From contig NZ_JARRAH010000005.1 in NCBI RefSeq assembly GCF_030553305.1, forward strand, positions 1 through 64,000: a stretch of 64,000 bases of DNA, in the 5' to 3' direction. The translations under genes were made by a program, and so were the position numbers. The notes beneath the pieces were generated by a model. It saw only the letters and a list, made by a program, of their open reading frames with translations, made no database searches and was not told the origin of the DNA. Positions 1 to 64,000 of this stretch are shown here, piece after piece. Positions within the stretch are counted from its first letter, which is position 1, and each line of letters begins with the position of its first letter. The DNA comes from Halomarina ordinaria (lineage in GTDB: Archaea; Halobacteriota; Halobacteria; Halobacteriales; Haloarculaceae).

Positions 1-174
1 TTCAATGCCTGCGACCAAGCCGTCCAGACACTCGGTGGGATGGGATTCGCGAACGAGTACCACGTCGAGCGACTGTACCGCGACGTTCGCCTCGCGCGGG
101 TCGCACCCGTCAGCGACGAACTCGTACAGGCATTCGTCGGCAGTAACGTTCTCGGCCTTCCCCGGTCGTACTGA
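1..174 (+). CDS. Acyl-CoA dehydrogenase, C-terminal 57 residues (partial, 5' end outside window)
   Basis: The open frame enters from the left edge and stops with TGA at 172-174. The visible residues include ACDQAVQTLGGMGF and RLYRDVRLARV, the C-terminal helical signature of acyl-CoA dehydrogenases, where the QxxGGxG loop contacts FAD and the RDxR stretch follows. The enzyme oxidises acyl-CoA to enoyl-CoA. Downstream on the same strand are an alcohol dehydrogenase and an enoyl-CoA hydratase, so it plausibly supplies the hydratase substrate. Only the tail is seen, so substrate chain length cannot be judged. Confidence 0.8.
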   Translation, partial: FNACDQAVQTLGGMGFANEYHVERLYRDVRLARVAPVSDELVQAFVGSNVLGLPRSY

Positions 175-395
175 GCGGGTCACCACTCGTCCGGCCGTAA
201 TCGCCCTTTTCGCTGTTGGCTTCCGTTGTCACCCGGCGACCTACGGCAACGAATACCCATGCGGAGACGTACCGGCGCCGCCCACACGAAGCGAGGAGAG
301 GCGTAAACACCGTCGCCACTCCTGACCAGATGAGAGGCGAGCGCTGTGTGGGGAGCCACGCCAAGCTATTTCACACCGTACGGTCATGATGGTCT

Positions 396-1406
396 ATGCG
401 TGCTGCAGCGTTTACTAGCCTCGGCGGCCCCGACGGGGTCGAAGCCATCGACGTACCGGAACCGACTGTCGGCGACGGTCAAGCACTGCTCCGCGTTCGT
501 GGAGCATCGGTCAACCGCCATGACCTCCTGTACTTACAAGGTGACTTCCGACTGCGTGAGAACCACCTCCCGTTCGTCTCCGGTGTCGACGTAGCCGGTG
601 AAGTCCTCGACGTCGACGAGAGTGTCGAACGCGTCGCGCCCGGCGACCGAGTCGTCCTCTCGCCGATGATGACCTGCGGGACCTGTCAATACTGCCGTGA
701 CGGTCCGGAGAACTACTGTGAACGGTACCATCTCTTCCACGGAGGATTCGCTGAACGCGTCGTCGTCGATGCTGATCGACTTGTTGTCCTCACGGATGAC
801 GTCGACCTCGTCGCCGCCTCGACGCTCCCTGTCGCGTATATGACTGCGTGGCACATGCTCCGCCGCGCCGATGTCGACGCCGGTGATACCGTGCTCATCC
901 CAGGGGCGACCGGTGGCGTCGGCGTCGCAGCCACCCAGCTCGTCGCTGCGATGGGGGCACGCTCGATCTGTACGTCCACATCATCGTCGAAACTCGACGC
1001 GCTGGGAGTGCACGGCGGTGACCACCGGATAGTCGTCGAGGACGCCGAGATGCTTCCGGATGCGGTCGCAGAGTTCGGCCCCGTTGACGCGGTGCTCAAT
1101 CATCTCGGTGGGCCGTTCACCGATGCCGGGCTTGCAACGCTCCGACGCGGCGGGCGGATGGTCATCTGTGGGCGGACTGCCGACCGCTATTCGACGTTCG
1201 ATACGCAAGACCTCTTCCTCGAACACAAGCAGGTCCTGGGGAGTACGATGGGGACACAAGCGGACCTCGAACGAGTCGTGCGGTTCGTCGAAGCCGGACA
1301 GTTCGACCCGCCCGTTCACGAGACCTACGACCTCGAGGAGGCGCATCAGGCGTTTGCCGACATGGAGAACCGAGACGTCGTTGGAAAACTCGTCGTCACA
1401 CCGTAG
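396..1406 (+). CDS. Zinc-dependent medium-chain alcohol dehydrogenase / quinone reductase family (MDR)
   Basis: This 336-residue protein has the MDR layout: a GroES-like N-terminal catalytic domain and a Rossmann domain. The structural-zinc lobe is present as four cysteines, C94, C97, C100 and C108 (CGTCQYC then C). The Rossmann motif GATGGVGVAATQL falls near residues 170-182. The usual GHE catalytic-zinc motif is replaced by GVDVAGEV, so catalytic zinc binding is uncertain and a quinone-reductase-like activity is possible. It should be a cytoplasmic NAD(P)-dependent oxidoreductase. It sits 54 bp upstream of the enoyl-CoA hydratase gene on the same strand, suggesting co-transcription. The substrate cannot be deduced. 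Confidence 0.85.
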   Translation: MRAAAFTSLGGPDGVEAIDVPEPTVGDGQALLRVRGASVNRHDLLYLQGDFRLRENHLPFVSGVDVAGEVLDVDESVERVAPGDRVVLSPMMTCGTCQYCRDGPENYCERYHLFHGGFAERVVVDADRLVVLTDDVDLVAASTLPVAYMTAWHMLRRADVDAGDTVLIPGATGGVGVAATQLVAAMGARSICTSTSSSKLDALGVHGGDHRIVVEDAEMLPDAVAEFGPVDAVLNHLGGPFTDAGLATLRRGGRMVICGRTADRYSTFDTQDLFLEHKQVLGSTMGTQADLERVVRFVEAGQFDPPVHETYDLEEAHQAFADMENRDVVGKLVVTP

Positions 1407-1459
1407 GCGGTCCCGCATCATTCGGGAGAACAGTTAACACACCAGTCACCCAACGACGG

Positions 1460-2245
1460 ATGATGTCGAATGAGTACGAAACGATAGCCGTAGAACACGA
1501 TGGACCGGTCGCGACGGTGCGCGTCGCCCGTCCAGAGTCGATGAACGCCGTCAACACGGAGGTCCTCACCGAGCTCGCGGATGCCATCTCCACGGCGGAA
1601 ACCGACGCTCGTGTGGTTGTCTTGACGGGCGAAGGTGACCGGGCGTTCATCGGTGGGGGCGATATCAAGGAATTTCAGGGCCAGTCTGGGATGTGGTTCC
1701 GTGGGGAGTTCCGTGACCGGATGGCTGACCTCGAAGACGCCATCGAATCGGGCCGCGTCCCGGTCATCGCTGCGGTCAACGGTATCGCACTCGGTGGAGG
1801 CACCGAAATCGCGATGATGTGCGATATGATCGTAGCGACGGAGAGCGCGGTGTTCGGTCAACCCGAAATCGGCCTCGGCTTCATTCCGGGGGCGGGCGGA
1901 ACCCAGCGACTCACCCACCTTGTCGGGTATATGAAGGCCAAGGAACTGATTCTCACCGGACGGCAGGTCGCCGCGGAAGAAGCGGTCGATATCGGGTTGG
2001 CAAACGAAGTCGTCGATGACGACGCCTTCGACGACCGGATCTCCGAACTAGCGACTGACCTCGCAAACGGTCCACCGCTGGCCCAATGGTTCGCGAAGAA
2101 AGCTGTCAACCAGTGCCGGGCCGACATCGAACGCGGACTCGAGCTGGAGGCAGCCCTCGGGGCGCTGCTGTTCGAGACCGAGGATAACCAGGAGGGTTTG
2201 ACCGCGTTCATCGAGAAACGCGACGCGGAGTTCCGCGGTCGGTAA
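1460..2245 (+). CDS. Enoyl-CoA hydratase/isomerase (crotonase) family protein
   Basis: This 261-residue protein has normal crotonase length and motifs. The oxyanion-hole segments are FIGGGDI (about 63-69) and NGIALGGG (about 107-114). Both hydratase glutamates appear to be present, E116 in GGGTEIAM and E136 in GQPEIGLGF, which supports hydration of enoyl-CoA over isomerase-only activity. The start has two consecutive ATG codons (1460 and 1463), and either could be used. It lies between the alcohol dehydrogenase and the E1 alpha gene, all co-directional, so it probably belongs to one acyl-CoA or branched-chain catabolic operon. Confidence 0.88.
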   Translation: MMSNEYETIAVEHDGPVATVRVARPESMNAVNTEVLTELADAISTAETDARVVVLTGEGDRAFIGGGDIKEFQGQSGMWFRGEFRDRMADLEDAIESGRVPVIAAVNGIALGGGTEIAMMCDMIVATESAVFGQPEIGLGFIPGAGGTQRLTHLVGYMKAKELILTGRQVAAEEAVDIGLANEVVDDDAFDDRISELATDLANGPPLAQWFAKKAVNQCRADIERGLELEAALGALLFETEDNQEGLTAFIEKRDAEFRGR

Positions 2246-2298
2246 TCCCTGCGACGGCGACACATACCTTTTTGTAGTTGGACTCGGCCTATCTCGGT

Positions 2299-3279
2299 AT
2301 GCCAGAAGCTGTCGAAGAGTATCCCGAACTTCTAGCTGAGCAGCTGAAGGAGATGATACTCATACGTGAGTTCGAGACCCAGGTGAGTTCACTGTTCGAA
2401 GCCAACGAACTCCCGGGGTTCGTCCACCTCTACATCGGACAGGAGGCGGTCGGCGTCGGCGCGTGCTCTGCCATCGATGACGAGGACTACATCACGAGTA
2501 CCCATCGCGGGCACGGCCACGCCATTGCCAAGGGGCTTGATCCCGACCGGATGATGGCCGAACTGTTCGGCAAGGAGACTGGCTACTGTGGGGGGAAGAG
2601 TGGGAGTATGCACATTGCAGACGTAGACAAGGGAATGCTCGGTGCGAACGGTATCGTCGGAGCAGGACCAACACTCGCGGTCGGGGCGGGGTTATCGATT
2701 CGCCAGCGCCAATCCGATGCTGTCTGCCTCTCGTTCTTTGGAGAGGGTGCGATGGCCGAAGGATCCGTTCACGAGGCGATGAACCTCGCGGGCGTGCTCG
2801 ACCTCCCGGTGGTATTCATCTGTGAGAACAACCAGTACGGAGAGATGACGCCCGCCGCGAATCAACACCACGTCGACGGGTTCGCTACTCGTGGAGAAAC
2901 GTACGGGATGCCGACCGAGATGGTCGACGGGATGGTCGTTCAGGACGTCTACGAGGCGACGGCAGAAGCCGTCGAGCGAGCCCGGTCTGGCGACGGTCCG
3001 TCATTGCTCGTCTGTGAGACCTATCGCTACCACGGCCACTACGAAGGCGACCCGACGCGATACCGAACCGACGAGGAACTCGAGCAGTGGCAGGCACGCG
3101 ACCCCATCGAATCCCTCGAGACAACACTCCTCGACGCAGGGACGGTCGATGAAGACAACGTCGAAGCGATGCGCGAGGGCGCAACGGATCGAATCGACGA
3201 GGCCGTCGAGTTCGCGAGGGAGAGTACATTTCCAGCCGAAGAGACGGCCTTCGAGGGCGTCTACACGGAGGAACTGTAA
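2299..3279 (+). CDS. 2-oxoacid/acetoin dehydrogenase E1 component, alpha subunit
   Basis: This 326-residue protein is a thiamine-diphosphate E1 alpha subunit. The ThDP-binding motif starts with GEG at 148-150 and ends with NN near 177-178. THRGHGH (68-74) is the typical phosphate/active-site loop, and HLYIGQEA is also family-specific. I start it at the ATG at 2299; an in-frame TTG lies 21 bp upstream but is less likely. Its stop codon shares one base with the ATG of the beta subunit gene, indicating translational coupling. No E2 or E3 gene follows, so those subunits must be encoded elsewhere. The substrate (pyruvate, acetoin or a branched-chain oxoacid) cannot be fixed from sequence alone. 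Confidence 0.9.
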   Translation: MPEAVEEYPELLAEQLKEMILIREFETQVSSLFEANELPGFVHLYIGQEAVGVGACSAIDDEDYITSTHRGHGHAIAKGLDPDRMMAELFGKETGYCGGKSGSMHIADVDKGMLGANGIVGAGPTLAVGAGLSIRQRQSDAVCLSFFGEGAMAEGSVHEAMNLAGVLDLPVVFICENNQYGEMTPAANQHHVDGFATRGETYGMPTEMVDGMVVQDVYEATAEAVERARSGDGPSLLVCETYRYHGHYEGDPTRYRTDEELEQWQARDPIESLETTLLDAGTVDEDNVEAMREGATDRIDEAVEFARESTFPAEETAFEGVYTEEL

Positions 3280-4256
3280 TGCCTGAACGCTCGATGCGCG
3301 ATGCCATCACCGAGGCACTCGACGAGGAACTCGAACGCGACTCTTCGACGTACCTCATTGGTGAGGATGTCGCTGACGCGGGAGGGAGTTTCGGTCTCAC
3401 GCGCGGGCTCCTCGATTCGTATGGTCCTGAGCGAGTCATCGACACGCCCATCAGCGAGGCCGCGATCGTTGGAAGCAGTGCGGGTGCAGCGCTCACCGGA
3501 TCGCGCCCGATTGCAGAGATCATGTACGCTGACTTCATGGGGTTGGCCGCAGACCAGGTGATGAACCAGGCAGGCCTCTTCAAGTACATGTTCGGTGGGG
3601 ATGCCTCCGTACCGATGACCATCCGGACGGTCAACGGGGGAGCAGGGTTCAATGCGGCCGCTCAGCACTCGAAGAGCCTCCACGGGCTGTTTATGCACAT
3701 GGCAGGGGTTCGGGTGGTGCTCGCGAGTACCGTCTACGACGCGAAAGGGTTGCTCAAGAGTGCGATTCGCTGTGACGACCCCGTGGTGTTCTTCGAACAC
3801 ATGGGGCTATACAACCGGAAGGGCGAGATCCCGGCCGAGTCGTACACCTTGCCACTCGGCGAAGCGGCCGTCGAACGTGAGGGTGACGACGTGACTGTCG
3901 TCGCCACCCAACAGCTGCTTCACGACGCACTGAACGTTGCCGAGACGCTTTCAGGCGATATCAGTGTGGAGGTGATCAACCCGCGAACCCTCGCACCACT
4001 GGACCGCGAAACACTCGCCGAGAGCGCCAAAAAGACCGGTCGAGTTGTCGTTGCCGATGAATCACTCATCCGGAATGGCCCGGCGTCCTACATTGCCGGA
4101 CGCATCGAAGAGGACGCGTTCTACCACCTCGAAGCACCCGTCTCGGTCGTCGGTGTGGACGACACACCGATACCGTTCTCGCCCCCGCTCGCGGACGCCG
4201 TCGTCCCAGACGCTGAAGCCATCGAAAACGCGATTACTGCACTCCCACGACTGTAA
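3279..4256 (+). CDS. 2-oxoacid/acetoin dehydrogenase E1 component, beta subunit
   Basis: This 325-residue E1 beta subunit has the transketolase pyrimidine-binding domain at the N-terminus (YLIGEDVADAGGSFGLTRGL, then PISEAAIVGSSAGAALTG) and the transketolase C-terminal domain (EVINPRTLAPLD, VVVADESL). It forms an alpha2beta2 heterotetramer with the upstream subunit. The ATG at 3279 overlaps the last base of the alpha-subunit stop. It ends 3 bp before the following NTF2-like gene, so all three are probably one transcript. Confidence 0.9.
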   Translation: MPERSMRDAITEALDEELERDSSTYLIGEDVADAGGSFGLTRGLLDSYGPERVIDTPISEAAIVGSSAGAALTGSRPIAEIMYADFMGLAADQVMNQAGLFKYMFGGDASVPMTIRTVNGGAGFNAAAQHSKSLHGLFMHMAGVRVVLASTVYDAKGLLKSAIRCDDPVVFFEHMGLYNRKGEIPAESYTLPLGEAAVEREGDDVTVVATQQLLHDALNVAETLSGDISVEVINPRTLAPLDRETLAESAKKTGRVVVADESLIRNGPASYIAGRIEEDAFYHLEAPVSVVGVDDTPIPFSPPLADAVVPDAEAIENAITALPRL

Positions 4257-4259
4257 CCA

Positions 4260-4721
4260 ATGTCAACTGACCTTATCGAACGACTCACTCGCCTGGAGCA
4301 CCGAGAAGCGATCAAAGAGCTGCGCGCTGAGTACTGCTATCGAATCGATGCCCGTGACTGGGACGGGTACACGGCTCTGTTCACTGAGGATGCTCACCTG
4401 AGTTTCGGACCCGTCGGTGAGTTCGATGGAAGCGAGGAGATTCGGGAGTTCGCCGAACACATCGTCGGCGCCGAACACCCGTTTCTCTCGCACATGATCC
4501 ACAACCCTGTAATCGATATCGATGGAGAGACGGCGACTGGGCGGTGGTACTTCGAGGTCCCCTGTACGTTCGCTGATGGTACTGCGGGCTGGATCCAGGG
4601 GCAGTACACCGACGAGTACGTCTACAACGGGTCTGAATGGCGGTTTAGTTCGGTCATCGCCGAATTCAACTACTTCGCGGACTATGACGCGGGCTGGGCA
4701 GATATCGTTGCCTCGCGGTAA
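4260..4721 (+). CDS. SnoaL/NTF2-like protein of unknown function
   Basis: The 153-residue sequence fits the NTF2-like cone fold: an N-terminal helix pair (ERLTRLEHREAIKELRAEYCYRID), the DWDGYTALFTEDAHL turn, then beta strands ending in YNGSEWRF. This family includes dehydratases, cyclases and scytalone-dehydratase-like enzymes that bind small hydrophobic molecules. It begins 3 bp after the E1 beta stop, so it probably acts on a compound of the same pathway. The AEYCYRID and DWDGY region resembles the bile-acid dehydratase-like subgroup, but I would not assign that activity. Confidence 0.75.
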   Translation: MSTDLIERLTRLEHREAIKELRAEYCYRIDARDWDGYTALFTEDAHLSFGPVGEFDGSEEIREFAEHIVGAEHPFLSHMIHNPVIDIDGETATGRWYFEVPCTFADGTAGWIQGQYTDEYVYNGSEWRFSSVIAEFNYFADYDAGWADIVASR

Positions 4722-4724
4722 CGT

Positions 4725-5483
4725 TCAGTCGTAGTTCAGCAACACCTCGACGATGTTGGCCGCTCGGAGGAGCTTATCTGGGAGCTCCTCTGTAAACAGG
4801 TGGTCGTCGATGCGATTCGTCGGTCCGTACACGGATAGCGATCCCTGGACACGGCCGCTTCGGTCGATAACGGGAGCGGCGACAGAGCGCATTCCTGTGA
4901 GCCGTTCCTCGTCGTCTAGGGCGTAGTTGTCGGCCCGGATCCGTTCGAGCTCCGTATCGAGACGCTCGCGATCGGTGATGGTGTTCGTAGTTCGTTTCGG
5001 GAGGCCATGTGTCTCGATGATCTCGTCGACACGGTCTGGAGAAAGGAACGCTAAAATGGCCTTTCCAGGAGCTGCAGTATGGAGATTCATCTTGAGACCG
5101 TCAAAGATGTGAACCGGAATCGCCTGTTCACCCTCTTCGGTGGCGATGATGACGGCTCGTCCGTGTTCCTCGACCGTGAGACTAGCGTATTCGCCGGTGT
5201 CTGCAGCAAGGCGCTGGAGTTCGTTTATCGCCGCCTGGTACAGCGTCCGGTTATACCGGTTCCAGTATCCCAGACGCAAGAAGTCAGATGTCAGTCGATA
5301 CGTACCGTCTTCGCGCGTGAGGTACTGGAGTTCGTACAGCGAGACGACGTGGTCATAGACGGTACTCTTTGGCTTTTCAAGTGTCTCCGCGAGTTCCGCG
5401 ATACCCGCCCCGTTGCGATCGACGATTTCCTCGATTATCGCGAACGTGGTTCGCAGGGAGTTGACGGGGAGCTTTGGGGCCAT
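4725..5483 (-). CDS. IclR family transcriptional regulator
   Basis: This 252-residue protein has an N-terminal winged helix (SLRTTFAIIEEIVDRNGAGIA and KSTVYDHVVSLYELQYLTRE) and a C-terminal IclR effector domain (MNLHTAAPGKAILAFLSP, then GMRSVAAPVIDRSGRVQGSLSVYGP in shortened form). I chose the ATG at 5483 (MAPKLP), since the five codons upstream are not family-like. The gene converges on the catabolic cluster with 3 bp between stops. IclR proteins commonly control adjacent catabolic operons, so it likely senses a metabolite of the 1-4.7 kb pathway. Confidence 0.87.
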   Translation of the reverse strand: MAPKLPVNSLRTTFAIIEEIVDRNGAGIAELAETLEKPKSTVYDHVVSLYELQYLTREDGTYRLTSDFLRLGYWNRYNRTLYQAAINELQRLAADTGEYASLTVEEHGRAVIIATEEGEQAIPVHIFDGLKMNLHTAAPGKAILAFLSPDRVDEIIETHGLPKRTTNTITDRERLDTELERIRADNYALDDEERLTGMRSVAAPVIDRSGRVQGSLSVYGPTNRIDDHLFTEELPDKLLRAANIVEVLLNYD

Positions 5484-5920
5484 ACGAGTGCAATTCACAG
5501 ACTGCTATATTATAGTATCGGCAATGCCGGACGAGTAATTGCTGGATGCCGATCTAGCACCCCCAGCGCGGCGAACTTTTCTACAGAGATACGCGCGATC
5601 CCCGAATTTGAGACAATTACATTTTCTTTTTGATACTTGGTGACGGGGGCAGATACTCCAACCTGTTCCAATATCAATAGTTTCCATCTGGGCATCCGGT
5701 AATGCCGGACATGGTTTGTGCATACATACCAAGAGACGGCAGGGGGCAGGTGGCCAATGGGCAATGGCTATAATGAACGCCGAAGTACAGAATGAAAGAT
5801 ATAACAAATCTATGCTTGTTATAAGATTCGATAGGATGCGCAACCGAGTAACAAAGCAGTTTACGTTATGTGAAATTCAGTCTCGTAGTACTATCGAACG
5901 GGGTACCTCATTGCCAGTCT
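5484..5920. other. Intergenic region upstream of the IclR gene, no gene seen
   Basis: No convincing gene was found in this stretch. It is richer in A+T than its flanks and holds the IclR promoter region. The 9-base string ATGCCGGAC occurs twice (near 5525 and 5703), and the first copy lies within CGGCAATGCCG, a small inverted repeat. These could be operator-like, but that is weak evidence. Confidence 0.4.
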
Positions 5921-6659
5921 GGCACTGTCTAGTTTGGTACCTCCTCGACTGGCGTTTTTCCATCGAGCGATTGGTGCGGTGTGAGATAGTCGTAGTAATG
6001 TATTAACTGTTCAAGTCATTGGCGGACGTTCCGCCGACTGCCCACCCATGAATATGGAAGCGGTCGACCCGCATTGTGAGCGTGTGAAACCACTTTTCGA
6101 TAGGATCCGATCGGTGTAGTCGACCCGATCGCTCAACCCAGATCGAGCAAGGGAAGTTCGACATCCTAACTGACCGACGAGAAACACAGTGTCTGACAGG
6201 TCGTGTTTTTCGGCAAGGCTGGACAGAAACGCAGCCGCCGGATCGGTACCATGTGTCCGAACTATTGCACATCAAGAATCAGATTTGTGTCGAGGTATAT
6301 TGTAGTATACAACCACGACCGCTCGCTATTGACCCTGGCAGCGGTCTCGTCGACCGTGACTAGCGACGGCGTCGTCGTCGGGTCAGGGACGCTGCCAGCC
6401 AGCCGATGTACCCACTTCCATACTGCTCCGTGAGTGCGCTTAACGCCTAATTCTACGAGTATAGACGTTGTTTCTCTAAGCGAACAGCCGGTCACGTGGA
6501 GCCGGACGGCGACACTCGTCAGAGTATTCGCTGTCCGCTTACACTCCCAGGTTTCTTCTAAATCCGCCGCAAAGCACTCGCTGAGCAGGTCTGCGAGCAT
6601 CTGAACCAACTGACTCAACGACCTGCTCACTTCTCAAACGGGCTTAACTAGACCGTGCC
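5921..6659 (-). mobile_element. Decayed IS6-family-type insertion sequence with terminal inverted repeats
   Basis: The left end reads GGCACTGTCTAGTT (5921-5934) and the right end (6646-6659) is its inverted copy with one mismatch (GGCACGGTCTAGTT). The size of about 740 bp and this terminal sequence are typical of haloarchaeal IS6-family elements. The enclosed transposase is broken. No 8-bp target duplication is visible (GCCAGTCT on the left, TCCTCTAG on the right), which suggests an old insertion or later rearrangement. Confidence 0.75.
5940..6630 (-). pseudogene. IS6-type transposase pseudogene (frameshifted, with stops)
   Basis: An intact N-terminal part runs from 6630 to 6262 (GCSLRETTSILVELGVKRTHGAVWKWVHRL, then the first catalytic Asp region LVTVDETAARVN). 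After that the frame is interrupted by stops and frame changes. Recognisable later pieces are the IEKWFHTLTMRVDRFH block on the minus strand near 6040-6100 and the C-terminal YYDYLTPHQSLDGKTPVEEV block near 5948-6005 in another frame. The DDE catalytic set therefore cannot be made as one polypeptide. Confidence 0.78.
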
Positions 6660-6685
6660 TCCTCTAGTTATCTTCCATACCCGAA

Positions 6686-7018
6686 TCAGGAGTCGACCTT
6701 TCCCAGGTATTCCCACTTCAGCGTGTCCCCCCGTCGGGTTACCCGGTACTGGTAAGGGCCATGCGGACAGCCGCTACAGTCCTTCCCACAGGGAATTTTC
6801 TTCGTGACGATCGTCCCGCGCTTCTCATCTCCATCGACGTCGACGACCTCTTCGTCCGCCTCCGCGAGCTCATCCGTCTCCACGTCACGTGTCTGCCAGT
6901 CGATGCGTGCGTGGCAGTACTCGATGATGTCCTCGAGGGTTCCGGTGTCCTGGCGATCGATGCCCTCGCGAATATACTTTGGAATCGACGTCGGTGGGTC
7001 TGGTTTCTCGGTATTCAT
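6686..7018 (-). CDS. Hypothetical Cys-containing protein beside a partition module
   Basis: I recognise no catalytic family in this 110-residue protein. The C-terminal half has CGKDCSGCPHGPYQYRV, a compact cysteine cluster that may bind a metal, followed by a short beta-rich tail (TLKWEYLGKV). The start is the ATG at 7018; a further in-frame non-ATG start lies 9 bp upstream. It is separated from the ParB-like gene by a block of palindromic repeats and reads in the same direction. Small proteins with this motif are common in haloarchaea near plasmid genes, but no function is known to me. Confidence 0.6.
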   Translation of the reverse strand: MNTEKPDPPTSIPKYIREGIDRQDTGTLEDIIEYCHARIDWQTRDVETDELAEADEEVVDVDGDEKRGTIVTKKIPCGKDCSGCPHGPYQYRVTRRGDTLKWEYLGKVDS

Positions 7019-7116
7019 TCTTACCAAACGTATCCCATGCTATCATCGTAGATGTTTGGTAAGGCGAACTCGGCATACCTTCCGAGTTTCTTTGAATCCA
7101 TATCTGAATACGTACC

Positions 7117-7287
7117 CGTATACGAATTCGTATACGGTATCATATACGATTACGTATCTGTATAAGGCGTGGATCCGCAGCCACGGGAACTGCACATACT
7201 TCAACATCTGGTCCAGTAGCCTGCGGGAAAACGCACCTGGTATCGTATACGAATACGCATACAGACACGAATAGGAATTCGTATACG
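7117..7287. repeat. Palindromic CGTATACG repeats, candidate partition site downstream of the ParB-like gene
   Basis: A perfect 20-bp palindrome, CGTATACGAATTCGTATACG, lies at 7117-7136. Related half-sites are CGTATACGAATAC at 7244-7256 and GAATTCGTATACG at 7275-7287, with further TATACG/TACGTAT variants at about 7142-7155. The same core recurs just upstream of parA (8520-8533). Repeats on both sides of a parA/parB-type gene pair are the expected layout of a centromere-like site and autoregulatory operators. Confidence 0.7.
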
Positions 7288-7671
7288 TCAGAACTGGTCG
7301 GTCATATGCCGTATCTGCGCGGATTTGGCGGTCTCGATCACCTCTGGTGCAGCCTCCTGTAACCCAACCCGGAGTGCTAACCTGAGGAGTTCTGACCGGT
7401 CAACAGAGTCGTCGACATCCCGTCCGAGCGCACTCTGAAGTGACGCTCCGACGGTCTCTATTTCACCGGTTGCCTCTAGACCGTAAATGACCGCTGCGAG
7501 TCGCTCATCTCGAACCGAGAGCGTCTTTGCCTTTCCTCGCTGGTTGATCGCTTCCAACGCCTCGACAATTGCTGTCTCGAGTTCGTCGACGTCGTCTTCT
7601 TTCGCAGGCTGCTTGACGCGTGATCCTGGATCGGTCAACTCCCGGAGCTCATCGAGTTCGTTGCCGGTCAT
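7288..7671 (-). CDS. Putative ParB-like partner of ParA (small partition protein)
   Basis: This 127-residue acidic protein has no recognised ParB-Srx or ribbon-helix-helix signature, but its position is typical of a ParA partner: its ATG overlaps the parA stop (TGATG) and repeats follow it. The middle part (ERLAAVIYGLEATGEIETVGASLQSALGRDVDDSVDRSELLRLALRVGL) looks like helical DNA-binding material, with DRSELLRLALRVGLQEA resembling the C-terminal half of a ribbon-helix-helix or similar fold. The function is inferred from context. Confidence 0.6.
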   Translation of the reverse strand: MTGNELDELRELTDPGSRVKQPAKEDDVDELETAIVEALEAINQRGKAKTLSVRDERLAAVIYGLEATGEIETVGASLQSALGRDVDDSVDRSELLRLALRVGLQEAAPEVIETAKSAQIRHMTDQF

Positions 7672-8510
7672 CAGTTACCACCTCCTAATCGTGCGATGAG
7701 CGCTCTGGCATCTTCCTCGTACGCTGCCATTGCCCGCTGGGCAGTTTTCGACGGTCGTTCTAGTGACCAGAGTACGGTCCCATCCATCTGAGCGTTCTGG
7801 ATGTCCTGGCTCGAGGGGATCTGTGCAGGCGCAATTGCGTCAGGGTACTCGCTTGCGAACTCTTCGAGGTACCGTCGGCCCGCCTTCGTTCGCTCATCAA
7901 CTTCGTTCAGTAATACCATGGTCAACTCGATGGTGACGCCCTGCTCTTCGTGGATGTCATCCAGATCCTGCCTGAGTTGAGCGGCTTGCCCCGCTTCGAA
8001 TGGTCCTGGTCTAACGGGGGCGATGACATTTCTCGCCGCCCATAGGCCATTGTATGCGATGTTCGATGTACTCCCTGGGAGGTCGAGGAGGATTACATCG
8101 TAGTCATCGTCAACGTATTCGGTGAGAAACGCGTCGAGGCGGCCATATCGCTCCGCAGGCTCGTCGATATTCGCTAACACGGCGTCCAGTCCATCGAGCG
8201 ACCCGTGTGCGGGGATGATATCTGGTCCTTCCTCCGTCTCGATGATGAGGTCCTCGAGTGCTGAATCCAGTTTTTCGACGACGATACTCCATTCGTCCTG
8301 AAACGTCGTCGCGATGTTCGGCCACCGGTCTTCGGCTTGCAACTCCTCCCAGAGCCCGAAGTGCTTACTCAGGTCGCCTTGCTTCCCTGCGAGATCGATA
8401 AGCAGGGTTCGATACCCCTCTTTTTCGAGCGCTGTGCCCAGATGAGCAGTTCCGGTGGTCTTACCGACACCGCCCTTGTCGAGGAACAGTGCCGCTCGCA
8501 TTGCAGCCAT
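7671..8510 (-). CDS. parA: ParA-family partition ATPase
   Basis: This 279-residue ParA/MinD-superfamily ATPase has the deviant Walker A motif KGGVGKTT at 12-19. The switch/Walker B region is YDVILLDLPGS, with a later NEVDERTKAGRRYLEEF segment. I start at the ATG at 8510; an in-frame upstream extension would translate the palindromic repeats and is unlikely. It segregates plasmid or replicon copies together with a DNA-binding partner, here probably the overlapping downstream gene. The CGTATACG palindromes directly upstream suggest autoregulation. Confidence 0.9.
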   Translation of the reverse strand: MAAMRAALFLDKGGVGKTTGTAHLGTALEKEGYRTLLIDLAGKQGDLSKHFGLWEELQAEDRWPNIATTFQDEWSIVVEKLDSALEDLIIETEEGPDIIPAHGSLDGLDAVLANIDEPAERYGRLDAFLTEYVDDDYDVILLDLPGSTSNIAYNGLWAARNVIAPVRPGPFEAGQAAQLRQDLDDIHEEQGVTIELTMVLLNEVDERTKAGRRYLEEFASEYPDAIAPAQIPSSQDIQNAQMDGTVLWSLERPSKTAQRAMAAYEEDARALIARLGGGN

Positions 8511-8519
8511 ATACGGTTT

Positions 8520-8533
8520 CGTATACGTATACG
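8520..8533. promoter_or_regulatory. Palindrome CGTATACGTATACG upstream of parA (operator or partition half-site)
   Basis: This is a perfect 14-bp palindrome 10 bp upstream of the parA start, sharing the CGTATACG core with the cluster at 7117-7287. Its position over the parA promoter fits a partition-protein operator. Confidence 0.6.
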
Positions 8534-8727
8534 CATAAATGTACGTCAGACAAATCACAGTCTACTGATCTCCAAACCGATAGAAACCAGCAACCACGAA
8601 AACCGGTACACAGGTAGTCTATGGAGTTCAGCACAACTCGTGGTAGATCGGTGGTCTGGCCGGTTCTCGTACCTGATTGCGAGAGTTCATCTACTGGTGT
8701 ATGTTGACCACCAATCTTGTCGTCCAG

Positions 8728-9240
8728 TTACTCCGGGACCTCTTCGTTCTCAAGCTCTTCATTCGCGTACTCGATCAGTTGCTGCACTCGGTCATTGAAC
8801 TCGTTCTCGAACTCAGTGTGAAGCGCGTCATCGTACATCTGGAGAGTTCGTCCCAGCCCAACCGCAGCGAGCCAGTCTCGGAACTGATTGCTGTTCATGT
8901 CGTCGATGGACATGCTCAACGCTTCCGTGTCCGATCCAGCTCCCCAGAGATGTAGAAGATCGAGATCGGTGATCATTGCGAGGCGAGCAAAATCTGCAAG
9001 CGCAGCAGTCACCTCTCGAGATAACTCCGTGTAGGAGACGGAATCATGGTCGAGTTCTCGCTCTCCCCTCAACAATTCATTGACGTATGTGAGCGAACGT
9101 CGTGATAGGAATCCATCTCTACCGACTGCCATCGGGGGATCACTCTCTGACTCTGCAATCTCAGACAATGCCTGTCCACAGGAGCCACAGTAGTGGTGAA
9201 CTGCCTTGATCCGACGTCCGCAATTCGAGCAGTAGGGCAT
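8728..9240 (-). CDS. Zinc-ribbon protein of unknown function
   Basis: This 170-residue protein starts with MPYCSNCGRRI and continues with HYCGSCGQAL, a CxxC-x(n)-CxxC zinc ribbon within the first 25 residues. The rest is acidic and helical (SLTYVNELLRGERELDHDSVSY, ALADFARLAMITDLDLLHLWG) with an acidic tail (ANEELENEEVPE). No enzyme motif is visible. Proteins of this shape may bind DNA, RNA or other proteins. It is transcribed like parA and lies outside the inverted repeat at 9543. Confidence 0.65.
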   Translation of the reverse strand: MPYCSNCGRRIKAVHHYCGSCGQALSEIAESESDPPMAVGRDGFLSRRSLTYVNELLRGERELDHDSVSYTELSREVTAALADFARLAMITDLDLLHLWGAGSDTEALSMSIDDMNSNQFRDWLAAVGLGRTLQMYDDALHTEFENEFNDRVQQLIEYANEELENEEVPE

Positions 9241-9542
9241 ACTTTGCGCTACGAGTCATAGATACTGAGTCTTTGCTGGTGCGGGTATCTCCTGCGGCCT
9301 CGAGGACCCACTCTAGCCAGTATTCGTCTCTAGGGAGCTATCTGAACGCAGTCGGGGCGATATTCTCTGTCTGCTTGTTCGCGGTGAGATCGATTCTTAC
9401 AATTTCGCGGGGTCCCGTTGAGGTGGTCCAATCCTCAATTCGAGTTTGGACCAGCTCCGAGCGGTCGAACCGAGCACCAGCAGAAGTTGCGACTGGGAGT
9501 CTCAATGCATGAGTGCTTGTGAGTCGAATCAGCTACTGCATG

Positions 9543-9572
9543 GATTGCTGGTATTGATAGATAGAGAGCGTG
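9543..9572 (+). repeat. Left 30-bp inverted repeat of the giant-ATPase module
   Basis: The 30 bases at 9543-9572 match the reverse complement of 17319-17348 at 29 of 30 positions. Weaker similarity continues inward for roughly 80 bases, including CACAGTTCTG against CACAATTCTG and GTGCTGCATACA against GTGCTGTATACA. The rest of 9241-9689 holds no gene I can support. Confidence 0.75.
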
Positions 9573-9622
9573 CGTGTCTCAGTGAGGGGCCCAATCTCTC
9601 ACAGTTCTGCCAGTCTCATTGT

Positions 9623-9643
9623 GCTGCATACACAGTGTGTATC
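9623..9643. promoter_or_regulatory. Palindromic motif (ATACACAGTGTGTAT core)
   Basis: The 15-bp core at 9628-9642 is a perfect palindrome. Related sequences occur at 10127-10143 and, degenerate, at 17247-17263, and GCTGCATACA variants also occur near 25416, 31722 and 52462. It is part of the extended left inverted repeat. Confidence 0.5.
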
Positions 9644-9689
9644 AGTCGGCCAACAATCGCAAATCCGAGACACTAGTCAATAGATTGTA

Positions 9690-10046
9690 TCAATCTTGAA
9701 GTGGAGGATTCTCGAACACTGAACCACAATCTTTGCATACTGTTACCGTCCGACTGTTTCTCCGGGTGAGAGTCAAATCAGCATGCCCACAGTGGGGACA
9801 ATCTCGCGGGATATGCTCACTATTGCAGGAAGGGCAGACGAAGGTAACACCAGCATCACCGGTGTTCAAGCGTAGATTCTCGTGGTCACAGGTAGGGCAC
9901 AGTACTGGGATTCGTATATCCGCAGTGTTGCGAGGCGCACCCATAGCGAGGGCTACCAATTCCTGACCAGACGCGTTTCTACCAGACTGAAACTCGCCGG
10001 GAGGAAACCGGATTACCTCACCTTCTTTAGGCGAGACCCGATACAA
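9690..10046 (-). CDS. Multi-zinc-ribbon protein next to the giant ATPase
   Basis: The protein has up to 118 residues if the TTG at 10046 is used; no ATG is near, so the start is uncertain. The C-terminal 70 residues carry successive CxxC pairs: CPTCDH, CPSCNSEH, CPHCGH and CKDCGS, enough for two complete zinc ribbons. The N-terminus (EGEVIRFPPGEFQSGRNASGQELVALAMG) is unrecognised. It lies downstream of the giant ATPase gene on the same strand, inside the same inverted-repeat pair, so it may be part of that module. Zinc ribbons of this kind bind nucleic acids or proteins. Confidence 0.6.
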   Translation of the reverse strand: MYRVSPKEGEVIRFPPGEFQSGRNASGQELVALAMGAPRNTADIRIPVLCPTCDHENLRLNTGDAGVTFVCPSCNSEHIPRDCPHCGHADLTLTRRNSRTVTVCKDCGSVFENPPLQD

Positions 10047-10126
10047 ATAATGAGGGACTCATTACCGTGGTCACGATCTCCGCTGTCCCTGTTTGACATT
10101 TCGATTTTGGTGCCCAACAAATGACC

Positions 10127-10143
10127 GATACACGCTGTGTATC
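10127..10143. promoter_or_regulatory. Palindrome GATACAC-GCT-GTGTATC upstream of the zinc-ribbon gene
   Basis: This perfect 7-bp-arm inverted repeat with a 3-base spacer lies about 81-97 bp upstream of the zinc-ribbon gene start. The surrounding 55 bases (10107-10160) resemble 17230-17290 in the same orientation, so the block appears upstream of both genes of the module. That is consistent with a shared operator. Confidence 0.5.
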
Positions 10144-10262
10144 TTCGCACGACTGTTTTAACAAATTCCAGATAGGATATGAGTGAGTAGATGATTTTTT
10201 GTGAATCCAATACTAAATTTGGAATCGCGTTCCACGAAGATTTCTGGCTGTCCGCTGGTTTG

Positions 10263-13200
10263 TCACCCTCCGAGTTCGAAGTTCACGTAGAATTTCCCGC
10301 CGCGGAGTTTCTCCCAGACGGGGTCTTCCTCGTGATCGAAGTCGCCGAAGCGAACGACGTCTTCGATGTCCCGAAACTCGATCTCCGGCCATCCCGATCC
10401 CTTTTCCCACCCACGGGGTAAGCGGACCATTCGAACCAGATATCGGTCGACGGTCACCCTTGCAGGAATCCCTCCATCGGCACTGGGACCAGGTCGACGA
10501 GCCATCCGGAACTCGTTCCCGGTCAGTTTGAACCGCCCTTTGTCGGTCTCCTCGAGCAACACCGTCTTCACTTCGGTCCGCGTCATCTGCGCTCGTTCCC
10601 ACCCGTCGGTGGCGTCGGGACCGTACTGCCGGCCGAACGGATCGATGTAATCGAATCCCGGCCCCCGTTCCTCCGATGTGTCGACGAGTGCGTGGAAGAC
10701 GGCTCGAGCGGTGGGTTTGTCGTCGATCTCCGCAGCCGTGAGGTGACGCTTGGCGACGGCGTAGTCGTCGATTCCCTTCAGTCCCAAGATGGCAGCGTCC
10801 GTCACGGCATCGGACGCCGACTTCATGCGCCAGTCGTCGTAGTCTCGCCACTCTTCGACCGCGTCGACGACACGCGACCGTTGGTTGGCAGCTAGTGACT
10901 CGAAGCGGTCCCAGGCACGCTCGATACAGATCAGTTCGCCATCACGGCCACGACCCGCGGCAATTTCGGCGTCACTGTACGACGAGGGGGTGCCGCTCTT
11001 GTTGCCAACGGACGGGGAGCCGCGCGACTCTGGGGGATCCGACGCTGAGAGGTCGGACTGGCTGAAGTCGATCGACGAAACCGGCGACTCCTCCGAGAAC
11101 CACTCTTCGGTTCGCCGTTTCCGCGTTCGTTCCTGCTCGACGGGAGACGACCGCCCCCTGTCCTCGGTGACCGTCTCGAACACCTCTCGCACCGTCGTCT
11201 CGGCACTGGCTGGCGACTCCAACGCTTCACAGAGGCTGTCGAACAGTTCGCGGTTGGCTTCGTCGGCGAAGACGACGTCCATCTCGACGACTTCCGATCG
11301 CTGAGTCCGACACCACGACACCACCGTGTCACGGAGTACCGGGGGAACTGGCCCCGAATCGTCCGCCGGAAGGGCGACCAGCGGAACGTCCTGGAGGTGG
11401 TCCGGTAACGACGTGGCAGTCGGAATCACGTCCGATGTCGAGGCAGTCGGGGTCGGCGTGGTCCGCCGACGTGCCTCGGCTACGGCGTCGAGGAGGACGT
11501 CCTCTCCGGGATCGGTCGTCTGTGTGACAACGGCCCAGAACTTCTCGACGGCTGTGATCGCGGTGACGTAGTCTTCGAGTGTTTTGTAGGTTGCCGACTC
11601 ACCCCACTCGTCCAGATCGGCCCACGGGTCCGACTTGGCGAGGCTGGCGAGATCGAGGTGTGGTGTACGTCTCGCGACGGGTGCCAGCAGCCGTTGCCGA
11701 TCGGTTGGACGGCTCTTCGCCGCGGCGACCGTACAGCGCGTCGCATCCTCCTCGGAGAGGCCGCCGGGCTCACAAAGGTGTCTGTGCCACGTCGCGATCG
11801 GGTCGAGATCGCTGAGCGGTTCGTCAGCCTCGGGATCGACATCGGTCACTGCGTTGAGGACCGTTTCGGCGTCGACCGATGACCACGCGATTTCGGGGAG
11901 GGGCCGTCGGTCTGAACCCGACTCGGAGTCGGACGAGCGCAGGTGGTCGAGCAACGTCTCGAGAGCAGCGTGGATCCGCCGCAGTCGCCTCTCGTTCAAG
12001 GCAGCAATCTGCCGCTCGATGTCCGCCAGATCGTCCTCGTACTCCCGATCCAGTTGTGGCTCTGTTTTCATCAAGACGTTCTCGAACGCGTTACGAACCC
12101 GTCGTGACGGCTGATCGTCGAGGATCTGGACCAGGCCTTCGGCTGCGTAGAACGGGGGAATTGACTCGTCGTCGGCCACTCGGAGACTCTCTTCAAAGAA
12201 CGCGATCCGTGTCTCGGCACTCTCCTCCGTGGGGACCCACAGTGCCGACCGACGGTCTCCGGGTCTGTCGTCCGAGCGGTCGACGATCCCGATCTCGTTG
12301 GTCGCGGCGCTCTGGAGCGCCGTGTAGACAGCTTCGAGTTCGGTTTGCGAGGTCGTGGCCCGGTCGTAGGCAGCGACGAGATACGGAACTCTGTGGTCGA
12401 TCGCTTCTGCTACTCGTTGGAGTGCCGAGTCGTACGACTCAGCGGCAGTACTCGGGCCTTCGACCGGTTCTAGCTCCGGAATCTCACCCTCACCTTTCGT
12501 CCGGATACCGAACGAGAACGTCGGGTCTTCGTGGGGACGGTCACCCAGTACAAGCGCGAGACCACCGGGGTGGGTAGCGGGCAACTCGACGAACGCGCTT
12601 CGCTGCCCCTCTAAGATGTCGCGAGCATACTCGGGGAGGCGATCCGTGTAGACGTCAATCAGGATCGACAGTGACTCCGATCTCCCCTCGCCAACCGTAA
12701 CCGAGCAGAGCGCGCCACCTCGATTCACAAGGAGACGGGTCCCTACGTGCCAAATGTCCCTACGTTGCCAGGCCCGCTGCAACTCGTCGTCCATGTCGGG
12801 AACATGGTCTCTGAGATGGTCCCAAGTCACGAACCGGCGCAGGAGGCCGAACGTAGCCCTCCGTACGGACTCCATGTGCTCCGCCGGCAACTCGGTGACG
12901 TCATCACTCAACGGGTCGGTAGCGGCCGCTTCGTACGTCCTCAAGAACCAGTCGAGTTGCGCCGCCGCCTCCGCAGGCGTATGGTCTGCAATCGGTTTTG
13001 CGCCGAGTGCACCAGCGACAGCCCGAAGATCCAATTCGGGTGGGTCGATCTCGAACGGCTCGCAGGCTTCACTGACGTCCTCACGGAGGGTCTCCGTGTC
13101 GATCGTCGGGAGTTCGGCCTCGGCACGTCGGCCAGAGCCACCGTCGGAGGGGTCGAACACCAATCGCCGTGCTGGGTTCACTCCCGGCCGATACGCACCC

Positions 13201-16200
13201 TCTCGTCCCTCTCCAGACTTCCAAAGGCCAGAACTGGGCCAGTCGGTCGGCCACAAGTAGGCTGTTTGGAGTTGGACGAGCCCCAACGCTGGAATCGTGG
13301 TGTTGTTCGAGGCTGGGCTGTGTCCGGTATCGGTACAGAACCAAGCCGTTTCGAAGAGGTGCTCGGACAGTTCGGGCCAGAGGAGGAGTATCGCCCGTCG
13401 GAAGTCCGTGGTCGTGTCGTCATCCAGAATGTCGAGTTCGGTGAAACGCCACCACGTCGGTACGACGATGTCGTTCCCGGCGATCTGGATCCACTCGCTA
13501 ACGGCGTCTTCGAGCAAGTTGCCACGGCAAGTCGACGTGTGACCTGCGCTGACTGCGGGGTGGTGTTCGGTTCGCCAGCAGATTGACGCGTACGTGTCGA
13601 GTTCCGCCGCCGGTGGATCGATCGGACTGTCTTCCACGGTGGCATCCCCGCCTGTCGTCAACTGCTTCGCCTCGGTCAGTGTCATAGCACCTGTGTCCCG
13701 GTCGCGACCATTGCTACCAGGGAAGAACCACCCCCACTCGACGTGAGGGCCGACTTGCACGCCGACGTGGATCAAGAAGTTGAGTAACCACAGAGCACGG
13801 TCGCCGTCGCGGACCTCGGTGTCTGCGACGACTTCGAGCCACCGCTCGTCACTCGGGGGAGCGACGGCAAGTGTACCCTCCCGATCTACCATCGACGTAC
13901 ACTCGATGACCGCCGCCCACCGACGGAGATCTCTCGCTCGGGCCGGCAGTCCTTCTTCGTAACTCCCAGTGAACGGGTCGCGAACGGATCCCGACTCGAG
14001 ATCGTCGGCGATACTCTCGAACGCATCGACCCACTCTTGGCCAAAGACCAGTCGTTCTGCCGGCGCGACACCGCCGTCGGCAGTGGGCACTGGAACGCGC
14101 TGTGAGTAGCGGCGTTCGAGGAAGGTGTCGTAATCGCTAGGCCGGTTTCGGAGGCTCTCACCGACCAGTAGGTCCTCGACGCCCGTCTCATTTTCACCGG
14201 CGCTGAACTGTCGATTCCGATGCGGTGTGGGCCGTAACCATGGGGCTCTCTTGAGGGACGTTTCGACACAGACTGTCTGATAGAGATCCAACAAGTACCC
14301 AAGCGTCGCGTCATCGACCTCAAGGCGAGCGTCTCGCGGTGCGGAGAAGCCACCGATCTCTGCGGCGACGCGCTGGTAGTACGTGGCCGGCCCTCGCAGC
14401 TCTCGTGTCCCCCACTCGTTGTAGTTGGCCGCCAGCGTGCCCGACCAGTCCTCGTCGAACGGGGTAATGTAGATGTCGAGTGATTTAGGCGGTGCGACAA
14501 GTTGATCGATCGACGTCTCTGCTGACTGGCTCGTCTCTTTCGACCGGCGGAACACGATCCGATCGCTCCGCTCATACCGATCCGAGTGGCCGCCAGGTTC
14601 GCGTGTCGACGCACGGACGAGGTACCCGATCCCCATATCGGTCTCGTCGCTCGGGTCGTCACCGTGTGCCTCTCCGGGGAGCAGCGGCACGTGCCAGTCC
14701 CCTAATTTTCTTGCCGGATCTCTGCCATCCTCCTGCTCGTCGGCCTCTTCGTCCTCCGAATCGTATCTGTCGAGTGCAGCACAGATAGACTCGAAGTAGT
14801 GACGAGCGTACGGTTCGTCGTCACCATGTGAAGCGTACAGTTCAGCGTCGATCGGAACGGCCCAGCGGTCGGGATCGCCCCCCCAGACGTCACGGAGTGT
14901 CGAGACGAGACCCGAGCCCCCCGTCCCGTCTCGATGGAACGGCTGGTCAACCACGGCGGTCAGACCGATTCGAGTCGCGACTTCGCGATTCTCAGCTTGA
15001 ATCTCCCCGTTGGCCCGAGCACGCTGCAGCCAGCGGTCACCGTTCGTGACGGACTCCTTCGCCACAATTGGTGGAGATTCACCGGCACGGAGCGGTTCGA
15101 ACGCGTAGAGGCGATCCGGATCGACCAGTACCTCCGTCGGCTCTCGAATCTCGCCGCCGTGGGACGGCACGATTGGAGTCTCGCGCAAGGCTTCACACAC
15201 CCGTGAGACTACGTCGAGAGAGTTCTCGTCTCGCTGCCGGAACGGCATCACCAGCCACGGCATCCAGGCGTCGTAGTTATCTTGACCGCCTCGACTGTCC
15301 GGCCGAGCGAGGTCGACCGCAGCCTCCGCGACTAAGTCCGGAACTGCGGACAGGAGCTGTCGATTGACGTCGCTATCGTCTAGCTCCTGTCGGTCGAACC
15401 CCACTTGGAATGGAGCGTGCACCACGAACGGGAACGACGTTCGGGCGTCTTCGATCGGATAGAAGAGATACAGCGTCTTTCGTTCGGGAGCCCAACCGTC
15501 GTCCGCTGGTCTCGGCGACTCGAAGAGCAATCGCATCGGCTCATCGAACGTCCAATCGTCCTCGTCGCTGTCTTCGTCGTCCGGTGGATCGATGTCTACC
15601 GGACGAGAGTAGAGCCGGAACTGCTTCTCGGTCGGCTCGTCCACGTCGTCGGTCGCTTCGGAGACCGTGATGGACTGCCGATCTACTTCGGTACTCGATT
15701 CGATGTCCCGGGATTCACCGGTCGTGATCTCGACCCGTCTGGACTCGGCGAGTTCGAGCTGGCCACTCACCTCATCGCGGGTAACTCTGAGGAACTCGAT
15801 GTCTCTAATTTCGCCGAGTAAGACGAGAGTCTCACGACCGAGATCGGTACACTCCCCCCACAGTTGTGTTGCAGACTCGTTGTCTCCGTCGCTCCGCTGG
15901 TCACGGAACTGTCGTGCGACGTCCGGGTGTTCGTCGGAGAGCGGTAAGTCCGTCAGTAGTTCCTGGATAGTGTCGAGTAATCTCGTCCACTGCTCGTCGT
16001 CGTACTCAAGTTCGAGAACGGTCCGGTACTTTCCACGGTGGGCCGAGAGGCGAGCTTCGAGGTCGTCGTCGACCGACTCGTCGATATCTGACATCGGAGT
16101 CGTCGATTTCAATAGGACCTCGGTCAAGCCAGTTCCGTCACTTGAGGAGTGGCCATCAACGAACGGGTACCGAAACAGCGAAAGTCGGGGGATATCCCGC

Positions 16201-16904
16201 AGCACCTTGAGTGGGTTCGGTGGGATCTGCTCCGCCTGCACCGGCTGGAGTTCTGCCAAATCCTCGTCCTCGAGGTCGTCGGGGGTGGCTGAGGAGACGG
16301 GGAGCGAGAGATCGCCGACGATCGACTCGCAGGCGTCGACGACGGTCGAGTCGTACTCGTCGTCGAGCACGGACCGAAAGTCGGGATCGTCGAGGAACTC
16401 CGTGTACGTGTCCAGGAGCATCGAGACAGACTGTGACCGAGAGAAGCCGACCGATACCCGCTCGTCGACTACGATCGACTCGATCGAGAACTGCTTGGCA
16501 GTCTGGAGGATCGACTTCATCCCGACGCCCTTCTCACCGATCGCCCCACGTTCGTCCGCCTTCTCTGATCGGTTGAGCGCGGTCACGGCCTCGAATACCT
16601 GCTCGTCGTGGAGACGGAATGGACGCCCCGTGTTCGCCACGTAGAGCGAGTCGGGTCCGACAATCACTGCGACGGAGCCAGGCCTATCACTACTTGCCGA
16701 GGCGTCGTCGCGTCCCCGTCGAATCGCGTCTCGTGCGTTCTGAATCAGTTCGAGGATCGTCCGATTGTCGTGTGCTTCCGATACCGCCTCATTACCGACG
16801 CCGAGGTCACCCTCCTTCCGCCACCCACTGGAGTTGCGGAGTTGGAGAAGGAGGTCGCGCTGTTCACGGCGACATAGTTTCCGAAGATCCGATCGTGCAC
16901 TCAT
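10263..16904 (-). CDS. Giant protein: N-terminal sacsin/HSP90-like ATPase, C-terminal DUF3883 (NOV)-like domain
   Basis: The protein has 2213 residues. The N-terminus has a GHKL/HSP90-type ATP site: ELIQNARDA (52-60, N-box with catalytic Glu and Mg-binding Asn), ANTG (90-93) and GEKGVGMKS (123-131). The C-terminus has GFDYIDPFG (2083-2091), EVK (2111-2113) and FKLTGNEFRMAR followed by a DRYLVRMVRL strand, the pattern of DUF3883/NOV domains, which resemble PD-(D/E)XK nucleases. The roughly 1900 residues between are acidic and unrecognised. Sacsin-type ATPases joined to NOV domains are known in bacteria, archaea and plants, and some occur among restriction-like genes. A role as a chaperone-like sensor with a nucleic-acid effector is inference. 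The gene is alone with a zinc-ribbon gene inside an inverted repeat and next to an integrase. No frameshift is seen. Confidence 0.8.
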   Translation of the reverse strand: MSARSDLRKLCRREQRDLLLQLRNSSGWRKEGDLGVGNEAVSEAHDNRTILELIQNARDAIRRGRDDASASSDRPGSVAVIVGPDSLYVANTGRPFRLHDEQVFEAVTALNRSEKADERGAIGEKGVGMKSILQTAKQFSIESIVVDERVSVGFSRSQSVSMLLDTYTEFLDDPDFRSVLDDEYDSTVVDACESIVGDLSLPVSSATPDDLEDEDLAELQPVQAEQIPPNPLKVLRDIPRLSLFRYPFVDGHSSSDGTGLTEVLLKSTTPMSDIDESVDDDLEARLSAHRGKYRTVLELEYDDEQWTRLLDTIQELLTDLPLSDEHPDVARQFRDQRSDGDNESATQLWGECTDLGRETLVLLGEIRDIEFLRVTRDEVSGQLELAESRRVEITTGESRDIESSTEVDRQSITVSEATDDVDEPTEKQFRLYSRPVDIDPPDDEDSDEDDWTFDEPMRLLFESPRPADDGWAPERKTLYLFYPIEDARTSFPFVVHAPFQVGFDRQELDDSDVNRQLLSAVPDLVAEAAVDLARPDSRGGQDNYDAWMPWLVMPFRQRDENSLDVVSRVCEALRETPIVPSHGGEIREPTEVLVDPDRLYAFEPLRAGESPPIVAKESVTNGDRWLQRARANGEIQAENREVATRIGLTAVVDQPFHRDGTGGSGLVSTLRDVWGGDPDRWAVPIDAELYASHGDDEPYARHYFESICAALDRYDSEDEEADEQEDGRDPARKLGDWHVPLLPGEAHGDDPSDETDMGIGYLVRASTREPGGHSDRYERSDRIVFRRSKETSQSAETSIDQLVAPPKSLDIYITPFDEDWSGTLAANYNEWGTRELRGPATYYQRVAAEIGGFSAPRDARLEVDDATLGYLLDLYQTVCVETSLKRAPWLRPTPHRNRQFSAGENETGVEDLLVGESLRNRPSDYDTFLERRYSQRVPVPTADGGVAPAERLVFGQEWVDAFESIADDLESGSVRDPFTGSYEEGLPARARDLRRWAAVIECTSMVDREGTLAVAPPSDERWLEVVADTEVRDGDRALWLLNFLIHVGVQVGPHVEWGWFFPGSNGRDRDTGAMTLTEAKQLTTGGDATVEDSPIDPPAAELDTYASICWRTEHHPAVSAGHTSTCRGNLLEDAVSEWIQIAGNDIVVPTWWRFTELDILDDDTTTDFRRAILLLWPELSEHLFETAWFCTDTGHSPASNNTTIPALGLVQLQTAYLWPTDWPSSGLWKSGEGREGAYRPGVNPARRLVFDPSDGGSGRRAEAELPTIDTETLREDVSEACEPFEIDPPELDLRAVAGALGAKPIADHTPAEAAAQLDWFLRTYEAAATDPLSDDVTELPAEHMESVRRATFGLLRRFVTWDHLRDHVPDMDDELQRAWQRRDIWHVGTRLLVNRGGALCSVTVGEGRSESLSILIDVYTDRLPEYARDILEGQRSAFVELPATHPGGLALVLGDRPHEDPTFSFGIRTKGEGEIPELEPVEGPSTAAESYDSALQRVAEAIDHRVPYLVAAYDRATTSQTELEAVYTALQSAATNEIGIVDRSDDRPGDRRSALWVPTEESAETRIAFFEESLRVADDESIPPFYAAEGLVQILDDQPSRRVRNAFENVLMKTEPQLDREYEDDLADIERQIAALNERRLRRIHAALETLLDHLRSSDSESGSDRRPLPEIAWSSVDAETVLNAVTDVDPEADEPLSDLDPIATWHRHLCEPGGLSEEDATRCTVAAAKSRPTDRQRLLAPVARRTPHLDLASLAKSDPWADLDEWGESATYKTLEDYVTAITAVEKFWAVVTQTTDPGEDVLLDAVAEARRRTTPTPTASTSDVIPTATSLPDHLQDVPLVALPADDSGPVPPVLRDTVVSWCRTQRSEVVEMDVVFADEANRELFDSLCEALESPASAETTVREVFETVTEDRGRSSPVEQERTRKRRTEEWFSEESPVSSIDFSQSDLSASDPPESRGSPSVGNKSGTPSSYSDAEIAAGRGRDGELICIERAWDRFESLAANQRSRVVDAVEEWRDYDDWRMKSASDAVTDAAILGLKGIDDYAVAKRHLTAAEIDDKPTARAVFHALVDTSEERGPGFDYIDPFGRQYGPDATDGWERAQMTRTEVKTVLLEETDKGRFKLTGNEFRMARRPGPSADGGIPARVTVDRYLVRMVRLPRGWEKGSGWPEIEFRDIEDVVRFGDFDHEEDPVWEKLRGGKFYVNFELGG

Positions 16905-17678
16905 TTAAATATCTAAAACTCCGTCAGTTGCGTCTTCATTCCCTGTTACTTAGCCTTTGGTCTGGATCGACCCCGCACTCGCCACCCTGCTCAAACTCGA
17001 CGTAAGTGTAGAACCAGTTCATGTGCTCCCTCACCCAGACTATCTGAGAACGGTCGCGTCTCGACAAGTCATCAACCGAGCTTCGAGCGAGTGTTATCGT
17101 GTTATAGAACTACCCACACGCAATTTACAGCGGTGCAACTCTGGACAGAAAATGTTGGAATAGAGATGGTTTCAGAAGGCGGTGGAAAGTACAGAGGTTG
17201 TACTCACCGACTCAGTCAACTCAGGTTGGGTGCCGAACCGATGACCGATTCGCGCTATGTATACAGCACGACGAAATTAACAGAATTGTGGGGGGTTGGG
17301 GGCTCCCTCTGATAGACCCACGCTCTCTGTCTATCAATACCAGCAATCAACGAACACTGTGGTGACCGACGCTCCCAAGGGACGCCGCTGACGAGCGATC
17401 CAGCGTTCGGAACGGTGCCGGTCAGCTATCGACTGCTGACTGATTGACGAGCGGTACAGGCATCCAAGCGTGTGGTTTGTAGAAATCCAAATGCCGAACT
17501 TCTGAACTTCCCAGCACCAGTACTTGATGTAGCGTAATGTGATATACAAAACGGTCTTTTTGCGATATACGTGCTCTACAACCCTTCAAACGCCTGTTTT
17601 CCATCTCCTAAGGTTACTGCCTGGTAGAATCCTACGCGGCAGTGAACTTATGCACCCCCGTTCCGTCTGTCGACCCGA
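16905..17678. other. Intergenic region with the right inverted repeat and upstream block of the giant ATPase gene
   Basis: No gene was found here. It holds the promoter region of the giant ATPase gene (ATTTAAATAT sits directly before its start), a degenerate palindrome at 17247-17263 similar to 10127-10143, the right 30-bp inverted repeat, and about 330 bp ahead of the integrase gene. Confidence 0.6.
17319..17348 (-). repeat. Right 30-bp inverted repeat of the giant-ATPase module
   Basis: The reverse complement matches 9543-9572 at 29 of 30 bases (single C/T difference). The pair encloses about 7.8 kb containing only the multi-zinc-ribbon gene and the giant ATPase gene. The integrase gene begins about 330 bp outside this repeat. 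Confidence 0.75.
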
Positions 17679-18800
17679 ATGGTCGAGCAGCACGAAGACG
17701 ATGGTTCTCCCGGGGGTCAGCCACTCGAAGAGGCGATCGAGGCACGCCTGCGGAGTATCGACTCGGGGAACTACCGACGGAGTGTTCGGTCGGCACTCGA
17801 GGCGTTCGCCGAGGTCGTTTGTGAAGACGGAGAAATCGAGGCCGTCGATGACGTGAGTCGGTACGACTGTCGGTACTACGCCCAGACCCTTCGCGACCGC
17901 GCGAAACGCCCTGGGGAGCGCTTCGCGGCGAGTACGGCGCACAAGAACTACGCGTTCGTCCGGGCGTCATTCACGTGGTGGCAACGCGACGGACGCATCG
18001 CCCAGAACCCCGCCCAGTGGCGTGGGGCCACGGACGAACTCCCCGAGGTCGTCGAGCAACCCGAGCGCCAGTTCTGGTCGAAACGTGACCGACAGGCGAT
18101 TCTTCGCTATACCGACCGTCAGGTCGATGAGGCGCTTGATGGTGGGGATAATCCGCTTCCCGCCTTCCGTGACCGAGCGATCGTCTACACGCTTGCCCTG
18201 TCGGGGGTACGTGGTGCGGAGGTCTTCCGTGACCCGGCTGACGACCGACGCGAGGGCCTTCGCTGGGAGGACGTCGACTACGACCGTGGGGGGCTCACCG
18301 TCTTCGGCAAGACCCGAACCTACCAGAACGCACCCCTCCCGAGTGACGCCCAGACGCGACTAGAGCGTTACCAGCGATTGTTCAACCCTGAGGAAGTGTG
18401 GCCGGTCTTCCCCTCGCTGCACCGCCCCTCGCTCTATCGAACGGTCCGAGAAGGACTCACTGACCTCGCCGATGACCGAGTCGAGGCGCTGCTTGAAGAG
18501 AACGACCCGCTCGACGTGATGCGCGAGTACGGACTCGTCCCGCCGGCACTGTCAGTCCGGGGGGCCCGATCGGTGATGAAGCGGCTGTGCGCCGACGCCG
18601 ATCTCGATATCGACGGCGAGTACCTGAAGCCCCACGGGGCCCGTCGGGGACTCGGTCACCAGCTCTACACCGAAGGGCAAGCAGAACTCGCACAGGAGGC
18701 GCTGCGTCACCAGTCCGTCGAAACAACGCACCAGTCCTACCACGACGTCCAGGTCGAAGAGACCGCCCGACGTGTCGACGATATCCTGAACGAGGACTAA
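17679..18800 (+). CDS. Tyrosine recombinase / phage-type integrase (XerC/D-like)
   Basis: This 373-residue protein has an N-terminal SAM-like core-binding domain (about 15-110) and a C-terminal catalytic domain with the full active-site set: R178 in SGVRGAE, K211 in FGKTRT, H319 and R322 in KPHGARR, H344 in ALRHQS, and Y354 in HQSYHD. It should cut and rejoin DNA through a 3'-phosphotyrosine link. It lies just outside the right inverted repeat of the giant-ATPase module, so it could mobilise a larger island. No tRNA gene or attachment-site duplication was recognised nearby. Confidence 0.9.
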   Translation: MVEQHEDDGSPGGQPLEEAIEARLRSIDSGNYRRSVRSALEAFAEVVCEDGEIEAVDDVSRYDCRYYAQTLRDRAKRPGERFAASTAHKNYAFVRASFTWWQRDGRIAQNPAQWRGATDELPEVVEQPERQFWSKRDRQAILRYTDRQVDEALDGGDNPLPAFRDRAIVYTLALSGVRGAEVFRDPADDRREGLRWEDVDYDRGGLTVFGKTRTYQNAPLPSDAQTRLERYQRLFNPEEVWPVFPSLHRPSLYRTVREGLTDLADDRVEALLEENDPLDVMREYGLVPPALSVRGARSVMKRLCADADLDIDGEYLKPHGARRGLGHQLYTEGQAELAQEALRHQSVETTHQSYHDVQVEETARRVDDILNED

Positions 18801-19379
18801 CATAGCGTTCTCTCAGCAGTCGAGCTTATCATAATCTCCACCGGCGGTTAGAAACTACAGCGGTCAGAGATCATCTCGGTGTTTGTCGTAGAACGCTTCG
18901 AGTGTCTGTCAGTCGTGCGGGGCGTGGAAACCGCTCTCGAAGAGAGACGAGTTTGAGAAGGTCGCCTGTTCACCGACCGGCCCGCATACGAAGCATTTCA
19001 CGGTTCGCCACCAAATCGAGAATCGCTAGTCGGTCGATTCGATTGACCGTGTTGGTAGTCGTGTTTTCAGTGACCCGTTGAGGAGTCGTCTCTGCCACCA
19101 CCAAGTCACGATGACCGAAACTCGTCGAGGAATCAAGACGCTGGGGGAAGGACGAGACAGCAGCGACCGGAGACGCACCCGCAACGAAGACGAGGAACGA
19201 AGCAGTCGGAACGCGGAAGTCGAGAAAGAACCCGCCGGCAGAAGGGACGGGAAGCGACCGGGACAGCAGGGGGCGGTGGCGGCCGGTCGGGGCGGTCGGT
19301 GACGGTCCGCCGAAAGCGGTTGAGACGGTGCTGTCGGAGGCGGTTCTCTCTGCAATCTGTCGTGTTGAAAATCCAAGGT
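18801..19379. other. Intergenic region between the integrase gene and the candidate origin
   Basis: There is no supported gene. Overlapping frames exist on both strands but show no family motif. The minus-strand tail near 18970-19080 reads NRIDRLAILDLVANREMLRMRAGR, which looks protein-like and could be a remnant of an older gene. The block 19130-19330 is unusually GC- and purine-rich on the plus strand. Confidence 0.4.
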
Positions 19380-19623
19380 ACACACACTCACCACTTTTTC
19401 CGGTGGTAGCCGTTTGAAAGGGTCTCGGGACGAAAATACGAGTCTATATCGTGCGGTAGTTATATATAGTCAGCTGTTTAATTGGTCCGTAGGATTAAGA
19501 AATTCGTATCAATCATCTTGTATGATTGTTACGTAATTAATTAAGAACCGTTACGGTCATCGGCTGATTTTCTGGCCGACTCTCTCGTGAACCCTACCAC
19601 CGGAAAAAGTGGTGTGTGTGTGT
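19380..19623. other. Candidate replication origin: 30-bp inverted repeats around an AT-rich core
   Basis: The 30 bases at 19380-19409 and the inverted copy at 19594-19623 match at 29 of 30 positions; the conserved core is CCACTTTTTCCGGTGGTAG. The roughly 180 bases between them become strongly AT-rich at 19440-19560 (for example TATATATAGTCAGC and GTAATTAATTAAGAACC). Long inverted Orc-binding repeats flanking an AT-rich unwinding element are the usual design of haloarchaeal origins. Unusually, no orc1/cdc6 gene is adjacent. Confidence 0.5.
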
Positions 19624-19914
19624 TCAAATGGTTTGGAAAGTGTTACAACAGTTCTCCGACATAGGTTCGGCGGTGGGGTAACTCCGTCCCAATCGGTGGG
19701 GGAAGAGTGGTTCAGATCGAACCGGCCAATTACTGAGCGGTTCGGTTAGCGGCGTGGCGTTGAGTGGTGTAATTGTAGTGCAGTACCCGGCATCTTGGTC
19801 GTCACAGGTCGAACCGAGTCGTACAGGATAGATGGCGCGCCAATATTCCGGGCCCATATTGAGATCCGGCGGAAACGTCTCCAGAATCGCTTCGACGTCC
19901 GTCGTCTGAGCCAT
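19624..19914 (-). CDS. Possible small protein of unknown function
   Basis: This 96-residue frame begins MAQTTDVEAILETFPPDLNMG, with haloarchaeal-like codon use in its first 35 codons, then becomes less protein-like (many Pro, Thr and Ser). It ends against the right arm of the inverted repeat at 19594-19623. It could be a truncated gene whose real 3' part was lost, or a chance frame. The 64 codons upstream of the neighbouring plus-strand nuclease start overlap it and were not counted as coding. Confidence 0.3.
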   Translation of the reverse strand: MAQTTDVEAILETFPPDLNMGPEYWRAIYPVRLGSTCDDQDAGYCTTITPLNATPLTEPLSNWPVRSEPLFPHRLGRSYPTAEPMSENCCNTFQTI

Positions 19915-19986
19915 ATTACTCGACTGACCCCTTCTCGTCCGTTACTGTGCGATAATACTAAGATATTCGCTCCGAACACATGGTCG

Positions 19987-21144
19987 ATGGGCAAAAGAAC
20001 GTTCTTCCGCCATATCAGTGGGGAGGTACCCCAGAACGACTTTTTCCTCTCGCTTCTCGCGTTCTCACTTGACCACGGGCCAGAGGTCCTGAACGCCATC
20101 CACGACGACCTCATGTTTTCCAGTGACGCCGAAGTAATCGCCTCGCAACGAAATGGGTTGCCGAGAACGCCACCCGACAGTGGTAATTACGTCCTCGATT
20201 GGGTGGTCCGCGACGCGGACAAACTCGTGGGATACGAGTCAAAGACCGGGAGCGATATCCCCTCAGATGGGCAGCTCGACGGAGAACTCGCCAAACTGGA
20301 GGCGAACAATGGTGGTCGCGATGTCTACCTCTACGCGTTTACCGACCACCACCGGAACCCGATCGACCGAGCGGATGTCGGATGGCTGAGCTGGTACGAC
20401 GTCGCCAGTCGGGTCCAGTCGCTCGAAACAATCAACGACTCAATCAAGATTCTACAGGAGATGTTCGACGATAACGGCTACAGCCGATTCAGCGGGTTCG
20501 ACGAGTTCGAGCAGAGTCGCGAGTGGTTCTTGAACCACGAGGAGCAAATCGTCAAATTGGCGTTCGAGATCGGTCGTCGGTCCGAGGCGTTTGAGTTGTA
20601 CACAAAAATGCACAACCAGGTTCCACAACACACCACGACGAAGCAACTCACGAAGGCATTTAAGAACCGTGCTAGGTCGCTGAACCAATCCGTACACGCG
20701 ATTTCATATCATCCAGACGAATCTCGGAAGTATGCCACGAAAGGCTACAATCCATGCTTGCTTGCGCCAGCAATAACAAACGAGGTTGGGGTGTACATGC
20801 ATCTCAACACGGCTAAAACGGACGAGATAGAAACGTTCGTCCGTGGCAATGCGAGTGCACTTACCGACCTCGTTAACGATCATGGGATGACGCTCCGGAC
20901 ATCGTGGAACAATCTGAATCATCCCGAGCGAAAAATAAAGCAGTACTCCGACGCCAGTGAGATCGAGCGAGTGTTGAAGAACAACGTCGGGTCGGAGTAC
21001 TGGAAACGACTCTACTTCGGGTGGCAGATGGACACCGACCAGCCAGCGAAGGAGCTCGTAGCGGAGGCGACCCATCGAATAGATGAACTGCATCGGCTCT
21101 TTTTCGACCCTGCAGAAAAGCTGGAAGACGTCCCCCACTACTGA
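19987..21144 (+). CDS. PD-(D/E)XK nuclease-like protein
   Basis: The protein has 385 residues from the ATG at 19987. The early region LDWVVRDADKLVGYESKTG gives D71, E84 and K86 in the D-x(12)-E-x-K arrangement of PD-(D/E)XK nucleases, followed by Q96 in DGQLDGELAKL. After this the protein is helical and unrecognised (EFEQSREWFLNHEEQIVKLAF, HRIDELHRLFF). Such proteins cut DNA or occasionally RNA and are common in restriction and other defence genes. It stands alone on the plus strand between the candidate origin and another nuclease gene pair. The target is unknown. Confidence 0.6.
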   Translation: MGKRTFFRHISGEVPQNDFFLSLLAFSLDHGPEVLNAIHDDLMFSSDAEVIASQRNGLPRTPPDSGNYVLDWVVRDADKLVGYESKTGSDIPSDGQLDGELAKLEANNGGRDVYLYAFTDHHRNPIDRADVGWLSWYDVASRVQSLETINDSIKILQEMFDDNGYSRFSGFDEFEQSREWFLNHEEQIVKLAFEIGRRSEAFELYTKMHNQVPQHTTTKQLTKAFKNRARSLNQSVHAISYHPDESRKYATKGYNPCLLAPAITNEVGVYMHLNTAKTDEIETFVRGNASALTDLVNDHGMTLRTSWNNLNHPERKIKQYSDASEIERVLKNNVGSEYWKRLYFGWQMDTDQPAKELVAEATHRIDELHRLFFDPAEKLEDVPHY

Positions 21145-21533
21145 TGACATCTACACGTAGATGATAGGCCCTGCTTGGATCGCCACGAACCCGCCAGTAA
21201 GCGCTGGAGTGAGCCACTCTGTCGTAGTCCTGTCTCGATAACTTCCTCAGCGTACTTAGAAGAGCAACGAACGTTTGGCGAATAGCTAGTCGCCCTCAAA
21301 CGTCGATACTCTTTGAACGTGCCGTCTGTAATCAGCTAATTGGTCATCTGGTGTAGTCGTCCTCACGACTTGATGGACTACCGATTCAGATACCAACGCA
21401 AACTGCTGCCAGGAGTCTCTACACCGAGAGTTTTCAAGAACATCACAAGAATTATGACCAGTCAGAGAGCAGCAACTAGTTAGTTTCACTGCGTGGAACA
21501 GGCATTAGCCCCCGCGGAGCTAAGGACAGCACA
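21145..21533. other. Intergenic region, no gene seen
   Basis: No supported gene was found in these 389 bases. The region separates the single nuclease-like gene from the downstream two-gene unit and presumably holds the promoter of the latter; GGAGCTAAGGACAGCACAATGG surrounds its start in shortened form. Confidence 0.4.
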
Positions 21534-22601
21534 ATGGAGGTCTTCGAGGTTGAATCACGGGAGTTCGCCAGTCGCCCGAGTTTCAACCAATATCTGGCCG
21601 ACCATTACGGCGAGCTGACTGACCGGGACCTCTACATTCTCACTGGCCTCACCGAGTACGACCGAGAGACATTCGACGAGGTACTCGCGGAGAATCATTA
21701 CCACGTCATTGATGATCTCGGTGCCGTTCAGAAGATGGAACGTCGATACGGCGACGGCAAGCGCATCCAGTTCTACCTCTCATTCGATGAGGAGTCCGGT
21801 ATCTTCCTTTGCTACACTGATATGCGGAAGACCGAGGAGATCGAGAACACCCTGGAGAAGTTCTTGCGAGAGACACGGGGCGTCCACTATTTGTTCGTGA
21901 GCCCTCGTGTACTGCAGACCATCCGTGAGGAAATCGTCGAGGGCGAGCCGGCGGCGCAGATCACCGAGTTCGTCGCCAAACGAACGGACCGAACGGACAC
22001 AGCGTCGACCTATCGGCCTGAATTCGCTCGAACGATTAACTACTACGGCGACGATGGACTGGACACGCTTCGTGAGATGGAACGGAACTACGGCGTTCTG
22101 CCGCGAATCATGGAGTTCGACATCCCGAGCGGGCTCCAGTTCCGGGTCAACCGCGAAGGCATGTTCAAATTCCTCAGCGGTAACCTGCTGGACCTCTTCG
22201 AGTACATTCAGCTGTGTATCTCTGAAGCCCTAAAAGTCAAAGAGGCGTATGAGGAAGCAGACTTCCAGATGGTGCCCGTCTCGGACCAACTGGATGTCCC
22301 CACCTCGGAGCCTGTAGCGATTACGCTCCACAACTCACTGCAGTACCACGAAGTGGATGACCTGAAACAGAGCTTGGGGAATCACAAGTACGTCGTCATC
22401 GATTCGTATGCCGAGGAAGGATCACTGTACTTCTCGACGAAGCTCATCGATGAGACGAAAAACAGCGTGTTCAGCATCAAGGCGAACGAGGACGAAATCC
22501 GCGTCTTTCCCCAAGACCGGAAGGATCTCGGGTCGTTCTACCGGTTCTACGAGTTCATCCAGGACAGTATCGACGAACGCGCTGAACTTGCACAGGCCTA
22601 A
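21534..22601 (+). CDS. Unknown protein, first gene of a two-gene unit with a nuclease
   Basis: I recognise no family in this 355-residue protein. Two segments resemble each other: SRPSFNQYLADHYGELTDRDLYILTGL near the N-terminus and the paired strand/helix units TINYYGDDGLDTLREMERNYGV and LHNSLQYHEVDDLKQSLGNHKYVVIDSY, each ending in a strand-rich stretch. LGAVQKMERRYG and TLREMERNYG also match, suggesting an internal duplication. No signal peptide or membrane segment is seen. The stop is 3 bp before the nuclease-like gene, so they are surely co-transcribed, and this protein may be its specificity or control partner. Confidence 0.6.
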   Translation: MEVFEVESREFASRPSFNQYLADHYGELTDRDLYILTGLTEYDRETFDEVLAENHYHVIDDLGAVQKMERRYGDGKRIQFYLSFDEESGIFLCYTDMRKTEEIENTLEKFLRETRGVHYLFVSPRVLQTIREEIVEGEPAAQITEFVAKRTDRTDTASTYRPEFARTINYYGDDGLDTLREMERNYGVLPRIMEFDIPSGLQFRVNREGMFKFLSGNLLDLFEYIQLCISEALKVKEAYEEADFQMVPVSDQLDVPTSEPVAITLHNSLQYHEVDDLKQSLGNHKYVVIDSYAEEGSLYFSTKLIDETKNSVFSIKANEDEIRVFPQDRKDLGSFYRFYEFIQDSIDERAELAQA

Positions 22602-22604
22602 TTG

Positions 22605-23744
22605 ATGCCGGATCGGGACCTGACTGATGACGAACTCAGGAACTTCTTCGAGTACGTTGTCAGCCGGGAACCATCCTACGAAGACACGAAGGATGAAATT
22701 GCCGCTGAGTTACGAGACTCTGGGGAGACCGACGACGCCCGGACACGGATCGATAACGGTATCAGGCAAGCTCGAAGTCATGACAATTTGCTGGAATCGA
22801 CGATTTCCGTCTTCCTCCCTAATGGGCAGGTGAACGCCCAAACCGACTGGCGCTTCTTGGGTGCAGAGCCACTGTCTGAGCTGGGCGTGCCAAACGCAGA
22901 CCTAATCATAGGTAATCCAGAACGTAACTTCGCCGTTATCGTCGAATGCAAGTCTGGACTCTCACGGCCGGGGAAAGCGTTAAACCAGCTGTATGACGCG
23001 GCTGATGCCCTGCGCGAACACCAACCCCACTTGGAAGAGAGAATCGGGATGCCCATCGACCAGTTCGAATGTGCACTCAGCATCTCCAGTACAGACGACA
23101 TCCGACTCGTGCGGGAAATCGAACAGCACGAGCGCGACGGTCGAGCTCAAGAAAAGGTGTTCGTCTGGCGACTCCACTACCTTGAAAATGGTGAGCAGAT
23201 CGACTTGTTCACCCGCATCGAAACCCGGGAGCCAGGAAAGTCAACGCACGACAACGAGCTCGCCCAAATCCTCTCGGGCGGAATCGATATCACCAACGAT
23301 GAGCACCTCTCACCCTCGTTCTTCCCGTCCAGCCACCTGTACCGAATCATGGAGGAAGTGTTCTCGACGATACTCACTCAGCGAAAAATCGAGGATGGCC
23401 CGATGCGGCATTTCGCCGGGAAAGAAGTTTTGGATATCCTGACGAGCCAGCGCCATCTACCCCATTATGACGCCGACGAGATAGGGACACGAATCTACGA
23501 GGAGTTGATTAGCCGGTTGTTGGACTTCAAGCTGATCGTCAGTATCAGCCCGTCCGACACGCAACTGACCGGTGACGGGGAGTTCTACCGATACAAGGGA
23601 CGAGGCCGGTCGATGAGCACGATTCTAAACGACCTTCAGGACGGATACAAATCGGCTGCCGTAGAACAGGAAATCGAACTCGAAGCGATGCGACGCACTA
23701 TTGAGCAGTACGAGGACGAGCAGAGTCGGCTAGGCGATTACTGA
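22605..23744 (+). CDS. PD-(D/E)XK nuclease-like protein, second gene of the pair
   Basis: The 379-residue protein carries D99 in NADLII and E114-C-K116 in VIVECKSG, the D-x(14)-E-x-K active-site pattern of PD-(D/E)XK nucleases. The second half is unrecognised; it contains a helix-rich segment (YRIMEEVFSTILTQRKIEDG) and ends with a charged coiled-coil-like tail (EQEIELEAMRRTIEQYEDEQ). I start at the ATG at 22605, with a TTG directly before it. The tight spacing to the preceding gene suggests a two-component nuclease system, plausibly defensive. Confidence 0.62.
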   Translation: MPDRDLTDDELRNFFEYVVSREPSYEDTKDEIAAELRDSGETDDARTRIDNGIRQARSHDNLLESTISVFLPNGQVNAQTDWRFLGAEPLSELGVPNADLIIGNPERNFAVIVECKSGLSRPGKALNQLYDAADALREHQPHLEERIGMPIDQFECALSISSTDDIRLVREIEQHERDGRAQEKVFVWRLHYLENGEQIDLFTRIETREPGKSTHDNELAQILSGGIDITNDEHLSPSFFPSSHLYRIMEEVFSTILTQRKIEDGPMRHFAGKEVLDILTSQRHLPHYDADEIGTRIYEELISRLLDFKLIVSISPSDTQLTGDGEFYRYKGRGRSMSTILNDLQDGYKSAAVEQEIELEAMRRTIEQYEDEQSRLGDY

Positions 23745-24139
23745 ATCACTTTGGTTGTCGGATGGAAGTATAGTGTTGTTCGCGCCCAATTTGAGTAGGG
23801 AAACCCGTATACGATTACTCCAGCATTTATCGATGCAGTCGGCCGCCAAAGGACCGACGACGACCATCTTGATATCAAGGGCATGAATCTGACAGTCAAA
23901 AATATCAAAGAAATGAATAGAACCGATGACACCGGCACGTGACTGCTATTCGACGGTAGCTTCATCCTTGGCGTGCGTGGTGAGTATTCCTTCGCTTACA
24001 CCGTCTCACCTACTGTTCAGACGCACTGCGGTCGAATCGTTTGACAAGATTCCGTGGTACACCGCGTCGGGATCTCTGACCAGATCTGCTGGAAGCAACG
24101 GATCGCATTGAACCACTCGCCCCGCTATACGTCTCTGTC
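23745..24139. other. Intergenic region with a probable gene remnant (about 23768-23942, plus strand)
   Basis: A plus-strand frame near 23768-23942 reads YSVVRAQFE, a stop, then NPYTITPAFIDAVGRQ and a charged segment ending MNRTDDTGT before another stop. It looks like a decayed protein end and not random sequence. The rest of the region shows nothing. It lies directly after the nuclease pair, so something was probably deleted here. Confidence 0.35.
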
Positions 24140-24364
24140 TCAACTCGGCGTTAGATAGACGTGCTCGTCGACCGCGTAGAGATAGCCCTTTGAGAGCAAC
24201 TCGGAGAGGAAGTGAGAGGCATCGGCCGAATCCATTCCGTCGTCGGTGAGCACAGTGAGAGCATCTTCCCGGGAGAGACCGTCGGCTCGTTCAAGGGGCT
24301 CGTGAAGCGTCTTGAGCGCATCGGTTGCGGAGGGACTCAACTGCGTTTGCTCGGGCAGGGTCAT
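24140..24364 (-). CDS. Small winged-helix-like protein
   Basis: This 74-residue acidic protein starts at the ATG at 24364. SREDALTVLTDDGMDSADASHFLSELLSKGYLYAVDEHVYLTP looks like a helix-helix-wing unit in which a short beta pair ends the domain, as in small haloarchaeal regulators. It lies 119 bp from the methyltransferase element and diverges from it. The role is unknown; DNA binding is inferred from shape only. Confidence 0.45.
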   Translation of the reverse strand: MTLPEQTQLSPSATDALKTLHEPLERADGLSREDALTVLTDDGMDSADASHFLSELLSKGYLYAVDEHVYLTPS

Positions 24365-24598
24365 ACCCAACTATCGAAAGACAGCTACTCTGTGCGTATC
24401 AACCTACGGCAGACACTCGGCTGACGAATCCTCGGCGAAGCAGAGACACGACGAGTGCGCTGCCACCAATTATTACTGTGGAGGCTCTGTTGAAATCCTC
24501 AGTAAGTGATATGTTCTCAGCGTTCTGCTGAATATAGAGCGCGAGTGTGTCGAGCGAGAGAAGATGGGCTTTTGCGCACGCCCTCTCTCGCTCTCACC

Positions 24599-25306
24599 AT
24601 GCAGACGTTCCTCCAACTCGTCCACGAATACGAATTCGATCTCCCCGACCGGTTCGAGGGTGACCCTCGCACGCCTGCCACCTATGTCGAGCACTTTCTC
24701 ACGACGTTCACCGACCCTGACGACACTATCCTCGACCCATTCGCCGGCTATGGGACAACCCTCAGGGTCGCGGAACGGATGGGACGGGAGGCATACGGCA
24801 TCGAGTACGACGCCGACGTTGCATCGTTCGCTCGCCAGCAGGTTGACCATCCAGAGCGAATCGTCCACGGGGACGCGCTGGAGGCTGCGAGCTACGACGA
24901 CGTACCACCCGTCGATTGTTGTTTCACCTCACCGCCGTACATGATCGAGGTGATGGAGGCGGACCCGCTGACGAACTACACCGAGACCGGTCGGGAGTAC
25001 GAGCGGTATCTCGCGGACCTCGGGCGTGTGTTCGACCACGTCGATGACCTGCTTCGAGCGGGTGGTCACGTCCTCATCGACATATCGAACATGAAGTTCG
25101 AAGGGACAGTGACGACGCTCGCGTGGGACGTCGCGGACGAGGTGGCTGACCGGTACCGATTCGAGGGCGAGGTCGTGGTGACGTGGAAGGCTGATAACTC
25201 CTCACGCGACTACGGCGAGGGTACCTACGGCTACGGCTACGACCACAGCTACGGTCTCGTGTTCGAGCAAGAAGAGGAGGCTACTACGTCCTCCGACAAT
25301 TCTTGA
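24599..25306 (+). CDS. DNA methyltransferase, N4-cytosine/N6-adenine type
   Basis: This 235-residue protein has the SAM-binding motif DPFAGYGTT (about 44-52) and the catalytic motif TSPPYM (about 116-121). SPPY is typical of N4-cytosine enzymes, although N6-adenine or RNA guanine activity cannot be excluded. The motif order (FxGxG-like before SPPY) and the short length leave little room for a large target-recognition domain. The start is the ATG at 24599. No restriction partner is adjacent, so it may act as an orphan or as the protective half of a lost system. It is enclosed by IS-type ends. Confidence 0.75.
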   Translation: MQTFLQLVHEYEFDLPDRFEGDPRTPATYVEHFLTTFTDPDDTILDPFAGYGTTLRVAERMGREAYGIEYDADVASFARQQVDHPERIVHGDALEAASYDDVPPVDCCFTSPPYMIEVMEADPLTNYTETGREYERYLADLGRVFDHVDDLLRAGGHVLIDISNMKFEGTVTTLAWDVADEVADRYRFEGEVVVTWKADNSSRDYGEGTYGYGYDHSYGLVFEQEEEATTSSDNS

Positions 25307-25312
25307 TATCCA

Positions 25313-25332
25313 CCCACGACTGAAGTCGTGGG
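25313..25332. terminator. Hairpin CCCACGAC-TGAA-GTCGTGGG after the methyltransferase gene
   Basis: It has an 8-bp perfect stem and a 4-base loop, 6 bp after the methyltransferase stop. This sequence is also typical of the right end of haloarchaeal IS200/IS605 elements, so it may be an IS remnant that now serves as a terminator. Confidence 0.55.
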
Positions 25333-25626
25333 CTTCCTCCTCGATCTCTGTAATAAGCATACGTTGTCTATAGTCCAGTTCGCTCTGACAAAGGGTAAAT
25401 CACCGATGGCAGACTGCTGCATACATCCTCTGTATCTCGCACACCGATTCTATCAGCCCCTAAGGATTTCAACAGAGCCATTCTGGTCTGTTTCCGGGAT
25501 GCTGGCGGTATTCCTGACTACAGAGAACATTCAATATGTGTGTGTGCTGGTGGCTGTACTAAATCCTCCAGTGAGAGGCCGTTTGGTAAACTCGTGCGAA
25601 ATGTGTACCGTGAGATATTCCGTCGA

Positions 25627-25860
25627 TTATTCGAATGGATCTTCACTTACACACTCGCAACAGAACGTGAGCCTCGGCGGACTACCGACCTTGGACGCGT
25701 CTACAGGGATGTGGGCTGTCGCTAGTTGGTGACGATCACGGAGGTTGGTCACGTTATTCTTCAGGTGATGGCACTCAGGTGTGGCGTGAAAGAGCACGTC
25801 CTCACGCCACGTTGTGAACCAGAACCGCTTCATCGGGACGGATTCGACGTCTTCACTCAT
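25627..25860 (-). CDS. Small His/Cys protein of unknown function
   Basis: This 77-residue protein starts at the ATG at 25860. VLFHATPECHHLKNNV followed by CCECV near the C-terminus gives a Cys/His set that may hold one zinc ion. The KRFWFTTWREDVLFHATPECH section looks like a conserved small haloarchaeal family, but I cannot name it. It stands alone on the minus strand between the methyltransferase element and a non-coding region. Confidence 0.45.
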   Translation of the reverse strand: MSEDVESVPMKRFWFTTWREDVLFHATPECHHLKNNVTNLRDRHQLATAHIPVDASKVGSPPRLTFCCECVSEDPFE

Positions 25861-26561
25861 GACTAATGTTATCGATTCATATGGATCCCTCAGGGAGATA
25901 TATGTTATTGTGATGGAGTTGCCCGAAAGCCTCGACTCAGTCCGATTGCTCTCTTCCGACATTTCTCCCTCAACTACGTAGAGAACTCTTGAATCTCGCT
26001 CTTACCAAACAATCGCGTTTGAGCGTGCCTCTAATGTTAGGTAAGACACCAGACGTGAGCGACATCTTGATTCCTCCCACAGGCCGCGGAAGGGAGTAAT
26101 GCGAAAGAGTAGTTGAACTGCGTGTGGTGCGGGCGTACTGGTGGTCGGAGAAGCCCCACAGAGATTACCGAGGCGTTCGGTCAGGGCTTGGTTGGTTGAC
26201 AATGGGGTGCGAAAAGGACGGTTCAGGGGACCAGTCGATCTCTGCTGCGGAGGACCTGTTTTCACTGGTACCGAGCGTTCCGGCAGCTGGTTCCTTCCGC
26301 ATGAGCGCAACCCGTAGCCCCGTGCAAAAGAGCTAGCCACGGAGACAATAAGAGAGAGCATCGTGGAATCGGATGACGTGGTTATGGTGAACGTCGTCGT
26401 TCGAGGAGTCGCATGTGGGAGACTGACAGGGAGACTACGCGGGAGACACACAGGGAGACAGACGGGTAGGATGTGGGAGACACACAAGGAGACAACCGAC
26501 GTGCGTGTGGGAGACTGACAGAGACACGCGAGCGAAGAGGACGCGACGACGGGCCGGTGCG
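25861..26561. other. Intergenic region with 12-bp-period GGGAGAC repeats (26417-26525)
   Basis: No gene is supported over 700 bases. From 26417, GGGAGAC recurs at 26417, 26429, 26441 and 26453 (exactly 12 bp apart), again at 26475 and 26487 (as AGGAGAC), and at 26509, with a variant near 26519. A minus-strand frame through it would read LPVCLPVCLPRSLPVSLP, a product of the repeat, with no recognisable protein beyond. Confidence 0.55.
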
Positions 26562-26951
26562 TTACTGGTACTGCCGGTTGAGCACGTGTTCTTCTCGCGC
26601 GAGGTGCATCACACCAGTGTGGGCGCCAAGTGCCTGGATCGTGTGACCAAGGCGTGTGACTCGGTACTCTCTCCTTCCTGGTGAGACAGGAACCTGTTTC
26701 ACGAGGCCAACACGGACGAGATCTCGAATCTGGGCGTCCTCGATTTGAGTCGTATGACCAATTCCGTTCTCGCTTTCCCCCTCGTATTCACCAGCATCGA
26801 TTTCGGAGAGGAGTCCACGAGTCTCGGGGTGGGAGGTGACGCGATACAGCTCTCGGTACTCGTCGGCAGTAAGCAGACTCGTCTCGGGGAGTGTATTGAG
26901 GAAACGAACGATGTCTAGTGGGATGGCACCCGACATGTGGTGGTCACTCAT
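26562..26951 (-). CDS. Helix-turn-helix domain protein
   Basis: This 129-residue protein begins with a helical segment (IPLDIVRFLNTLPETSLLTADEYRELYRVT) and ends in a probable winged helix: AQIRDLVRVGLVKQVPVSPGRREYRVTRLGHTI, where the wing strands flank a Gly turn. It may be a small transcription factor. The ATG at 26951 is the start. It lies just below the 12-bp repeat tract, so those repeats lie at its 3' side and are not its promoter. Confidence 0.55.
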   Translation of the reverse strand: MSDHHMSGAIPLDIVRFLNTLPETSLLTADEYRELYRVTSHPETRGLLSEIDAGEYEGESENGIGHTTQIEDAQIRDLVRVGLVKQVPVSPGRREYRVTRLGHTIQALGAHTGVMHLAREEHVLNRQYQ

Positions 26952-27139
26952 CGTCGTGCTCGCACATACTCAATGACGACCAGAGGAGGGTCGGTGGAAC
27001 TCGGACTACACTTCGACGGCCTGTGCTTGACGAAGTAGATGCGCGAGTGAGATGACTGCGATACCGCAGTTCCGACATGACAGTGCTCAGCGTTCTACGT
27101 ATGTCCTCGAACTAATGTCTTTGTAGCTGAGTCAGGCCA

Positions 27140-27856
27140 TCAGCTATCCGACTCAGCACCGTCGCCAGAGTTCCAGAACTCGAGTCGACTTCCCCACGCC
27201 GCCAGCTTCCGAGTAGCTCTGACCCGAATCGGGAGGAACTGATCGGTCTTTAATACGGTAATACGCTGGATGTTGTTGTCCCGGAAGAGCTGCTCGGGCC
27301 CGCCGACCGGCTCGAAGTCCTGTTCATTCTCGTTGTACCGGTGTGGGTCGCTTATCCGGAGTTCCTTTTCCCGGCCGGCTCGGCTCCATCCGATTACGTC
27401 CCCGATGTACGTCTGATCGTCGCTGGTCTTGACCATCACCTGCTCCGCATTCTTGAGGTATTCTTCCCAGGGTTGGCGCCTCGAGTAGGAGATCTGCGTC
27501 TTGGCCTGCAGGATGTCTCGGAACATACCGGGGATGTCGATGATGATCGCTGCGGCGTAGAGGACCCCAACGAACAGCGACGTCCCGAATATCAGGAGGA
27601 TATAGTCGATGCGGAATGCCGGGTCGAACAGAATCGACTGGAACTGGGAGAACGAGGTGATGGGTTCGACGAGCAGCTGGTAGACGCCGACGAACAGGGT
27701 GTCGATAAGGAGGCTGGATACGAGGCTCCAGACGAGAAGGACGAACTGCTTGATGTCATCCTCGATCGCGGCCAGTGAGATGGCAGTCATCACAGCGACG
27801 AAGCCGGGCGCTATGAGGACGGCGTAGAAGATTGTGCTTCCCGGAGGGTTGACCAT
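27140..27856 (-). CDS. Membrane protein with cytoplasmic beta domain (DUF6338-like)
   Basis: The 238-residue protein has three hydrophobic segments in its first half: STIFYAVLIAPGFVAVMTAI, FVLLVWSLVSSLLIDTLFVG and YILLIFGTSLFVGVLYAAAI. A soluble C-terminal part (VMVKTSDDQTYIGDVIGWSR to the end) is beta-rich, with LRISDPHRYNE as a likely conserved turn. The architecture resembles DUF6338 membrane proteins, but the assignment is tentative. It lies 12 bp after a Ser/Asp-rich gene and is probably co-transcribed with it. The function is unknown. Confidence 0.6.
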   Translation of the reverse strand: MVNPPGSTIFYAVLIAPGFVAVMTAISLAAIEDDIKQFVLLVWSLVSSLLIDTLFVGVYQLLVEPITSFSQFQSILFDPAFRIDYILLIFGTSLFVGVLYAAAIIIDIPGMFRDILQAKTQISYSRRQPWEEYLKNAEQVMVKTSDDQTYIGDVIGWSRAGREKELRISDPHRYNENEQDFEPVGGPEQLFRDNNIQRITVLKTDQFLPIRVRATRKLAAWGSRLEFWNSGDGAESDS

Positions 27857-27868
27857 TCGTAGTCCGGG

Positions 27869-28243
27869 TTACTCGCTGCAATCGGAGCTGCTGGAGCCGT
27901 CGGAGTTGTCGCCCCCGGTGTTCGAAGGTGCGTTGGGGTCGACGCTACTGGGGATAGATACTTCGTCGGCCGAGGGGACCTCGTTGTCGCCGGACGGGTT
28001 CTTCCCGCCGCTTTTCTCCGTGCTGTCCGAGCCTGAGTCGCTTACTTCCTTCGTGCTGGCGTTCGCGCGGGTGGTCCGCTTCCTGTTGCCGGATTTTTGA
28101 GCGCTGTTGGTGGCCTGATAGCGTTCGTCGTCAGTGCTCTGGCTCTTGCTGGCGGCGAGTGCTTCGGTACTGGCGCCGTCGCTAGAGGAAGAGGAGTTGT
28201 TTGAAGAATCGCTGCTAGACTCACTACTCGAGTCTTCGCCCAT
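27869..28243 (-). CDS. Low-complexity Ser/Asp-rich protein
   Basis: The protein has 124 residues from the ATG at 28243. It is almost wholly disordered in composition: SSSESSSDSSNNSSSSSDG at the start, a basic patch KSGNRKRTTRANA in the middle, and GGDNSDGSSSSDCSE at the end. It contains no fold signature. It precedes the membrane-protein gene by 12 bp, so it could be a partner, a linker-like or a surface protein, although no signal peptide is seen. Composition differs clearly from the neighbouring genes. Confidence 0.45.
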   Translation of the reverse strand: MGEDSSSESSSDSSNNSSSSSDGASTEALAASKSQSTDDERYQATNSAQKSGNRKRTTRANASTKEVSDSGSDSTEKSGGKNPSGDNEVPSADEVSIPSSVDPNAPSNTGGDNSDGSSSSDCSE

Positions 28244-28412
28244 AGAGGGCAGTATGTCCCGAATACACAAAAATCGTGGTCAAGTACGGTGAAAGTGTAA
28301 CCGCAATACGTCGCAGAGAGTGCTCTGGAATATCACCCATCTGGCTGAGAAAGTGTCGCTACGGACCGGTTCAATACATACCGTACTTGATTTTTGCCCT
28401 ATGCAGTTCAAA

Positions 28413-28577
28413 TCACTTTCCCTGAATTCGCCCGATATCTGCTTGCATCGGTATTCTCTTTCTATACTTGCCGCACTTTGAACACTGTTCAACAATCTCT
28501 TCTGTATTACTCAAGGCAGTTCCTCCGAATCCGGCTCCAATCCCTCTGAATTCGTGTTCGCAGTCCTCTTTGCTCAC
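28413..28577 (-). CDS. 54-residue zinc-binding protein, second of two overlapping tiny genes
   Basis: It starts with GTG at 28577, overlapping the TGA of the upstream tiny gene (GTGA). The product has CEH near the N-terminus and CSKCGK in the middle, a likely zinc knuckle, with a Gly-rich loop (RGIGAGFGG) between. Translational coupling through the overlap argues that both genes are real. The function is unknown. Confidence 0.55.
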   Translation of the reverse strand: MSKEDCEHEFRGIGAGFGGTALSNTEEIVEQCSKCGKYRKRIPMQADIGRIQGK

Positions 28578-28699
28578 TGGTTCGGTTCACCTCCGATTTT
28601 TACGCTGGTTCTGCAGTTTGGGCAGGTGGCGTAGTACGTGGATTCGCCTTTGTACTCCCATTCTCTGCCGCACCTTTGGCATTCAAGTTGTTTACCCAT
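28574..28699 (-). CDS. 41-residue zinc-ribbon protein, first of two overlapping tiny genes
   Basis: The product begins MGKQLECQRCGREWEYKG and continues YYATCPNCRTSVKIG, a complete CxxC-x(n)-CxxC zinc ribbon of a type common in haloarchaea. ATG is at 28699 and TGA at 28574-28576. It diverges from the 628-residue gene with 91 bp between starts, so the shared region 28700-28790 must carry both promoters. Confidence 0.7.
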   Translation of the reverse strand: MGKQLECQRCGREWEYKGESTYYATCPNCRTSVKIGGEPNQ

Positions 28700-28790
28700 G
28701 ACATACAACCACCTACTATTTTTAAAGGTAATCCAGAGCCACTAAACATTGATTAGTCTGTGGTAGAGAAATACAACAACTGATTGAACA

Positions 28791-30677
28791 ATGAGCGAGA
28801 AGCCATTTCCGGATGCCAGGTTTTCAACGCCCGAAGGCGAACTTGCATCCGCAGACTTGTTCGACATTAGTCACGACCCGGAACTCCTCCATGACTACAT
28901 TCAATCGCTGAAGCAACACTCCGAGTCCACTGACGACGGCTCAGCTGTTTCCATATATCGAAAAGTATCCATCTTCCAGCAATCAATGCAGTATCTCGAA
29001 GAGTTCGCCCTATACTTCACCGGATACGCCCAAAGACGGGAATCATTCATACAAACGCTACTTACTGGATACGGACACAGCTTCTACGACCACATTGAGC
29101 AAGGAAAGACAGACACCTATCTAGTGGAGCACGACGTCGAACAAAACTACACAGAGGTTATCAATCGAATATTCGGCTACTCACAGGTCGACACCTTCCA
29201 GCGAGATGATGATGAAGATTACACAGGTAGTATCGCAGGGGAAGAAGAGGAAGTCAAAGACGAGAAACTGGCCGAGCTCATTGATGTATCGGTCAAGTCA
29301 ATCAAGCGGCGAATCAGCAAGTGTGCCAATTTCTACATCAGATTTAGCGATATTTATAACGCTGTCAAACATGGTACAAGGGTCGTACCGCTCCCGGAGA
29401 ACGAATTCAGAATTACTCTGGAGACTGCAGACGGTGAGGAAACAATCGAACCTGTAGAGGACTATGCAATGTTCCTCTGCAAGGACGAGCTGCAGCAGCC
29501 ATATGCTGTCTATCATCCAATTGATGTTCTATCGAACCACGCTCTATCTATTGTTGAGTTAATTCACGAGATGTTCGTGCCGATGAAGCAGGTATCTGAG
29601 GCCCAGATCCATGGAGAAGACAAATTCAGAACGGCTTCTTTCGAGTCTGCAGAGGGTAGTGGCAACACGTTATCTTATGCTACAATTTGGAATCGGAGCA
29701 GTGCATTTGTGCTACCTGCTGATCAAGCGGCGAACTACGAATCTGCTGCTCGTAGTAGGGACATCGCGGTGAACATCACTCAGGATGGTAGTACGACAGA
29801 AGTGAGAACCGAGCTCGATGACCAACCCTCTGATGAATACCCCGTCATGACGTCTCTGGTGGTTAGCGGTACGAGTGGCCTCAAGCCGGACTATCTACTC
29901 AACTTCTCCGGGACTATCCACTTCGAGACTCTTGACGTCAAACAACATTGGGATCTTCTCAAAGCTGATGAGAGAATGAGAAGTGGAAGGTATGAACTCA
30001 ATTTCGTGGACGACCGAAGCGGGGACGTAGTAATTTCAGATACGCTTGAAGAGCCACTGTTCCCAGATCTCCCAGAACTACTCTCGGATGAGATCAGTTT
30101 GCTACTCTTTCGACTTCAAATGGCTGCAGAGCGACGCATTCCTGTCCCAGTAAAATTGAATGAAGAGCAGGAAGAGATTCTTGAGGGTAAGGTAGGCGAA
30201 TCACTGAATAGCGGGGGGGCAGAAACGATACTTTCACAGCTTGAGGACGTAGATTCGAGCCGATATCTGAATCTGTTTTTTGTCTGGGTTGATGAAGATG
30301 GGGATGTTTCCGAGTTAGAGCATGTAACAACCCAGGAAGACGGCAGTATCCGAGTGATGTGTTACGAAGGTAGTGAAGACCGTGATAGCGGTGAAGGCCC
30401 AGACTCTGACCAAGGCGAGCAGATGGAACTAAGCCAGGTAGACACCTTTGAGATTGGACTAAGCGATTTGAGTAAGACCGAGTTCGTAGAGTTTGCTCGG
30501 CGTGAGGACACTACAGTGACTGACCTATTGTCTCAGACATCACCTGTTCTACCCGACTCCGATTTTTCACCAGACCAATTGCTCAGAGTTGAGCCGACGC
30601 AGACCAGTTCCGACTTATGGCAAACCACTGAATCGCTCTACGTCTATCTACCAAGATCGGCATCACCCTCCGAGTAA
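28791..30677 (+). CDS. Large unknown protein with an NAVKHG segment
   Basis: I recognise no domain with confidence in this 628-residue acidic protein. The N-terminal third is helical and includes RRISKCANFYIRFSDIYNAVKHGTRV; the (Y)NxxKHG pattern is seen in some HEPN-like helical domains of toxin and defence proteins, so an RNase-type role is conceivable but unproven. The middle is beta-rich (SGTSGLKPDYLLNFSGTIHFE) and the tail is acidic. Base and codon use (more A+T, for example AGA and TCT codons) differ from the metabolic genes, suggesting transfer. No membrane segment is seen. Confidence 0.55.
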   Translation: MSEKPFPDARFSTPEGELASADLFDISHDPELLHDYIQSLKQHSESTDDGSAVSIYRKVSIFQQSMQYLEEFALYFTGYAQRRESFIQTLLTGYGHSFYDHIEQGKTDTYLVEHDVEQNYTEVINRIFGYSQVDTFQRDDDEDYTGSIAGEEEEVKDEKLAELIDVSVKSIKRRISKCANFYIRFSDIYNAVKHGTRVVPLPENEFRITLETADGEETIEPVEDYAMFLCKDELQQPYAVYHPIDVLSNHALSIVELIHEMFVPMKQVSEAQIHGEDKFRTASFESAEGSGNTLSYATIWNRSSAFVLPADQAANYESAARSRDIAVNITQDGSTTEVRTELDDQPSDEYPVMTSLVVSGTSGLKPDYLLNFSGTIHFETLDVKQHWDLLKADERMRSGRYELNFVDDRSGDVVISDTLEEPLFPDLPELLSDEISLLLFRLQMAAERRIPVPVKLNEEQEEILEGKVGESLNSGGAETILSQLEDVDSSRYLNLFFVWVDEDGDVSELEHVTTQEDGSIRVMCYEGSEDRDSGEGPDSDQGEQMELSQVDTFEIGLSDLSKTEFVEFARREDTTVTDLLSQTSPVLPDSDFSPDQLLRVEPTQTSSDLWQTTESLYVYLPRSASPSE

Positions 30678-30897
30678 CGTTTGAGAGTATCTGAGTTGAA
30701 CTCCTTGAAATGACTGATTATCGACAGATATGTGCCGGCAATTCCCCTTTTCGAGCCTTGTGTGACTAATTAAGACAGCTCTTGTAAATGCGGGCTAAAG
30801 GGATACAGACACATCATTGTGGTATCTCAATTTGTTGTACATGTACTCGGCATGGATCGTACTCATTCGCAGTTTATCAGTAAAGACTAGCAGATGC

Positions 30898-31143
30898 CTA
30901 TCGGTCTGACGTTGTATTGGTATGTCCCGGTAACCACCACACGACCCCTCGCGCCCCCACAGCCTTCGAGTGCAACACACCTGCTCGCTCTAACTTCTTC
31001 AGTCGGTCAAGCATCCCTCGACGCGTCAGCGAAAATTCACCGGCGAGGTCAGCGGTCGTCAGGACGGGATCAGATGCAGAACGGAACACCTCCAGGATCT
31101 CCTCGTCGCTAACCGTGGGTGGTCGACCGGGCGTTCCGCTCAT
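30898..31143 (-). CDS. Small winged-helix DNA-binding protein
   Basis: This 81-residue protein starts GRPPTVSDEEILEVFRSA, followed by LTTADLAGEFSLTRRGMLDRLKKLERAGVLHSK (helix-turn-helix with recognition helix) and a VWWLPG wing. This shape is frequent among short haloarchaeal regulators. The ATG at 31143 is used. It is likely a local repressor; the target is unknown. Nothing supported lies in the 220 bases upstream of its stop. Confidence 0.65.
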   Translation of the reverse strand: MSGTPGRPPTVSDEEILEVFRSASDPVLTTADLAGEFSLTRRGMLDRLKKLERAGVLHSKAVGARGVVWWLPGHTNTTSDR

Positions 31144-31325
31144 CACAGTGGCTTCTGAGCGACTACGGTTAGTGGTTTATTCCTTTGTGAAACGTATTGT
31201 CTGTTCATTCCTACAAAGGAGTTATATCGGTGGGCAGCCCTGCTAGTGAGCGATGACGTGTCCGCCCCACCCCTCAAGCATCACACGCCCCGACCTACTT
31301 CAGAGCGCGCCCTGCGAGTAGGTCG

Positions 31326-31688
31326 ATGACGGGGGAGTGGGCCGAAGAGGAATTCATCTCCGACCTCCACCATGCGCTTCGGACGACGCGGCGCCGCCTC
31401 GTCATCGAATTCCTCTCGACGAGTCCGAAGTCGACCGTCTCCCTACGCGTCCTTGCACAAGAGGTCGCCGCTCATGAGCAGGGCGTCGAGCCAGAGTTCG
31501 TGAGTGGAGAGCCCTACCGGAACGTGTACACTGCCCTCTCCCAGACGCATCTCCCGACACTCAGAGAAATTAGAATCGTCGAGTACGACGCTGCGCGTCA
31601 AACCGTCTCAGTCGGAGATACCCTCCCACTCGCCGCTCTTCTGGTGGCACTCAATCGCTCGACCGTCCGGACGCTCCGGCTTTGTTGA
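31326..31688 (+). pseudogene. DUF7344-like regulator truncated by an IS-type end
   Basis: The frame gives 120 residues: a helical start (ISDLHHALRTTRRRLVIEFLS), then AAHEQGVEPEFVSGEPYRNVYTALSQTHLPTLREIRIVEYD, matching the layout of the intact homologue at 61067-61432 (RTALQKTHLPMFSEMGFIEYQ). The stop codon lies inside the IS-type sequence that begins at 31678, so the last residues and the stop come from the insertion. A tail of perhaps 10-20 residues may be missing. It may still produce a winged-helix protein. Confidence 0.6.
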
Positions 31689-31888
31689 AATCCTCTGTAG
31701 ATGATGAGTTAGAGCGGACGTGCTGCATACAGGGCGCATATCTCTCTGATTACCCTTCCCTAAACAATCCTATATATGATAATACGCATGTGTCTCAACA
31801 TTCGAGTACACAAATGACAGTTCCGTAGTACTCTCGGTAGTGGTAGCACTGAAGTAGTTACACACCCGACATAAATGGGGGAGGAAAG

Positions 31889-32836
31889 ATGGGGGAAACT
31901 ATATCAGCAAAATGGCTCGGAGATGAATCCCTTCCGAATGAGGGGTGGCTCAAGTCGCATTGGGATCGTGAGACTGAACAAATGCAGACCGAAGAGATGG
32001 TCGAAGAGCAGCTACGCCAGAGCGATGCCGGACAACGTGTAAGAACACTGCGTCAAGAGCTCTCTCAGACCGCCGGATTTAGTGAAACAGAGATTGACGA
32101 CCTTCGGACTGAGTTGGCTAATCAGCAGCGCCAGAAATTAGATTCCATCCAAGATCGCCTCGGGAGGCACTCTGTGACGACGGAGACCATATCCCTTGAA
32201 GAGATTCTCGGTACCCCACTCTCAACGGAAAGCGTACCTCTAGTTGGATGGATCTCGCCGGACGATTCTTCCGTAGCTGTGAGGAGGAAGGGAACGAAAG
32301 AGCCGACACATATTGTTCGACTTGAGGAAGATTATACCGTCTTTCGGGGGGGTATGTCGGTTTCTGGTAATGGTGCCAACAATAAATACTGGGCGACACT
32401 AACAGTCTGGCTCTACTACAGCGTTCAGCCCCCAAAAAGAGGGATGCTTACCGTACGGGCCTTCCCTTCACTTCATGGGGGATACCAATTATCAGCTGAT
32501 GATTGGTTCCCTACCAACGCTGCCGCCCGGACTACAGGCGACTATCTCTGGGCTGCTACACAGAAAGGAAAACAAACCGGCATCATACATCAACGATTCC
32601 TCGAGGCAATGGAACGAAACGGGACAACGACGAGGAAGATCGACCGAATACGAGATCCTGTACATACGACACTGCCTGTAGCGGCTGACGAACCGGTGTA
32701 CCTTCAGTTTGGGTTTGAGTTGTATGCCGCTGGCGTATCGTCATTAGGCCAGGCTGATCTCTATTTTTACTGGGAGGAAGAACTTGGTCACCGTATCATC
32801 GTCCCGCCCCTGTACTGGACGCTCGAGCCGTTGTGA
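31889..32836 (+). CDS. Unknown protein with coiled-coil start and beta-rich core
   Basis: The first 100 of 315 residues are charged and helical (MQTEEMVEEQLRQSDAGQRV, ETEIDDLRTELANQQRQKLD), likely a coiled coil. The rest is beta-rich with many aromatic residues (YWATLTVWLYYSVQPPKRGM, YLQFGFELYAAG, DLYFYWEEELGHRIIVPPLYW), resembling a jelly-roll or carbohydrate-binding type sandwich. No signal peptide is visible. A viral or plasmid structural role is possible but cannot be shown. It lies inside the region bounded by IS-type ends. Confidence 0.5.
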   Translation: MGETISAKWLGDESLPNEGWLKSHWDRETEQMQTEEMVEEQLRQSDAGQRVRTLRQELSQTAGFSETEIDDLRTELANQQRQKLDSIQDRLGRHSVTTETISLEEILGTPLSTESVPLVGWISPDDSSVAVRRKGTKEPTHIVRLEEDYTVFRGGMSVSGNGANNKYWATLTVWLYYSVQPPKRGMLTVRAFPSLHGGYQLSADDWFPTNAAARTTGDYLWAATQKGKQTGIIHQRFLEAMERNGTTTRKIDRIRDPVHTTLPVAADEPVYLQFGFELYAAGVSSLGQADLYFYWEEELGHRIIVPPLYWTLEPL

Positions 32837-33233
32837 CGGTGATAGGCGAATTAGCTCGTGCTTCTCGTTTTTATCACACTAGTTGTTTTTGGAAAATGTA
32901 ACATGATTAGAGCAACTCCTCTGTTTTCAGCAGGACGTTCTTGAGAGGTGCCAAGAGAATTGTTCACCGGCGCGTTAAATAGAGCCTCTGCATACAGTAG
33001 CCTCTCAAGGAACTAATGACGGTCTGTTAGAACGACCATGCGGAATAAAGGACGTGAATGTGACATGAAGCGGATTGCGATTATGTGATGGGGTCAAATG
33101 CTCAGAATAAGGTTGAACACAGTGTGGTCGTTCCAGAGACAATCCGAACCACTCTCCACTCGGCACTCGATAATAATTCTGTACTAGGCGGTTCCAGCGC
33201 CTGCCTTATCTTCGTAGAGAGCGCAACGCTAGC
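32837..33233. other. Intergenic region, no gene seen
   Basis: These 397 bases are fairly AT-rich and contain no supported frame, RNA gene or clear repeat. They presumably carry the promoter of the Tat-signal protein gene that starts at 33234. Confidence 0.4.
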
Positions 33234-33722
33234 ATGAAACGACCAAGCTTAAAAAGACGTGATGTAATAAAAGCTACAGGAGCAGTAGCGCTTGGTGGGT
33301 TCACCCTCGCAACACCAGCTGCCGCCCAGGAAAACGTAGAAGTGAGAACCAGAAGCTTTGATTGTGAAGCTGCAAGCCGGACAATAATTGTTTCTTCTAT
33401 CCCAGGTACATCTGCAGATGTGAGGGTATCTGGGCCTGGAACGATTTCTCCTCTTTTCTTTACAGTAAAGGAAAGTCAAACTATAGTCAATATCACAAAT
33501 ATCACCTACAGCTCTGATGGAACTGCGATTTTCCGTATCACTGCGAAAAGTTTACAGACGGGTGCTATAGGGGTGATAGAGATTAGACATCACGAAGATT
33601 GCCCTGTCCCCGCACCACAAACCCGTGCGGATTGTTTGAATGGCGGGTGGGAAATGCGTGGCTTCCGCAACCAGGGCCAATGTATGCAGTGCGTTGAGTC
33701 CGGTAAGGGTTGTTCGGATTAA
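33234..33722 (+). CDS. Secreted Tat-substrate protein with Cys-rich C-terminus
   Basis: This 162-residue protein carries a twin-arginine signal: KRRDVIKATGAVALGG, a hydrophobic stretch, and a likely cut after AAA near residue 31 (TPAAAQENVEV). The mature part has a beta-sandwich-like repeat of strands and ends in a Cys-rich tail (DCLNGGWEMRGFRNQGQCMQCVESGKGC). It is probably folded in the cytoplasm and exported. The function is unknown. Base composition is markedly more AT-rich than the conserved blocks, in line with acquisition. Confidence 0.65.
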   Translation: MKRPSLKRRDVIKATGAVALGGFTLATPAAAQENVEVRTRSFDCEAASRTIIVSSIPGTSADVRVSGPGTISPLFFTVKESQTIVNITNITYSSDGTAIFRITAKSLQTGAIGVIEIRHHEDCPVPAPQTRADCLNGGWEMRGFRNQGQCMQCVESGKGCSD

Positions 33723-33733
33723 TCGTATTCTTC

Positions 33734-33858
33734 GGCTCTGTTGAAATCTTCTTGTAGTCTTGCGGTTCCCTGAGAAGGTCGTTCTGCGTCGGGTCCACGA
33801 AATCCAGTGGGAAGAGTAGCTCTTCTTGATGTTAAATCTGAAGGATTTCAACAAAGCC
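33734..33858. mobile_element. 125-bp MITE-like element
   Basis: The ends GGCTCTGTTGAAATC (33734-33748) and its inverted near-copy GATTTCAACAAAGCC (33844-33858) enclose 95 non-coding bases. Counting the outer C and G, the inverted ends are 16 bases. Size, lack of coding capacity and shared ends with the other elements in the window fit a miniature inverted-repeat transposable element. Confidence 0.6.
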
Positions 33859-33952
33859 GACGCTCCCCAATGTCGTCGAGCGAGCAGAGCGACGATAGTG
33901 AACCGATCAATACACAATACATAGTGTACTGGTGACTAGATAGTCACTCGAT

Positions 33953-34213
33953 ATGGAGCGAAATACAGCCCTCACAGTGTATCTTATTCTCCCGTGTCTA
34001 CTGTACGGAACTGCCTTTGCTACCATTGTGACCCAGTACCCCGAGATGATCAGTACAGAGCAACTCCGTGGGGTACACGCGGTGTTCGGAGCAGTAATCG
34101 CCTGCATTCTCTACACGAAAAAAGACGAGCTCACTGGGGGATGCCTGACGGTCGTCTCTGCCGTTCATCCCAAGCTCGATGTCTATTACCTGTCCTCGTC
34201 AATCGGCGATTGA
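33953..34213 (+). CDS. Small membrane protein
   Basis: This 86-residue protein has two predicted membrane helices, TVYLILPCLLYGTAFATIV and HAVFGAVIACILYT, followed by a short soluble tail. The ATG at 33953 is plausible, about 95 bp after the MITE-like element. It is not recognised as a family; it could be the truncated N-terminal part of a larger membrane protein, since the tail after residue 60 looks non-conserved. Confidence 0.4.
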   Translation: MERNTALTVYLILPCLLYGTAFATIVTQYPEMISTEQLRGVHAVFGAVIACILYTKKDELTGGCLTVVSAVHPKLDVYYLSSSIGD

Positions 34214-34305
34214 GTAAGGCGTCTGTGGCTGTACGAGGGCTATGCCACCCGCCAACACCCAGTCGCTTGGAGAATCAATCGAGAGGAGACATCGAGAGCA
34301 GAGCC

Positions 34306-35424
34306 ATGCCACGCGGTGACGACGCATCGACTGCAATCAGCGACGTCGTCCCGCGTATCACTGGAGACGGCTTTCGGGAGTGGTACCAACAAAAGCGGTT
34401 TCGCGAGAACATCAATCAGGGTACGCCGTACTTCAACGGAGTTCGTCCTCTCCCACCTCCCGAGAAGCACAGTCCGAGTCGCCTCTTGCAGTGCCACCGG
34501 AGGCACTACTACAATCTCCATAACACTCCCATCGAGACGGCACCTCCGACGGGCATCTTCTGGATCGGCTCACGGTTCGAGGAGGAGGTCGTCCTCCCGT
34601 TCCTTCGGGATGCCGTCGGACCGGCCTGGTACGTCCGAAACTCGATGTGGATCGACTTGACCATCAGTGTGGATGGCGAGGACCTCCGGATTCGAGGCGA
34701 GACCGACCCCGTCGTCGTCGACGCCGACAGCACGCCTCATCTATTGACCGAGGTGAAAACGACAACCTCTGTCTCGACGCTGACCGAGCCAAAACCCCAC
34801 CATCGAGCCCAAGCACACGCATATTTGTATGGCCTCTCGGAGCAGTACGACTGCACCATCAATGACGCGTTGATCATCTACGCAGAGCGCTCCAGTTTCG
34901 AGTTGCAGGTATTCGAAATCGAGTTCGACCCGGAGTTCTGGCACGACCGAGTACTCGAGTGGGCACGCACCGATACCGGCTATCGCTCACGTGAGGAACT
35001 CCCTCCCGCTACGCCAGAGTTCGACTGGGAGTGTCGGTACTGTTCGTATAAGCGCCGCTGTGGGAAAGAGAAGGCAGGCCACGAAGATGCACCACCTTCT
35101 GGATTACTTCCGTTGACGGACATCTACCCTCGGGAGCGTCTCGACGAGTATCTGCAGGCGTATCCAGAGGCACGTCTCACGCCGACGCTCGCAAATCGCT
35201 ATCCCGACCTCGCTACTGAGAATGGCGTGTACCCCTGGACCTGTCCCGTCTGTGGTCACGAAGTCCCGTTCGATACAGTGGAGTGGGACGGGGACACCGA
35301 GGCAACACCCGTGTGTCCGTCCTGCGCCGAGAATCGGATTTTCTCGGCGCTCGCTGGACCGACACCCGAGTACCAGCACCAGCTACTCATGGAGGAACCA
35401 ACCGATGAGCGAGCACGCCCCTGA
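34306..35424 (+). CDS. Cas4/RecB-like PD-(D/E)XK nuclease with probable iron-sulfur cluster
   Basis: This 372-residue protein has the Cas4-type layout: C63 near the N-terminus, then D134, E149 and K151 (GETDPVVV, LLTEVKTT), Q169 in RAQAHAYLYG (the QxxxY motif), and C243, C246 and C252 (WECRYCSYKRRCG). The four cysteines match the Fe-S site of Cas4 and AddB-like nucleases. A zinc-ribbon pair follows at the end (CPVCGHEV and CPSCAEN). I start at the ATG at 34306, because translation further upstream overlaps the small membrane protein. The end overlaps the TFB gene by 20 bp. No cas genes are near, so a replication or repair role is more likely. Confidence 0.75.
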   Translation: MPRGDDASTAISDVVPRITGDGFREWYQQKRFRENINQGTPYFNGVRPLPPPEKHSPSRLLQCHRRHYYNLHNTPIETAPPTGIFWIGSRFEEEVVLPFLRDAVGPAWYVRNSMWIDLTISVDGEDLRIRGETDPVVVDADSTPHLLTEVKTTTSVSTLTEPKPHHRAQAHAYLYGLSEQYDCTINDALIIYAERSSFELQVFEIEFDPEFWHDRVLEWARTDTGYRSREELPPATPEFDWECRYCSYKRRCGKEKAGHEDAPPSGLLPLTDIYPRERLDEYLQAYPEARLTPTLANRYPDLATENGVYPWTCPVCGHEVPFDTVEWDGDTEATPVCPSCAENRIFSALAGPTPEYQHQLLMEEPTDERARP

Positions 35425-36208
35425 GGACACATCCGGTTGTATTGGTGAGACTATCACCGAGCGCTGGTGTCCGGAATGTGCAGCGACCGACATCGACCGG
35501 ACAGTCCCCGCAGTTGAGGCGGTCTGTACAGTCTGTGGAATCGTCATCACCGACCTCGCTGCAACGACCGTCGAACCGACACCTGAACCACCAGATGAGG
35601 ACACAGCTGAACGCGCCGAGTGGACGGACGTCTATACGGTCTCGGATAGTACCGAACAGCGCCTCGCGGATGCGTTCACCTGTCTGGAGGCACTTGCAGA
35701 CCACCTCAAGGCGAGTGTCGACCTCAAGCTGCGTGCTGCGCAGGTGTACTGTGATGCTGCCCTCGCCGACCTCGTTGACGGCCGATCCACAGAAACCGTC
35801 GTCGCGAGCACGCTCCTCATTGCAGGGCACGACCTCGGCGATGCATATCCATCGAGGTGGGTTGCTCGGGAACTCGGCCTGCGCGAGCGGACCCTCCAGC
35901 GAACCACCCGTGACCTCACTCGCACGCTGGACCTACAGGGTGCGTCTCCCCCGGCGGGGTATCTCTCGTTTCTCCGCCGCGAACTCCACCTCGACGCTAC
36001 TACTGAACAGCAGGCACGAGGACTGCTGGAGCAGGTCGTAGCGGAGACCGCGATTGCGGGAAAGCATCCGGCGAGCGTTGCAGGCGCAGCACTCTATCTC
36101 AGTGCCGACGGTGCCGTCACACAGCGTGAGGTCGCTGACGCGGCCGGGGTCACCCAGGAGACGATCCGCGTTCGACTCCGTGAATTCCGGGAGGTACTCA
36201 AGACGTGA
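35405..36208 (+). CDS. TFB-type transcription initiation factor (TFIIB family)
   Basis: This 267-residue protein has an N-terminal zinc ribbon with C22, C25, C41 and C44 (CPECAATD, CTVCGIVI) and two cyclin-like repeats, the second including YLSADGAVTQREVADAAGVTQETIRVRLREF with the helix-turn-helix that contacts the BRE. It is shorter than chromosomal TFBs (about 300-330), with an abbreviated linker region. TFBs recruit RNA polymerase to TATA-bound promoters, so an accessory copy may redirect transcription. It overlaps the nuclease gene upstream and the recombinase gene downstream. Confidence 0.85.
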   Translation: MSEHAPEDTSGCIGETITERWCPECAATDIDRTVPAVEAVCTVCGIVITDLAATTVEPTPEPPDEDTAERAEWTDVYTVSDSTEQRLADAFTCLEALADHLKASVDLKLRAAQVYCDAALADLVDGRSTETVVASTLLIAGHDLGDAYPSRWVARELGLRERTLQRTTRDLTRTLDLQGASPPAGYLSFLRRELHLDATTEQQARGLLEQVVAETAIAGKHPASVAGAALYLSADGAVTQREVADAAGVTQETIRVRLREFREVLKT

Positions 36209-37158
36209 CGGGCGATTCTGAGCACATACTGGCGCCACAGCGGATCGCATCCGATGAGTTGGGTGAAGCATCGGCGGCGGTCTACGCCCGCACCTCCTCA
36301 GCAAATCAACGCTTCGGGCACTCGATCGACGAACAGGTCAGAGCGTGTTGTGACCGATGCCGTCTCCTCGGGTGGGAGGTGACCCACGTCTTCCGTGACG
36401 AAGCGGTGAGTGGAACGGAGATCGACCGGCCGATGTTCCAGCAGATGTTGCATGCGGCCGAGGCGGGCCACTTCGACGTCCTCGTCTTTTGGAAGCTCGA
36501 TCGCTTCTCGCGGAGCATCATGCACGCCGTCAAACTCGAACGGTCATTTCGAACGTGGGGTGTCGCCCTTCACAGCGCCACCGAGCATCTCGATACGACG
36601 ACTGCCACAGGCCAATTCAACTTCCGCAACATCGCGAATGCCGCCGAGTTCGAACGCGAACTCATCAAACAGCGGACCGCGATGGGGATGAAGGCACTCG
36701 CCCTCGAGCACAAGTGGCCCAACTCACGTCCCCCATTTGGGTATGCGAAGCGAGCGGATGGCCGCCTCGAAATCGATCTCGAAGAGGCCCGATGGGTCCG
36801 GTGGATCTTCGAGACGTATCTCGAGTATAAGTCGATGGCCGATGTCGCTCACATGCTGAACGACCAGGATGTGCCAACGGGAACTAGCACGGCGTGGACC
36901 ACGAATACGGTTCGAACAATCCTCACGAACGAGTTGTACGTCGGGCAGTACTCCGTCGCGGACGTCGAGGACGATGTCCCCGAGTATCGCCTGCTCGATG
37001 ACGAACTATTCACCAAAGCTCAGCGCGTCCGGACACGCTTTAGGCGCACGAGCGGAGAGCGGCCGAAGATGCGCCAGCACCGCAAAGAAACGCTTGTGGA
37101 GGGAATACTCCAGCAATACGAGGAATATCTCGAGACCGGACGATCTGCGGCCGACTAG
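36205..37158 (+). CDS. Serine recombinase (resolvase/invertase family)
   Basis: The 317-residue protein starts with GTG at 36205, overlapping the TFB stop by 4 bases. The catalytic domain has AAVYARTSS (catalytic Ser at 31 within ARTS), DEAVSGTEIDRPMFQQML and VFWKLDRFSRS. A recombinase domain follows (PPFGYAKRADGRLEIDLEEA, then SMADVAHMLNDQDVPTGTSTAW and ILTNELYVGQY). It should make site-specific recombination through a 5'-phosphoserine link. It is smaller than large phage integrases and lacks an obvious long coiled coil. Its coupling to a TFB and a Cas4-like nuclease is unusual. Confidence 0.85.
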   Translation: MTGDSEHILAPQRIASDELGEASAAVYARTSSANQRFGHSIDEQVRACCDRCRLLGWEVTHVFRDEAVSGTEIDRPMFQQMLHAAEAGHFDVLVFWKLDRFSRSIMHAVKLERSFRTWGVALHSATEHLDTTTATGQFNFRNIANAAEFERELIKQRTAMGMKALALEHKWPNSRPPFGYAKRADGRLEIDLEEARWVRWIFETYLEYKSMADVAHMLNDQDVPTGTSTAWTTNTVRTILTNELYVGQYSVADVEDDVPEYRLLDDELFTKAQRVRTRFRRTSGERPKMRQHRKETLVEGILQQYEEYLETGRSAAD

Positions 37159-37172
37159 TACTGAGCTATTAG

Positions 37173-38069
37173 TTATCGATTGAGGTGTTCCACGAACCAA
37201 TCGGTCGCTGGGGTGCTCGTCTCTTCGAACTTCTCGACGTATGCATCGAAGTGTCCACCATCGATGGTCACCAATCTCTTCGGTTCGTGCGCTTCCTCGT
37301 ACGTTTCAAACGCTTTGTCAGCTACGGCCAACTGATCGTTTTCTGCTACGATCATGAGGAGAGGGGTGGGGCTTATCCGCTCGACATAATCGATGGGAGA
37401 GTATTCACCGAGCATCTCGACTGTTCTGAGCGTCACTTTGTTCTCCCAGTTCGGCGCACGCTCCTCTTCCGTCTCTGTAAACCACCGGTAGGAATCCTGC
37501 GTTGGGAGAGCAGCATCACCAAGGAGATCCTCCGACACAACTGGAACCATCTGTGGCTCTTCGCCGTTGAACCGCGCAAGCCGGTCCTGATCGAACTGCT
37601 CACGGAATCCATCCAGAATATCAGGCCGGACGAGTCGGCGAAGGTTATGGTACCCGTCTGTGAGCGGGACTTGCGAGACGATAGCGTCCACTCGATTGTC
37701 GAGTGCACCCACAGTCAGAGCGTGGCCCCCACTATAGCTCGAACCCCAGACACCGATGTGGTTTCCATCGACTTCGTCGCGGGTGAGCGCGTACGTAATC
37801 GCATGCCGATAGTCCCGTACCTGTTGCCACGGGTCGATTTCGTATCGTGGTTCTCCGTCACTCTCGCCGAAGTTCCGGTTGTCAAAAACAAGCGCCGCAA
37901 GCCCGTTATCGCTGAATTTCTCCGCGTATTTGTCAAGGTACATCTCCTTGACTGCCGAAAACCCATGTGCCATTACAACCGTTGGAACGGGCCCATCAGC
38001 GTTGTCTGGCGTGTAGAGCCATCCTCGGAGGACATCACCTTCCGCCTCGAACTCGATATCTTCTCGCAT
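37173..38069 (-). CDS. Alpha/beta hydrolase
   Basis: In this 298-residue protein VVMAHGFSA provides the oxyanion-hole region (HG at 35-36), WGSSYSGGHA holds the probable nucleophile S111, VAENDQL the acid, and DGGHFDAY the catalytic His. The pattern resembles dienelactone-hydrolase or acetyl-xylan-esterase-like enzymes. The ATG at 38069 fits the family start. The substrate is unknown. It converges on the recombinase gene and is divergent from the short-chain dehydrogenase. Confidence 0.8.
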   Translation of the reverse strand: MREDIEFEAEGDVLRGWLYTPDNADGPVPTVVMAHGFSAVKEMYLDKYAEKFSDNGLAALVFDNRNFGESDGEPRYEIDPWQQVRDYRHAITYALTRDEVDGNHIGVWGSSYSGGHALTVGALDNRVDAIVSQVPLTDGYHNLRRLVRPDILDGFREQFDQDRLARFNGEEPQMVPVVSEDLLGDAALPTQDSYRWFTETEEERAPNWENKVTLRTVEMLGEYSPIDYVERISPTPLLMIVAENDQLAVADKAFETYEEAHEPKRLVTIDGGHFDAYVEKFEETSTPATDWFVEHLNR

Positions 38070-38261
38070 GTCATTTGTTATCCTACTGCGATTACAAATA
38101 CCTGTGTTCTCTGAAAGGTTATATTCTCTCAACTAGCACTACTAAATTTTAATCTTATTCACGATAGTAGACTACAATTTGAAAGTATCTAAAACAATGA
38201 CGTGGATAGATGGATGTTATCATTTAACATACGGCAGGCAAACGACTAGCTGGGATTTGAG

Positions 38262-39050
38262 ATGCCTCGAGACATCAGCGGGAAAGTGACGGTGGTAACG
38301 GGCGCGAGTTCAGGGAACGGACGAGCTATTGCCAAAGCCTTCGGCGAAGAGGGCGCACCAGTCGTGGTCGCCGACGTCGTCGAGGATCCCAGAGAAGGCG
38401 GGTATGAAGATGAATCCGGTATGACGACCGCAGAAGTCATCCGAGAGAGAGGTGGCGAAGCGACGTTCGTCGAATGCGATGTAACTGACCGAGACCAGAT
38501 ACGAGCGGCAATCGAGACTGCCGTGGATGAGTTCGGCTCATTTGACGTGATGGTAAACAACGCGGGTATTTTCACTCGCCTCGTCCCAACGTGGGAGACC
38601 ACCCAGGACGAATGGAACAAAACAATCGCCGTCAACCTGACTGGAGTCTGGAACGGGTGCAAAGAGAGCATCGATCAATTCCTTGAGGACGAAACGCAAG
38701 GGAATATCATCAATATCGCCTCGGGTGGTGGCATAGTCGGTCTGATCAATGAGCCAGCATACACCGCGTCCAAGGGAGGCGTGGTCCAGCTCACAAAAAC
38801 GGTAGCGCTGGACTGTGCTGACCACAAAATCAACGTCAATGCTGTGGCGCCAGGGTGGATCTCGACCTCTATGACACGCGAATACTTCGAAGACGAGGGG
38901 ATCCGAGAGGACCTCGAACAGAGCACGCCCTGGCCTCGATTGGGTCGCCCTGAAGACGTCGCCAATGCGTGTACCTTCTTGGCCGCCCCGGACTCTGAGT
39001 TCATCACTGGCAGCGTGTTAGCTGCTGATGGAGGATTTACCGCTCGCTAA
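38262..39050 (+). CDS. Short-chain dehydrogenase/reductase (SDR)
   Basis: The 262-residue classical SDR has cofactor motif TGASSGNG (13-20), NNAG (99-102), catalytic S154, Y167 and K171 (YTASK), and a C-terminal GSVLAADGGF. It reduces or oxidises a carbonyl/alcohol with NAD(P)H in the cytoplasm. A regulatory gap of 192 bp separates it from the divergent hydrolase gene, with an AT-rich stretch at 38140-38230 that likely carries both promoters. The substrate is not deducible. Confidence 0.88.
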   Translation: MPRDISGKVTVVTGASSGNGRAIAKAFGEEGAPVVVADVVEDPREGGYEDESGMTTAEVIRERGGEATFVECDVTDRDQIRAAIETAVDEFGSFDVMVNNAGIFTRLVPTWETTQDEWNKTIAVNLTGVWNGCKESIDQFLEDETQGNIINIASGGGIVGLINEPAYTASKGGVVQLTKTVALDCADHKINVNAVAPGWISTSMTREYFEDEGIREDLEQSTPWPRLGRPEDVANACTFLAAPDSEFITGSVLAADGGFTAR

Positions 39051-39297
39051 GGGGAAAACCATCAGACCCCTCTAGTTTGGTTCAACAACCTCCGGTAGTT
39101 TCCGCTCCCGTAATCACGACTCACCGACTACACACGTCAGATTCGTCAAGATGAACATATACGGTGCATACGAGCAGTCTGTACTCGTCGCATTGCGCGA
39201 CTGGACACAGTCGAGAACGATGATACGGGACGTCGGCCATCAGTAAAACGACCCCCAATCAGTAGGACTACAACACGAAGAATATTCTAGAGCATTC

Positions 39298-39651
39298 GTG
39301 TCCCCCGACCCAGACAGAAGACCGGAAGCAGTCGTCAAGCGACAGACAGAGGCATACAACGAGGGTGATATCGAGGCATTCACCGCGTGTTACGCCGAGG
39401 ACGCTGTGATTGAGCGACTCGACGCCGAGGGGGTCGTTGCGAACGGAGACGATGAGATTCACGACCAATATCGCGAACTGTTCGAGATGCTCCCTGAACT
39501 CACATGCGGGGTGACCGATGAGTTCACTTTCGGAGAGTATGTCGCCTGCAAAGAGCGAGTTACGGGAACAGACGATCCTGTCGTTGCTCTTGCCGTCTAT
39601 CTGGTTCGGGATGATGTAATTCAACACCTCTGGCTTGGTGGCGAACCCTAG
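39298..39651 (+). CDS. SnoaL/NTF2-like small protein
   Basis: This 117-residue protein starts with GTG at 39298. KRQTEAYNEGDIEAFTACYAEDAVIERLDAEG is the NTF2-like helix-helix-strand start, and DEIHDQYRELFEMLPEL is the following helix; the strands end in VIQHLWLGG. This is typical of nuclear-transport-factor-2-like proteins of the ester-cyclase/SnoaL type. It stands 247 bp after the SDR gene and may belong to the same pathway. Confidence 0.7.
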   Translation: MSPDPDRRPEAVVKRQTEAYNEGDIEAFTACYAEDAVIERLDAEGVVANGDDEIHDQYRELFEMLPELTCGVTDEFTFGEYVACKERVTGTDDPVVALAVYLVRDDVIQHLWLGGEP

Positions 39652-39770
39652 TCGCATTCGTCGCCAAGTGTTACTCATATCATCGTCGCGTTAAGATTTC
39701 GAAACGAGCAAGCGGCTCTCAGTGCTTGCTCGGTACGTACTGTGAGTGTCGCTGAACGCTCATCCACAGT

Positions 39771-39786
39771 GGATTTCAACGGAGCC
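39771..39786. repeat. Isolated IS-type end
   Basis: GGATTTCAACGGAGCC is the inverted form of the end sequence found at 24483, 31678 and 33734 with one change. No matching opposite end was found nearby, so this is probably a leftover of an insertion. Confidence 0.4.
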
Positions 39787-39937
39787 GTCGACGTCACGAT
39801 TCGCGGGGTCTGCACCGTGTCGTCTACTGAGTACGCATCGCACACGGTCGAGGAAAAGGGTCCGAGTGTTGCCACTCACGAAAAGTGGCTCCCGTACGGT
39901 GTTCACAGACTAACGGTGGTCGTCGAAGCGGCTGGCC

Positions 39938-40600
39938 TTACTCGTCACGCATCTCCTCCAAGAACTGCTCAAGTTCCTTGGCTATTCCTTGGAGCGTGCG
40001 ATAGTCAGGCCACTTCGATTGCCGGTCACACTCATTACACTGGTAGTTTTGAACCGAGATCTCTCCCGTTTGCTTTACCCCGTTTTTCACCAAGTCTACG
40101 CTACCACATGCGGGACAGTGAAGCTGCAAATTCGGGGCGACATTCACTAACCCGTCGATGCCAATCAGATCGACGAAGTCCGTTGGCTCTACCGTCTCGT
40201 TCGTCTGCGAGTAGGTCCTCGTCTTCGCCGCAATGACGTTCTGGACCCGTGTGTAGAGTTGTTCGTCGACGATCGCCAAATCCGCGTCGTCCACAACGAC
40301 CTTCTTGTCGTCGACCCGACTGGAATCGACGTTCATCGTGGGCTTTCCGATGTAAACAGGGCGCTGGAGGAGGTTACTCACCTGCCCTCGGGTCGGTCGG
40401 ATACCCCGATGCCCGTATTGTTCCGCCAAGTGGTCTGCCGTTCGTTGATAATTTTGGTGTTCGAGGAAGTGCTCGAACATATCTCGAACGACGTCGACCT
40501 GGTCCGGATCTGGTGTAATCCACGTTGGACTCGTATCGTCATCATCGCTCTCCGGGAGAGGGGACGAGTCCTCACTTCCGGAGTGGCCTTGACAGCTCAT
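39938..40600 (-). CDS. C-terminal half of a split serine recombinase (recombinase and zinc-ribbon domains)
   Basis: This 220-residue protein has the recombinase domain, DPDQVDVVRDMFEHFLEHQNYQRTADHLAEQ and SNLLQRPVYIGKPTM, followed by a zinc ribbon (CPACGSVDLV and CNECDR) and a helical tail. It has no catalytic serine domain, which is encoded by the overlapping upstream frame. Its ATG overlaps the TGA of the catalytic half (ATGA at 40597-40600). The first 25 residues (Ser/Asp/Pro-rich) look like linker sequence. Confidence 0.65.
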   Translation of the reverse strand: MSCQGHSGSEDSSPLPESDDDDTSPTWITPDPDQVDVVRDMFEHFLEHQNYQRTADHLAEQYGHRGIRPTRGQVSNLLQRPVYIGKPTMNVDSSRVDDKKVVVDDADLAIVDEQLYTRVQNVIAAKTRTYSQTNETVEPTDFVDLIGIDGLVNVAPNLQLHCPACGSVDLVKNGVKQTGEISVQNYQCNECDRQSKWPDYRTLQGIAKELEQFLEEMRDE

Positions 40601-41319
40601 TGGTCATCCCCCTTCTCAGCTTGGTATCCAAGTGGCACTGTGTTGAACACCGACCACCAGTTTCGTTGATTTTCGAATTTGTGGATGACGGTCTTGAGAG
40701 AGTTCGTGACACGGGTTTCGGTCGATACGTGCGCTGACAACGACTTGAGCGTGGTTGTGATCAAGTCGTCAATACACTCCCCAATGTTCACCTCCTCTCG
40801 CTCCATATTGACTCTGATTCCCTCATTGTTGAGGAGATGGAGGAGATAGAGCGTTTCAGGAGCGTTGCGCCCTATCCGACTGACATCGTTAACGACCAAC
40901 ACGTCGAATTTGCCGCTTCTGGCTAGTTTGAGCACTCTACGAATGCCCGCTCTTCGGAAATCAGTTCCAGTTTCTCCGTCATCCACGATCTCAAAGACGA
41001 CCTCGTAGCCTTGTTCTCTGGCGAGTTTACGCAGATTCTGGAGTTGCCTCTCGAGGCTTTCACCATCAGTCACCTGACGGAGCGTGGACACTCGCACATA
41101 AATGAGGGCGCGAAGTGGCCGATCCATCTCTTTTTTCTCTAGCAATTCTCCTAACTCCGTGACGGTGATCGAAGAGACCGACTCATCACCCACAGATTGA
41201 TACTGGTTCGTTGCTGAGTCAGGTGTGTTGAGAGTGCGTCCGACAGGGGTATCCGAGTAGTCAGAGATCGCAGCCTGATGATCCACTGCGGAAGGCATCT
41301 GCGATGGCTCAGCAGACAT
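40597..41319 (-). CDS. Catalytic half of a split serine recombinase
   Basis: This 240-residue protein has the resolvase fold: ALIYVRVSTLRQVTDGESLERQ (catalytic Ser in RVS), EIVDDGETGTDFRRAGIRRVL and VLVVNDVSRIGRNAPETLYLL. It ends at VPLGYQAEKGDDQ, exactly where the recombinase domain would begin. The first 65 residues are an unusual extension. The overlap with the next gene suggests translational coupling of the halves; a frameshift in an originally single gene is the alternative. Confidence 0.72.
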   Translation of the reverse strand: MSAEPSQMPSAVDHQAAISDYSDTPVGRTLNTPDSATNQYQSVGDESVSSITVTELGELLEKKEMDRPLRALIYVRVSTLRQVTDGESLERQLQNLRKLAREQGYEVVFEIVDDGETGTDFRRAGIRRVLKLARSGKFDVLVVNDVSRIGRNAPETLYLLHLLNNEGIRVNMEREEVNIGECIDDLITTTLKSLSAHVSTETRVTNSLKTVIHKFENQRNWWSVFNTVPLGYQAEKGDDQ

Positions 41320-41515
41320 CTGTACTCACCTCCCCTCGAACGACTTTCATGTATGACGGAGGGAGCGTTCGAGCCAATCCGCTCAAGGCCCTTTTTATGC
41401 CCTGTAAAGGCGATACGACTGCATGGATGATGAGAGCAGGGTACCCTCCACTCATCAAACCCTTATAAGGCAATCTTAGGTTCCTGGCACCATTCTGACG
41501 TCTTTTTTGTGACAT
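41309..41515 (-). CDS. Doubtful small frame upstream of the split recombinase
   Basis: This 68-residue basic frame overlaps the recombinase start by 11 bp. It has no recognised motif, and codon choice is mixed compared with the neighbours. It could be a leader-type gene or chance. Confidence 0.2.
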   Translation of the reverse strand: MSQKRRQNGARNLRLPYKGLMSGGYPALIIHAVVSPLQGIKRALSGLARTLPPSYMKVVRGEVSTDVC

Positions 41516-41796
41516 CGTAACTGGAAACCAATCGCGCCCCGGTAAGTAGTTTCTGTTCGAGAAATCAGTATCCGAAAGAAATACAGAATATACATTCAGA
41601 GTTTTAATACAAACGGTAGTTGTCCAAACAGAACTGACCGTTTAAATTTAATATTCTTAGATATAGTGGCACTTAGTGCATCGCCTGAGATGTCCACTAT
41701 CAAGCACTAGCGAGGGGATCGTGTGATTCCTTCTGGCAGTTCTGGAAGCGACCCCCCGACCGATTTATACTTCGAGTAGCGAACACATTCGTATCG

Positions 41797-42804
41797 ATGA
41801 TCACCGATGCTCGGGTGTTGCGTGCTGACTTCGTTCCGCGTGACGTCGAGCATCGCGACAGCGAGGTCGATGCACTCTCGGCAGTCTTAGAACCACTGGC
41901 GAGTGGTGAGCCGTCCGACCCGGCCATCCTGCTCGGTCCTTCTGGAGCAGGAAAGACGTGCATCTCGCAGTTCACGCTCGAACAACTGCGCCAGGCCGTC
42001 CTCGATATCGAAGTCCAGTACGTGAATTGCTGGCAGAACTACTCGGAGTATCGCGTGCTCTATCGCGTCCTCGAAGGGCTCGGCAAGACCATCGACATCC
42101 ATCGCCAATCGACCCCTCGCGATGAATTGCTCGAGCGGCTTCGCCAGTACGACGGGCCGCCCTGTGTCGTAATCCTCGATGAAGCCGACCAGCTGGAGGA
42201 CAAGCGAATGCTCTACCATCTGCACTCGCTGCCGCAGTTCACGCTCGTCCTCATCGCCAACGAAGAAGCCGAAATCTTCGCGAGCGCTGACGAACGCGTG
42301 ACCAGCCGATTTGTGGGCGCCGAACGCATCCAGTTCGACCGGTATTCTGTCCCGGAGCTCATTGCCATCATGGACGCGCGTGTCCGGTGGGGCCTGCAAC
42401 CCGACGTCGTTGGGGAGGGAACGCTCCGGACGATTGCGGACGTCGCTGCCGGCGATGCCCGAGCCGCGCTAAGTATCCTCCGGAACGCCGCTCGTCACGC
42501 CGACCAGAAGGGTGTCGAACGCATCACGCCAGACCTACTTGAAGCCGCCATCCCCGATGCCCGCCTCGAGGTCCGGCGCAAGAACGTCGACACGCTCACC
42601 CCCCACCAGCGCACCCTCTACGAACTCATCGAAGAGACAGGAACGATCGACCCCGCGGCCCTCTACGAGGAGTATCGCAGTCGCGTCGAGAACCCGAAAG
42701 CCGACCGCACCGTTCGAAATTACCTCCAGAAACTCGCTCGCTACAATCTGATTCGTATCGAGGGGACGAGTCGTGACCGGCGCTACTGTCGTGTCGAATA
42801 CTGA
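41797..42804 (+). CDS. Orc1/Cdc6-family replication initiator or AAA+ paralogue
   Basis: This 335-residue AAA+ protein has Walker A GPSGAGKT (about 47-54), Walker B VVILDEAD, a sensor-type region (LVLIANEEAE) and a lid with AGDARAALSILRNAARHA, the Orc1/Cdc6 signature. A C-terminal winged helix (LTPHQRTLYELIEETGTIDPAALYEEYRSR) ends the protein. It is shorter than typical archaeal Orc1 (about 400). The preceding 280 bp are AT-rich at 41560-41670 (GTTTAAATTTAATATTC), but I could not find clear origin repeats there. Confidence 0.82.
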   Translation: MITDARVLRADFVPRDVEHRDSEVDALSAVLEPLASGEPSDPAILLGPSGAGKTCISQFTLEQLRQAVLDIEVQYVNCWQNYSEYRVLYRVLEGLGKTIDIHRQSTPRDELLERLRQYDGPPCVVILDEADQLEDKRMLYHLHSLPQFTLVLIANEEAEIFASADERVTSRFVGAERIQFDRYSVPELIAIMDARVRWGLQPDVVGEGTLRTIADVAAGDARAALSILRNAARHADQKGVERITPDLLEAAIPDARLEVRRKNVDTLTPHQRTLYELIEETGTIDPAALYEEYRSRVENPKADRTVRNYLQKLARYNLIRIEGTSRDRRYCRVEY

Positions 42805-42870
42805 GGACGGTGCAACCGGGAGGCTAATCGACCAGAGAGGAATCGACGATTCGCGTGAGGGACCACGTGC

Positions 42871-43470
42871 TTACTCGTCGGTCCCACGAGCGAGTGCCTC
42901 GTACTGCTCAACGATGTCCTCGGCACACGAGGAACAACAGACGTGATAGGTATCTCCGGATTCGACTTCGACGGTCTCTCCGTCATCTGCGATTGGTTTC
43001 CCACAAATCGGACACTCGAGATCCAGGTCGCCAGTCCCGAGTTGTGGTTGCCACGCCGACTCCATTACGGATTCAATGTGGTAGTTCCGCACTTGGTCGT
43101 CGGTCAGTACGTCGGTGACTAGTTCTTGCACCTCCGCGGGGGAGAGAAGCACTTTCGCGATGACCGTCGACGCAGCCGTGTGGAACACGTGTTCGACGTC
43201 GTCGGCATCCCGCAGCGTTGTGAAGACGTCTCCGGCGTGACCGAGACGCGCCTCAACCGTGAGGAGACATGCGTCGTCGTCGGCAAACTGCGTCCGGTCG
43301 ACCTGGACGGTGAAGCGCTCGATGACGCCGAGGTCCTCCAAGCGCTCGACCCGATTCGAGATGGTCGGGGCAGAGCGCCCGACATCGTCTGCGATGTCGC
43401 GGAACGACCGTCGGCCGTCTGCTAGCAGGAGTTCGAGGATTCGCTGATCAATGGTATCGAATTGTGTCAT
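42871..43470 (-). CDS. AsnC/Lrp-family regulator with C-terminal TRASH metal-binding domain
   Basis: This 199-residue protein has an AsnC-type HTH (IDQRILELLLADGRRSFRDIADDVGRSAPTISNRVERLEDLGVI), an alpha/beta middle domain, and a TRASH domain at the C-terminus: CPICGKPIADDG, then CCSSC about 20 residues later. TRASH domains sense or carry heavy metals, and homologues of this architecture control copper efflux in Halobacterium. It lies 5 bp after the DUF4396 gene, so both are co-transcribed. Confidence 0.87.
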   Translation of the reverse strand: MTQFDTIDQRILELLLADGRRSFRDIADDVGRSAPTISNRVERLEDLGVIERFTVQVDRTQFADDDACLLTVEARLGHAGDVFTTLRDADDVEHVFHTAASTVIAKVLLSPAEVQELVTDVLTDDQVRNYHIESVMESAWQPQLGTGDLDLECPICGKPIADDGETVEVESGDTYHVCCSSCAEDIVEQYEALARGTDE

Positions 43471-43475
43471 CGTGA

Positions 43476-44243
43476 TTACTCCGCTGCACTCTCGCCCATC
43501 TTGGCTGGGTTGCTCATCCCCTCTTTCACGCCGTAGCGAACGAGAAGGACGTTAATCGGCCACGCGACGAGGAACCCGATAGAGAGCGAGAACGCGAGTG
43601 CCGACCAGAACAGGAGTTCTCCCATGTGTGCATCGGCGGCCAGTAAGAGGTCGGTCCCGATGGCGAAGACTTCCATAATCGTAATCGAAGGAGTCTCACT
43701 CAGGAAGGCGTCCCAAGTTGCCTTGACGAAGCCGACGCCATCCTGCATCAGCGGACCGATGGTCAGGCCGTAGCCGAAGAGGTAGGCGAACCCAAAGGTG
43801 ACGGCCGCGACCCATCCGACGCTGAGCGCGAGCACCCCCTGCGCGAGCGTGATCCCGACGACTTCACCGGCACCACATCCCGAGTAGCAGTGGCTCGTCG
43901 AGCGAAAGCCCCGACGCCACAGCGAGTCGTGGGCGATTTGCGTGCGTCCGGTGTACCAGTAGACGCCCAATCCGAACGGGCCTGAGTACAGCACGACCAG
44001 TGTCCAGACGGCCTTCATCATGGAACCCAACTGCGGATTGTTCTGCCGGAGGTCCCACCACAGGACACCGAGACAGACGAAGACGAGCAGTGCCCACCCC
44101 CCGACTAACAGTGGGTTAGAGAGGAGCGGTACGAGGACCTCCCGGGCCGGCTCGAATGCCCGCTCGATTCGTGTCGTGAGTTCTGCAACGCCTCCCGACG
44201 ATTGCATCGTCGTGAGTACAGCGATGTCAAGCGCGTCAACCAT
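43476..44243 (-). CDS. DUF4396 membrane protein
   Basis: The 255-residue protein has several membrane segments (VGGWALLVFVCLGVLWW, AVWTLVVLYSGPFGLGVYWY, ALSVGWVAAVTFGFAYLFGYG, WSALAFSLSIGFLVAWPIN). SHCYSGCGAGEVVG holds paired Cys and His residues typical of DUF4396, which is often found with copper genes. It heads an operon with the TRASH regulator and diverges from the copper-storage gene at 44597. A role in metal transport or sensing is inferred from context. Confidence 0.75.
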   Translation of the reverse strand: MVDALDIAVLTTMQSSGGVAELTTRIERAFEPAREVLVPLLSNPLLVGGWALLVFVCLGVLWWDLRQNNPQLGSMMKAVWTLVVLYSGPFGLGVYWYTGRTQIAHDSLWRRGFRSTSHCYSGCGAGEVVGITLAQGVLALSVGWVAAVTFGFAYLFGYGLTIGPLMQDGVGFVKATWDAFLSETPSITIMEVFAIGTDLLLAADAHMGELLFWSALAFSLSIGFLVAWPINVLLVRYGVKEGMSNPAKMGESAAE

Positions 44244-44596
44244 TGCTCGTCTATGCGGTTCTCACGGCTCGTTTAACCGGTTTATCCCTCCGCTTCGAAA
44301 GTCGATCAGTGGCCAGCGAACGGCATCCGTCGACAGATCGAACGCCACGAGCGGAATCTTCCACAGAGCGGTGGTTTCGAAACCGTAGCAGCGTCGGTAT
44401 GCAATTTACAGACAGCGGGTCGTTCCGAAGGGCATGACCAGTTCGTAAACGATGACAGTGGCTGACGAGCGTCTAGTGGATTCGGATGAATAGCCAGGGG
44501 CTCAGAACTCGCTACCCTAGCGGTGACATGGTCTGATCGAGTTTTAGTTCGTAAGCGAAAAATCGCTTGAAATAGCCGCCCGTCGGTATACCCGCA
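44244..44596. promoter_or_regulatory. Divergent promoter region between the DUF4396 and copper-storage genes
   Basis: This 353-bp region is without a supported gene. It must serve both transcripts, and the AT-rich GAAAAATCGCTTGAAATAG block close to 44558 lies at promoter distance from the start at 44597. I saw no clear inverted repeat. Confidence 0.45.
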
Positions 44597-44941
44597 ATGG
44601 TGTTACAAGAACTCGATCACCTCGACGAGAACACGCAGAACTGCATCGACGACTGTTTCGCGGCCGTTCAAGCCTGTGAGTGGTGTGCCGACGAGTGTGC
44701 CGGACACGGTGAGGAGATGGCGGAGTGCATTCGCCTCTGCCGTGACGTCGCAGATATCGCTGCCCTCTGTGCCCGGACGTGCCTTCGACAGTCGGAGTAC
44801 AACCACGGCATCGCTGAGGCCTGCGCGGGCGCGTGCGAAGCGTGCGCGGAGGAATGCGAACAGCACGACCACGACCACTGCCAGACCTGTGCCGAGGTCC
44901 TTCGTGAGTGCGCGGAGAGCTGTCGGAGCATGATGGCCTGA
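44597..44941 (+). CDS. Four-helix-bundle copper-storage protein (Csp-like)
   Basis: This 114-residue protein is extremely Cys-rich: CIDDCFAAVQACEWCADECAG, CIRLCRDVADIAALCARTC, ACAGACEACAEECEQHDHDHCQTC and ECAESC. Spacing of three and four residues places the Cys along helices that fill the bundle core, as in Csp copper-storage proteins. No signal peptide is present, so it is cytosolic (Csp3-like). It would bind many Cu(I) ions and buffer copper, consistent with the surrounding copper genes. Confidence 0.85.
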   Translation: MVLQELDHLDENTQNCIDDCFAAVQACEWCADECAGHGEEMAECIRLCRDVADIAALCARTCLRQSEYNHGIAEACAGACEACAEECEQHDHDHCQTCAEVLRECAESCRSMMA

Positions 44942-45085
44942 ATCGGTCAGGAACCTTACCGGCGGACGAGACGAGGTGCTCCGTACGCGAACGATCGCTC
45001 AGGGGTGTACGCCCTTCAATATGACCGAAACCATCGAAGCACCTCGCACGTGGAGTATGCGGATGGCGCTCAGGGGCTACGTCGT

Positions 45086-46486
45086 TCAGTGATGATGGTC
45101 GTTTGCTCTCGCACTGTCGCTTGCGATGGAGGATACGGAGAGGAACTCGGACGGGTCGGTTTCGAAGGCTCGTTTACAGTGGGTAGAGCAGAAGTAGAAC
45201 GTCTCCCCGCGATGCGTCACCTGGGGAGCGTCGTCGTCAGTCCGCATCCCACAGACTGGGTCACGATATCGGCCGGGCGCTCCGAGCCCACGCCAGTAGG
45301 CGTACAAGAGGACACCGGAAAGGGCGAACGCGATCACGTTCAGGTAGAACGTATAGTTGATTGTGAAGTACGTCTGTTCGGAGGCGGTCTCGCCCCCAGC
45401 GAGGTCCGGGACGATTCCAAGAGCGCTGAACAATTCCTCCATGAGAAAGCCTGTGAAGGCCATCGTGACGAAGAACACACCGAGGATGTACAACATCACC
45501 TTCCAGCCGTAGTACTTGCGGTAGACGTTCAGAACGGGAATCGTGATGAGGTCAGCGTAGACGAACGCGATGACCCCTGCGAAACTAACTCCCCCACCCC
45601 ATAGCGCGACGGCGAACGGGACGTTGCCGATACTCCCGACGAAACTGATGACCGCGATTGTGACGCCCATAACTGCGTTCTCGGCGCTCGCGATGACGCC
45701 GTCTCCTCGGATGAAGAGGGCATTCCAGACCCACTGCGGGACGAACACGATGACGAACCCCGAAATTAGGAATCCCGCGACAACGTCCTTCCAGATCATT
45801 GCCCACTCCTTGCGGTACTGGTTTCCGAGTTTGTACCAGCCGCCCCACGAGAGGAGTTCGTCACGCCACCCGCCGCTACTGGCTGCCTCCTGCTGGTAGG
45901 TCTCCAGACAGCCCTTCGAGCAGAACTTCAGGGTCTCACCTCCATCGGTCGCGATCGAGTACTGGTCGTTCCCTTCCATTCCGCAGGTCGGGTCTTCCGT
46001 CACGCCCTGCTCGTCGTCACGCTGGGTCAGTTCCGCTCGGACCTGCTCGAAGAGGTTCTCGGGAAGCGTGACGTGGACGATGAGCGCCATCACGGTGATG
46101 AGTACGAGTCCGCCGAGGAGCTCTGCGACGAGGAACTCCCAGCCCAGAAGGATCAATATCATGAGTCCGAGTTCGACGATGAGGTTCGTCGAGGCGAACA
46201 TGAACGCGAGGACGTTCACGACGTGCGCACCCTTCTTGAACAGGCCTTTTCCGATCGCGACAGCGCCGAAGCTACAGCCGCTGCTCGCAGCACCGAACAC
46301 CGTCGCCTTAGTGAGTCCACCCAGGCTTTCCTCCCCGAGGAGTCGCGCCATCCGCTCCTTGGAGACATAGACCTGCACGAGGCTCGTGATGGTGAGTCCC
46401 ATAATAATCGCCCACGAAGCCGTCCAGAGGAATCCCCCGCCGATTCGTATCGCCTCGAGAACCCCATCGATTACTGTGGTTTGCAT
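45086..46486 (-). CDS. Permease with internal and C-terminal TRASH/YHS metal-binding modules
   Basis: The protein has 466 residues from the ATG at 46486. Membrane segments resemble the DUF318 / ArsP-YraQ permease family (WTASWAIIMGLTITSLVQVY, FGAASSGCSFGAVAIG, FMFASTNLIVELGLMILIL, then GSIGNVPFAVALWGGGVSFAGV). Between the two membrane halves is a TRASH-like module (DPTCGMEGND, C189 and C193 in FCSKGC), and the C-terminus has a YHS-type module (DPVCGMRTDD, then FYFCSTHC) with a His tail. Soft-metal ions could be handed to the channel by these modules. It sits in the copper island, and the transported ion is inferred. Confidence 0.78.
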   Translation of the reverse strand: MQTTVIDGVLEAIRIGGGFLWTASWAIIMGLTITSLVQVYVSKERMARLLGEESLGGLTKATVFGAASSGCSFGAVAIGKGLFKKGAHVVNVLAFMFASTNLIVELGLMILILLGWEFLVAELLGGLVLITVMALIVHVTLPENLFEQVRAELTQRDDEQGVTEDPTCGMEGNDQYSIATDGGETLKFCSKGCLETYQQEAASSGGWRDELLSWGGWYKLGNQYRKEWAMIWKDVVAGFLISGFVIVFVPQWVWNALFIRGDGVIASAENAVMGVTIAVISFVGSIGNVPFAVALWGGGVSFAGVIAFVYADLITIPVLNVYRKYYGWKVMLYILGVFFVTMAFTGFLMEELFSALGIVPDLAGGETASEQTYFTINYTFYLNVIAFALSGVLLYAYWRGLGAPGRYRDPVCGMRTDDDAPQVTHRGETFYFCSTHCKRAFETDPSEFLSVSSIASDSARANDHHH

Positions 46487-46726
46487 AGTGTTACCTACTA
46501 ACCCGCAATTTTTGCCAGTGTCTCTTACGAAGCCAGCGTGGTCCTCGCTGTGAACCTCACCTTCGAAAGGTCGGGCAGTGAACGAAACACGCGATGGGAA
46601 AGGGGTCCCGCGAGGTACCCCGAGGAGGGACCACCAGCAGGGTGGTCGTCGAACGAACGTCGCGCGAGCACTGGCGAAAATGCGCGGGAGCCACCTGCCG
46701 GAGGGAGTAGTCACCGTGTCTGAGAG

Positions 46727-46882
46727 TCAGGGCAGAATCGAGGGGCCGATTCCCCAAGCGGCCCCCGTCGAGACCGGGCGCTCCCCGTCCTCGACAAGCG
46801 TCGCGACTGCAGCGAGATGGTCAGCTTCGAACGCATGTCTCATACCGAAGGCCCCGCCGACGAGAAGCGCACCTTCGAGCAT
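46727..46882 (-). pseudogene. Fragment of a NicO/UreH-type nickel/cobalt transporter
   Basis: Only 51 residues remain. FGMRHAFEADHLAAVATLVE contains the HxxxxDH motif of nickel/cobalt transporters of the NicO/UreH type, but the frame ends after AAWGIGPSILP where further membrane helices are expected. No other part was found nearby, so this is a remnant left by deletion. Confidence 0.65.
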
Positions 46883-47001
46883 GCGTGCTCTCGCTTCGAG
46901 AGCGGCAAATAACTGGTGTGCTCTGTCACGACACCGCGATACGACCATCCGCACCGTAACACTCAGCACCATCGTGGTCGTGGGTGGCGAGAGACGAGCA
47001 T

Positions 47002-48009
47002 ATGGCAGCGACACCCGTCTCTCTCGCGCTCGGTCTCCTCCTTCTGGCTATCGTCGTCGTGGATCTGCTGTGGACGGCGCTGTGGGTGGAAGGGGGAGCC
47101 GGCCCGCTCACGTCCCGACTGATGGCGTGGATGTGGCGGGCACTCAGACGAGTTGGAAGGGACGACGACCGATTCCTCTCGCTTGCGGGGCCGCTCGTCC
47201 TCGTGACCGGCCTCACGGTGTGGCTCCTGTTGCTCTGGGTCGGGTGGACGCTCGTCTTCGCCACGTCGGACGCCGTCCTGGTCGACACCGTCGACGGAGG
47301 CGCAATCTCGTGGACCGACCGCCTCTACTTCACCGGGTACACGATGTTCACCCTCGGGAACGGCGACCTCGTCCCGCGGGAGGGCGTCTGGCAACTCGCG
47401 ACCGTCCTCGTCACAGCCAGCGGAATGCTCCTCGTCACGCTCAGCGTCACGTACGTGCTCTCAGTTCTGGACGCGGTCACCCAGAAGCGCGCGTTCGCCG
47501 GCGGCGTGAGTGGGCTCGGACAGCGAGGCGACGAACTCGTCGTGACGGCGTGGGACGGACAGACGTTCCAAGGACTCGACCTGCAACTGAGCGCGTACAC
47601 GACGCAACTGAACACGCTCACAGCGAATCACAAGGCGTACCCCATCCTTCACTACTTCTACAGCGCGCAGACCGAGCAGGCTCCGGTCACGAGTATCGCC
47701 GTCCTCGACGATGCACTCACCCTCCTGAAGTACGGCGTGCCCGAGGACGACCGGCCCAGTGACGCCATCGTCGAGAACGCGTGGTCGAGCGTCGAGGGGT
47801 ACCTCGAGACGCTCCATGGGGCGTTCATCCGACCCGCGAACCGGCTGCCACCGGACCCGGACATCGCCTCACTCCGCGCCGCGGGCGTTCCAACGGTCCC
47901 CGACCGCGAGTTCGAGGCAGCGCTCGACGAGTTAGACGACCGACGGCGGACCGTCCTGGGGCTCGTCGAGTCCGACGCGCGGCGATGGCCGACTCGGGAC
48001 ACCCGATAA
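47002..48009 (+). CDS. Two-helix potassium-channel-like protein
   Basis: The protein has 335 residues. An N-terminal membrane region (LALGLLLLAIVVVDLLWTALW, VLVTGLTVWLLLLWVGWTLVF) leads to a pore loop with YFTGYTMFTLGNGDLVP and a final helix ATVLVTASGMLLVTLSVTYVLSVL. TLGNGD replaces the canonical TVGYGD filter, so ion selectivity may be altered. The remaining 180 residues are soluble and helical. I start at the ATG at 47002. Its location among copper genes may be coincidental. Confidence 0.75.
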   Translation: MAATPVSLALGLLLLAIVVVDLLWTALWVEGGAGPLTSRLMAWMWRALRRVGRDDDRFLSLAGPLVLVTGLTVWLLLLWVGWTLVFATSDAVLVDTVDGGAISWTDRLYFTGYTMFTLGNGDLVPREGVWQLATVLVTASGMLLVTLSVTYVLSVLDAVTQKRAFAGGVSGLGQRGDELVVTAWDGQTFQGLDLQLSAYTTQLNTLTANHKAYPILHYFYSAQTEQAPVTSIAVLDDALTLLKYGVPEDDRPSDAIVENAWSSVEGYLETLHGAFIRPANRLPPDPDIASLRAAGVPTVPDREFEAALDELDDRRRTVLGLVESDARRWPTRDTR

Positions 48010-48552
48010 CTCAGGTCGATAGCCGGTCACGAGAGAGCGAGCGTCTCGTATGACTGTGGACGCACCTCGGCGAGCCGAGCCGAGTCCATACTGCCTTCGC
48101 CAGCGATATCGTACGACTCGTCACGCGGAGGGCGTATGTGCAACGACAGCGAGCACTCAGAGAGAGGACGTAGTTCCGGCTGGCAGCCGAATTAGGGGCA
48201 TCATGACGCGACCGAGAAGCGTCATAGAGAGGGCGATAAAGAGCGAAAGCGGACACGGGTAGAGCAGTTACCACTCGAAGAAGCCGAAAACAATCCAGAG
48301 AGGACGCGATTAGTCGAAGCGGGCGAGACGGAGGGTACACACGGTCACGAGAACCCACGAGAACCGAAACAACGACGGCGGCCATGGTGCGGGGGGATGT
48401 ACGCCGGCCACGAACAGCGGTTCTGCCAGCGCTTTTTCGTCTCAACCCTGCTGTCGAATCTCTCGACCTCGCGGTACCGAACCTACCAATGGCCCCCACA
48501 TCGAGAGAGGTTCGCCTGCCGATTGACGAGACGTTCGACCATGAGTCTCGTT
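48010..48552. other. Intergenic region, no gene seen
   Basis: Several open frames cross this region, but none has a motif or haloarchaeal-type codon use. It separates the convergent channel gene and multicopper oxidase gene. Nothing regulatory was recognised. Confidence 0.4.
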
Positions 48553-50043
48553 CTATTCGAAGTACTGGATGACGCGCGCCATCCCCGCTTCGAGGTGATA
48601 CAGGTTGTGACAGTGAAACAGCCAGTCGCCGGGGTTGTCGGCGACGAAGTCGAACGTGACCTGCCCCCTGTGTCCCGGGACGACAACGGTGTCCTTGACT
48701 GCCTCATCCACCTGAAAGAAGTGGCCGTGCAGGTGCATCGGGTGGACGACGGGACTGCGGTTCGTCATCCTGACCCGGACGTGCTCGCCTTCTCGGACCT
48801 CGAGTGGATCTGCGTCTGGATACGCCTGTCCGTCGATGACCCATTCGTTCGACCGCCCGCCGGCCGAGAGCGTCAAATCGAAGGTCCGGTCAGGGTTGCC
48901 GTCGACATCGTCGAGTGGCGACACCGCGACGAGGTCGCCGTACGATAGCTGTCGTCCATCGCCCGAGGGAGCCGTCGGTGACGCCCCCGACGCACCCTCG
49001 TACGCGAGAATCGCTCGTGCGGGAGATTCGTCGCCGTCGACGGCGGCGGCGCGGACCTCCCACGTTCCTGGCTCGTCCGCGTCGATAATCGCGTCGTAGC
49101 GCTCGCCGGACCCGAAGGCGAACGAGTCGACCGTCACCGGGTCGACCGGACGGCCGTCGGCGTGCGTGACGGTCAGCGGGTGCCCAGCAACCCGCACTCG
49201 AAAGAGCGTCGCGGCACTCGCATTGATGAACCGGAAGCGAACGCGCTCTCCCTCTTGCACCTCGAACGTCCGTGGGTCGGTCGGTAATCGGCCGTTGATG
49301 AGGAGGCCGGCGTAGGGCGGCCGTCTGTCGGTCATCATCCCACCGCTCATTCGGTCGCCGTCGTTCATCCCGCCACCACCCATTCCTCCCCCGCCCATGC
49401 CGCCTCCTCCCATCCCACCACGTCCCCTGTTACCGTCGGTGGCGTTACCCGAGAGCGGTTCGGGTGTCCCCTCGAGGTAGTCGTCGACGACCACGGTGTA
49501 TTCACGGTCGTACGCGACGTGTGGGTCGGACTCCTCGATAACGAGCGGAGCGAGGAGTCCGCGGTCGAGCTGGAGTCCGACGTGACTGTGGAAGAAGTAC
49601 GTACCCGCAGGCTCCGCCCGGAATTTGTAGGTGAACGACTCGGTCGAGGCGACCGGCTCCTGGGTGACGTCCGGAACGCCGTCCATCCCGTTTGGGACGG
49701 GGATGCCATGCCAGTGGATCGTCGTCGCCTCGGGGAGGTCGTTTGTCACCGCCGCCTCGAAGACGTCCCCTTCGGACAGGCGGAGTTCGGGGCCGGGGAA
49801 CGTACCATTGTAGAGCCACGTCTCGCTGGGAGTATCACTTCCTGGTTCGACCGTCCCCGGCGCGGCGCGGAGTGTCGCGGTCGCGTCGGCTGGCCCTTCT
49901 GGGGCCGAACGTGGGGTCACGGCCGAGCCGTCACTTTCCGCCGTCGACCGGTCGAACTGGGTACACCCCGCGAGTGTCCCGAGACTCCCCACACCGAGTG
50001 CCTGGAGGAAGCGCCGCCGCGAGGTCGGCGGCTGGACGGTCAT
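48553..50043 (-). CDS. Multicopper oxidase, Tat-exported probable lipoprotein
   Basis: This 496-residue protein has a twin-arginine signal (SRRRFLQALGVG) with lipobox LAGC. Copper-binding motifs are WHGIPVPNGMDG, FFHSHVGLQ, HPMHLHGHFF and the C-terminal HCHNLYHLEAGM, giving type 1, 2 and 3 copper sites. A Gly/Met-rich loop (GGGMGGGGMGGGGM, then DRMSGGMM) near residues 205-235 may bind Cu(I), as in CueO. It likely oxidises Cu(I) to the less toxic Cu(II) outside the membrane. It overlaps the stop of the DUF302 gene by 4 bases. Confidence 0.9.
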   Translation of the reverse strand: MTVQPPTSRRRFLQALGVGSLGTLAGCTQFDRSTAESDGSAVTPRSAPEGPADATATLRAAPGTVEPGSDTPSETWLYNGTFPGPELRLSEGDVFEAAVTNDLPEATTIHWHGIPVPNGMDGVPDVTQEPVASTESFTYKFRAEPAGTYFFHSHVGLQLDRGLLAPLVIEESDPHVAYDREYTVVVDDYLEGTPEPLSGNATDGNRGRGGMGGGGMGGGGMGGGGMNDGDRMSGGMMTDRRPPYAGLLINGRLPTDPRTFEVQEGERVRFRFINASAATLFRVRVAGHPLTVTHADGRPVDPVTVDSFAFGSGERYDAIIDADEPGTWEVRAAAVDGDESPARAILAYEGASGASPTAPSGDGRQLSYGDLVAVSPLDDVDGNPDRTFDLTLSAGGRSNEWVIDGQAYPDADPLEVREGEHVRVRMTNRSPVVHPMHLHGHFFQVDEAVKDTVVVPGHRGQVTFDFVADNPGDWLFHCHNLYHLEAGMARVIQYFE

Positions 50044-50426
50044 AGCGACTCGAGAACTCGCTCGAACCGTTCGGCGACGTCGGTGGCAATAAAGTCAAGA
50101 TTGTGGTTTCCGGTGACGCCGATGAGTGCCGACGGGTCGACCGCGCTCACCGTGACCGTTCCGTCGTCGGTCTCGTAGACGACGACGTTACACGGGAGGA
50201 GCGTCCCCAACGCTAGCTCCTCTTCGAGCCCCTCGAAGGCGAGTTCCGGGTTACAGGCGCCGAGGATGCGATACTGGCGGAACTCCTCGTCGAGTTTCTC
50301 CGCGAACGTCGCTTGCACGTCGATGTCGCACAGCACGCCGAACCCCTCCTCTTTCAGCGCAGAGATCGTTCGCTCAATTATTTCGTCGAACGGTTCATCG
50401 ATACGCTTCTGCAATGTGTAGCTCAT
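50040..50426 (-). CDS. DUF302-family protein
   Basis: This 128-residue protein starts MSYTLQKRIDEPFDEIIERT, the normal DUF302 opening; the ATG at 50426 is chosen for this reason. GFGVLCDIDVQATFAEKL and RILGACNPELAFEGL follow in family order, and the Cys in GACNP is near the centre. DUF302 proteins are common in metal and sulfur stress loci, with no established biochemical role. It is the first gene of an operon with the multicopper oxidase. Confidence 0.85.
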   Translation of the reverse strand: MSYTLQKRIDEPFDEIIERTISALKEEGFGVLCDIDVQATFAEKLDEEFRQYRILGACNPELAFEGLEEELALGTLLPCNVVVYETDDGTVTVSAVDPSALIGVTGNHNLDFIATDVAERFERVLESL

Positions 50427-50655
50427 ATCACACACTACTCTGTAGGCACTCATGAGCGTTTCGAGCGTAATTTCGAGACGAGGGACTCCACTAACAGACG
50501 CAGACATATCTAGCTATTCTGAACTCTACGCCATCTAAATTCCTTTTTTCGGAATTCACGTACCTGTAATCCATCACACAGTGGAGGACGTGACGCTAGC
50601 CTATTCGGGGTGTGGTTTATCTTTGCTCGTGTGCAATACTTACAATAGAGAGCAC

Positions 50656-51006
50656 ATGTCTACACAACAGCAACGCGACTCGCTCCTGTGGGTCATTCTG
50701 GTCGGGGTCGCACTCATCGTCGTCGTGCCGATTCTCCTCATGGTGTTTATGACACCGATGATGGGGATGATGGGCTGGTGGGGGTATCAGGGAGCCATGC
50801 CTCCACAGTGGAGCATCGGTCTGCCACTCCTCGTCCTGCTCGTCCTTCTCACGGTCGGGTACGTGATTTACCGGGGCATCACCGGCGGGGACCAGTCCGG
50901 ACGCGACCCCGCACTCGAGGAACTGCGGTCGGCGTACGCCCGGGGGGACCTGACCGACGAAGAGTTCGAAACCCGACGCCAACGGCTTCGGAGAGACCGC
51001 GAATAG
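50656..51006 (+). CDS. SHOCT-domain membrane protein
   Basis: The protein has 116 residues. Two membrane helices (LLWVILVGVALIVVVPILLMVF, IGLPLLVLLVLLTVGYVIYRG) flank a Met/Trp-rich loop (MTPMMGMMGWWGYQGAMPP) that may bind copper. The C-terminus is a SHOCT motif (DPALEELRSAYARGDLTDEEFETRRQRL). The ATG at 50656 is used. It diverges from the DUF302/oxidase operon and lies 109 bp upstream of the His-rich protein gene. Confidence 0.82.
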   Translation: MSTQQQRDSLLWVILVGVALIVVVPILLMVFMTPMMGMMGWWGYQGAMPPQWSIGLPLLVLLVLLTVGYVIYRGITGGDQSGRDPALEELRSAYARGDLTDEEFETRRQRLRRDRE

Positions 51007-51114
51007 CAGTGGGTTAGCGGACAACGAATCGGGTACGGTGGTGGACCCGTTTTCGCGAGAGTCACGACCGCAGAGCAGAGATATCCGTAAGCTGACAGCC
51101 GTCCTCCGACAGGT

Positions 51115-51912
51115 ATGGCTGGCAGTCACCACGACCACGACGACGGCTCGACGCGAACCGACAGACACAGACACGACCGAACGGGGACGGACGAGACGCA
51201 CCACGCACTCCCGAGCGGGGTGACGGTCGCCGCGAACGGGCTTCACCTCGACCCCGCGGACACGAGACTCGACTCCGGTGTCACGCATCGCTGGACGTAC
51301 CGTATCCGCGACGACTCGGGAGCGGTCGTCACCGAGTTCGAGGAGGCACACGACCAGTTAGCGCACCTGATCCTCGTCCGCCGGGACCTCGCTCACTTCC
51401 AGCACCTCCATCCCACACTCGGTGCAGACGGTACCTGGACGACGACGTTTACCCTCCCCGAACCGGGAACGTATCGAGCGTTCGTCGACGTCGTCGTCGA
51501 TGCTCAGTCGACGACCCTCGGCGTCGACATACTCACCTCGGGGGCCGCCGACTACGAAACCCATCCGGAGCCGACGCGAACGAAGACCGTCGAAGGCTAT
51601 ACTGTCACGATGACGCCAGAGCACGTGACGCATGGGACAGACACACCCCTCGAATTCGAAATCCGTGGTGATGGTGGTGTCGCCCATCTCGACCCGTATC
51701 TCGGTGCGCTGGGTCACCTCGTTGCACTGCGAGATGGCGACCTCGCCTATCTCCACGTTCATCCCGAGAAGACCGACCCCAAAGGCGGTGTCATTCGGTT
51801 CATCGTCCAGTTCCCGACTCCCGGTCGGTACCGCCTCTTCCTCCAGGCGAAACCGCACGGCGAACTCATTACGACGTGGTTCGACGTCCGAATCGACCAT
51901 CGACCGGAGTAA
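51115..51912 (+). CDS. His-rich probable metal-binding protein
   Basis: This 265-residue protein begins with HHDHDDGSTRTDRHRHDRTG, a His/Asp-rich metal-binding tail. Two similar beta-sandwich halves follow: ahead of DLAHFQHLHPTLG and later DLAYLHVHPEKTDPKG, each with clustered His residues and closing strands (PEPGTYRAFVDVVVDAQ and PTPGRYRLFLQAKPHG). No signal peptide is present. The repeated HLH/HVH loops suggest copper or zinc binding. Its place in the copper island supports metal buffering. Confidence 0.65.
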   Translation: MAGSHHDHDDGSTRTDRHRHDRTGTDETHHALPSGVTVAANGLHLDPADTRLDSGVTHRWTYRIRDDSGAVVTEFEEAHDQLAHLILVRRDLAHFQHLHPTLGADGTWTTTFTLPEPGTYRAFVDVVVDAQSTTLGVDILTSGAADYETHPEPTRTKTVEGYTVTMTPEHVTHGTDTPLEFEIRGDGGVAHLDPYLGALGHLVALRDGDLAYLHVHPEKTDPKGGVIRFIVQFPTPGRYRLFLQAKPHGELITTWFDVRIDHRPE

Positions 51913-52516
51913 CGTCGTAAACCGTGCCCGACCGCTCGCTCATAAGGACGACTAGCACGTAGATCAAGTCGTCTGTACGCATCCACAGAGAGCGACGCAC
52001 GGACAGTAGTCGGCTACGCGGGAGGATCTGTCAGAGGAAGGTGGAACACCGCGCCCTATTGCTGAAATCACAGCTGAGAACATAGACCTCCGATGCACCC
52101 GTTTCAGACACTCGATACCACGCGAGAGATTATTCGTTGACCTGCGAGGACAGGAGTAATGGACGAGAGAGGCCAGAATTCAACTGTTCTCGGAAACGGG
52201 AACCGATGGAGCCTCTGACAGCCGGCGGCAAAAAATCGCTAGCACTACACATAATAATTGTCACTTCGAGCGATTGTTTCGGGTTCGATATATCGATGAT
52301 AGTCACGATGAAATCAGTGTATACCGTGTTTATATTGGACTAGTCGTGTCTAGTGCTGCAGTTTCTTTCACGCCGGTTCACGGTGACGTAGCTGTTAGAC
52401 GTGTGCCGCGTGTGTAGCGCGGCGGTTCCTACCAGATTGGGTGTATATCGTCTATCAGCCCGCTGCATACAGAGGGTGTAGTCAGCAGGACACTATCCCC
52501 ACGAGGCATCTCTGGG
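51913..52516. other. Intergenic region, no gene seen
   Basis: These 604 bases have no supported gene. The region contains a GCTGCATAC motif at 52462-52470 like those near other mobile-element ends, and ATTGCTGAAATCACAGCTG near 52060, which faintly resembles the IS-end family seen at 24483. An old insertion remnant is possible. Confidence 0.4.
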
Positions 52517-54799
52517 TCAACCAGTTGGCCGGGGGTCAGCCGACGGCGACACCTCGGGGAGGCTTGGAATTTCGAGGTCAGCTCGTCGAAGGAACTGCGC
52601 ATTGATGGCAACGATGACCGTACTCAGCGACATCAGCAGTGCGCCCACTGCCGGCGAGAGAAGAATCCCAATTGGAGCTAGAACACCCGCAGCTAGCGGA
52701 ATTGCGAAGACGTTGTAGCCGGCCGCCCACACGATGTTCTCCTGCATCTTCCGGTAGCTCGCCTTGCTCAGCTTCACAAGTCGGACCACGTCCATTGGGT
52801 TGTTCTGGACGAGGATCACGTCGGCCGACTGAACGGCAACATCAGTACCACTTCCGATGGCGATTCCGACGTCGGCTCGCGTCAATGCTGGTGCGTCGTT
52901 CACGCCGTCGCCAACCATCCCGACGAGCTTACCCTGATCTTGGAGCTCCCGGACCTTCGTGTCCTTGTCCTCGGGGAGCACCTCCGCAAATACCGTGTCG
53001 ATACCGAGTTCGTTGGCGACAGCGTTGGCAACGTCCTGAGAGTCTCCAGTCAGCATCGCCACCTCGATACCGAGGTCGTGTAGGGCATCAACGACGAGAT
53101 AGCTCTCGTCGCGAATCACGTCGGCCATTGCGAAGGCAGCGATCAACTCGCCTCCACGGACAAGGTACACGACTGTCTGAGCGTTCTCTCCGGCCTCGTC
53201 AGCGAAGTTCTGGAGATGATCGGGAACTTCACTCTCGAGTTGGGTCAGCAGGTTCGGCCCACCGACGTACACCTCGTTTCCGTCGACGTTCGCTCGAACA
53301 CCTCGACCCTTGATCGCCTCGAAACCGGTCGCGTCAGGGGTAGTGAAGTCTCGCTCCTCGGCTGCCTCGCGGATAGCCCGCGCAATCATATGCTCAGAGT
53401 CGCTCTCAACCCCGGCGGCGAGTGCGAGTGCATCGTCTTCAGCGACGCCGTCGACGGTCGCGATGTCGACAACGCCATGTTCACCCTCGGTGAGCGTCCC
53501 CGTCTTGTCGAAGATGATGGCGTCCAGATTGCGTGCGTCCTCCATCGCGATTCGGTCGCGGACCAGCATTCCGTTGCGAGCCGCCAACGACGTGTTGATG
53601 GCGACGACCAGCGGGATTGCGAGTCCGAGTGCGTGCGGGCAGGCGATGACAAGCACCGTGACGATACGTTCGATGACTGTGGCGTCGAACGACACCGCGA
53701 TGGTCCACGCGATTGCCGTCACTCCTGCCGCTGCCACGGCAACGTAGAACAGCCATCCCGCCGCCCGGTCAGCTAACACCTGCGTCTTGGACTTGCTCTG
53801 TTGGGCCTCATCAACTAAACGCATGATCCCGGCGAGCGTCGTCTCCTCACCTGTCGCGTCGATTCGGACGCGAAGGCTGCCGTCGCTGTTGACGGTCCCA
53901 CCGATGACCTCGTCGCCAGGTTCCTTCGAGACGGGCTTGGATTCGCCGGTGATCATCGCCTCGTTCACGTCGGAGTCGCCTTCCTCAACGATGCCGTCTG
54001 CGGGGACGCTTGCGCCCGGCCGAACGAGCACAAGGTCGCCCTCCAGAAGGTCGCTGACGGGAACCTCCTCGGTGTCACCGTCGTCAGTGATTCGTTCCGC
54101 GGTGTCCGGCATCAGCTTCGCCAGTTCGTCGAGCGCACTGGAGGCACGACGAACCGACCGCATCTCGATCCAGTGGCCCAGCAGCATGATATCAATCAGC
54201 GTGACAAGTTCCCAGAAAAACGCCGACTGCGTCGGGAAGACCACGCTCGCGAGGCTGTAGACGAAGGCGACGGAGATCGCCATCGAGATAAGCGTCATCA
54301 TCCCCGGGGATCGGTCCCGCACCTCCGGGACGGCCATCTGGAGGAACGGTACGCCACCGTAGGCAAACACGATTATCGCGAAGACGGGATTAATCCATTC
54401 GCTGCCGGGAAACGCCGGAACCGAGAACCCGAGCCACATCTGGAGCATCTCGCTGTACAGCAGGACGGGAATCGACAGCAGTGTCGAGATGAAAAAGCGC
54501 CGTCGGAACATCTGCTCGTGGCCTTCGTGCATCCCACCGTGGTCGCCATGGCCGTTATCCTCACCGTGGTCTCCATGGTCGACGTGTGCTCTCCCATGCC
54601 CACCCTCAGAAGTGGTTTCATGGTCAGCATGCCCCGATACTTGTGCTTCTTCTTCGACCAGCTCTTGCTCCACGTGAGGCTGCTCGTAATCTATGTTCTG
54701 GCGAGTTGAACGGCTAGCAGATTGATCCTGTTCCGGCTCTGAAGGGGTCCCATTGCCGCCTCCGTTCTCGTCTTGAGTATGTTCGTCGTGATTTGTCAT
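52517..54799 (-). CDS. copB: CopB-type copper-translocating P1B ATPase
   Basis: This 760-residue protein has a long His/Asp-rich N-terminus ([11 protein letters not shown] and several HGDHG-type runs), eight membrane helices expected for P1B pumps, the ion-path motif CPH ([13 protein letters not shown]), the phosphorylation site DKTGT, the TGES loop (MITGESKPV) and [13 protein letters not shown] marks the P1B-3 (CopB) class, exporting copper, often Cu(II). The usual SEHP is SEHM. It diverges from the second AsnC-TRASH regulator, whose operator candidate lies between them. Confidence 0.92.
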
Positions 54800-54899
54800 T
54801 TGATGTCCCCGTATGGTGGTGCAGTTTCATTTGAAACCGAGCCCGCGGTTCCGGATCTCTGACCTAGCCACACATACGGGATCCATATTCTTGCCACCT

Positions 54900-54920
54900 T
54901 TGCCTAGCAGATATAGGCAA
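54900..54920. promoter_or_regulatory. Inverted repeat TTGCCTA-N7-TAGGCAA between copB and its regulator
   Basis: It has perfect 7-base arms with a 7-base spacer, 101 bp upstream of copB and 65 bp upstream of the AsnC-TRASH regulator start. This is a likely operator for the regulator in a shared divergent promoter region. Confidence 0.6.
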
Positions 54921-54984
54921 GCAGCCAATCGGACCTTCCGAAGTTAGGAAAACCGGTATTTGGATGCGCGATTTAATTATCCCC

Positions 54985-55584
54985 ATGCGTACCTTAGACG
55001 AGACTGACTTCGAAATCCTTCGGCTCCTAACCGAAGATGCACGCCGACCCTACCGTGAAATGGCTGACGCCGTCAATCTCAGCTCACCATCGGTATCTGA
55101 CCGCGTCAGTCGTCTACAGGACATGGGAATTATCCGCCGGTTCACGCTCGACCTCGACCGCTCAAAACTCCGTGGCGGTGTTCCCGTTCTCGTGGAACTC
55201 GCAGTTCAACCCGATATTGTCGAAGACATCCGGGATACCCTTGCACTGGCAGATGGCGTCGAGCACGTGTTCACCGCCTCTGACCCTCGCGTATTCTTCC
55301 AGTCGCGCCTCCCGAACGCAGATGTTCGGACGTTCCTAGTGGACACGTTCGATAAGGGGCAGTGGGAAGCGATTACCGATTACGAGGTCGTCGTTCTCAC
55401 GAGTGCTGACTGGACGCCCCAGATTAGTGGAACTGACCTTGCAGTTACCTGTGCCCAGTGTAGCAACCCCGTGAGTGAGGACGGTCATACGCTCGAACTT
55501 GACGGTAGTCTATACTATCTCTGTTGTCCCTCCTGTCTGGAGCAGTTCCAATCACGGTACGAGCAGTTCAGCGCGAACGCCTGA
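54985..55584 (+). CDS. AsnC/Lrp-family regulator with TRASH domain, copper-responsive candidate
   Basis: This 199-residue protein has an HTH (DETDFEILRLLTEDARRPYREMADAVNLSSPSVSDRVSRLQDMGII), an AsnC-like middle domain, and a C-terminal TRASH domain (CAQCSNPVSEDG, then CCPSC). It has the same architecture as the regulator at 42871-43470 but is clearly diverged. I use the ATG at 54985; an upstream ATG at 54964 is possible. Divergent location from copB and the inverted repeat between them suggest that it activates copB, as the Halobacterium homologue does. Confidence 0.87.
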   Translation: MRTLDETDFEILRLLTEDARRPYREMADAVNLSSPSVSDRVSRLQDMGIIRRFTLDLDRSKLRGGVPVLVELAVQPDIVEDIRDTLALADGVEHVFTASDPRVFFQSRLPNADVRTFLVDTFDKGQWEAITDYEVVVLTSADWTPQISGTDLAVTCAQCSNPVSEDGHTLELDGSLYYLCCPSCLEQFQSRYEQFSANA

Positions 55585-55753
55585 GAGAGTCAGATAATTC
55601 GGTTGTCTTGTAACCCTGGTCTCATGGGAGTAATTGAGCCCGGCGTTCCTACACTGGTCAGTTTGCCGCTTAGTATGAAAAATGACGACGCTACGACTCA
55701 TAGAGACCGAAAGCGAACATAGCGTGTTTAGCCGTCAGACGTCCCCTCCAATA

Positions 55754-56593
55754 TCAGTCGAGAAATTGTTCTAACGCTGCCCGATACGCCTCAGGCCGGT
55801 CCTGCATCACCCAGTGGTAGGCGTTGTTGAGGTACTCTTTCTCCGCATCCGGGAGGTCCGAAGCGAGTCTGTCGGCCCACTCCGTGGAGACGAGGATGTC
55901 GTCACCACCCCATAGTAACAGGGTTGGGACATCGATATCGGAAATCAGGTGAGAGACTTCGAGCGTGTGGTTGCTGTTGGTCGAGACGGCGTTGCGTGCA
56001 AACGCCTGTAGGTCGCGGTCCCGTTCGAGGAAGGGGGCTTTCATCCCCGCAACGAACGTCTCGTCCTCGTCGCCGTAGGTTCCCTCGCCGAAGACGAACT
56101 GGAACTTCTCGTCGACGTCCTCTGCGGTCCACTCGCGAGCCTCATCTGGTTGGCCTTGGCCGTGGATGAACCTCACTGGCCAATTGTCGTAGCAGGCGCT
56201 GTTCGAGAGGACGAGCTTCTCGACGCGTTCCGGGCTGTGGGCCGCCAGCCTGAGGGCCGTACCCCCACCGATGTCGTGGGCGACGATCTGAACCGAGTCG
56301 TAGCCGAGTTCGTCAAGGAAGCCTTCAAGGAGCTCCTCTTGGGTACGAATCGAGCGGTCATATCCTCCTTCGCCGAGGTGGTCTGTGTATCCATACCCAG
56401 CAAGGTCAGGAACCACTGCGTGATTGGCGGCTGTGTACACGTCTCTGAAGAGATACCCCCATGTTGGAATCCCATGGATGAAGAGGGTCACTGAGTCGCC
56501 TGCCCCTTCCTCACGGTAGGCGACGTCGAACTCGTGAAAACTGGTCTCGACCCGGACCGACTCTTGCTCTGTTACCCAGTCTGTGTGGATCAT
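55754..56593 (-). CDS. Alpha/beta hydrolase, haloalkane-dehalogenase-like
   Basis: In this 279-residue protein FIHGIPTWGY gives the HGxPxW oxyanion/halide region, and VAHDIGGGTA contains Asp (D107) at the nucleophile position, as in haloalkane dehalogenases and epoxide hydrolases, not Ser. The acid is in WGGDDILV and the His in AYHWVMQDRP. A cap domain lies near residues 135-205. The ATG is at 56593. Activity could be hydrolysis of halogenated or epoxide substrates; the exact substrate is unknown. Confidence 0.85.
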   Translation of the reverse strand: MIHTDWVTEQESVRVETSFHEFDVAYREEGAGDSVTLFIHGIPTWGYLFRDVYTAANHAVVPDLAGYGYTDHLGEGGYDRSIRTQEELLEGFLDELGYDSVQIVAHDIGGGTALRLAAHSPERVEKLVLSNSACYDNWPVRFIHGQGQPDEAREWTAEDVDEKFQFVFGEGTYGDEDETFVAGMKAPFLERDRDLQAFARNAVSTNSNHTLEVSHLISDIDVPTLLLWGGDDILVSTEWADRLASDLPDAEKEYLNNAYHWVMQDRPEAYRAALEQFLD

Positions 56594-56912
56594 ACGATTC
56601 GGAGTGGTCTACGATAGGTGATAACTATATTTTTTCCAGATGACACGCAACATTTTAACCCGTAGAATCTGTTTGATCGTGGGCGAATGGCGGAGAGGTC
56701 ATATGATCTATAAATTGGCGATAGTCAGTGTTCTCTACACATTCCTACCATCTTTGAATCACTGCCTTCGTTCTGGCAAGAGATTTGGCAACCAGATTCA
56801 CTTCGGTGTGTGCGACGACCCGGGGTCTCTGAAATCGCCACATTCGCCGTGATATGGTGCATCTGGCACGCACCCGGTTCGCGCTATACCACGCCGCAGT
56901 GATTCAGGAGGT
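56594..56912. other. Intergenic region, no gene seen
   Basis: This is a 319-bp divergent spacer between the hydrolase gene and the RecA-like/polymerase cassette. No clear operator, hairpin or RNA gene was recognised. GGAGGT at 56907-56912 abuts the ATG at 56913, too close to be a normal ribosome-binding site. Confidence 0.4.
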
Positions 56913-57608
56913 ATGCGACCCGACCAGACCCACCAGACGGAGGACGTCACGCCCGCGTTGCCAACGCTCCAGTCAGGCATCTCTCTCCTCGAGGCTCCCG
57001 ATGCTTCGCGCCGGCAGACCGCACGCGTCATCCAGGCGCTCGTCGTCGACCACCTCCTGCTCAATCGAGGGCGTATCGAGTGGGTGGACGTCGGCGGGTG
57101 TGCCTCGACGCACCCCCTCGCCAGCCTCGTCCCGAGCGAACGCTCTCTCGAGCGGATTAATGTCGCCCGGGCGTTCACACCACACCAGCACGCCTCGCTC
57201 ATCGACGAACTCGCCGAGCGCGTCACGGCACAGACGACGCTCGTGGTCTGTCCAGCGGTCGACCGCTTCTACCGCGAGAGCGAGTGTCAAGATGATGAAG
57301 GCCAGCGGCTCTTGCTTCGTGCGGTCGCCCAGCTCTCGACGATTGCTCGGACGCACGACGTCCCGGTACTCGTAACCCGGACCACAGCCGACGAATTCGC
57401 GGCGCCAATCGAGCGAGCCGCCAGTGAGTGCCTCAAGTACGAAGAGACACAGTATGGACCTCGATTCACGGGGAACGCGTTCGAGACACTTGTCTATCCC
57501 GTCGGTCGAGGGCAGGTCCAGACGACCCTCGCGTTCTGGCAACAAGTGCTCGCCGATCGTCAGGCACTATACACGCACTCGAACCAAGTCGCACCGGTCG
57601 TGGGGTAA
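56913..57608 (+). CDS. RecA/Rad51-fold protein without Walker A (ImuA/RadB-like position)
   Basis: In this 231-residue protein the region expected to hold Walker A reads LEAPDASRRQTARVI, with no GxxxxGK[ST] loop, but the later order of strands (GRIEWVDVGG, TTLVVCPAVDRFY, VPVLVTRT) is that of a RecA-type ATPase core. It is therefore probably non-catalytic or a scaffolding partner. It is followed 3 bp later by a small gene and then a degenerate polymerase, all in one operon. Bacterial ImuA is a comparable RecA-like partner of mutagenic polymerases, but homology is inferred from layout only. Confidence 0.65.
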   Translation: MRPDQTHQTEDVTPALPTLQSGISLLEAPDASRRQTARVIQALVVDHLLLNRGRIEWVDVGGCASTHPLASLVPSERSLERINVARAFTPHQHASLIDELAERVTAQTTLVVCPAVDRFYRESECQDDEGQRLLLRAVAQLSTIARTHDVPVLVTRTTADEFAAPIERAASECLKYEETQYGPRFTGNAFETLVYPVGRGQVQTTLAFWQQVLADRQALYTHSNQVAPVVG

Positions 57609-57611
57609 CGG

Positions 57612-57890
57612 ATGGGCCGCACCAACCCCACCTTTCGCGATCAGCTCCGGGCGTTCGAAGCCCGCTGGCAGCCCTATCGACGCACACTCCGTCGACGTGA
57701 CCAGCCCCATTTCGATCGGCTCATCGACCAGGCCGCTGCGCACGCCGATGCTGCAGGCGTGGTGAACCAACGGGACCCCTACCAGCCGATTCTCCTCTCG
57801 ATCGCCCTCGAACAGGAACGGCGTCTTACCACTCTGGAGGAGCGGATCGACGACGTCGACCAACCGGAGGACGATGCCGTTCAAAATTGA
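57612..57890 (+). CDS. Small helical protein between the RecA-fold and polymerase genes
   Basis: This 92-residue protein is mostly helical and charged: RDQLRAFEARWQPYRRTLRR, FDRLIDQAAAHADAAGVV, and a tail LSIALEQERRLTTLEERIDD. No catalytic motif is present. It starts 3 bp after the RecA-fold gene and overlaps the polymerase start by 17 bp. It likely joins the two partners or helps one to fold. I recognise no named family with confidence. Confidence 0.65.
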   Translation: MGRTNPTFRDQLRAFEARWQPYRRTLRRRDQPHFDRLIDQAAAHADAAGVVNQRDPYQPILLSIALEQERRLTTLEERIDDVDQPEDDAVQN

Positions 57891-60030
57891 CTACCTCGAC
57901 GAGGGAGTCCTCGAGTGGGAGCTCACCACTGACGGAGCGGTCGCCAAGCACAACCCGCACTTCACCCCGTCGCTGTACGCGAGCACACCTCCTGGGACAT
58001 CTGACGAGACCGCGCTGCTCAAATTAGACGACAGGGTTGAATCCCTACCACAGGTCACCGGAACGCGACTGACGATGAAACGACCAGGGTTCAGATACGG
58101 CGAGCAGCCCGTCCTGCACATCGCCGTCACCGACCTGGAGGCCGTCGAGGAGGTGGCGTGGTTCGTCGCCCGGCAGGGCCCCCCCGGTGACTACCGCCTG
58201 TTCAACGTCGACTTCTCACGGGAATTTCGCTACTGTCTCGAGCGAAATGTGAGCGCTCTCCCTTGTCGGAGGCCGACGACGCTCTCGCTCTCCATCCCCC
58301 AGCGACAGATCGCTGCTGGCGAGCTCGAGTGCCTCACGATCGACGGCGAAGAGTACACCGGCAGCCCACTGGAGCTCCTCACGACCGTCGAAGAGCACGT
58401 CCAGACGGTCGACCCCGACATGCTAGTGGTCAACACCGGGGACGTCGTCCCGACGCTTTTCGACACCGCAGAGGGGTACGACCAGCCGTTCTGCCTCGGA
58501 CGGCGTCCTGGGTATCAACGACTCGCCGGGCGGTCGACATACGAAAGCTATGGGCGGGTTGGTCACTCACCAGCGCGCTACAACATTCCGGGGAGAGTAA
58601 TCCTCGACGAGTCCAACGCCTTCGTCTGGCACGAAGCCGGCCTCGACGGGTGTCTCGACCTCGTCGAACGGTCGGGGAAGCCGCTGCAAGAACTCGGTTG
58701 GGCGTCGATCGGCAACGTCCTGACCGCCATTCAGATCCGCGAGGCGACTCGGCGCAACGTCCTGGTTCAGTGGAAGGCGTGGCGACCGGAACGCTTCAAG
58801 ACGATGCGCCAGCTCCACGCCGCCGACCGTGGGGGGGTGACGCTCTCGCCTGCTGTGGGCCTCCATGCCGACGTTCACGAACTCGATTTTGCCTCCCTGT
58901 ACCCGAACATCATCTGCACGCGCAACCTCTCGCCCGAGACCGTCCGCTGTGACTGCCACCCGGACCGCGTCGACCTGGAGGACCTCGGCTACTCAGTGTG
59001 TGATACCGAGGGTTACCTGCCAGATGTCCTCCAGCCGCTCATTGACGACCGGGCGGCGATTAAGGAACGGATTGCCGAGACAGACGACCCCGCAGAGCGC
59101 GCGACGCTGGAAGGCCGCTCGGCGGCCATCAAGTGGATACTCGTCTCGTGTTTCGGCTATCAGGGGTTCTCGAACGCGAAGTTCGGCCGCATCGAAGTCC
59201 ACGAGGCGATCAACGCCATCGCTCGCGATATCCTGCTGGACGCGAAGACCACACTCGAAACAGCCGGTTGGCGCGTCCTGCACGGGATCGTCGATTCGCT
59301 CTGGGTGACGCCTCGCGTCGACGAGCCACGTCCGCTCGATGCGGTCGCCGCGGAAATTACCGAGCAGTCGGGAATCACTCTCGAGTACGAAGCAGCCTAC
59401 GACTGGCTCATGCTCCTCCCGCAGCGCTCATCCGAAGCAGGGGCACTCACCAAGTACGTCGGAAAGCGGGTGGGTGTCGACCGTGCGGACAATGGGGCGT
59501 TCAAATATCGCGGTATCGAGTGTCGCCAGCGCTCGACACCCCCATTCGTCGCGTCGGTCCAGCGAGACTTCGTCCGGACGCTGGATGCACACCTTGCTCA
59601 CCTCTCAGTCGAGGAGTGGCCGGGCGACGCCTTCGATATCGTCTGCCAGCGGCTCCGGGGACACCTCGGGACACTCGACCGCGGCGCTGTCTCACCTGAG
59701 CAGTTAGTCATCGACCAGCGGACCTCGAAACCCCGCGAGGCATATCAACAGGCGACCCGGGCGGTTGCCGTGCTTGAAAGGGCCGATGACACCGGTCTTC
59801 CAGTGTATCCCGGGCAATCAGTCCAGTATGTCGTCGTCGATGCCTCCCGAACAGGGCGCGAGCGAGTGCGACTCGCCAGTGAGGTCGAGACAGGTGAATA
59901 TGACGTCGAGTTCTACAAGCAACTGCTCGTCAGAGCAGCGGAGAGCGTGCTCACTCCACTAGGCTGGCGAGAACGAGAGATTCAATCGTATCTCGCCACC
60001 TATGAGGACGTATCTCTCAACTCATTCTGA
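57874..60030 (+). CDS. Family B DNA polymerase of the PolB2-like, partly degenerate type
   Basis: In this 718-residue protein motif A is intact (LDFASLYPNIICTR, D338) and motif B is present (KWILVSCFGYQGFSNAKFG, K420 and Y429), but motif C reads HGIVDSLW (470-477) in place of YGDTDS. The first Asp is therefore lost while D474 remains. The N-terminal exonuclease motifs are not recognisable. This matches the PolB2 subgroup of archaeal family B polymerases, regarded in the literature as inactivated or specialised. Its coupling to a RecA-fold protein suggests a role in DNA-damage tolerance. Confidence 0.82.
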   Translation: MPFKIDYLDEGVLEWELTTDGAVAKHNPHFTPSLYASTPPGTSDETALLKLDDRVESLPQVTGTRLTMKRPGFRYGEQPVLHIAVTDLEAVEEVAWFVARQGPPGDYRLFNVDFSREFRYCLERNVSALPCRRPTTLSLSIPQRQIAAGELECLTIDGEEYTGSPLELLTTVEEHVQTVDPDMLVVNTGDVVPTLFDTAEGYDQPFCLGRRPGYQRLAGRSTYESYGRVGHSPARYNIPGRVILDESNAFVWHEAGLDGCLDLVERSGKPLQELGWASIGNVLTAIQIREATRRNVLVQWKAWRPERFKTMRQLHAADRGGVTLSPAVGLHADVHELDFASLYPNIICTRNLSPETVRCDCHPDRVDLEDLGYSVCDTEGYLPDVLQPLIDDRAAIKERIAETDDPAERATLEGRSAAIKWILVSCFGYQGFSNAKFGRIEVHEAINAIARDILLDAKTTLETAGWRVLHGIVDSLWVTPRVDEPRPLDAVAAEITEQSGITLEYEAAYDWLMLLPQRSSEAGALTKYVGKRVGVDRADNGAFKYRGIECRQRSTPPFVASVQRDFVRTLDAHLAHLSVEEWPGDAFDIVCQRLRGHLGTLDRGAVSPEQLVIDQRTSKPREAYQQATRAVAVLERADDTGLPVYPGQSVQYVVVDASRTGRERVRLASEVETGEYDVEFYKQLLVRAAESVLTPLGWREREIQSYLATYEDVSLNSF

Positions 60031-60337
60031 TTTGAACCAACAACCGAGCAAGGCAGAATAGTCCACAATGAGACGCACCGACATCGTTTGACCCGTTGAG
60101 CGGGCCAAGACGAAGTCTCTCAAAACATTAGATGACACATGGGTTCAGCGGGTATGTCGAGTGAGAACGACGCTAACTACATAGAGACCAGTTAACAGTA
60201 ATTCGGTCGTCAGCCAGAGTTGTTGGTTGAGTGGTTTCGTGTGTTAACTAGGCCCAAATAACCTATTATATCGCCTAACAATTTGGGTGGTAGATAATTT
60301 ATCTGCTAACAATACCCCTGGCGCAAGACGACAGAAT
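60031..60337. other. Intergenic region, no gene seen
   Basis: It is a spacer of 307 bases after the polymerase gene. The last 100 bases are AT-rich (CCTATTATATCGCC near 60262) and probably hold the promoter of the PadR-like gene. Confidence 0.4.
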
Positions 60338-60646
60338 ATGGATCTCTTCGAACTTACGGGAATCCAACGTGACCTCCTGTACGTAATCGCCGGTTTTGAC
60401 AAGCCATCAGGTCAGGAGCTTAAAAGCGAACTCGAGGATCAAACAGGGGACGACATCACGCACGGTCGTCTGTATCCGAACCTCGACACGCTCGTCAACT
60501 CGGGATACGTCGAGAAGGGAGAACTCGACCGTCGCACAAACTGGTACAGGCTCGCCGAGAAAGGCCGCCAGGCACTGACGTCTCGCCACGAATGGGAAGA
60601 CTCATACATCGCAGAGGAACCCACTTTGAACCCCAGGGGACAGTGA
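60338..60646 (+). CDS. PadR-like winged-helix regulator
   Basis: This 102-residue protein begins MDLFELTGIQRDLLYVIAG, continues with KSELEDQTGDDITHGRLYPNLDTLVNSGYVEKGELDRRTNWYRLAEKGRQAL, the PadR winged helix, and has a short tail in place of a long dimerisation helix. This compact form is typical of haloarchaeal PadR proteins. I start at the ATG at 60338. It may control the polymerase cassette or be a stress regulator; the target is unknown. Confidence 0.82.
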   Translation: MDLFELTGIQRDLLYVIAGFDKPSGQELKSELEDQTGDDITHGRLYPNLDTLVNSGYVEKGELDRRTNWYRLAEKGRQALTSRHEWEDSYIAEEPTLNPRGQ

Positions 60647-61066
60647 CTGATCGGAGGGGATACTGGCGGCACAAGGCCCTATAGCACTGAAAACGCCCGC
60701 CGACGGAACCACGAGGGGACCTCAGAAGTAGAAACGTACCCTCACCACCTTCCTCCGCTCAGGATGAAATACGACGCATCCACTCAGTAACGTCGAGACG
60801 GTCGCTGCCGACGACCGAGACATCGGTAGGAGCATCCGTTAGAACGCTGCCGACCATGAGGTCGACACAGCAATGGGTACGACACGAGCGGGGGGTTCCC
60901 CCGGCGTCTCCGGCGAGCGACGGCGTCGTCGGTGAATGGGAACGTCAGCCTCGTTTCAGCGAGGGGGTCGAACGTTACCGAGCGCCGATACGGTCACTCA
61001 TATACCTCTCGACGGAGGTCCCGCGGTTGGGCAGTCACTGTCGGCCGCTCTGGACACCACAACTAG
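60647..61066. other. Intergenic region, no gene seen
   Basis: These 420 bases are without a supported gene. Frames on the plus strand exist but have no motif. Segments such as GTCGAGACGGTCGCTGCCGA give protein-like codons for short runs, so a decayed gene is possible. Confidence 0.35.
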
Positions 61067-61432
61067 TCACTCGTCGCCTGCAGCGTTTCTCTCATCGAAC
61101 AAAAATCCGATCACGTTGATTGCACTCTCCATTGCAGCGCTGATCGTCGCATCGTTACACCGAATCGTCTGATTGACTGTCTGGTACTCGATGAATCCCA
61201 TTTCACTGAACATTGGAAGGTGCGTCTTCTGGAGGGCTGTTCGGGTCTGGTCGACCTCTACTCGTGCAGGTGTGGCTGCGGGGGGCTGTTCCCACCGAGC
61301 GATCCGGAACGCGAGATCGTCGAGTGCAATAGGGTTGTGATATTGCTTGAAATATTGGAGCGCGAGCCGACGTCGGTTGTGACTCAGTAACTGGAAGATA
61401 TCATCAACTGATACGTGCCCGTCTCGCTCCAT
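61067..61432 (-). CDS. DUF7344-like winged-helix regulator
   Basis: In this 121-residue protein SVDDIFQLLSHNRRRLALQYFKQYHNPIALDDLAFRIARWE is the DUF7344-type helical start, and VDQTRTALQKTHLPMFSEMGFIEYQTVNQTIRCND the wing. Another, truncated, member lies at 31326-31688. I used the ATG at 61432; one at 61453 is also possible. Such proteins are numerous in haloarchaea, with little functional information. Confidence 0.75.
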   Translation of the reverse strand: MERDGHVSVDDIFQLLSHNRRRLALQYFKQYHNPIALDDLAFRIARWEQPPAATPARVEVDQTRTALQKTHLPMFSEMGFIEYQTVNQTIRCNDATISAAMESAINVIGFLFDERNAAGDE

Positions 61433-61591
61433 ACCTGTGAGTCGGGGTTCCATCCGTACATAACTTCCCTTCGGTGGCAAAGTCTACTACTGTACGGATA
61501 CTTCGTCACAGAAGATTTCTTTTTTTTTACTCGTCGACCTGCCGCCCTTCGCTCGTACTATGGGGTATTTGGGTCCAAGACCCGTGGTCAG

Positions 61592-62248
61592 TCACCGCTC
61601 GCTCGAGCCGAACTCCGGCATGAGGGTATCGGCGATGAGTGCGGAGATACCCCGACGGATGCGCTGGGAGAACGCACTATCACTCACACCGAATTCGGCG
61701 GCGAGATCACCCATGTTGCTACTTCGGGGGACGTCAAAGTACCCCGTCTTATAGGCACTCATGAGTGCCTCGTACTGTTCGTCCGAGAGGCTTCCACTCT
61801 GTTCGGGAAGGGTTGGGTTGTAGAGGCGGCGGAGTGTCAGCGAGATTCCTCTTTCTTCGCACGCCTGACGGAACCGTGTCAGGTCGCCTCGACTCCGAAA
61901 TTGAATGCGAAAGTCCCAGACTCGGGCCGTCCCTTCGGCTGCGAGTAGCTGTGCATCGGTCGCCAGTAGCGCTTGGACGAGGCCGTTCACCTCGGTGCTC
62001 CACTCCACCTCGTACAAAGTACGCGTGTCGGCCCGGGTGAGTTGCGTAACCGATTTCGTGACGGGGTCCGCCCGGAGCGTCTCCTCGATGGCGTCCGTGT
62101 CACCGTCGGAGACCCAGAAGAGTGGGATAATCGCCTCGTGCATTGGGACCAGCCGCTCCAGTTCGATTTCGACGTCCGGAAAGGCGTCGAGAACCCGGCC
62201 GAGCGGAAATTGGTCGGCTGGGATACTGATGTCAACGATAACGATCAT
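61592..62248 (-). CDS. Bat-type HTH-10 transcriptional regulator
   Basis: The N-terminal part of this 218-residue protein is an alpha/beta domain (MIVIVDISIPADQFPLGRVL, RVWDFRIQFRSRGDLTRFRQACEERGI in pieces) and the C-terminus is the bacterio-opsin-activator HTH: LSDEQYEALMSAYKTGYFDVPR, then DLAAEFGVSDSAFSQRIRRGI. This layout is specific to haloarchaea. It probably senses a signal through the N-terminal domain; the target is unknown. Confidence 0.87.
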   Translation of the reverse strand: MIVIVDISIPADQFPLGRVLDAFPDVEIELERLVPMHEAIIPLFWVSDGDTDAIEETLRADPVTKSVTQLTRADTRTLYEVEWSTEVNGLVQALLATDAQLLAAEGTARVWDFRIQFRSRGDLTRFRQACEERGISLTLRRLYNPTLPEQSGSLSDEQYEALMSAYKTGYFDVPRSSNMGDLAAEFGVSDSAFSQRIRRGISALIADTLMPEFGSSER

Positions 62249-62430
62249 GTCACGTTACTCCGTCACCCGTCCGTTAAAGTCGACCGGTGTCATGAATCGC
62301 TTACTCGACAGCGTGCTCACCGTGCTCGTTTACGACGACCCTTGTAGCTGGAGTACCTATCCCCCGGGTATTACGTCCCTTCGAGAGCGAAGGAATCGGT
62401 TATGGATGTACTGGACATTCGTTTGCGTGC

Positions 62431-62790
62431 TTACTTCGGGGTGAAGAGAAGGTGGGGATCGACTTGATCCCGGTGTAAGTAGCTGTGGGCGGCCACACAA
62501 CAGGTGGGGCCTCTGACACTCCCAGTGTGGTTTCCCACACCATTCGCCGTAATCGAGATAGTGAATGTCTTCGTACGAAAGCAACTCATTCGATTATACT
62601 CGAGTCGCCGCGCCCGGTCGACCCATATCGGTTCTTCGACCGTGGGTTCACCGATTTTGGGGACGTGAATCTCTATCTCAGTGGTTTGGCGGTCACCCTC
62701 CTGGTCAGCGTCGATGACTAGGTGGATGTAGTTGAAGACGTCGCCGTTCTCGTGGGCCACCAGCGTCGCATTGTACACTGTGAGGGTCAC
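62431..62790 (-). CDS. Possible halo-specific small protein
   Basis: The frame from the GTG at 62790 gives 119 residues beginning MTLTVYNATLVAHENGDVFN and continuing YIHLVIDADQEGD and TEIEIHVPKIGEP, with codon use like real haloarchaeal genes up to about residue 75. The last 40 residues look less natural. It might be a gene with a changed 3' end. An in-frame upstream extension is Arg-rich and unlikely. Moderate support only. Confidence 0.4.
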   Translation of the reverse strand: MTLTVYNATLVAHENGDVFNYIHLVIDADQEGDRQTTEIEIHVPKIGEPTVEEPIWVDRARRLEYNRMSCFRTKTFTISITANGVGNHTGSVRGPTCCVAAHSYLHRDQVDPHLLFTPK

Positions 62791-62825
62791 AATCGTACGA
62801 ATACACCTGGAATGGGGTGGGATAA

Positions 62826-63104
62826 ATGGAAGTCGCTCGGGTCGTTCGCGATCCGAGCGAGGAGACGATCGAGAAGGGCGAGGTCCTCGTTGCACCGTCG
62901 TCCGACCCGGGCTGGACGCCCCTGTTTCTGAACGCCGCCGGTCTCGTCTCCGAAGTCGGCGGCCGGATACGTCACGGCGCACTTGTCGCCCGTGAATACG
63001 GCCTGCCGGCCGTCGTCTCGGTACCGGATGCCACTCGACGGATCACGACCGGTCAACGCGTCCGCGTCGACGGGAGTACTGGACGCGTCGAGCTCATCGA
63101 ATGA
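62826..63104 (+). CDS. Free-standing PEP-utilising mobile (phosphohistidine) domain
   Basis: This 92-residue protein matches the mobile phosphohistidine domain of PEP synthase and rifampicin phosphotransferase: GEVLVAPSSDPGWTPLFLNA, GLVSEVGGRIRHGALVARE (catalytic His in RHGA) and YGLPAVVSVPDATRRITTGQ. The ATP-grasp and PEP-binding parts are absent on both sides. It is either a domain fragment left after a deletion or a true stand-alone phosphocarrier. Confidence 0.7.
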   Translation: MEVARVVRDPSEETIEKGEVLVAPSSDPGWTPLFLNAAGLVSEVGGRIRHGALVAREYGLPAVVSVPDATRRITTGQRVRVDGSTGRVELIE

Positions 63105-63216
63105 CTCGCACACGACGGGCCGTGGACAGCAACGGTCGTCAAGAGCGGCGATTCCTAATTTCAGAGGCGATGGAGCCTTCGTCGATTAAACCAACCAAGT
63201 AGGACGGGGACAGAGA

Positions 63217-63494
63217 GACACCACCGTTTCCTGAGCCCTCCCACGAGAGACCGGCTACTCGACGAAATCCACGCTTCCCCTCTAGATATTGACTGCTACT
63301 GTCATCCCAACGAGTGGTTTGCAGATGTGGTTATACCGATGTTATCTTAAAGATTTGCATACGTTATTCTTCGTTCGCATCTGCAACGACGGGTGAAGGT
63401 GTGGACGAGAGCTCAGGAAATGGTGGTGTCTGACTGTCCGCTCGAATCTGCGTTCTAGTATAAAATTGCAACGGGCTCGGGAAACAGCGGACAC
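63217..63494. other. Candidate replication origin with three ORB-like repeats upstream of orc1/cdc6
   Basis: One repeat on the minus strand (63217-63238, GGCTCAGGAAACGGTGGTGTC) and two on the plus strand (63411-63430, GCTCAGGAAATGGTGGTGTC; 63474-63494, GGCTCGGGAAACAGCGGACAC) share a GCTCxGGAAA core. The inverted pair flanks an AT-rich segment (63280-63380). Inverted origin-recognition boxes beside an orc1/cdc6 gene are the standard haloarchaeal origin layout. Confidence 0.75.
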
Positions 63495-63550
63495 TCCGGA
63501 CGCTGAGGAACTACCGGTCTTTATCACCTACCGGTTCGTGAGCGTCTGTC

Positions 63551-64000
63551 ATGGCGATGTTCACGCCGGATGAGAACATTTTCGCGGATGAGTACCCGTT
63601 GCGTGAAAACTATCAGCCACAGCAGATTCAAGAACGTGACCAAGAGCTCGAGAAATTTCAGAACGCCTTACAGCCGGTGATCAACGGAGCGCCGCCGAAG
63701 AACATCTTTCTGTACGGTAAGACTGGCGTCGGGAAGACCGTGGCCACGAACTATCTGCTCAATCACTTGCAGCAGGACGCTCAATCGTATGATATCGATC
63801 TGAACGTGATCAAGCAGCCATGCAACAACATCTCCAGTAGTTACCAGGTCGCAGTCAACCTACTCAATCAGCTTCGTGGCCCGACCGAATCTGTGTCCAC
63901 GACCGGGTATCCGCAGCAGGACGTGTTCAACATGCTGTACCGTGAGCTCGACGAACTTGGCGGAACTGTTCTCATTGTACTCGACGAAATCGATAACATC
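63551..64000 (+). CDS. Orc1/Cdc6 replication initiator, N-terminal part (3' end outside window)
   Basis: The open frame has 150 residues to the window edge. The start [20 protein letters not shown] is typical of haloarchaeal Orc1, followed by Walker [10 protein letters not shown] and Walker [12 protein letters not shown] at the very end. ATG at 63551 or 63557. It is adjacent to origin-type repeats upstream, so it probably acts on its own origin. The sensor, lid and winged-helix parts are not visible. Confidence 0.9.

Follow-up and report, generated by a model that had tools for sequence, protein, structure and literature searches.

The window, i.e. the whole stretch of 64,000 nucleotides that was analysed, carries two genes between a pair of inverted repeats, one for a giant TmtA (Tiamat)-like protein and one for a small zinc-ribbon protein. 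We consider it probable that these genes are cargo, held between inverted sites of a haloarchaeal cassette system that resembles integrons. Described below are the sites, the arrays that they form, the breakpoints at their cores, the modules of a candidate recombinase (IntA) and an unoccupied locus. From their sequences we infer recombination at the cores, and in related genomes single genes seem to have been shuffled in and out of arrays at these sites.

The two-gene unit of the window

The inverted repeats (50 nt; 9543–9592 and 17299–17348; 84% complementary) were confirmed; none of the 92 inverted pairs detected between 7 and 20 kb is longer. Their similarity extends to about 105 nt at 76%. 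As had been noted in the initial annotation, an ORF of 2213 residues (10263–16904) and a 118-residue zinc-ribbon ORF (9690–10046), both on the minus strand, are the only genes between them.

The 2213-residue protein contains the motifs reported for it (ELIQNARDA at residue 52, GEKGVGMKS at 123, EVK at 2111) and is matched over nearly its full length by the PADLOC profile PDLC03971 (TmtA/Tiamat; E 1.6e-88; residues 3–2210, profile positions 13–1779 of 1782). It had been described as a fusion of an ATPase with a NOV (DUF3883) domain. The sacsin-type ATPase at the N-terminus is borne out by NCBIfam NF047352 (64.2 bits, passing the curated cut-off of 50); Pfam SACS reaches E 0.089 (13 bits vs. a cut-off of 32.8). 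For the C-terminus, Pfam NOV_C gives no match at E ≤ 1 in the last 300 residues. It matches four of the five full-length relatives (E 0.039–0.13) and one of two distant homologues (E 0.0053), always below the Pfam cut-off (12.8–17.2 bits vs. 22.1). The NOV-like C-terminal motifs are invariant across six full-length homologues, and motif likeness and sub-threshold matches together point only weakly to the DUF3883/NOV label. Single-sequence structure models were uninformative (mean pLDDT 36.1 for residues 1–400 and 31.9 for residues 1985–2213). Searches of the PDB returned nothing at 0.01 and, with profiles, one match each (E 0.089 and 0.88), with none for the NOV-like end.

Tiamat, an anti-phage family of PADLOC, reportedly goes back to Millman et al. 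in 2022. With this family the window protein shares the nearly full-length profile match and the sacsin-type ATPase; it differs as a member of a haloarchaeal branch with a length of about 2200 residues, its five full-length relatives being 35%–38% identical to it. Tiamat occurs in 20 of 382 complete archaeal genomes as cited in PMC13321033. Judged by its sequence, the window protein may act as a Tiamat-type anti-viral protein.

No homologue of the zinc-ribbon gene was detected (tblastn, 1e-3) within 4–9 kb on either side of five full-length TmtA relatives (L127–L131) or in the stretches around five distant ones (L132–L136). Because the homologue is missing near all ten, the two-gene unit is not conserved, and the zinc-ribbon gene was rejected as a conserved partner of TmtA. 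The adjacency survey suggested in the initial annotation thus speaks against a self-contained two-gene defence system, whereas the defence reading as such gains from the match to the TmtA/Tiamat family.

Architecture and distribution of the sites

Each window repeat contains a site recognised by our model R1, the left one at 9541–9587 (plus strand, E 5.5e-12) and the right one, inverted relative to it, at 17304–17350 (minus strand, E 1.7e-14); the latter is the top score in three separate site scans. A core consists of 7-nt inverted arms around an 11-nt asymmetric spacer, and a composite site joins core1 (CGCGGCAC spacer) and core2 (AGAGAGCG spacer) at fixed spacing. The spacers suggest that core1 and core2 are of opposed polarity. 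Core2 of the right site (17311–17335, GATAGAC-AGAGAGCGTGG-GTCTATC) has perfect arms, and that of the left site (9556–9580, GATAGAT-AGAGAGCGTGC-GTGTCTC) has a degenerate right arm.

Sequences matching the window repeats recur, more than by chance, in the same genome and in congeners. An alignment of 45 copies has 5 invariant and 11 near-invariant columns, and the derived position weight matrix detects 155 sites (148 distinct, the count including seven duplicates) above 18 bits, the best decoy scoring 2.7. At E ≤ 0.01 the site is present in all eight genomes of the genus, with at least 12, 20, 53, 1, 1, 1, 78 and 68 copies (lower bounds, as 104 candidates were scored per genome); the three single matches are weak. 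The R1 site was absent at this threshold from all 51 genomes of other genera, and an exact 18-nt pattern search of genome contigs gave 14 matches, all in bacterial records. The repeats do not mark out a defence module alone: the site recurs through the genus and bounds unrelated genes.

Covariation of the arms is weak: three measures were reached by 14–21 of 500 shuffles and the other two by 344 and 162. For pairing of the left and right arms of core2, 2 of 2000 shuffles did as well when all 65 rows were taken, and 20 and 269 within the two site classes; the corresponding counts for core1-right with core2-left were 0 over all rows and 32 and 1878 within classes. Since the signal is weaker within classes, it is largely explained by their make-up. 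Core1-left with core2-right gave no signal (1798 of 2000), and an attC-like hairpin was not upheld.

The outer flank of the left window site (9421–9540, plus strand) belongs to family UP2, found at nine sites in the loci, five of which open an array. The outer flank of the right site (17351–17507, minus strand) belongs to family UP4 with five sites, the other four assigned by flank sequence matches. It is 73%–78% identical to flanks in L063, L041, L075 and L074. L063 and L075 carry IntA, and L041 has broken IntA pieces 6.3–6.9 kb away.

A tyrosine recombinase gene of another family (17679–18800, plus strand; XerC-like, far below the XerC cut-off) neighbours the unit. It was rejected as the enzyme of the sites, a homologue being missing from the other array loci compared.

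Cassette arrays and breakpoints

In relatives, the sites, mostly composites of two cores, form arrays with 93 same-orientation intervals below 4 kb (median 684 bp). Here and in the breakpoint counts below, L043 and the overlapping parts of L057/L058 and of L063/L064 were left out. One ORF is found in 56 intervals, none in 19 and more in 18, the ORFs having been chosen by a crude acidity rule, so that some are likely wrong. By these crude calls, gene strand is mixed (44 against and 30 with the site strand). The products include lipoproteins, regulators, enzymes and many unknowns. A lipoprotein-type start, counted with a loose regular expression, is common to many cassette ORFs, which suggests surface proteins among the shuffled cargo. 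PADLOC gave few matches on 73 array ORFs (10 families with one or two members each).

Homologous blocks of at least 200 bp have 242 internal ends. In both loci of a pair, 18 of these ends fall within core2 and 20 within core1; the means for random shifts are 0.06 and 0.00, respectively, with a maximum of 1 in 300. These 38 breakpoints are not independent, as the same junction is repeated in several locus pairs. Two arrays in the same genome have one cassette in common (L046, 1229–2129, and L052, 3410–4310; 93% identity), which ends at cores. At the unoccupied locus the distance between anchors is 3.4 kb in genome G007, 63 bp in the genome of the window and 125 bp in G004. A clear empty palindromic site was seen only once. 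The window locus minus the TmtA unit was not found among the genomes searched.

The candidate recombinase IntA

IntA is a 271-residue tyrosine recombinase of the halovirus Int1 family, to which the tail-fibre invertase of PhiCh1 belongs. Identity to Int1 is 41.6% for PhiCh1 and 42.1% for ChaoS9 over 81% of the IntA length; it is 50.0% to HCTV-5 and 44.0% to CGphi46. At E ≤ 0.1, IntA matches only generic Xer-type models of NCBIfam. No IntA relatives were found in viral contigs.

In three loci (L039, L063 and L075) the IntA module of about 950 bp has inverted core1 at both ends. Bounding by inverted sites is also seen in L077, L078 and L079, of which L077 and L078 repeat the genes of L039 and L063. 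When loci were mismatched in the inverted-repeat test, 5 of 60 pairs likewise reached E < 1e-3, from a pool that contains three similar loci. The IntA of genome G284, which is from another family, is 75% identical and similarly nested. A flank that G002 and G007 share at 99.98% adjoins one end of the IntA segment in one genome and the other end in the other; inner parts also differ.

Unbroken IntA copies are present on contigs G002:C2, G006:C1 and, at 63% identity, G007:C16, an 8.6-kb contig without an R1 site. Other copies are broken by an in-frame TGA (G007:C14), split (G002:C26) or reduced to fragments (G002:C11 and G007:C3). At E ≤ 1e-5, IntA was not found in the genome of the window, in G001 (which has 20 sites), G003 or G005.

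IntA, whose own gene is bounded by inverted core1, is likely the enzyme that acts on the cores. The plan of the core is that of a tyrosine-recombinase core, and composites end most cassettes. Two cores of the same orientation would, on recombining, release or take up one cassette, and two opposed ones would invert the stretch between them. The window unit may have been assembled by recombination at these sites. As its sites are mutually inverted, they alone would flip the unit rather than excise it. Because IntA was not found in this genome, the unit is probably fixed, or mobile only with an enzyme supplied in trans.

A wider family of sites

A further core type, core3, has a pattern that occurs in 57 of 292 genomes; the reversed pattern occurs in none of the 292. 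Of 27 distant IntA homologues (L077–L079 left out), 16 have a core3-type site no more than 300 bp away, compared to 183 of 3055 background windows, and the other 11 have none nearby. The flank matches (threshold 12 bits, which is below the decoy maximum of 14.8) point outward in 21 of 22 cases. No such site was found at the int loci of PhiCh1 and HCTV-5. In 16 cases, pooled without the genus loci and duplicates, minus and plus cores are paired at a period of exactly 66 nt; the next commonest spacing has two. Composites with this exact period occur in series on plasmids of Natrinema salinisoli, Haloprofundus halobius and N. caseinilyticum; eight of the 38 plasmid records that carry genes of the IntA family were inspected.

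Inside the genus of the window, core3 is weak: its matrix matches overlap core2 and are near the decoy maximum, and the strict pattern has one match in G002 and none in G000 or G007. The window has weak core3-type sequences inward of the left core by about 45 nt (9623–9647, plus strand; 14.8 bits, no higher than the best decoy) and inside the right site (17243–17267, minus strand; 15.0 bits, at the decoy maximum). A third copy between TmtA and the zinc-ribbon gene (10123–10147, minus strand; similar stretch 10106–10163) was seen by alignment and missed by the core3 scans. The copies flanking TmtA on either side are in direct orientation, but weak. A relic composite without core2 (52394–52486, no strand assigned) combines core1 at 52394 (minus) with core3 at 52462 (plus; 33.1 bits).

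Taken together, we lean slightly towards the view that Halobacteria own an independently evolved counterpart of the integron, with class-wide Int1-type recombinases, composites of opposed 25-nt cores, arrays of one-gene cassettes in one genus (many coding for exported lipoproteins), and giant cargo such as the 6.6-kb Tiamat gene.

Alternative explanations

A transposon could account for the repeats as its terminal inverted repeats; the TmtA unit would then be a non-autonomous element and the arrays nested insertions. This would fit the pairs that face inward with similar ends in the window and in L039, L041 and L056, and also the copies at contig ends (L040, L042 and L050), which are expected of assembly-breaking repeats. 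However, neighbouring copies are co-oriented in the 93 intervals, mostly one gene apart; breakpoints fall within the palindromic core; and it is a tyrosine recombinase that recurs inside inward pairs. The 25 most frequent of the 63 Pfam families in 73 array ORFs include no transposase, the window unit contains no transposase gene, and no target duplication was seen by eye beside its repeats. We thus regard a transposon as unlikely.

That sites and IntA are diverged true integrons, with IntI and folded attC, appears quite unlikely. One-gene cassettes, arrays, two-part composite sites and a tyrosine recombinase within arrays are what one would expect, and integrons are known in other archaea (Ghaly et al., 2022; PMC9668308, the main text of which contains no word starting with Halobact or Halo). 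However, the best NCBIfam model for IntA, XerA_Arch, has "integron integrase" in its description and yet scores 26.8 bits against a cut-off of 220, and fold-dependent pairing is unsupported by the shuffle test. The arms GATAGAC..GTCTATC also appear to depart from the box order of attC.

It is very unlikely that the sites serve gene regulation instead of recombination, as promoters or regulatory elements repeated across a co-regulated gene family. They are intergenic and palindromic like operators, and many cassette ORFs have the common lipoprotein-type start, but homology stops at cores in both loci of a pair much more often than expected by chance, cores bound IntA modules, and gene strand is mixed relative to site strand. 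Finally, a self-contained defence or quality-control system of TmtA and zinc-ribbon protein, bordered by the repeats, is most improbable despite the TmtA profile match and the two co-stranded genes between the repeats, given the ten TmtA neighbourhoods lacking the zinc-ribbon gene and the unrelated genes that the repeats bound elsewhere.

Comparison with known systems

If the cassette reading is correct, Halobacteria, which are known for rapid gene exchange, would have a second solution to the integron problem of catching and shuffling single genes, and a family of virus tail-fibre invertases would be tied to a cellular gene-capture platform. It would offer a possible reason why a giant defence-type gene lies between inverted repeats without a transposase. 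The 66-nt composite period and the defined cores are a handle for annotating cassettes in existing haloarchaeal genomes, and a direct test in a laboratory haloarchaeon becomes possible.

The pdif modules of Acinetobacter plasmids are moved by XerC/XerD, and inversely oriented sites bound genes there as in the window. They depend on host Xer enzymes and dif sites and are not known to include a dedicated recombinase module.

The proposed haloarchaeal system resembles integrons (IntI, attI, attC) in its arrays of mostly one-gene cassettes, each with its copy of a composite site, in the tyrosine recombinase found within some arrays, in site-bearing genomes without the recombinase, and in a cassette present in two arrays. 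It differs in having a recombinase of the Int1 invertase family, sites with 7-nt arms and an 11-nt spacer, a recombinase gene between inverted cores, opposed sites that also bound cargo, and no sign of folded-site recognition. Int1 of the haloviruses PhiCh1, PhiH1 and ChaoS9 switches two tail-fibre genes (PMC6210493). The recombinases are homologous, and in the viruses, too, the central recombinase gene lies between inverted repeats (PMC6210493); in contrast to Int1, IntA sits among arrays of unrelated cassettes.

The two-gene unit and its bounding repeats

The window was taken from contig C5 (107,750 bases) of the Halomarina ordinaria genome (G000; haloarchaeal, 3.61 Mb, assembled as six contigs). 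The single 2213-residue protein claimed in the initial annotation is encoded by an ORF on the reverse strand (10263-16904), and the inverted repeats said to bound the unit are indeed found at 9543-9592 and 17299-17348 (50 nt, 84% complementary), with similarity extending to about 105 nt at 76%. Between these repeats there is also a zinc-ribbon gene (ORF of 118 aa, 9690-10046, reverse strand). The two genes may represent two joined cassettes (a cassette being the gene or genes between two sites), because the inner repeat has a third copy between them. The left outer flank of the unit belongs to flank family UP2, 5 of the 9 members of which are array-starting sites, and the right one to family UP4, which also borders segments carrying the recombinase IntA (loci L063 and L075). 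The window locus without the unit was not found in any genome. Elsewhere in the window, period-12 repeats rich in CGTATACG (7093-8548) lie on either side of a ParA-type gene (7671-8558) and its neighbour and are perhaps a partition site.

By its sequence, the 2213-residue protein belongs to a known family: the PADLOC TmtA profile PDLC03971 spans residues 3-2210 (E 1.6e-88). The NCBIfam model of the sacsin ATP-binding domain gives 64.2 bits (cut-off 50), and Pfam reports SACS only (E 0.089). The proposed NOV (DUF3883) C-terminus is weakly supported. NOV_C gave no match at E<=1 in the window protein, but NOV-like motifs (ERGPGFD.IDPF, R.E.K.V, and GR.KLTGNE.RMA) are invariant across six full-length homologues, which share 37-38% identity with it. 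Four of the five full-length relatives have a NOV_C match below its cut-off (E 0.039-0.13; none in L128), as does one of two distant homologues (E 0.0053). Full-length relatives are plasmid-borne in Halobaculum halobium and Halorientalis marina, and further ones occur in genomes G171, G163, and G195. The first 500 residues are matched in 14 of 194 class genomes at E<=1e-15, including the own genome. Tiamat has been recorded in archaea in 20 of 382 complete genomes (as cited in PMC13321033). The zinc-ribbon gene has no homologue in the 4 to 9 kb fetched on each side of the five relatives of full length, nor in the stretches fetched around five distant relatives.

The bounding repeat, a proposed recombination site found largely within the genus

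Of 59 genomes searched at the DNA level with the left window repeat, 6 have matches at E<=0.01; these are the own genome, four congeners, and, at E 0.007, a genome from a different genus. The alignment of 45 repeat copies yielded TCGnTTGCCGGTATTGATAGACAGAGAGCGTGnGTCTATCA, with a core (core2) of two 7-nt inverted arms around an 11-nt spacer, GATAGAC-AGAGAGCGTGn-GTCTATC. A covariance model of the site detects it at E<=0.01 in each of the eight genomes that represent the genus (at least 12, 20, 53, 1, 1, 1, 78, and 68; at most 104 candidates were scored per genome, so these counts are lower bounds); the three single matches are weak (E 2e-4 to 6e-3). Under the same limit of 104 candidates each, 51 genomes from other genera yielded no match. 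Among 391 class genomes, the core pattern has 4, 10, 21, and 27 matches in G000 and its congeners G001, G002, and G007; it also has 4 in G284, a genome from another family, and one in each of three other genomes. The reversed pattern, used as control, has one match in each of seven genomes. In the window and 37 fetched loci, 155 sites (148 distinct) score above 18 bits with the position weight matrix (PWM) of the site (best decoy, 2.7).

By the sequence upstream of core2, two classes can be told apart, a long one of 44 sites and a short one of 33 (of which 27 lie within arrays); together they make up about half of the 148. Long-class sites have a second core, core1 (GATAGAC-TCGCGGCACGn-GTCTAAC), at a fixed distance; exact CGCGGCAC occurs in 24 of the 44, 56-59 nt before the site model (at 58 in 16). 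In short-class sites, core1 is nearer to core2 and is exact in 21, at 15 nt in 16 of these. We read the composite as two opposed cores, since the reversed core1 spacer (CGTGCCGCGA) resembles the core2 spacer (AGAGAGCGTGA) and the core1 PWM on the opposite strand matches core2 at several sites. Half of a long composite (core1 and the following stretch) together with core3, a related palindrome, is found without core2 at 52340-52490 of the window, adjoining a P-type ATPase gene (52517-54799).

Site arrays in congeners and their cargo

In congeners, the sites are arranged as same-orientation runs, as in G006:C2 (L057/L058), where 22 of 23 sites over 25.4 kb share one orientation. The 93 same-orientation intervals below 4 kb have a median of 684 bp (quartiles 567 and 952); one ORF was called in 56, none in 19, and more in 18. 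A lipobox-like start is present in 28 of 73 array ORFs (L040-L076), with RR within the first 25 residues in 22 of the 28 (e.g., MNRRALLASLG..LAGC), and eight other ORFs have a membrane stretch. Pfam names 63 families among the 73 ORFs, with at most three members each. The arrays are not defence islands, because PADLOC names only ten families, with one or two members apiece.

Homologous blocks of at least 200 bp among the loci (n=130) have 242 internal ends. Both partners end inside core2 in 18 cases (in 17 of these, the positions within the site agree) and inside core1 in 20, compared to means of 0.06 and 0.00 (maximum 1) in 300 rounds of random site shifts; block ends are non-independent, as the border of the IntA module, for example, is counted in several locus pairs. 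One cassette occurs in two G006 arrays (L046 1229-2129 and L052 3410-4310, 93%). A flank with 99.98% identity between G002 and G007 adjoins one end of the IntA segment in the former and the other end in the latter (L039 6519-10462 and L063 3944-1). One locus is occupied in some genomes and unoccupied in others: two chromosomal anchors, 3.4 kb apart in G007 with two sites between them, are spaced by 63 bp in the own genome, 125 bp in G004, and about 620 bp in G005; the locus is also occupied in G002, with a content that differs from G007. A cargo-free palindromic site, two half-sites head to head, is found in G002 (L035/L051).

The associated recombinase IntA

Between inward-facing sites in G002 (L039 4309+/6561-), a tyrosine recombinase of 271 aa (IntA, PF00589) is encoded, which has GMRAGE, HGLRAT, and ETYLNG; we read these as the usual catalytic boxes. 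Homologues with 77-96% identity, and pieces with 67-76%, occur in array loci of G002, G006, and G007. G007 has another homologue (63%) on a short contig without the site, G004 has one partial gene (43%), and none was found at E<=1e-5 in G000, G001, G003, and G005. Copies in G002:C2 and G006:C1 read through; several others are broken (in-frame TGA in G007:C14, split in G002:C26, fragments in G002:C11 and G007:C3). The module is about 950 bp long, with inverted core1 at both borders in L039, L063, and L075. In G284, IntA (75%) has inverted core1-like repeats close by and, outside these, an 88-nt inverted repeat with a shortened core2.

The wider family: core3 and plasmid composites

Of 292 class genomes, 65 contain IntA homologues at E<=1e-20, most of them with 32-57% identity. 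Core3 (GCTGAATACAGAGGGTGTATTCAGC, with variants) is present in 57 of 292 genomes (37 of 77 genera) and its reversed control in 0 of 292. For 27 distant homologues, scanned at a threshold of 12 bits (the best decoy in 1.43 Mb scores 14.8), core3-type sites occur within 300 bp of both gene ends in 6, of a single end in 10, and of neither in 11; 183 of 3055 background windows have such a site, and 21 of 22 flank matches point outward. A period of exactly 66 nt is shared by 16 pooled minus-plus core3 pairs; the next commonest spacing accounts for 2 pairs, and pairs in the opposite order reach at most one case at any spacing. In the window, a DNA methylase gene (24506-25306, forward strand; PF01555, E 1e-20) has inward-facing core3-type sites at its ends (24527, forward, 23.0 bits; 25416, reverse, 21.2 bits) and is perhaps another cassette. 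In G284 (L107 9350-10050), a two-gene pair inside the IntA segment looks like VapBC by its sequence; it lies near core3 at 10109 (31.9 bits), and a similar core3 was seen by eye on its other side, near 9260.

Eight of 38 plasmid records with IntA-family genes were examined, and four have composites: Natrinema salinisoli SLN56 (NZ_CP084470.1) five, Haloprofundus halobius (NZ_CP083667.1) three, Natrinema caseinilyticum (NZ_CP100446.1) two, and Salinirubellus salinus one. None were found in Halorubrum ezzemoulense (30.7 kb), Halorientalis marina, and two Natrinema sp. DC36 plasmids (5.7 kb each). Those of N. salinisoli start at 116733, 119429, 120604, 121887, and 122598 (weak left core) around integrase LDB05_RS21320 (record coordinates from L195, first base 106000); of the intervals between these composites, one contains only an ArsR-family gene and another only a hypothetical gene. 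A single gene between two composites is likewise found in H. halobius (alpha/beta hydrolase; a second interval has six genes) and N. caseinilyticum (hypothetical). In the eight loci, the integrase is flanked by cores at both ends in three, at one end in four, and at none in one.

Comparison with known systems

Among the open-licence papers listed by literature searches, none dealt with such cassette arrays in Halobacteria, which is no proof of absence; the passages of a tyrosine-recombinase survey that name the two halobacterial groups Arch1 and Arch2 mention no cassette arrays (PMC8138268). IntA matches only generic Xer-type models in NCBIfam (best XerA_Arch, 26.8 bits vs. a cut-off of 220). 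In a phage collection, IntA matches Int1 of PhiCh1 (41.6%) and ChaoS9 (42.1%), as well as HCTV-5 (50.0%) and CGphi46 (44.0%). In PhiH1 and PhiCh1, the Int1 gene is flanked by inverted repeats, and tail-fibre genes are switched by it (PMC6210493).

Follow-up and report, generated by a model that had tools for sequence, protein, structure and literature searches.

The SCC elements carry CcrA and CcrB, a pair of large serine recombinases. The locus described here resembles them in having two serine recombinases in cargo-bearing islands, but SCC elements are without a TFB or a Cas4-like gene, and here one recombinase (Rec1) lacks the Zn ribbon that the other (Rec2) has, and the two recombinase genes converge. 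A TFB paralogue carried by a mobile element is also found in the thaumarchaeal integrative-conjugative elements, in which TFIIB adjoins ParB and conjugation genes are present (PMC6563490); in contrast, the TFB of our locus sits firmly between a Cas4-like nuclease on one side and serine recombinases on the other, and neither ParB nor a conjugation gene was found in the four-gene set. Sulfolobus TFB3 offers a further likeness, as a TFB paralogue that activates in trans and is unable to replace TFB, although it is damage-induced and no recombinase linkage has been described for it (PMC7289017). Cas4-family nucleases outside CRISPR loci, recruited by mobile elements, are known as MGE- or solo-Cas4, and the main text of that work mentions neither TFIIB nor a resolvase (Hudaiberdiev 2017, PMC5704561); the nuclease subfamily of our locus (Cas4L) differs in its extra C-terminal CxxC ribbon. 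Tn7-like transposons likewise join a mobile core to defence cargo (PMC8649781), but no TnsABC was found in our four-gene set, the chemistry of which is that of serine recombinases. In the literature the archaeal serine recombinases are said never to have been investigated in full (PMC8371274), and we found no description of the quartet in the open-licence papers searched. The quartet is related to known mobile and defence-island recombination modules, and a TFB without its reader is unusual as a core component.

We report Cas4L, TFB, Rec1 and Rec2 as an apparently undescribed DNA-recombination module spread among haloarchaea, in most cases next to genes for defence against viruses. The window, that is the whole stretch of 64,000 nucleotides of Halomarina ordinaria DNA that was analysed, holds the module as a single copy in the host genome (Table 1), together with about ten other TFB-like genes elsewhere in that genome, mostly longer and of 28-31% identity. 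The initial annotation had described a nuclease, a TFB and a serine recombinase overlapping on the + strand, and these ORFs and their domains hold: Cas4L and TFB overlap by 20 nt and TFB and Rec1 by 4 nt (GTGA). It had overlooked two features, a fourth gene, Rec2 (39938-41319, -), and the palindrome found at 34200-34218. In the window 2.8 kb of other genes separate Rec2 from the trio, and Rec2 is interrupted where its Recombinase domain begins: a stop, with an ATGA overlap, divides it into two ORFs, which may represent a pseudogene or a two-part protein; because of this split, the window copy of the module may be partly disabled. Also on this replicon are metal-related genes at 45086-54799 (an ArsP-type permease with a YHS domain, a multicopper oxidase and a P-type ATPase) and, at 57874-60030 (+), a family B DNA polymerase gene with a homing-endonuclease-like PADLOC match.

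Table 1. Features of the module and its surroundings in the window
Feature	Position	Strand	Remarks
Cas4L, Cas4-like PD-(D/E)XK Fe-S nuclease	34306..35424	+	372 aa; Pfam, PADLOC, residues kept in 20 homologues, PDB 4ic1
Short TFB, Zn ribbon and two cyclin repeats, altered recognition helix	35405..36208	+	267 aa
Rec1, serine recombinase, Resolvase and Recombinase domains, without Zn ribbon	36205..37158	+	317 aa
Rec2 N-terminal half, catalytic domain; second serine recombinase, convergent	40597..41319	-	
Rec2 C-terminal half, Recombinase domain and Zn ribbon	39938..40600	-	
Alpha/beta hydrolase between Rec1 and Rec2	37173-38132	-	
SDR-like gene between Rec1 and Rec2	38262-39050	+	
Small ORF between Rec1 and Rec2	39298-39651	+	
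Palindrome CAATCGGCGATTGAGTAAG, candidate recombination (attachment) site	34200..34218	+	conserved across module loci
Weaker second palindrome copy	28772..28795	+	PWM 18.0

Loci were found through TFB, Cas4L and Rec1 searches, followed by profile annotation of the neighbourhoods. The three-gene set, which the initial annotation had proposed to look for elsewhere, recurs together with Rec2 at 27 non-redundant haloarchaeal loci from about 20 genera, with several partial loci besides, an arrangement that is far beyond chance. The recombinase family of Rec1 adjoins the TFB in all 28 of the top class-wide TFB matches with a fetched neighbourhood (L032-L059). The majority gene order is Cas4L-TFB-Rec1 facing a convergent Rec2, a second order (Cas4L-Rec1-TFB facing Rec2) is seen in L016, L114-L118 and L129, and the genes of L128 are rearranged. 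The gap from Rec1 or TFB to the convergent Rec2 is usually 0-134 bp; in the window and a few other loci 0.6-8 kb of other genes fill it. Since Rec1 and Rec2 are so close in most other copies, the genes at 37173..39651 in the window were probably inserted later or are cargo.

The four genes are inherited together and follow host taxonomy only weakly. Across the 27 non-redundant loci the four proteins have correlated distance matrices (r 0.49-0.85; 0 of 999 permutations), and protein distances are nearly equal within and between host families (0.67 versus 0.70 for the TFB). Quartet copies of 86-92% identity occur in three genomes (L114, L115 and L116), where the match is confined to the 4.37 kb of the four genes, beginning at the palindrome and finishing at a common sequence (...CACCTAT) between unrelated flanks, with a 1.1-kb insert in the third copy. 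In Halorhabdus, H. amylolytica (L025) and a genus-mate (L026) have in common an island of 16-20 kb at 89-94% identity which holds the quartet and a tyrosine recombinase pair, with differing flanks, exchanged or variable inner segments and no direct repeat at its ends. The proposal in the initial annotation of a mobile-element module is therefore borne out, as the trio is conserved elsewhere, its genes are co-inherited and nearly decoupled from host family, and near-identical copies sit in unrelated flanks. A viral origin of the module was rejected, as IMG/VR holds no close relatives of Cas4L and Rec1. The tyrosine recombinase pair of the two Halorhabdus islands lies beyond Rec2 (L025 6087-6977, L026 11751-12641); its YR2 looks intact, and YR1 appears to be without the usual catalytic HxxR and Tyr. 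A helicase-like protein of ~670 aa adjoins YR2 in three unrelated islands (L027 12869-14893, L118 13488-15509 and L122 2738-4744).

The most unusual member is the short TFB. The B-reader and B-linker, which act inside the polymerase at opening and escape (PMC7289017), are missing in 34 of 34 short TFBs and kept by canonical TFBs of the same genome; their place is taken by a short, mostly acidic linker of roughly 30-45 residues. The Zn ribbon (C22/C25/C41/C44, CxxC...CxxC) has invariant cysteines in the 29-30 aligned copies, and its cysteines and the two cyclin-fold repeats are kept in all 34 short TFBs, the window protein matching the Pfam TFIIB repeat (PF00382) at 5e-18 in two stretches. An AlphaFold model (pLDDT 87, linker disordered) returned 1d3u_B/1ais_B in Foldseek, with the cyclin core fitting P. 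woesei TFBc at 2.6-2.9 A. In a comparison of the DNA-contact helix with that of canonical TFBs, of the kind suggested in the initial annotation, the helix proved altered, with ET for VT in 29 of 29 short TFBs and RNRY in none of the 29 (canonical BRE helix EVTIRNRY). Because the Zn ribbon and cyclin folds are conserved, this is specialisation and not the decay that the initial annotation had allowed for. As judged from sequence, with the B-reader and B-linker missing and the recognition helix altered, the short TFB is more likely to be a regulator or targeting factor specific to its element than an initiation factor that works alone.

Cas4L of the window matches Pfam PDDEXK_1 (9e-8) and PADLOC Cas4 (2e-12), with Cas_Cas4 below the cut-off (0.006), and its catalytic D134/E149/K151 and Fe-S cysteines C63, C243, C246 and C252 are invariant in 20 copies, all of which also bear the C-terminal CxxC...CxxC ribbon. 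Its structure prediction is of only moderate quality (pLDDT 71); the nearest structures are Cas4 proteins, namely SSO0001 (PDB 4ic1) and a type I-C Cas4. No cas1 or cas2 was found among the window neighbours scanned; the module neighbours of Cas4L are the TFB and the recombinases. Rec1 (Resolvase 2e-34, Recombinase 3e-18 in the window) and Rec2 are catalytically intact-looking serine recombinases, and both have the catalytic and Recombinase domains of a phiC31-type large serine integrase (PF00239, PF07508), split in Rec2; the Zn-ribbon domain of that type is present in Rec2 and absent from Rec1. A Tn7-like reading, prompted by the TnsC-like match of a neighbouring gene (Cdc6L) and by the pairing of Cdc6L with Cas4L on plasmids, was rejected, as quartets are without Cdc6L: it lies directly before Cas4L only in loci without a quartet (L018-L022, L064, L065 and others). 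In the window this Cdc6/TnsC-like AAA gene (41797-42804, +) is 6.4 kb downstream of Cas4L; in other haloarchaeal plasmids its family directly precedes a Cas4L, a ~600-aa transposase follows at about 1 kb, and the family has its own conserved upstream sequence, GATTTCGGAAATCACACGCGC. The Cdc6L and Cas4L arrangement has the look of another, distinct element that draws on the same nuclease family.

The initial annotation had pointed to 37160-37200 as the place to look for a recombination site; none is evident there, and a conserved palindrome lies instead upstream of the operon at 34200. This palindrome, CAATnnnCGATTGAGCAAGT, is found 60-110 bp before Cas4L in about two thirds of the quartets checked. 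A PWM trained on primary sites picked by eye scored 30 sites above 17 across 33 module loci and not one in the 507 kb of 29 control loci. Extra copies, which are outside the training set, number 8 against 0 expected; they are spread over seven loci, one of which is the window, with its copies at 28772 and 34198. A scan of 292 genomes for the pattern, allowing up to one mismatch, gave 12 matches, of which 7 adjoin module genes; the reversed control gave about 7. A related palindrome lies some 230 bp downstream from where tRNA-Arg begins, both in genomes that have an island there and in others in which no module was recognised at that place. The left end of the 4.37-kb unit coincides exactly with the palindrome. 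Several observations count against the recombination model proposed below: the right end of the unit bears no resemblance to the palindrome, a clear palindrome was not found in eight quartets (L066, L118, L120-L124 and L127), and a search of relatives found no empty site, the left flank of L114 being an IS and the flanks of L128 having no counterpart in relatives. Nor were att repeats of tRNA 3' ends found in the loci or genomes tested. Because some quartets are without the palindrome and no empty site was found, we go no further than to infer from the sequence comparisons that it is the attachment site of the module. Between the two direct palindrome copies of the window (28772-34198) lies a 5.4-kb low-GC segment (28.8-34.2 kb), the first ORF of which (28791-30677, 628 aa) belongs to a scattered unannotated family seen in 14 of 292 haloarchaeal genomes.

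The neighbourhoods of the module are rich in defence genes. In a PADLOC comparison of matches below 1e-20, in which the counts are of redundant families and not of proteins, 188 families were matched among 95 flank ORFs and 15 among 95 control ORFs of the same genomes; flank matches include PbeA/PbeC and a class I Argonaute, and control matches are mostly AAA and TnpB-like. By PADLOC or ORF reading, type I restriction systems lie beside the modules L074, L120, L083, L121 and L126, with an OLD-like gene near L120; McrBC-like, PLD-SNF2 and IIG-methyltransferase genes surround L128, and BrxHII/DrmD-like and C5-methyltransferase genes surround L029. A homologous HsdMSR block lies before the palindrome in L074, is inverted in L083 and is found between Rec1 and Rec2 in L120, and these differing positions suggest repeated exchange. 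Defence islands attract mobile genes generally, a point against the model proposed here, as is the redundancy of the PADLOC counts; the genes between Rec1 and Rec2 in the window are not defence genes, and the TmtA-like defence gene of the window plasmid is 17 kb from the module. This gene (10263-16904, -) encodes a 2213-aa protein with a full-length match to the PADLOC defence model TmtA at 1.6e-88.

We propose that the quartet is a mobility module that works by site-specific recombination in haloarchaeal defence islands, with the TFB as an element-specific regulator or targeting factor, a model that we regard as probable with moderate confidence. Rec1 and Rec2 would probably act together on the palindrome, 60-110 bp ahead of the first gene, and so bring about excision, integration or exchange of DNA in genomic islands in which defence systems are frequent. 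Cas4L would be expected to process DNA ends or to shield the element from host nucleases. The TFB, which keeps the TBP/TATA-binding parts (cyclin folds) and the polymerase-binding part (Zn ribbon) but is without the reader and linker that work inside the polymerase at promoter opening, and has a changed recognition helix, would most likely serve as an element-specific regulator, whether by activating in the manner of TFB3 or by competing with host TFBs, or else position the recombinases.

It is possible, though on the doubtful side, that the palindrome serves the Cas4L operon as an operator or promoter element, to which the TFB would bind, or else the small winged-helix protein whose gene often lies immediately before, and that the recombinases use other sites. 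The palindrome lies at a regulatory distance from the first gene, is found before TFB in L028/L029 and before Rec1 in L128 as well, and is often where a small HTH gene ends. Homology between element copies starting exactly at the palindrome speaks against an operator, as do the related palindromes at the host boundary downstream of tRNA-Arg, where no module gene adjoins, and palindromes at both outer ends of the L128 module. We think it rather unlikely that the islands are ordinary tyrosine-integrase islands at tRNA genes with the quartet as a passenger, for instance an inversion/regulation or anti-defence cassette. In about ten loci the tyrosine recombinase YR2, which could be the actual integrase, adjoins Rec2, and tRNA-Arg/Glu/Ala genes lie 1-9 kb upstream in several loci, but YR2 is not beside the module in the window, L114, L115, L117, L128 or L129, the window has no YR2-type match above threshold, and the 4.37-kb unit common to genomes with different flanks is without it.

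The proposal in the initial annotation that the element brings its own initiation factor, a working alternative TFB that switches promoters during transfer, now appears quite unlikely: mobile elements with TFIIB genes exist in the thaumarchaeal ICEs (PMC6563490), and the strictly conserved Zn ribbon and cyclin repeats, with a core that fits TFBc, would suit such a factor, but the reader and linker are uniformly missing and the invariant ET replaces the canonical VT...RNRY helix. That the quartet is itself a defence system of nuclease, DNA-binding TFB and recombinases is very unlikely, the least favoured of the explanations considered. Its place in defence islands, and the occurrence of Cas4-like nucleases in defence, would fit, but the presence of two serine recombinases and the defined ends of the 4.37-kb unit speak for mobility, and PADLOC gave no match to Rec1 and only a weak HTH match to the TFB.

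An extension of the mobility model, which we put forward as speculation and consider very unlikely, is a recombination platform in which the reader-less TFB, with or without TBP, would choose or license the site for a two-serine-recombinase machine that would capture defence cassettes and shuffle them between copies of the palindrome. The logic of such an archaeal cassette system guided by a promoter-recognition protein would be analogous to that of Ty3, the integration of which is guided by TFIIIB. A widespread module that couples two serine recombinases, a nuclease and a stripped-down TFB would be a concrete vehicle for the turnover of haloarchaeal defence islands. It would further provide a natural setting for testing what a TFB is capable of without its reader, and possibly new recombination tools for halophile genetics.
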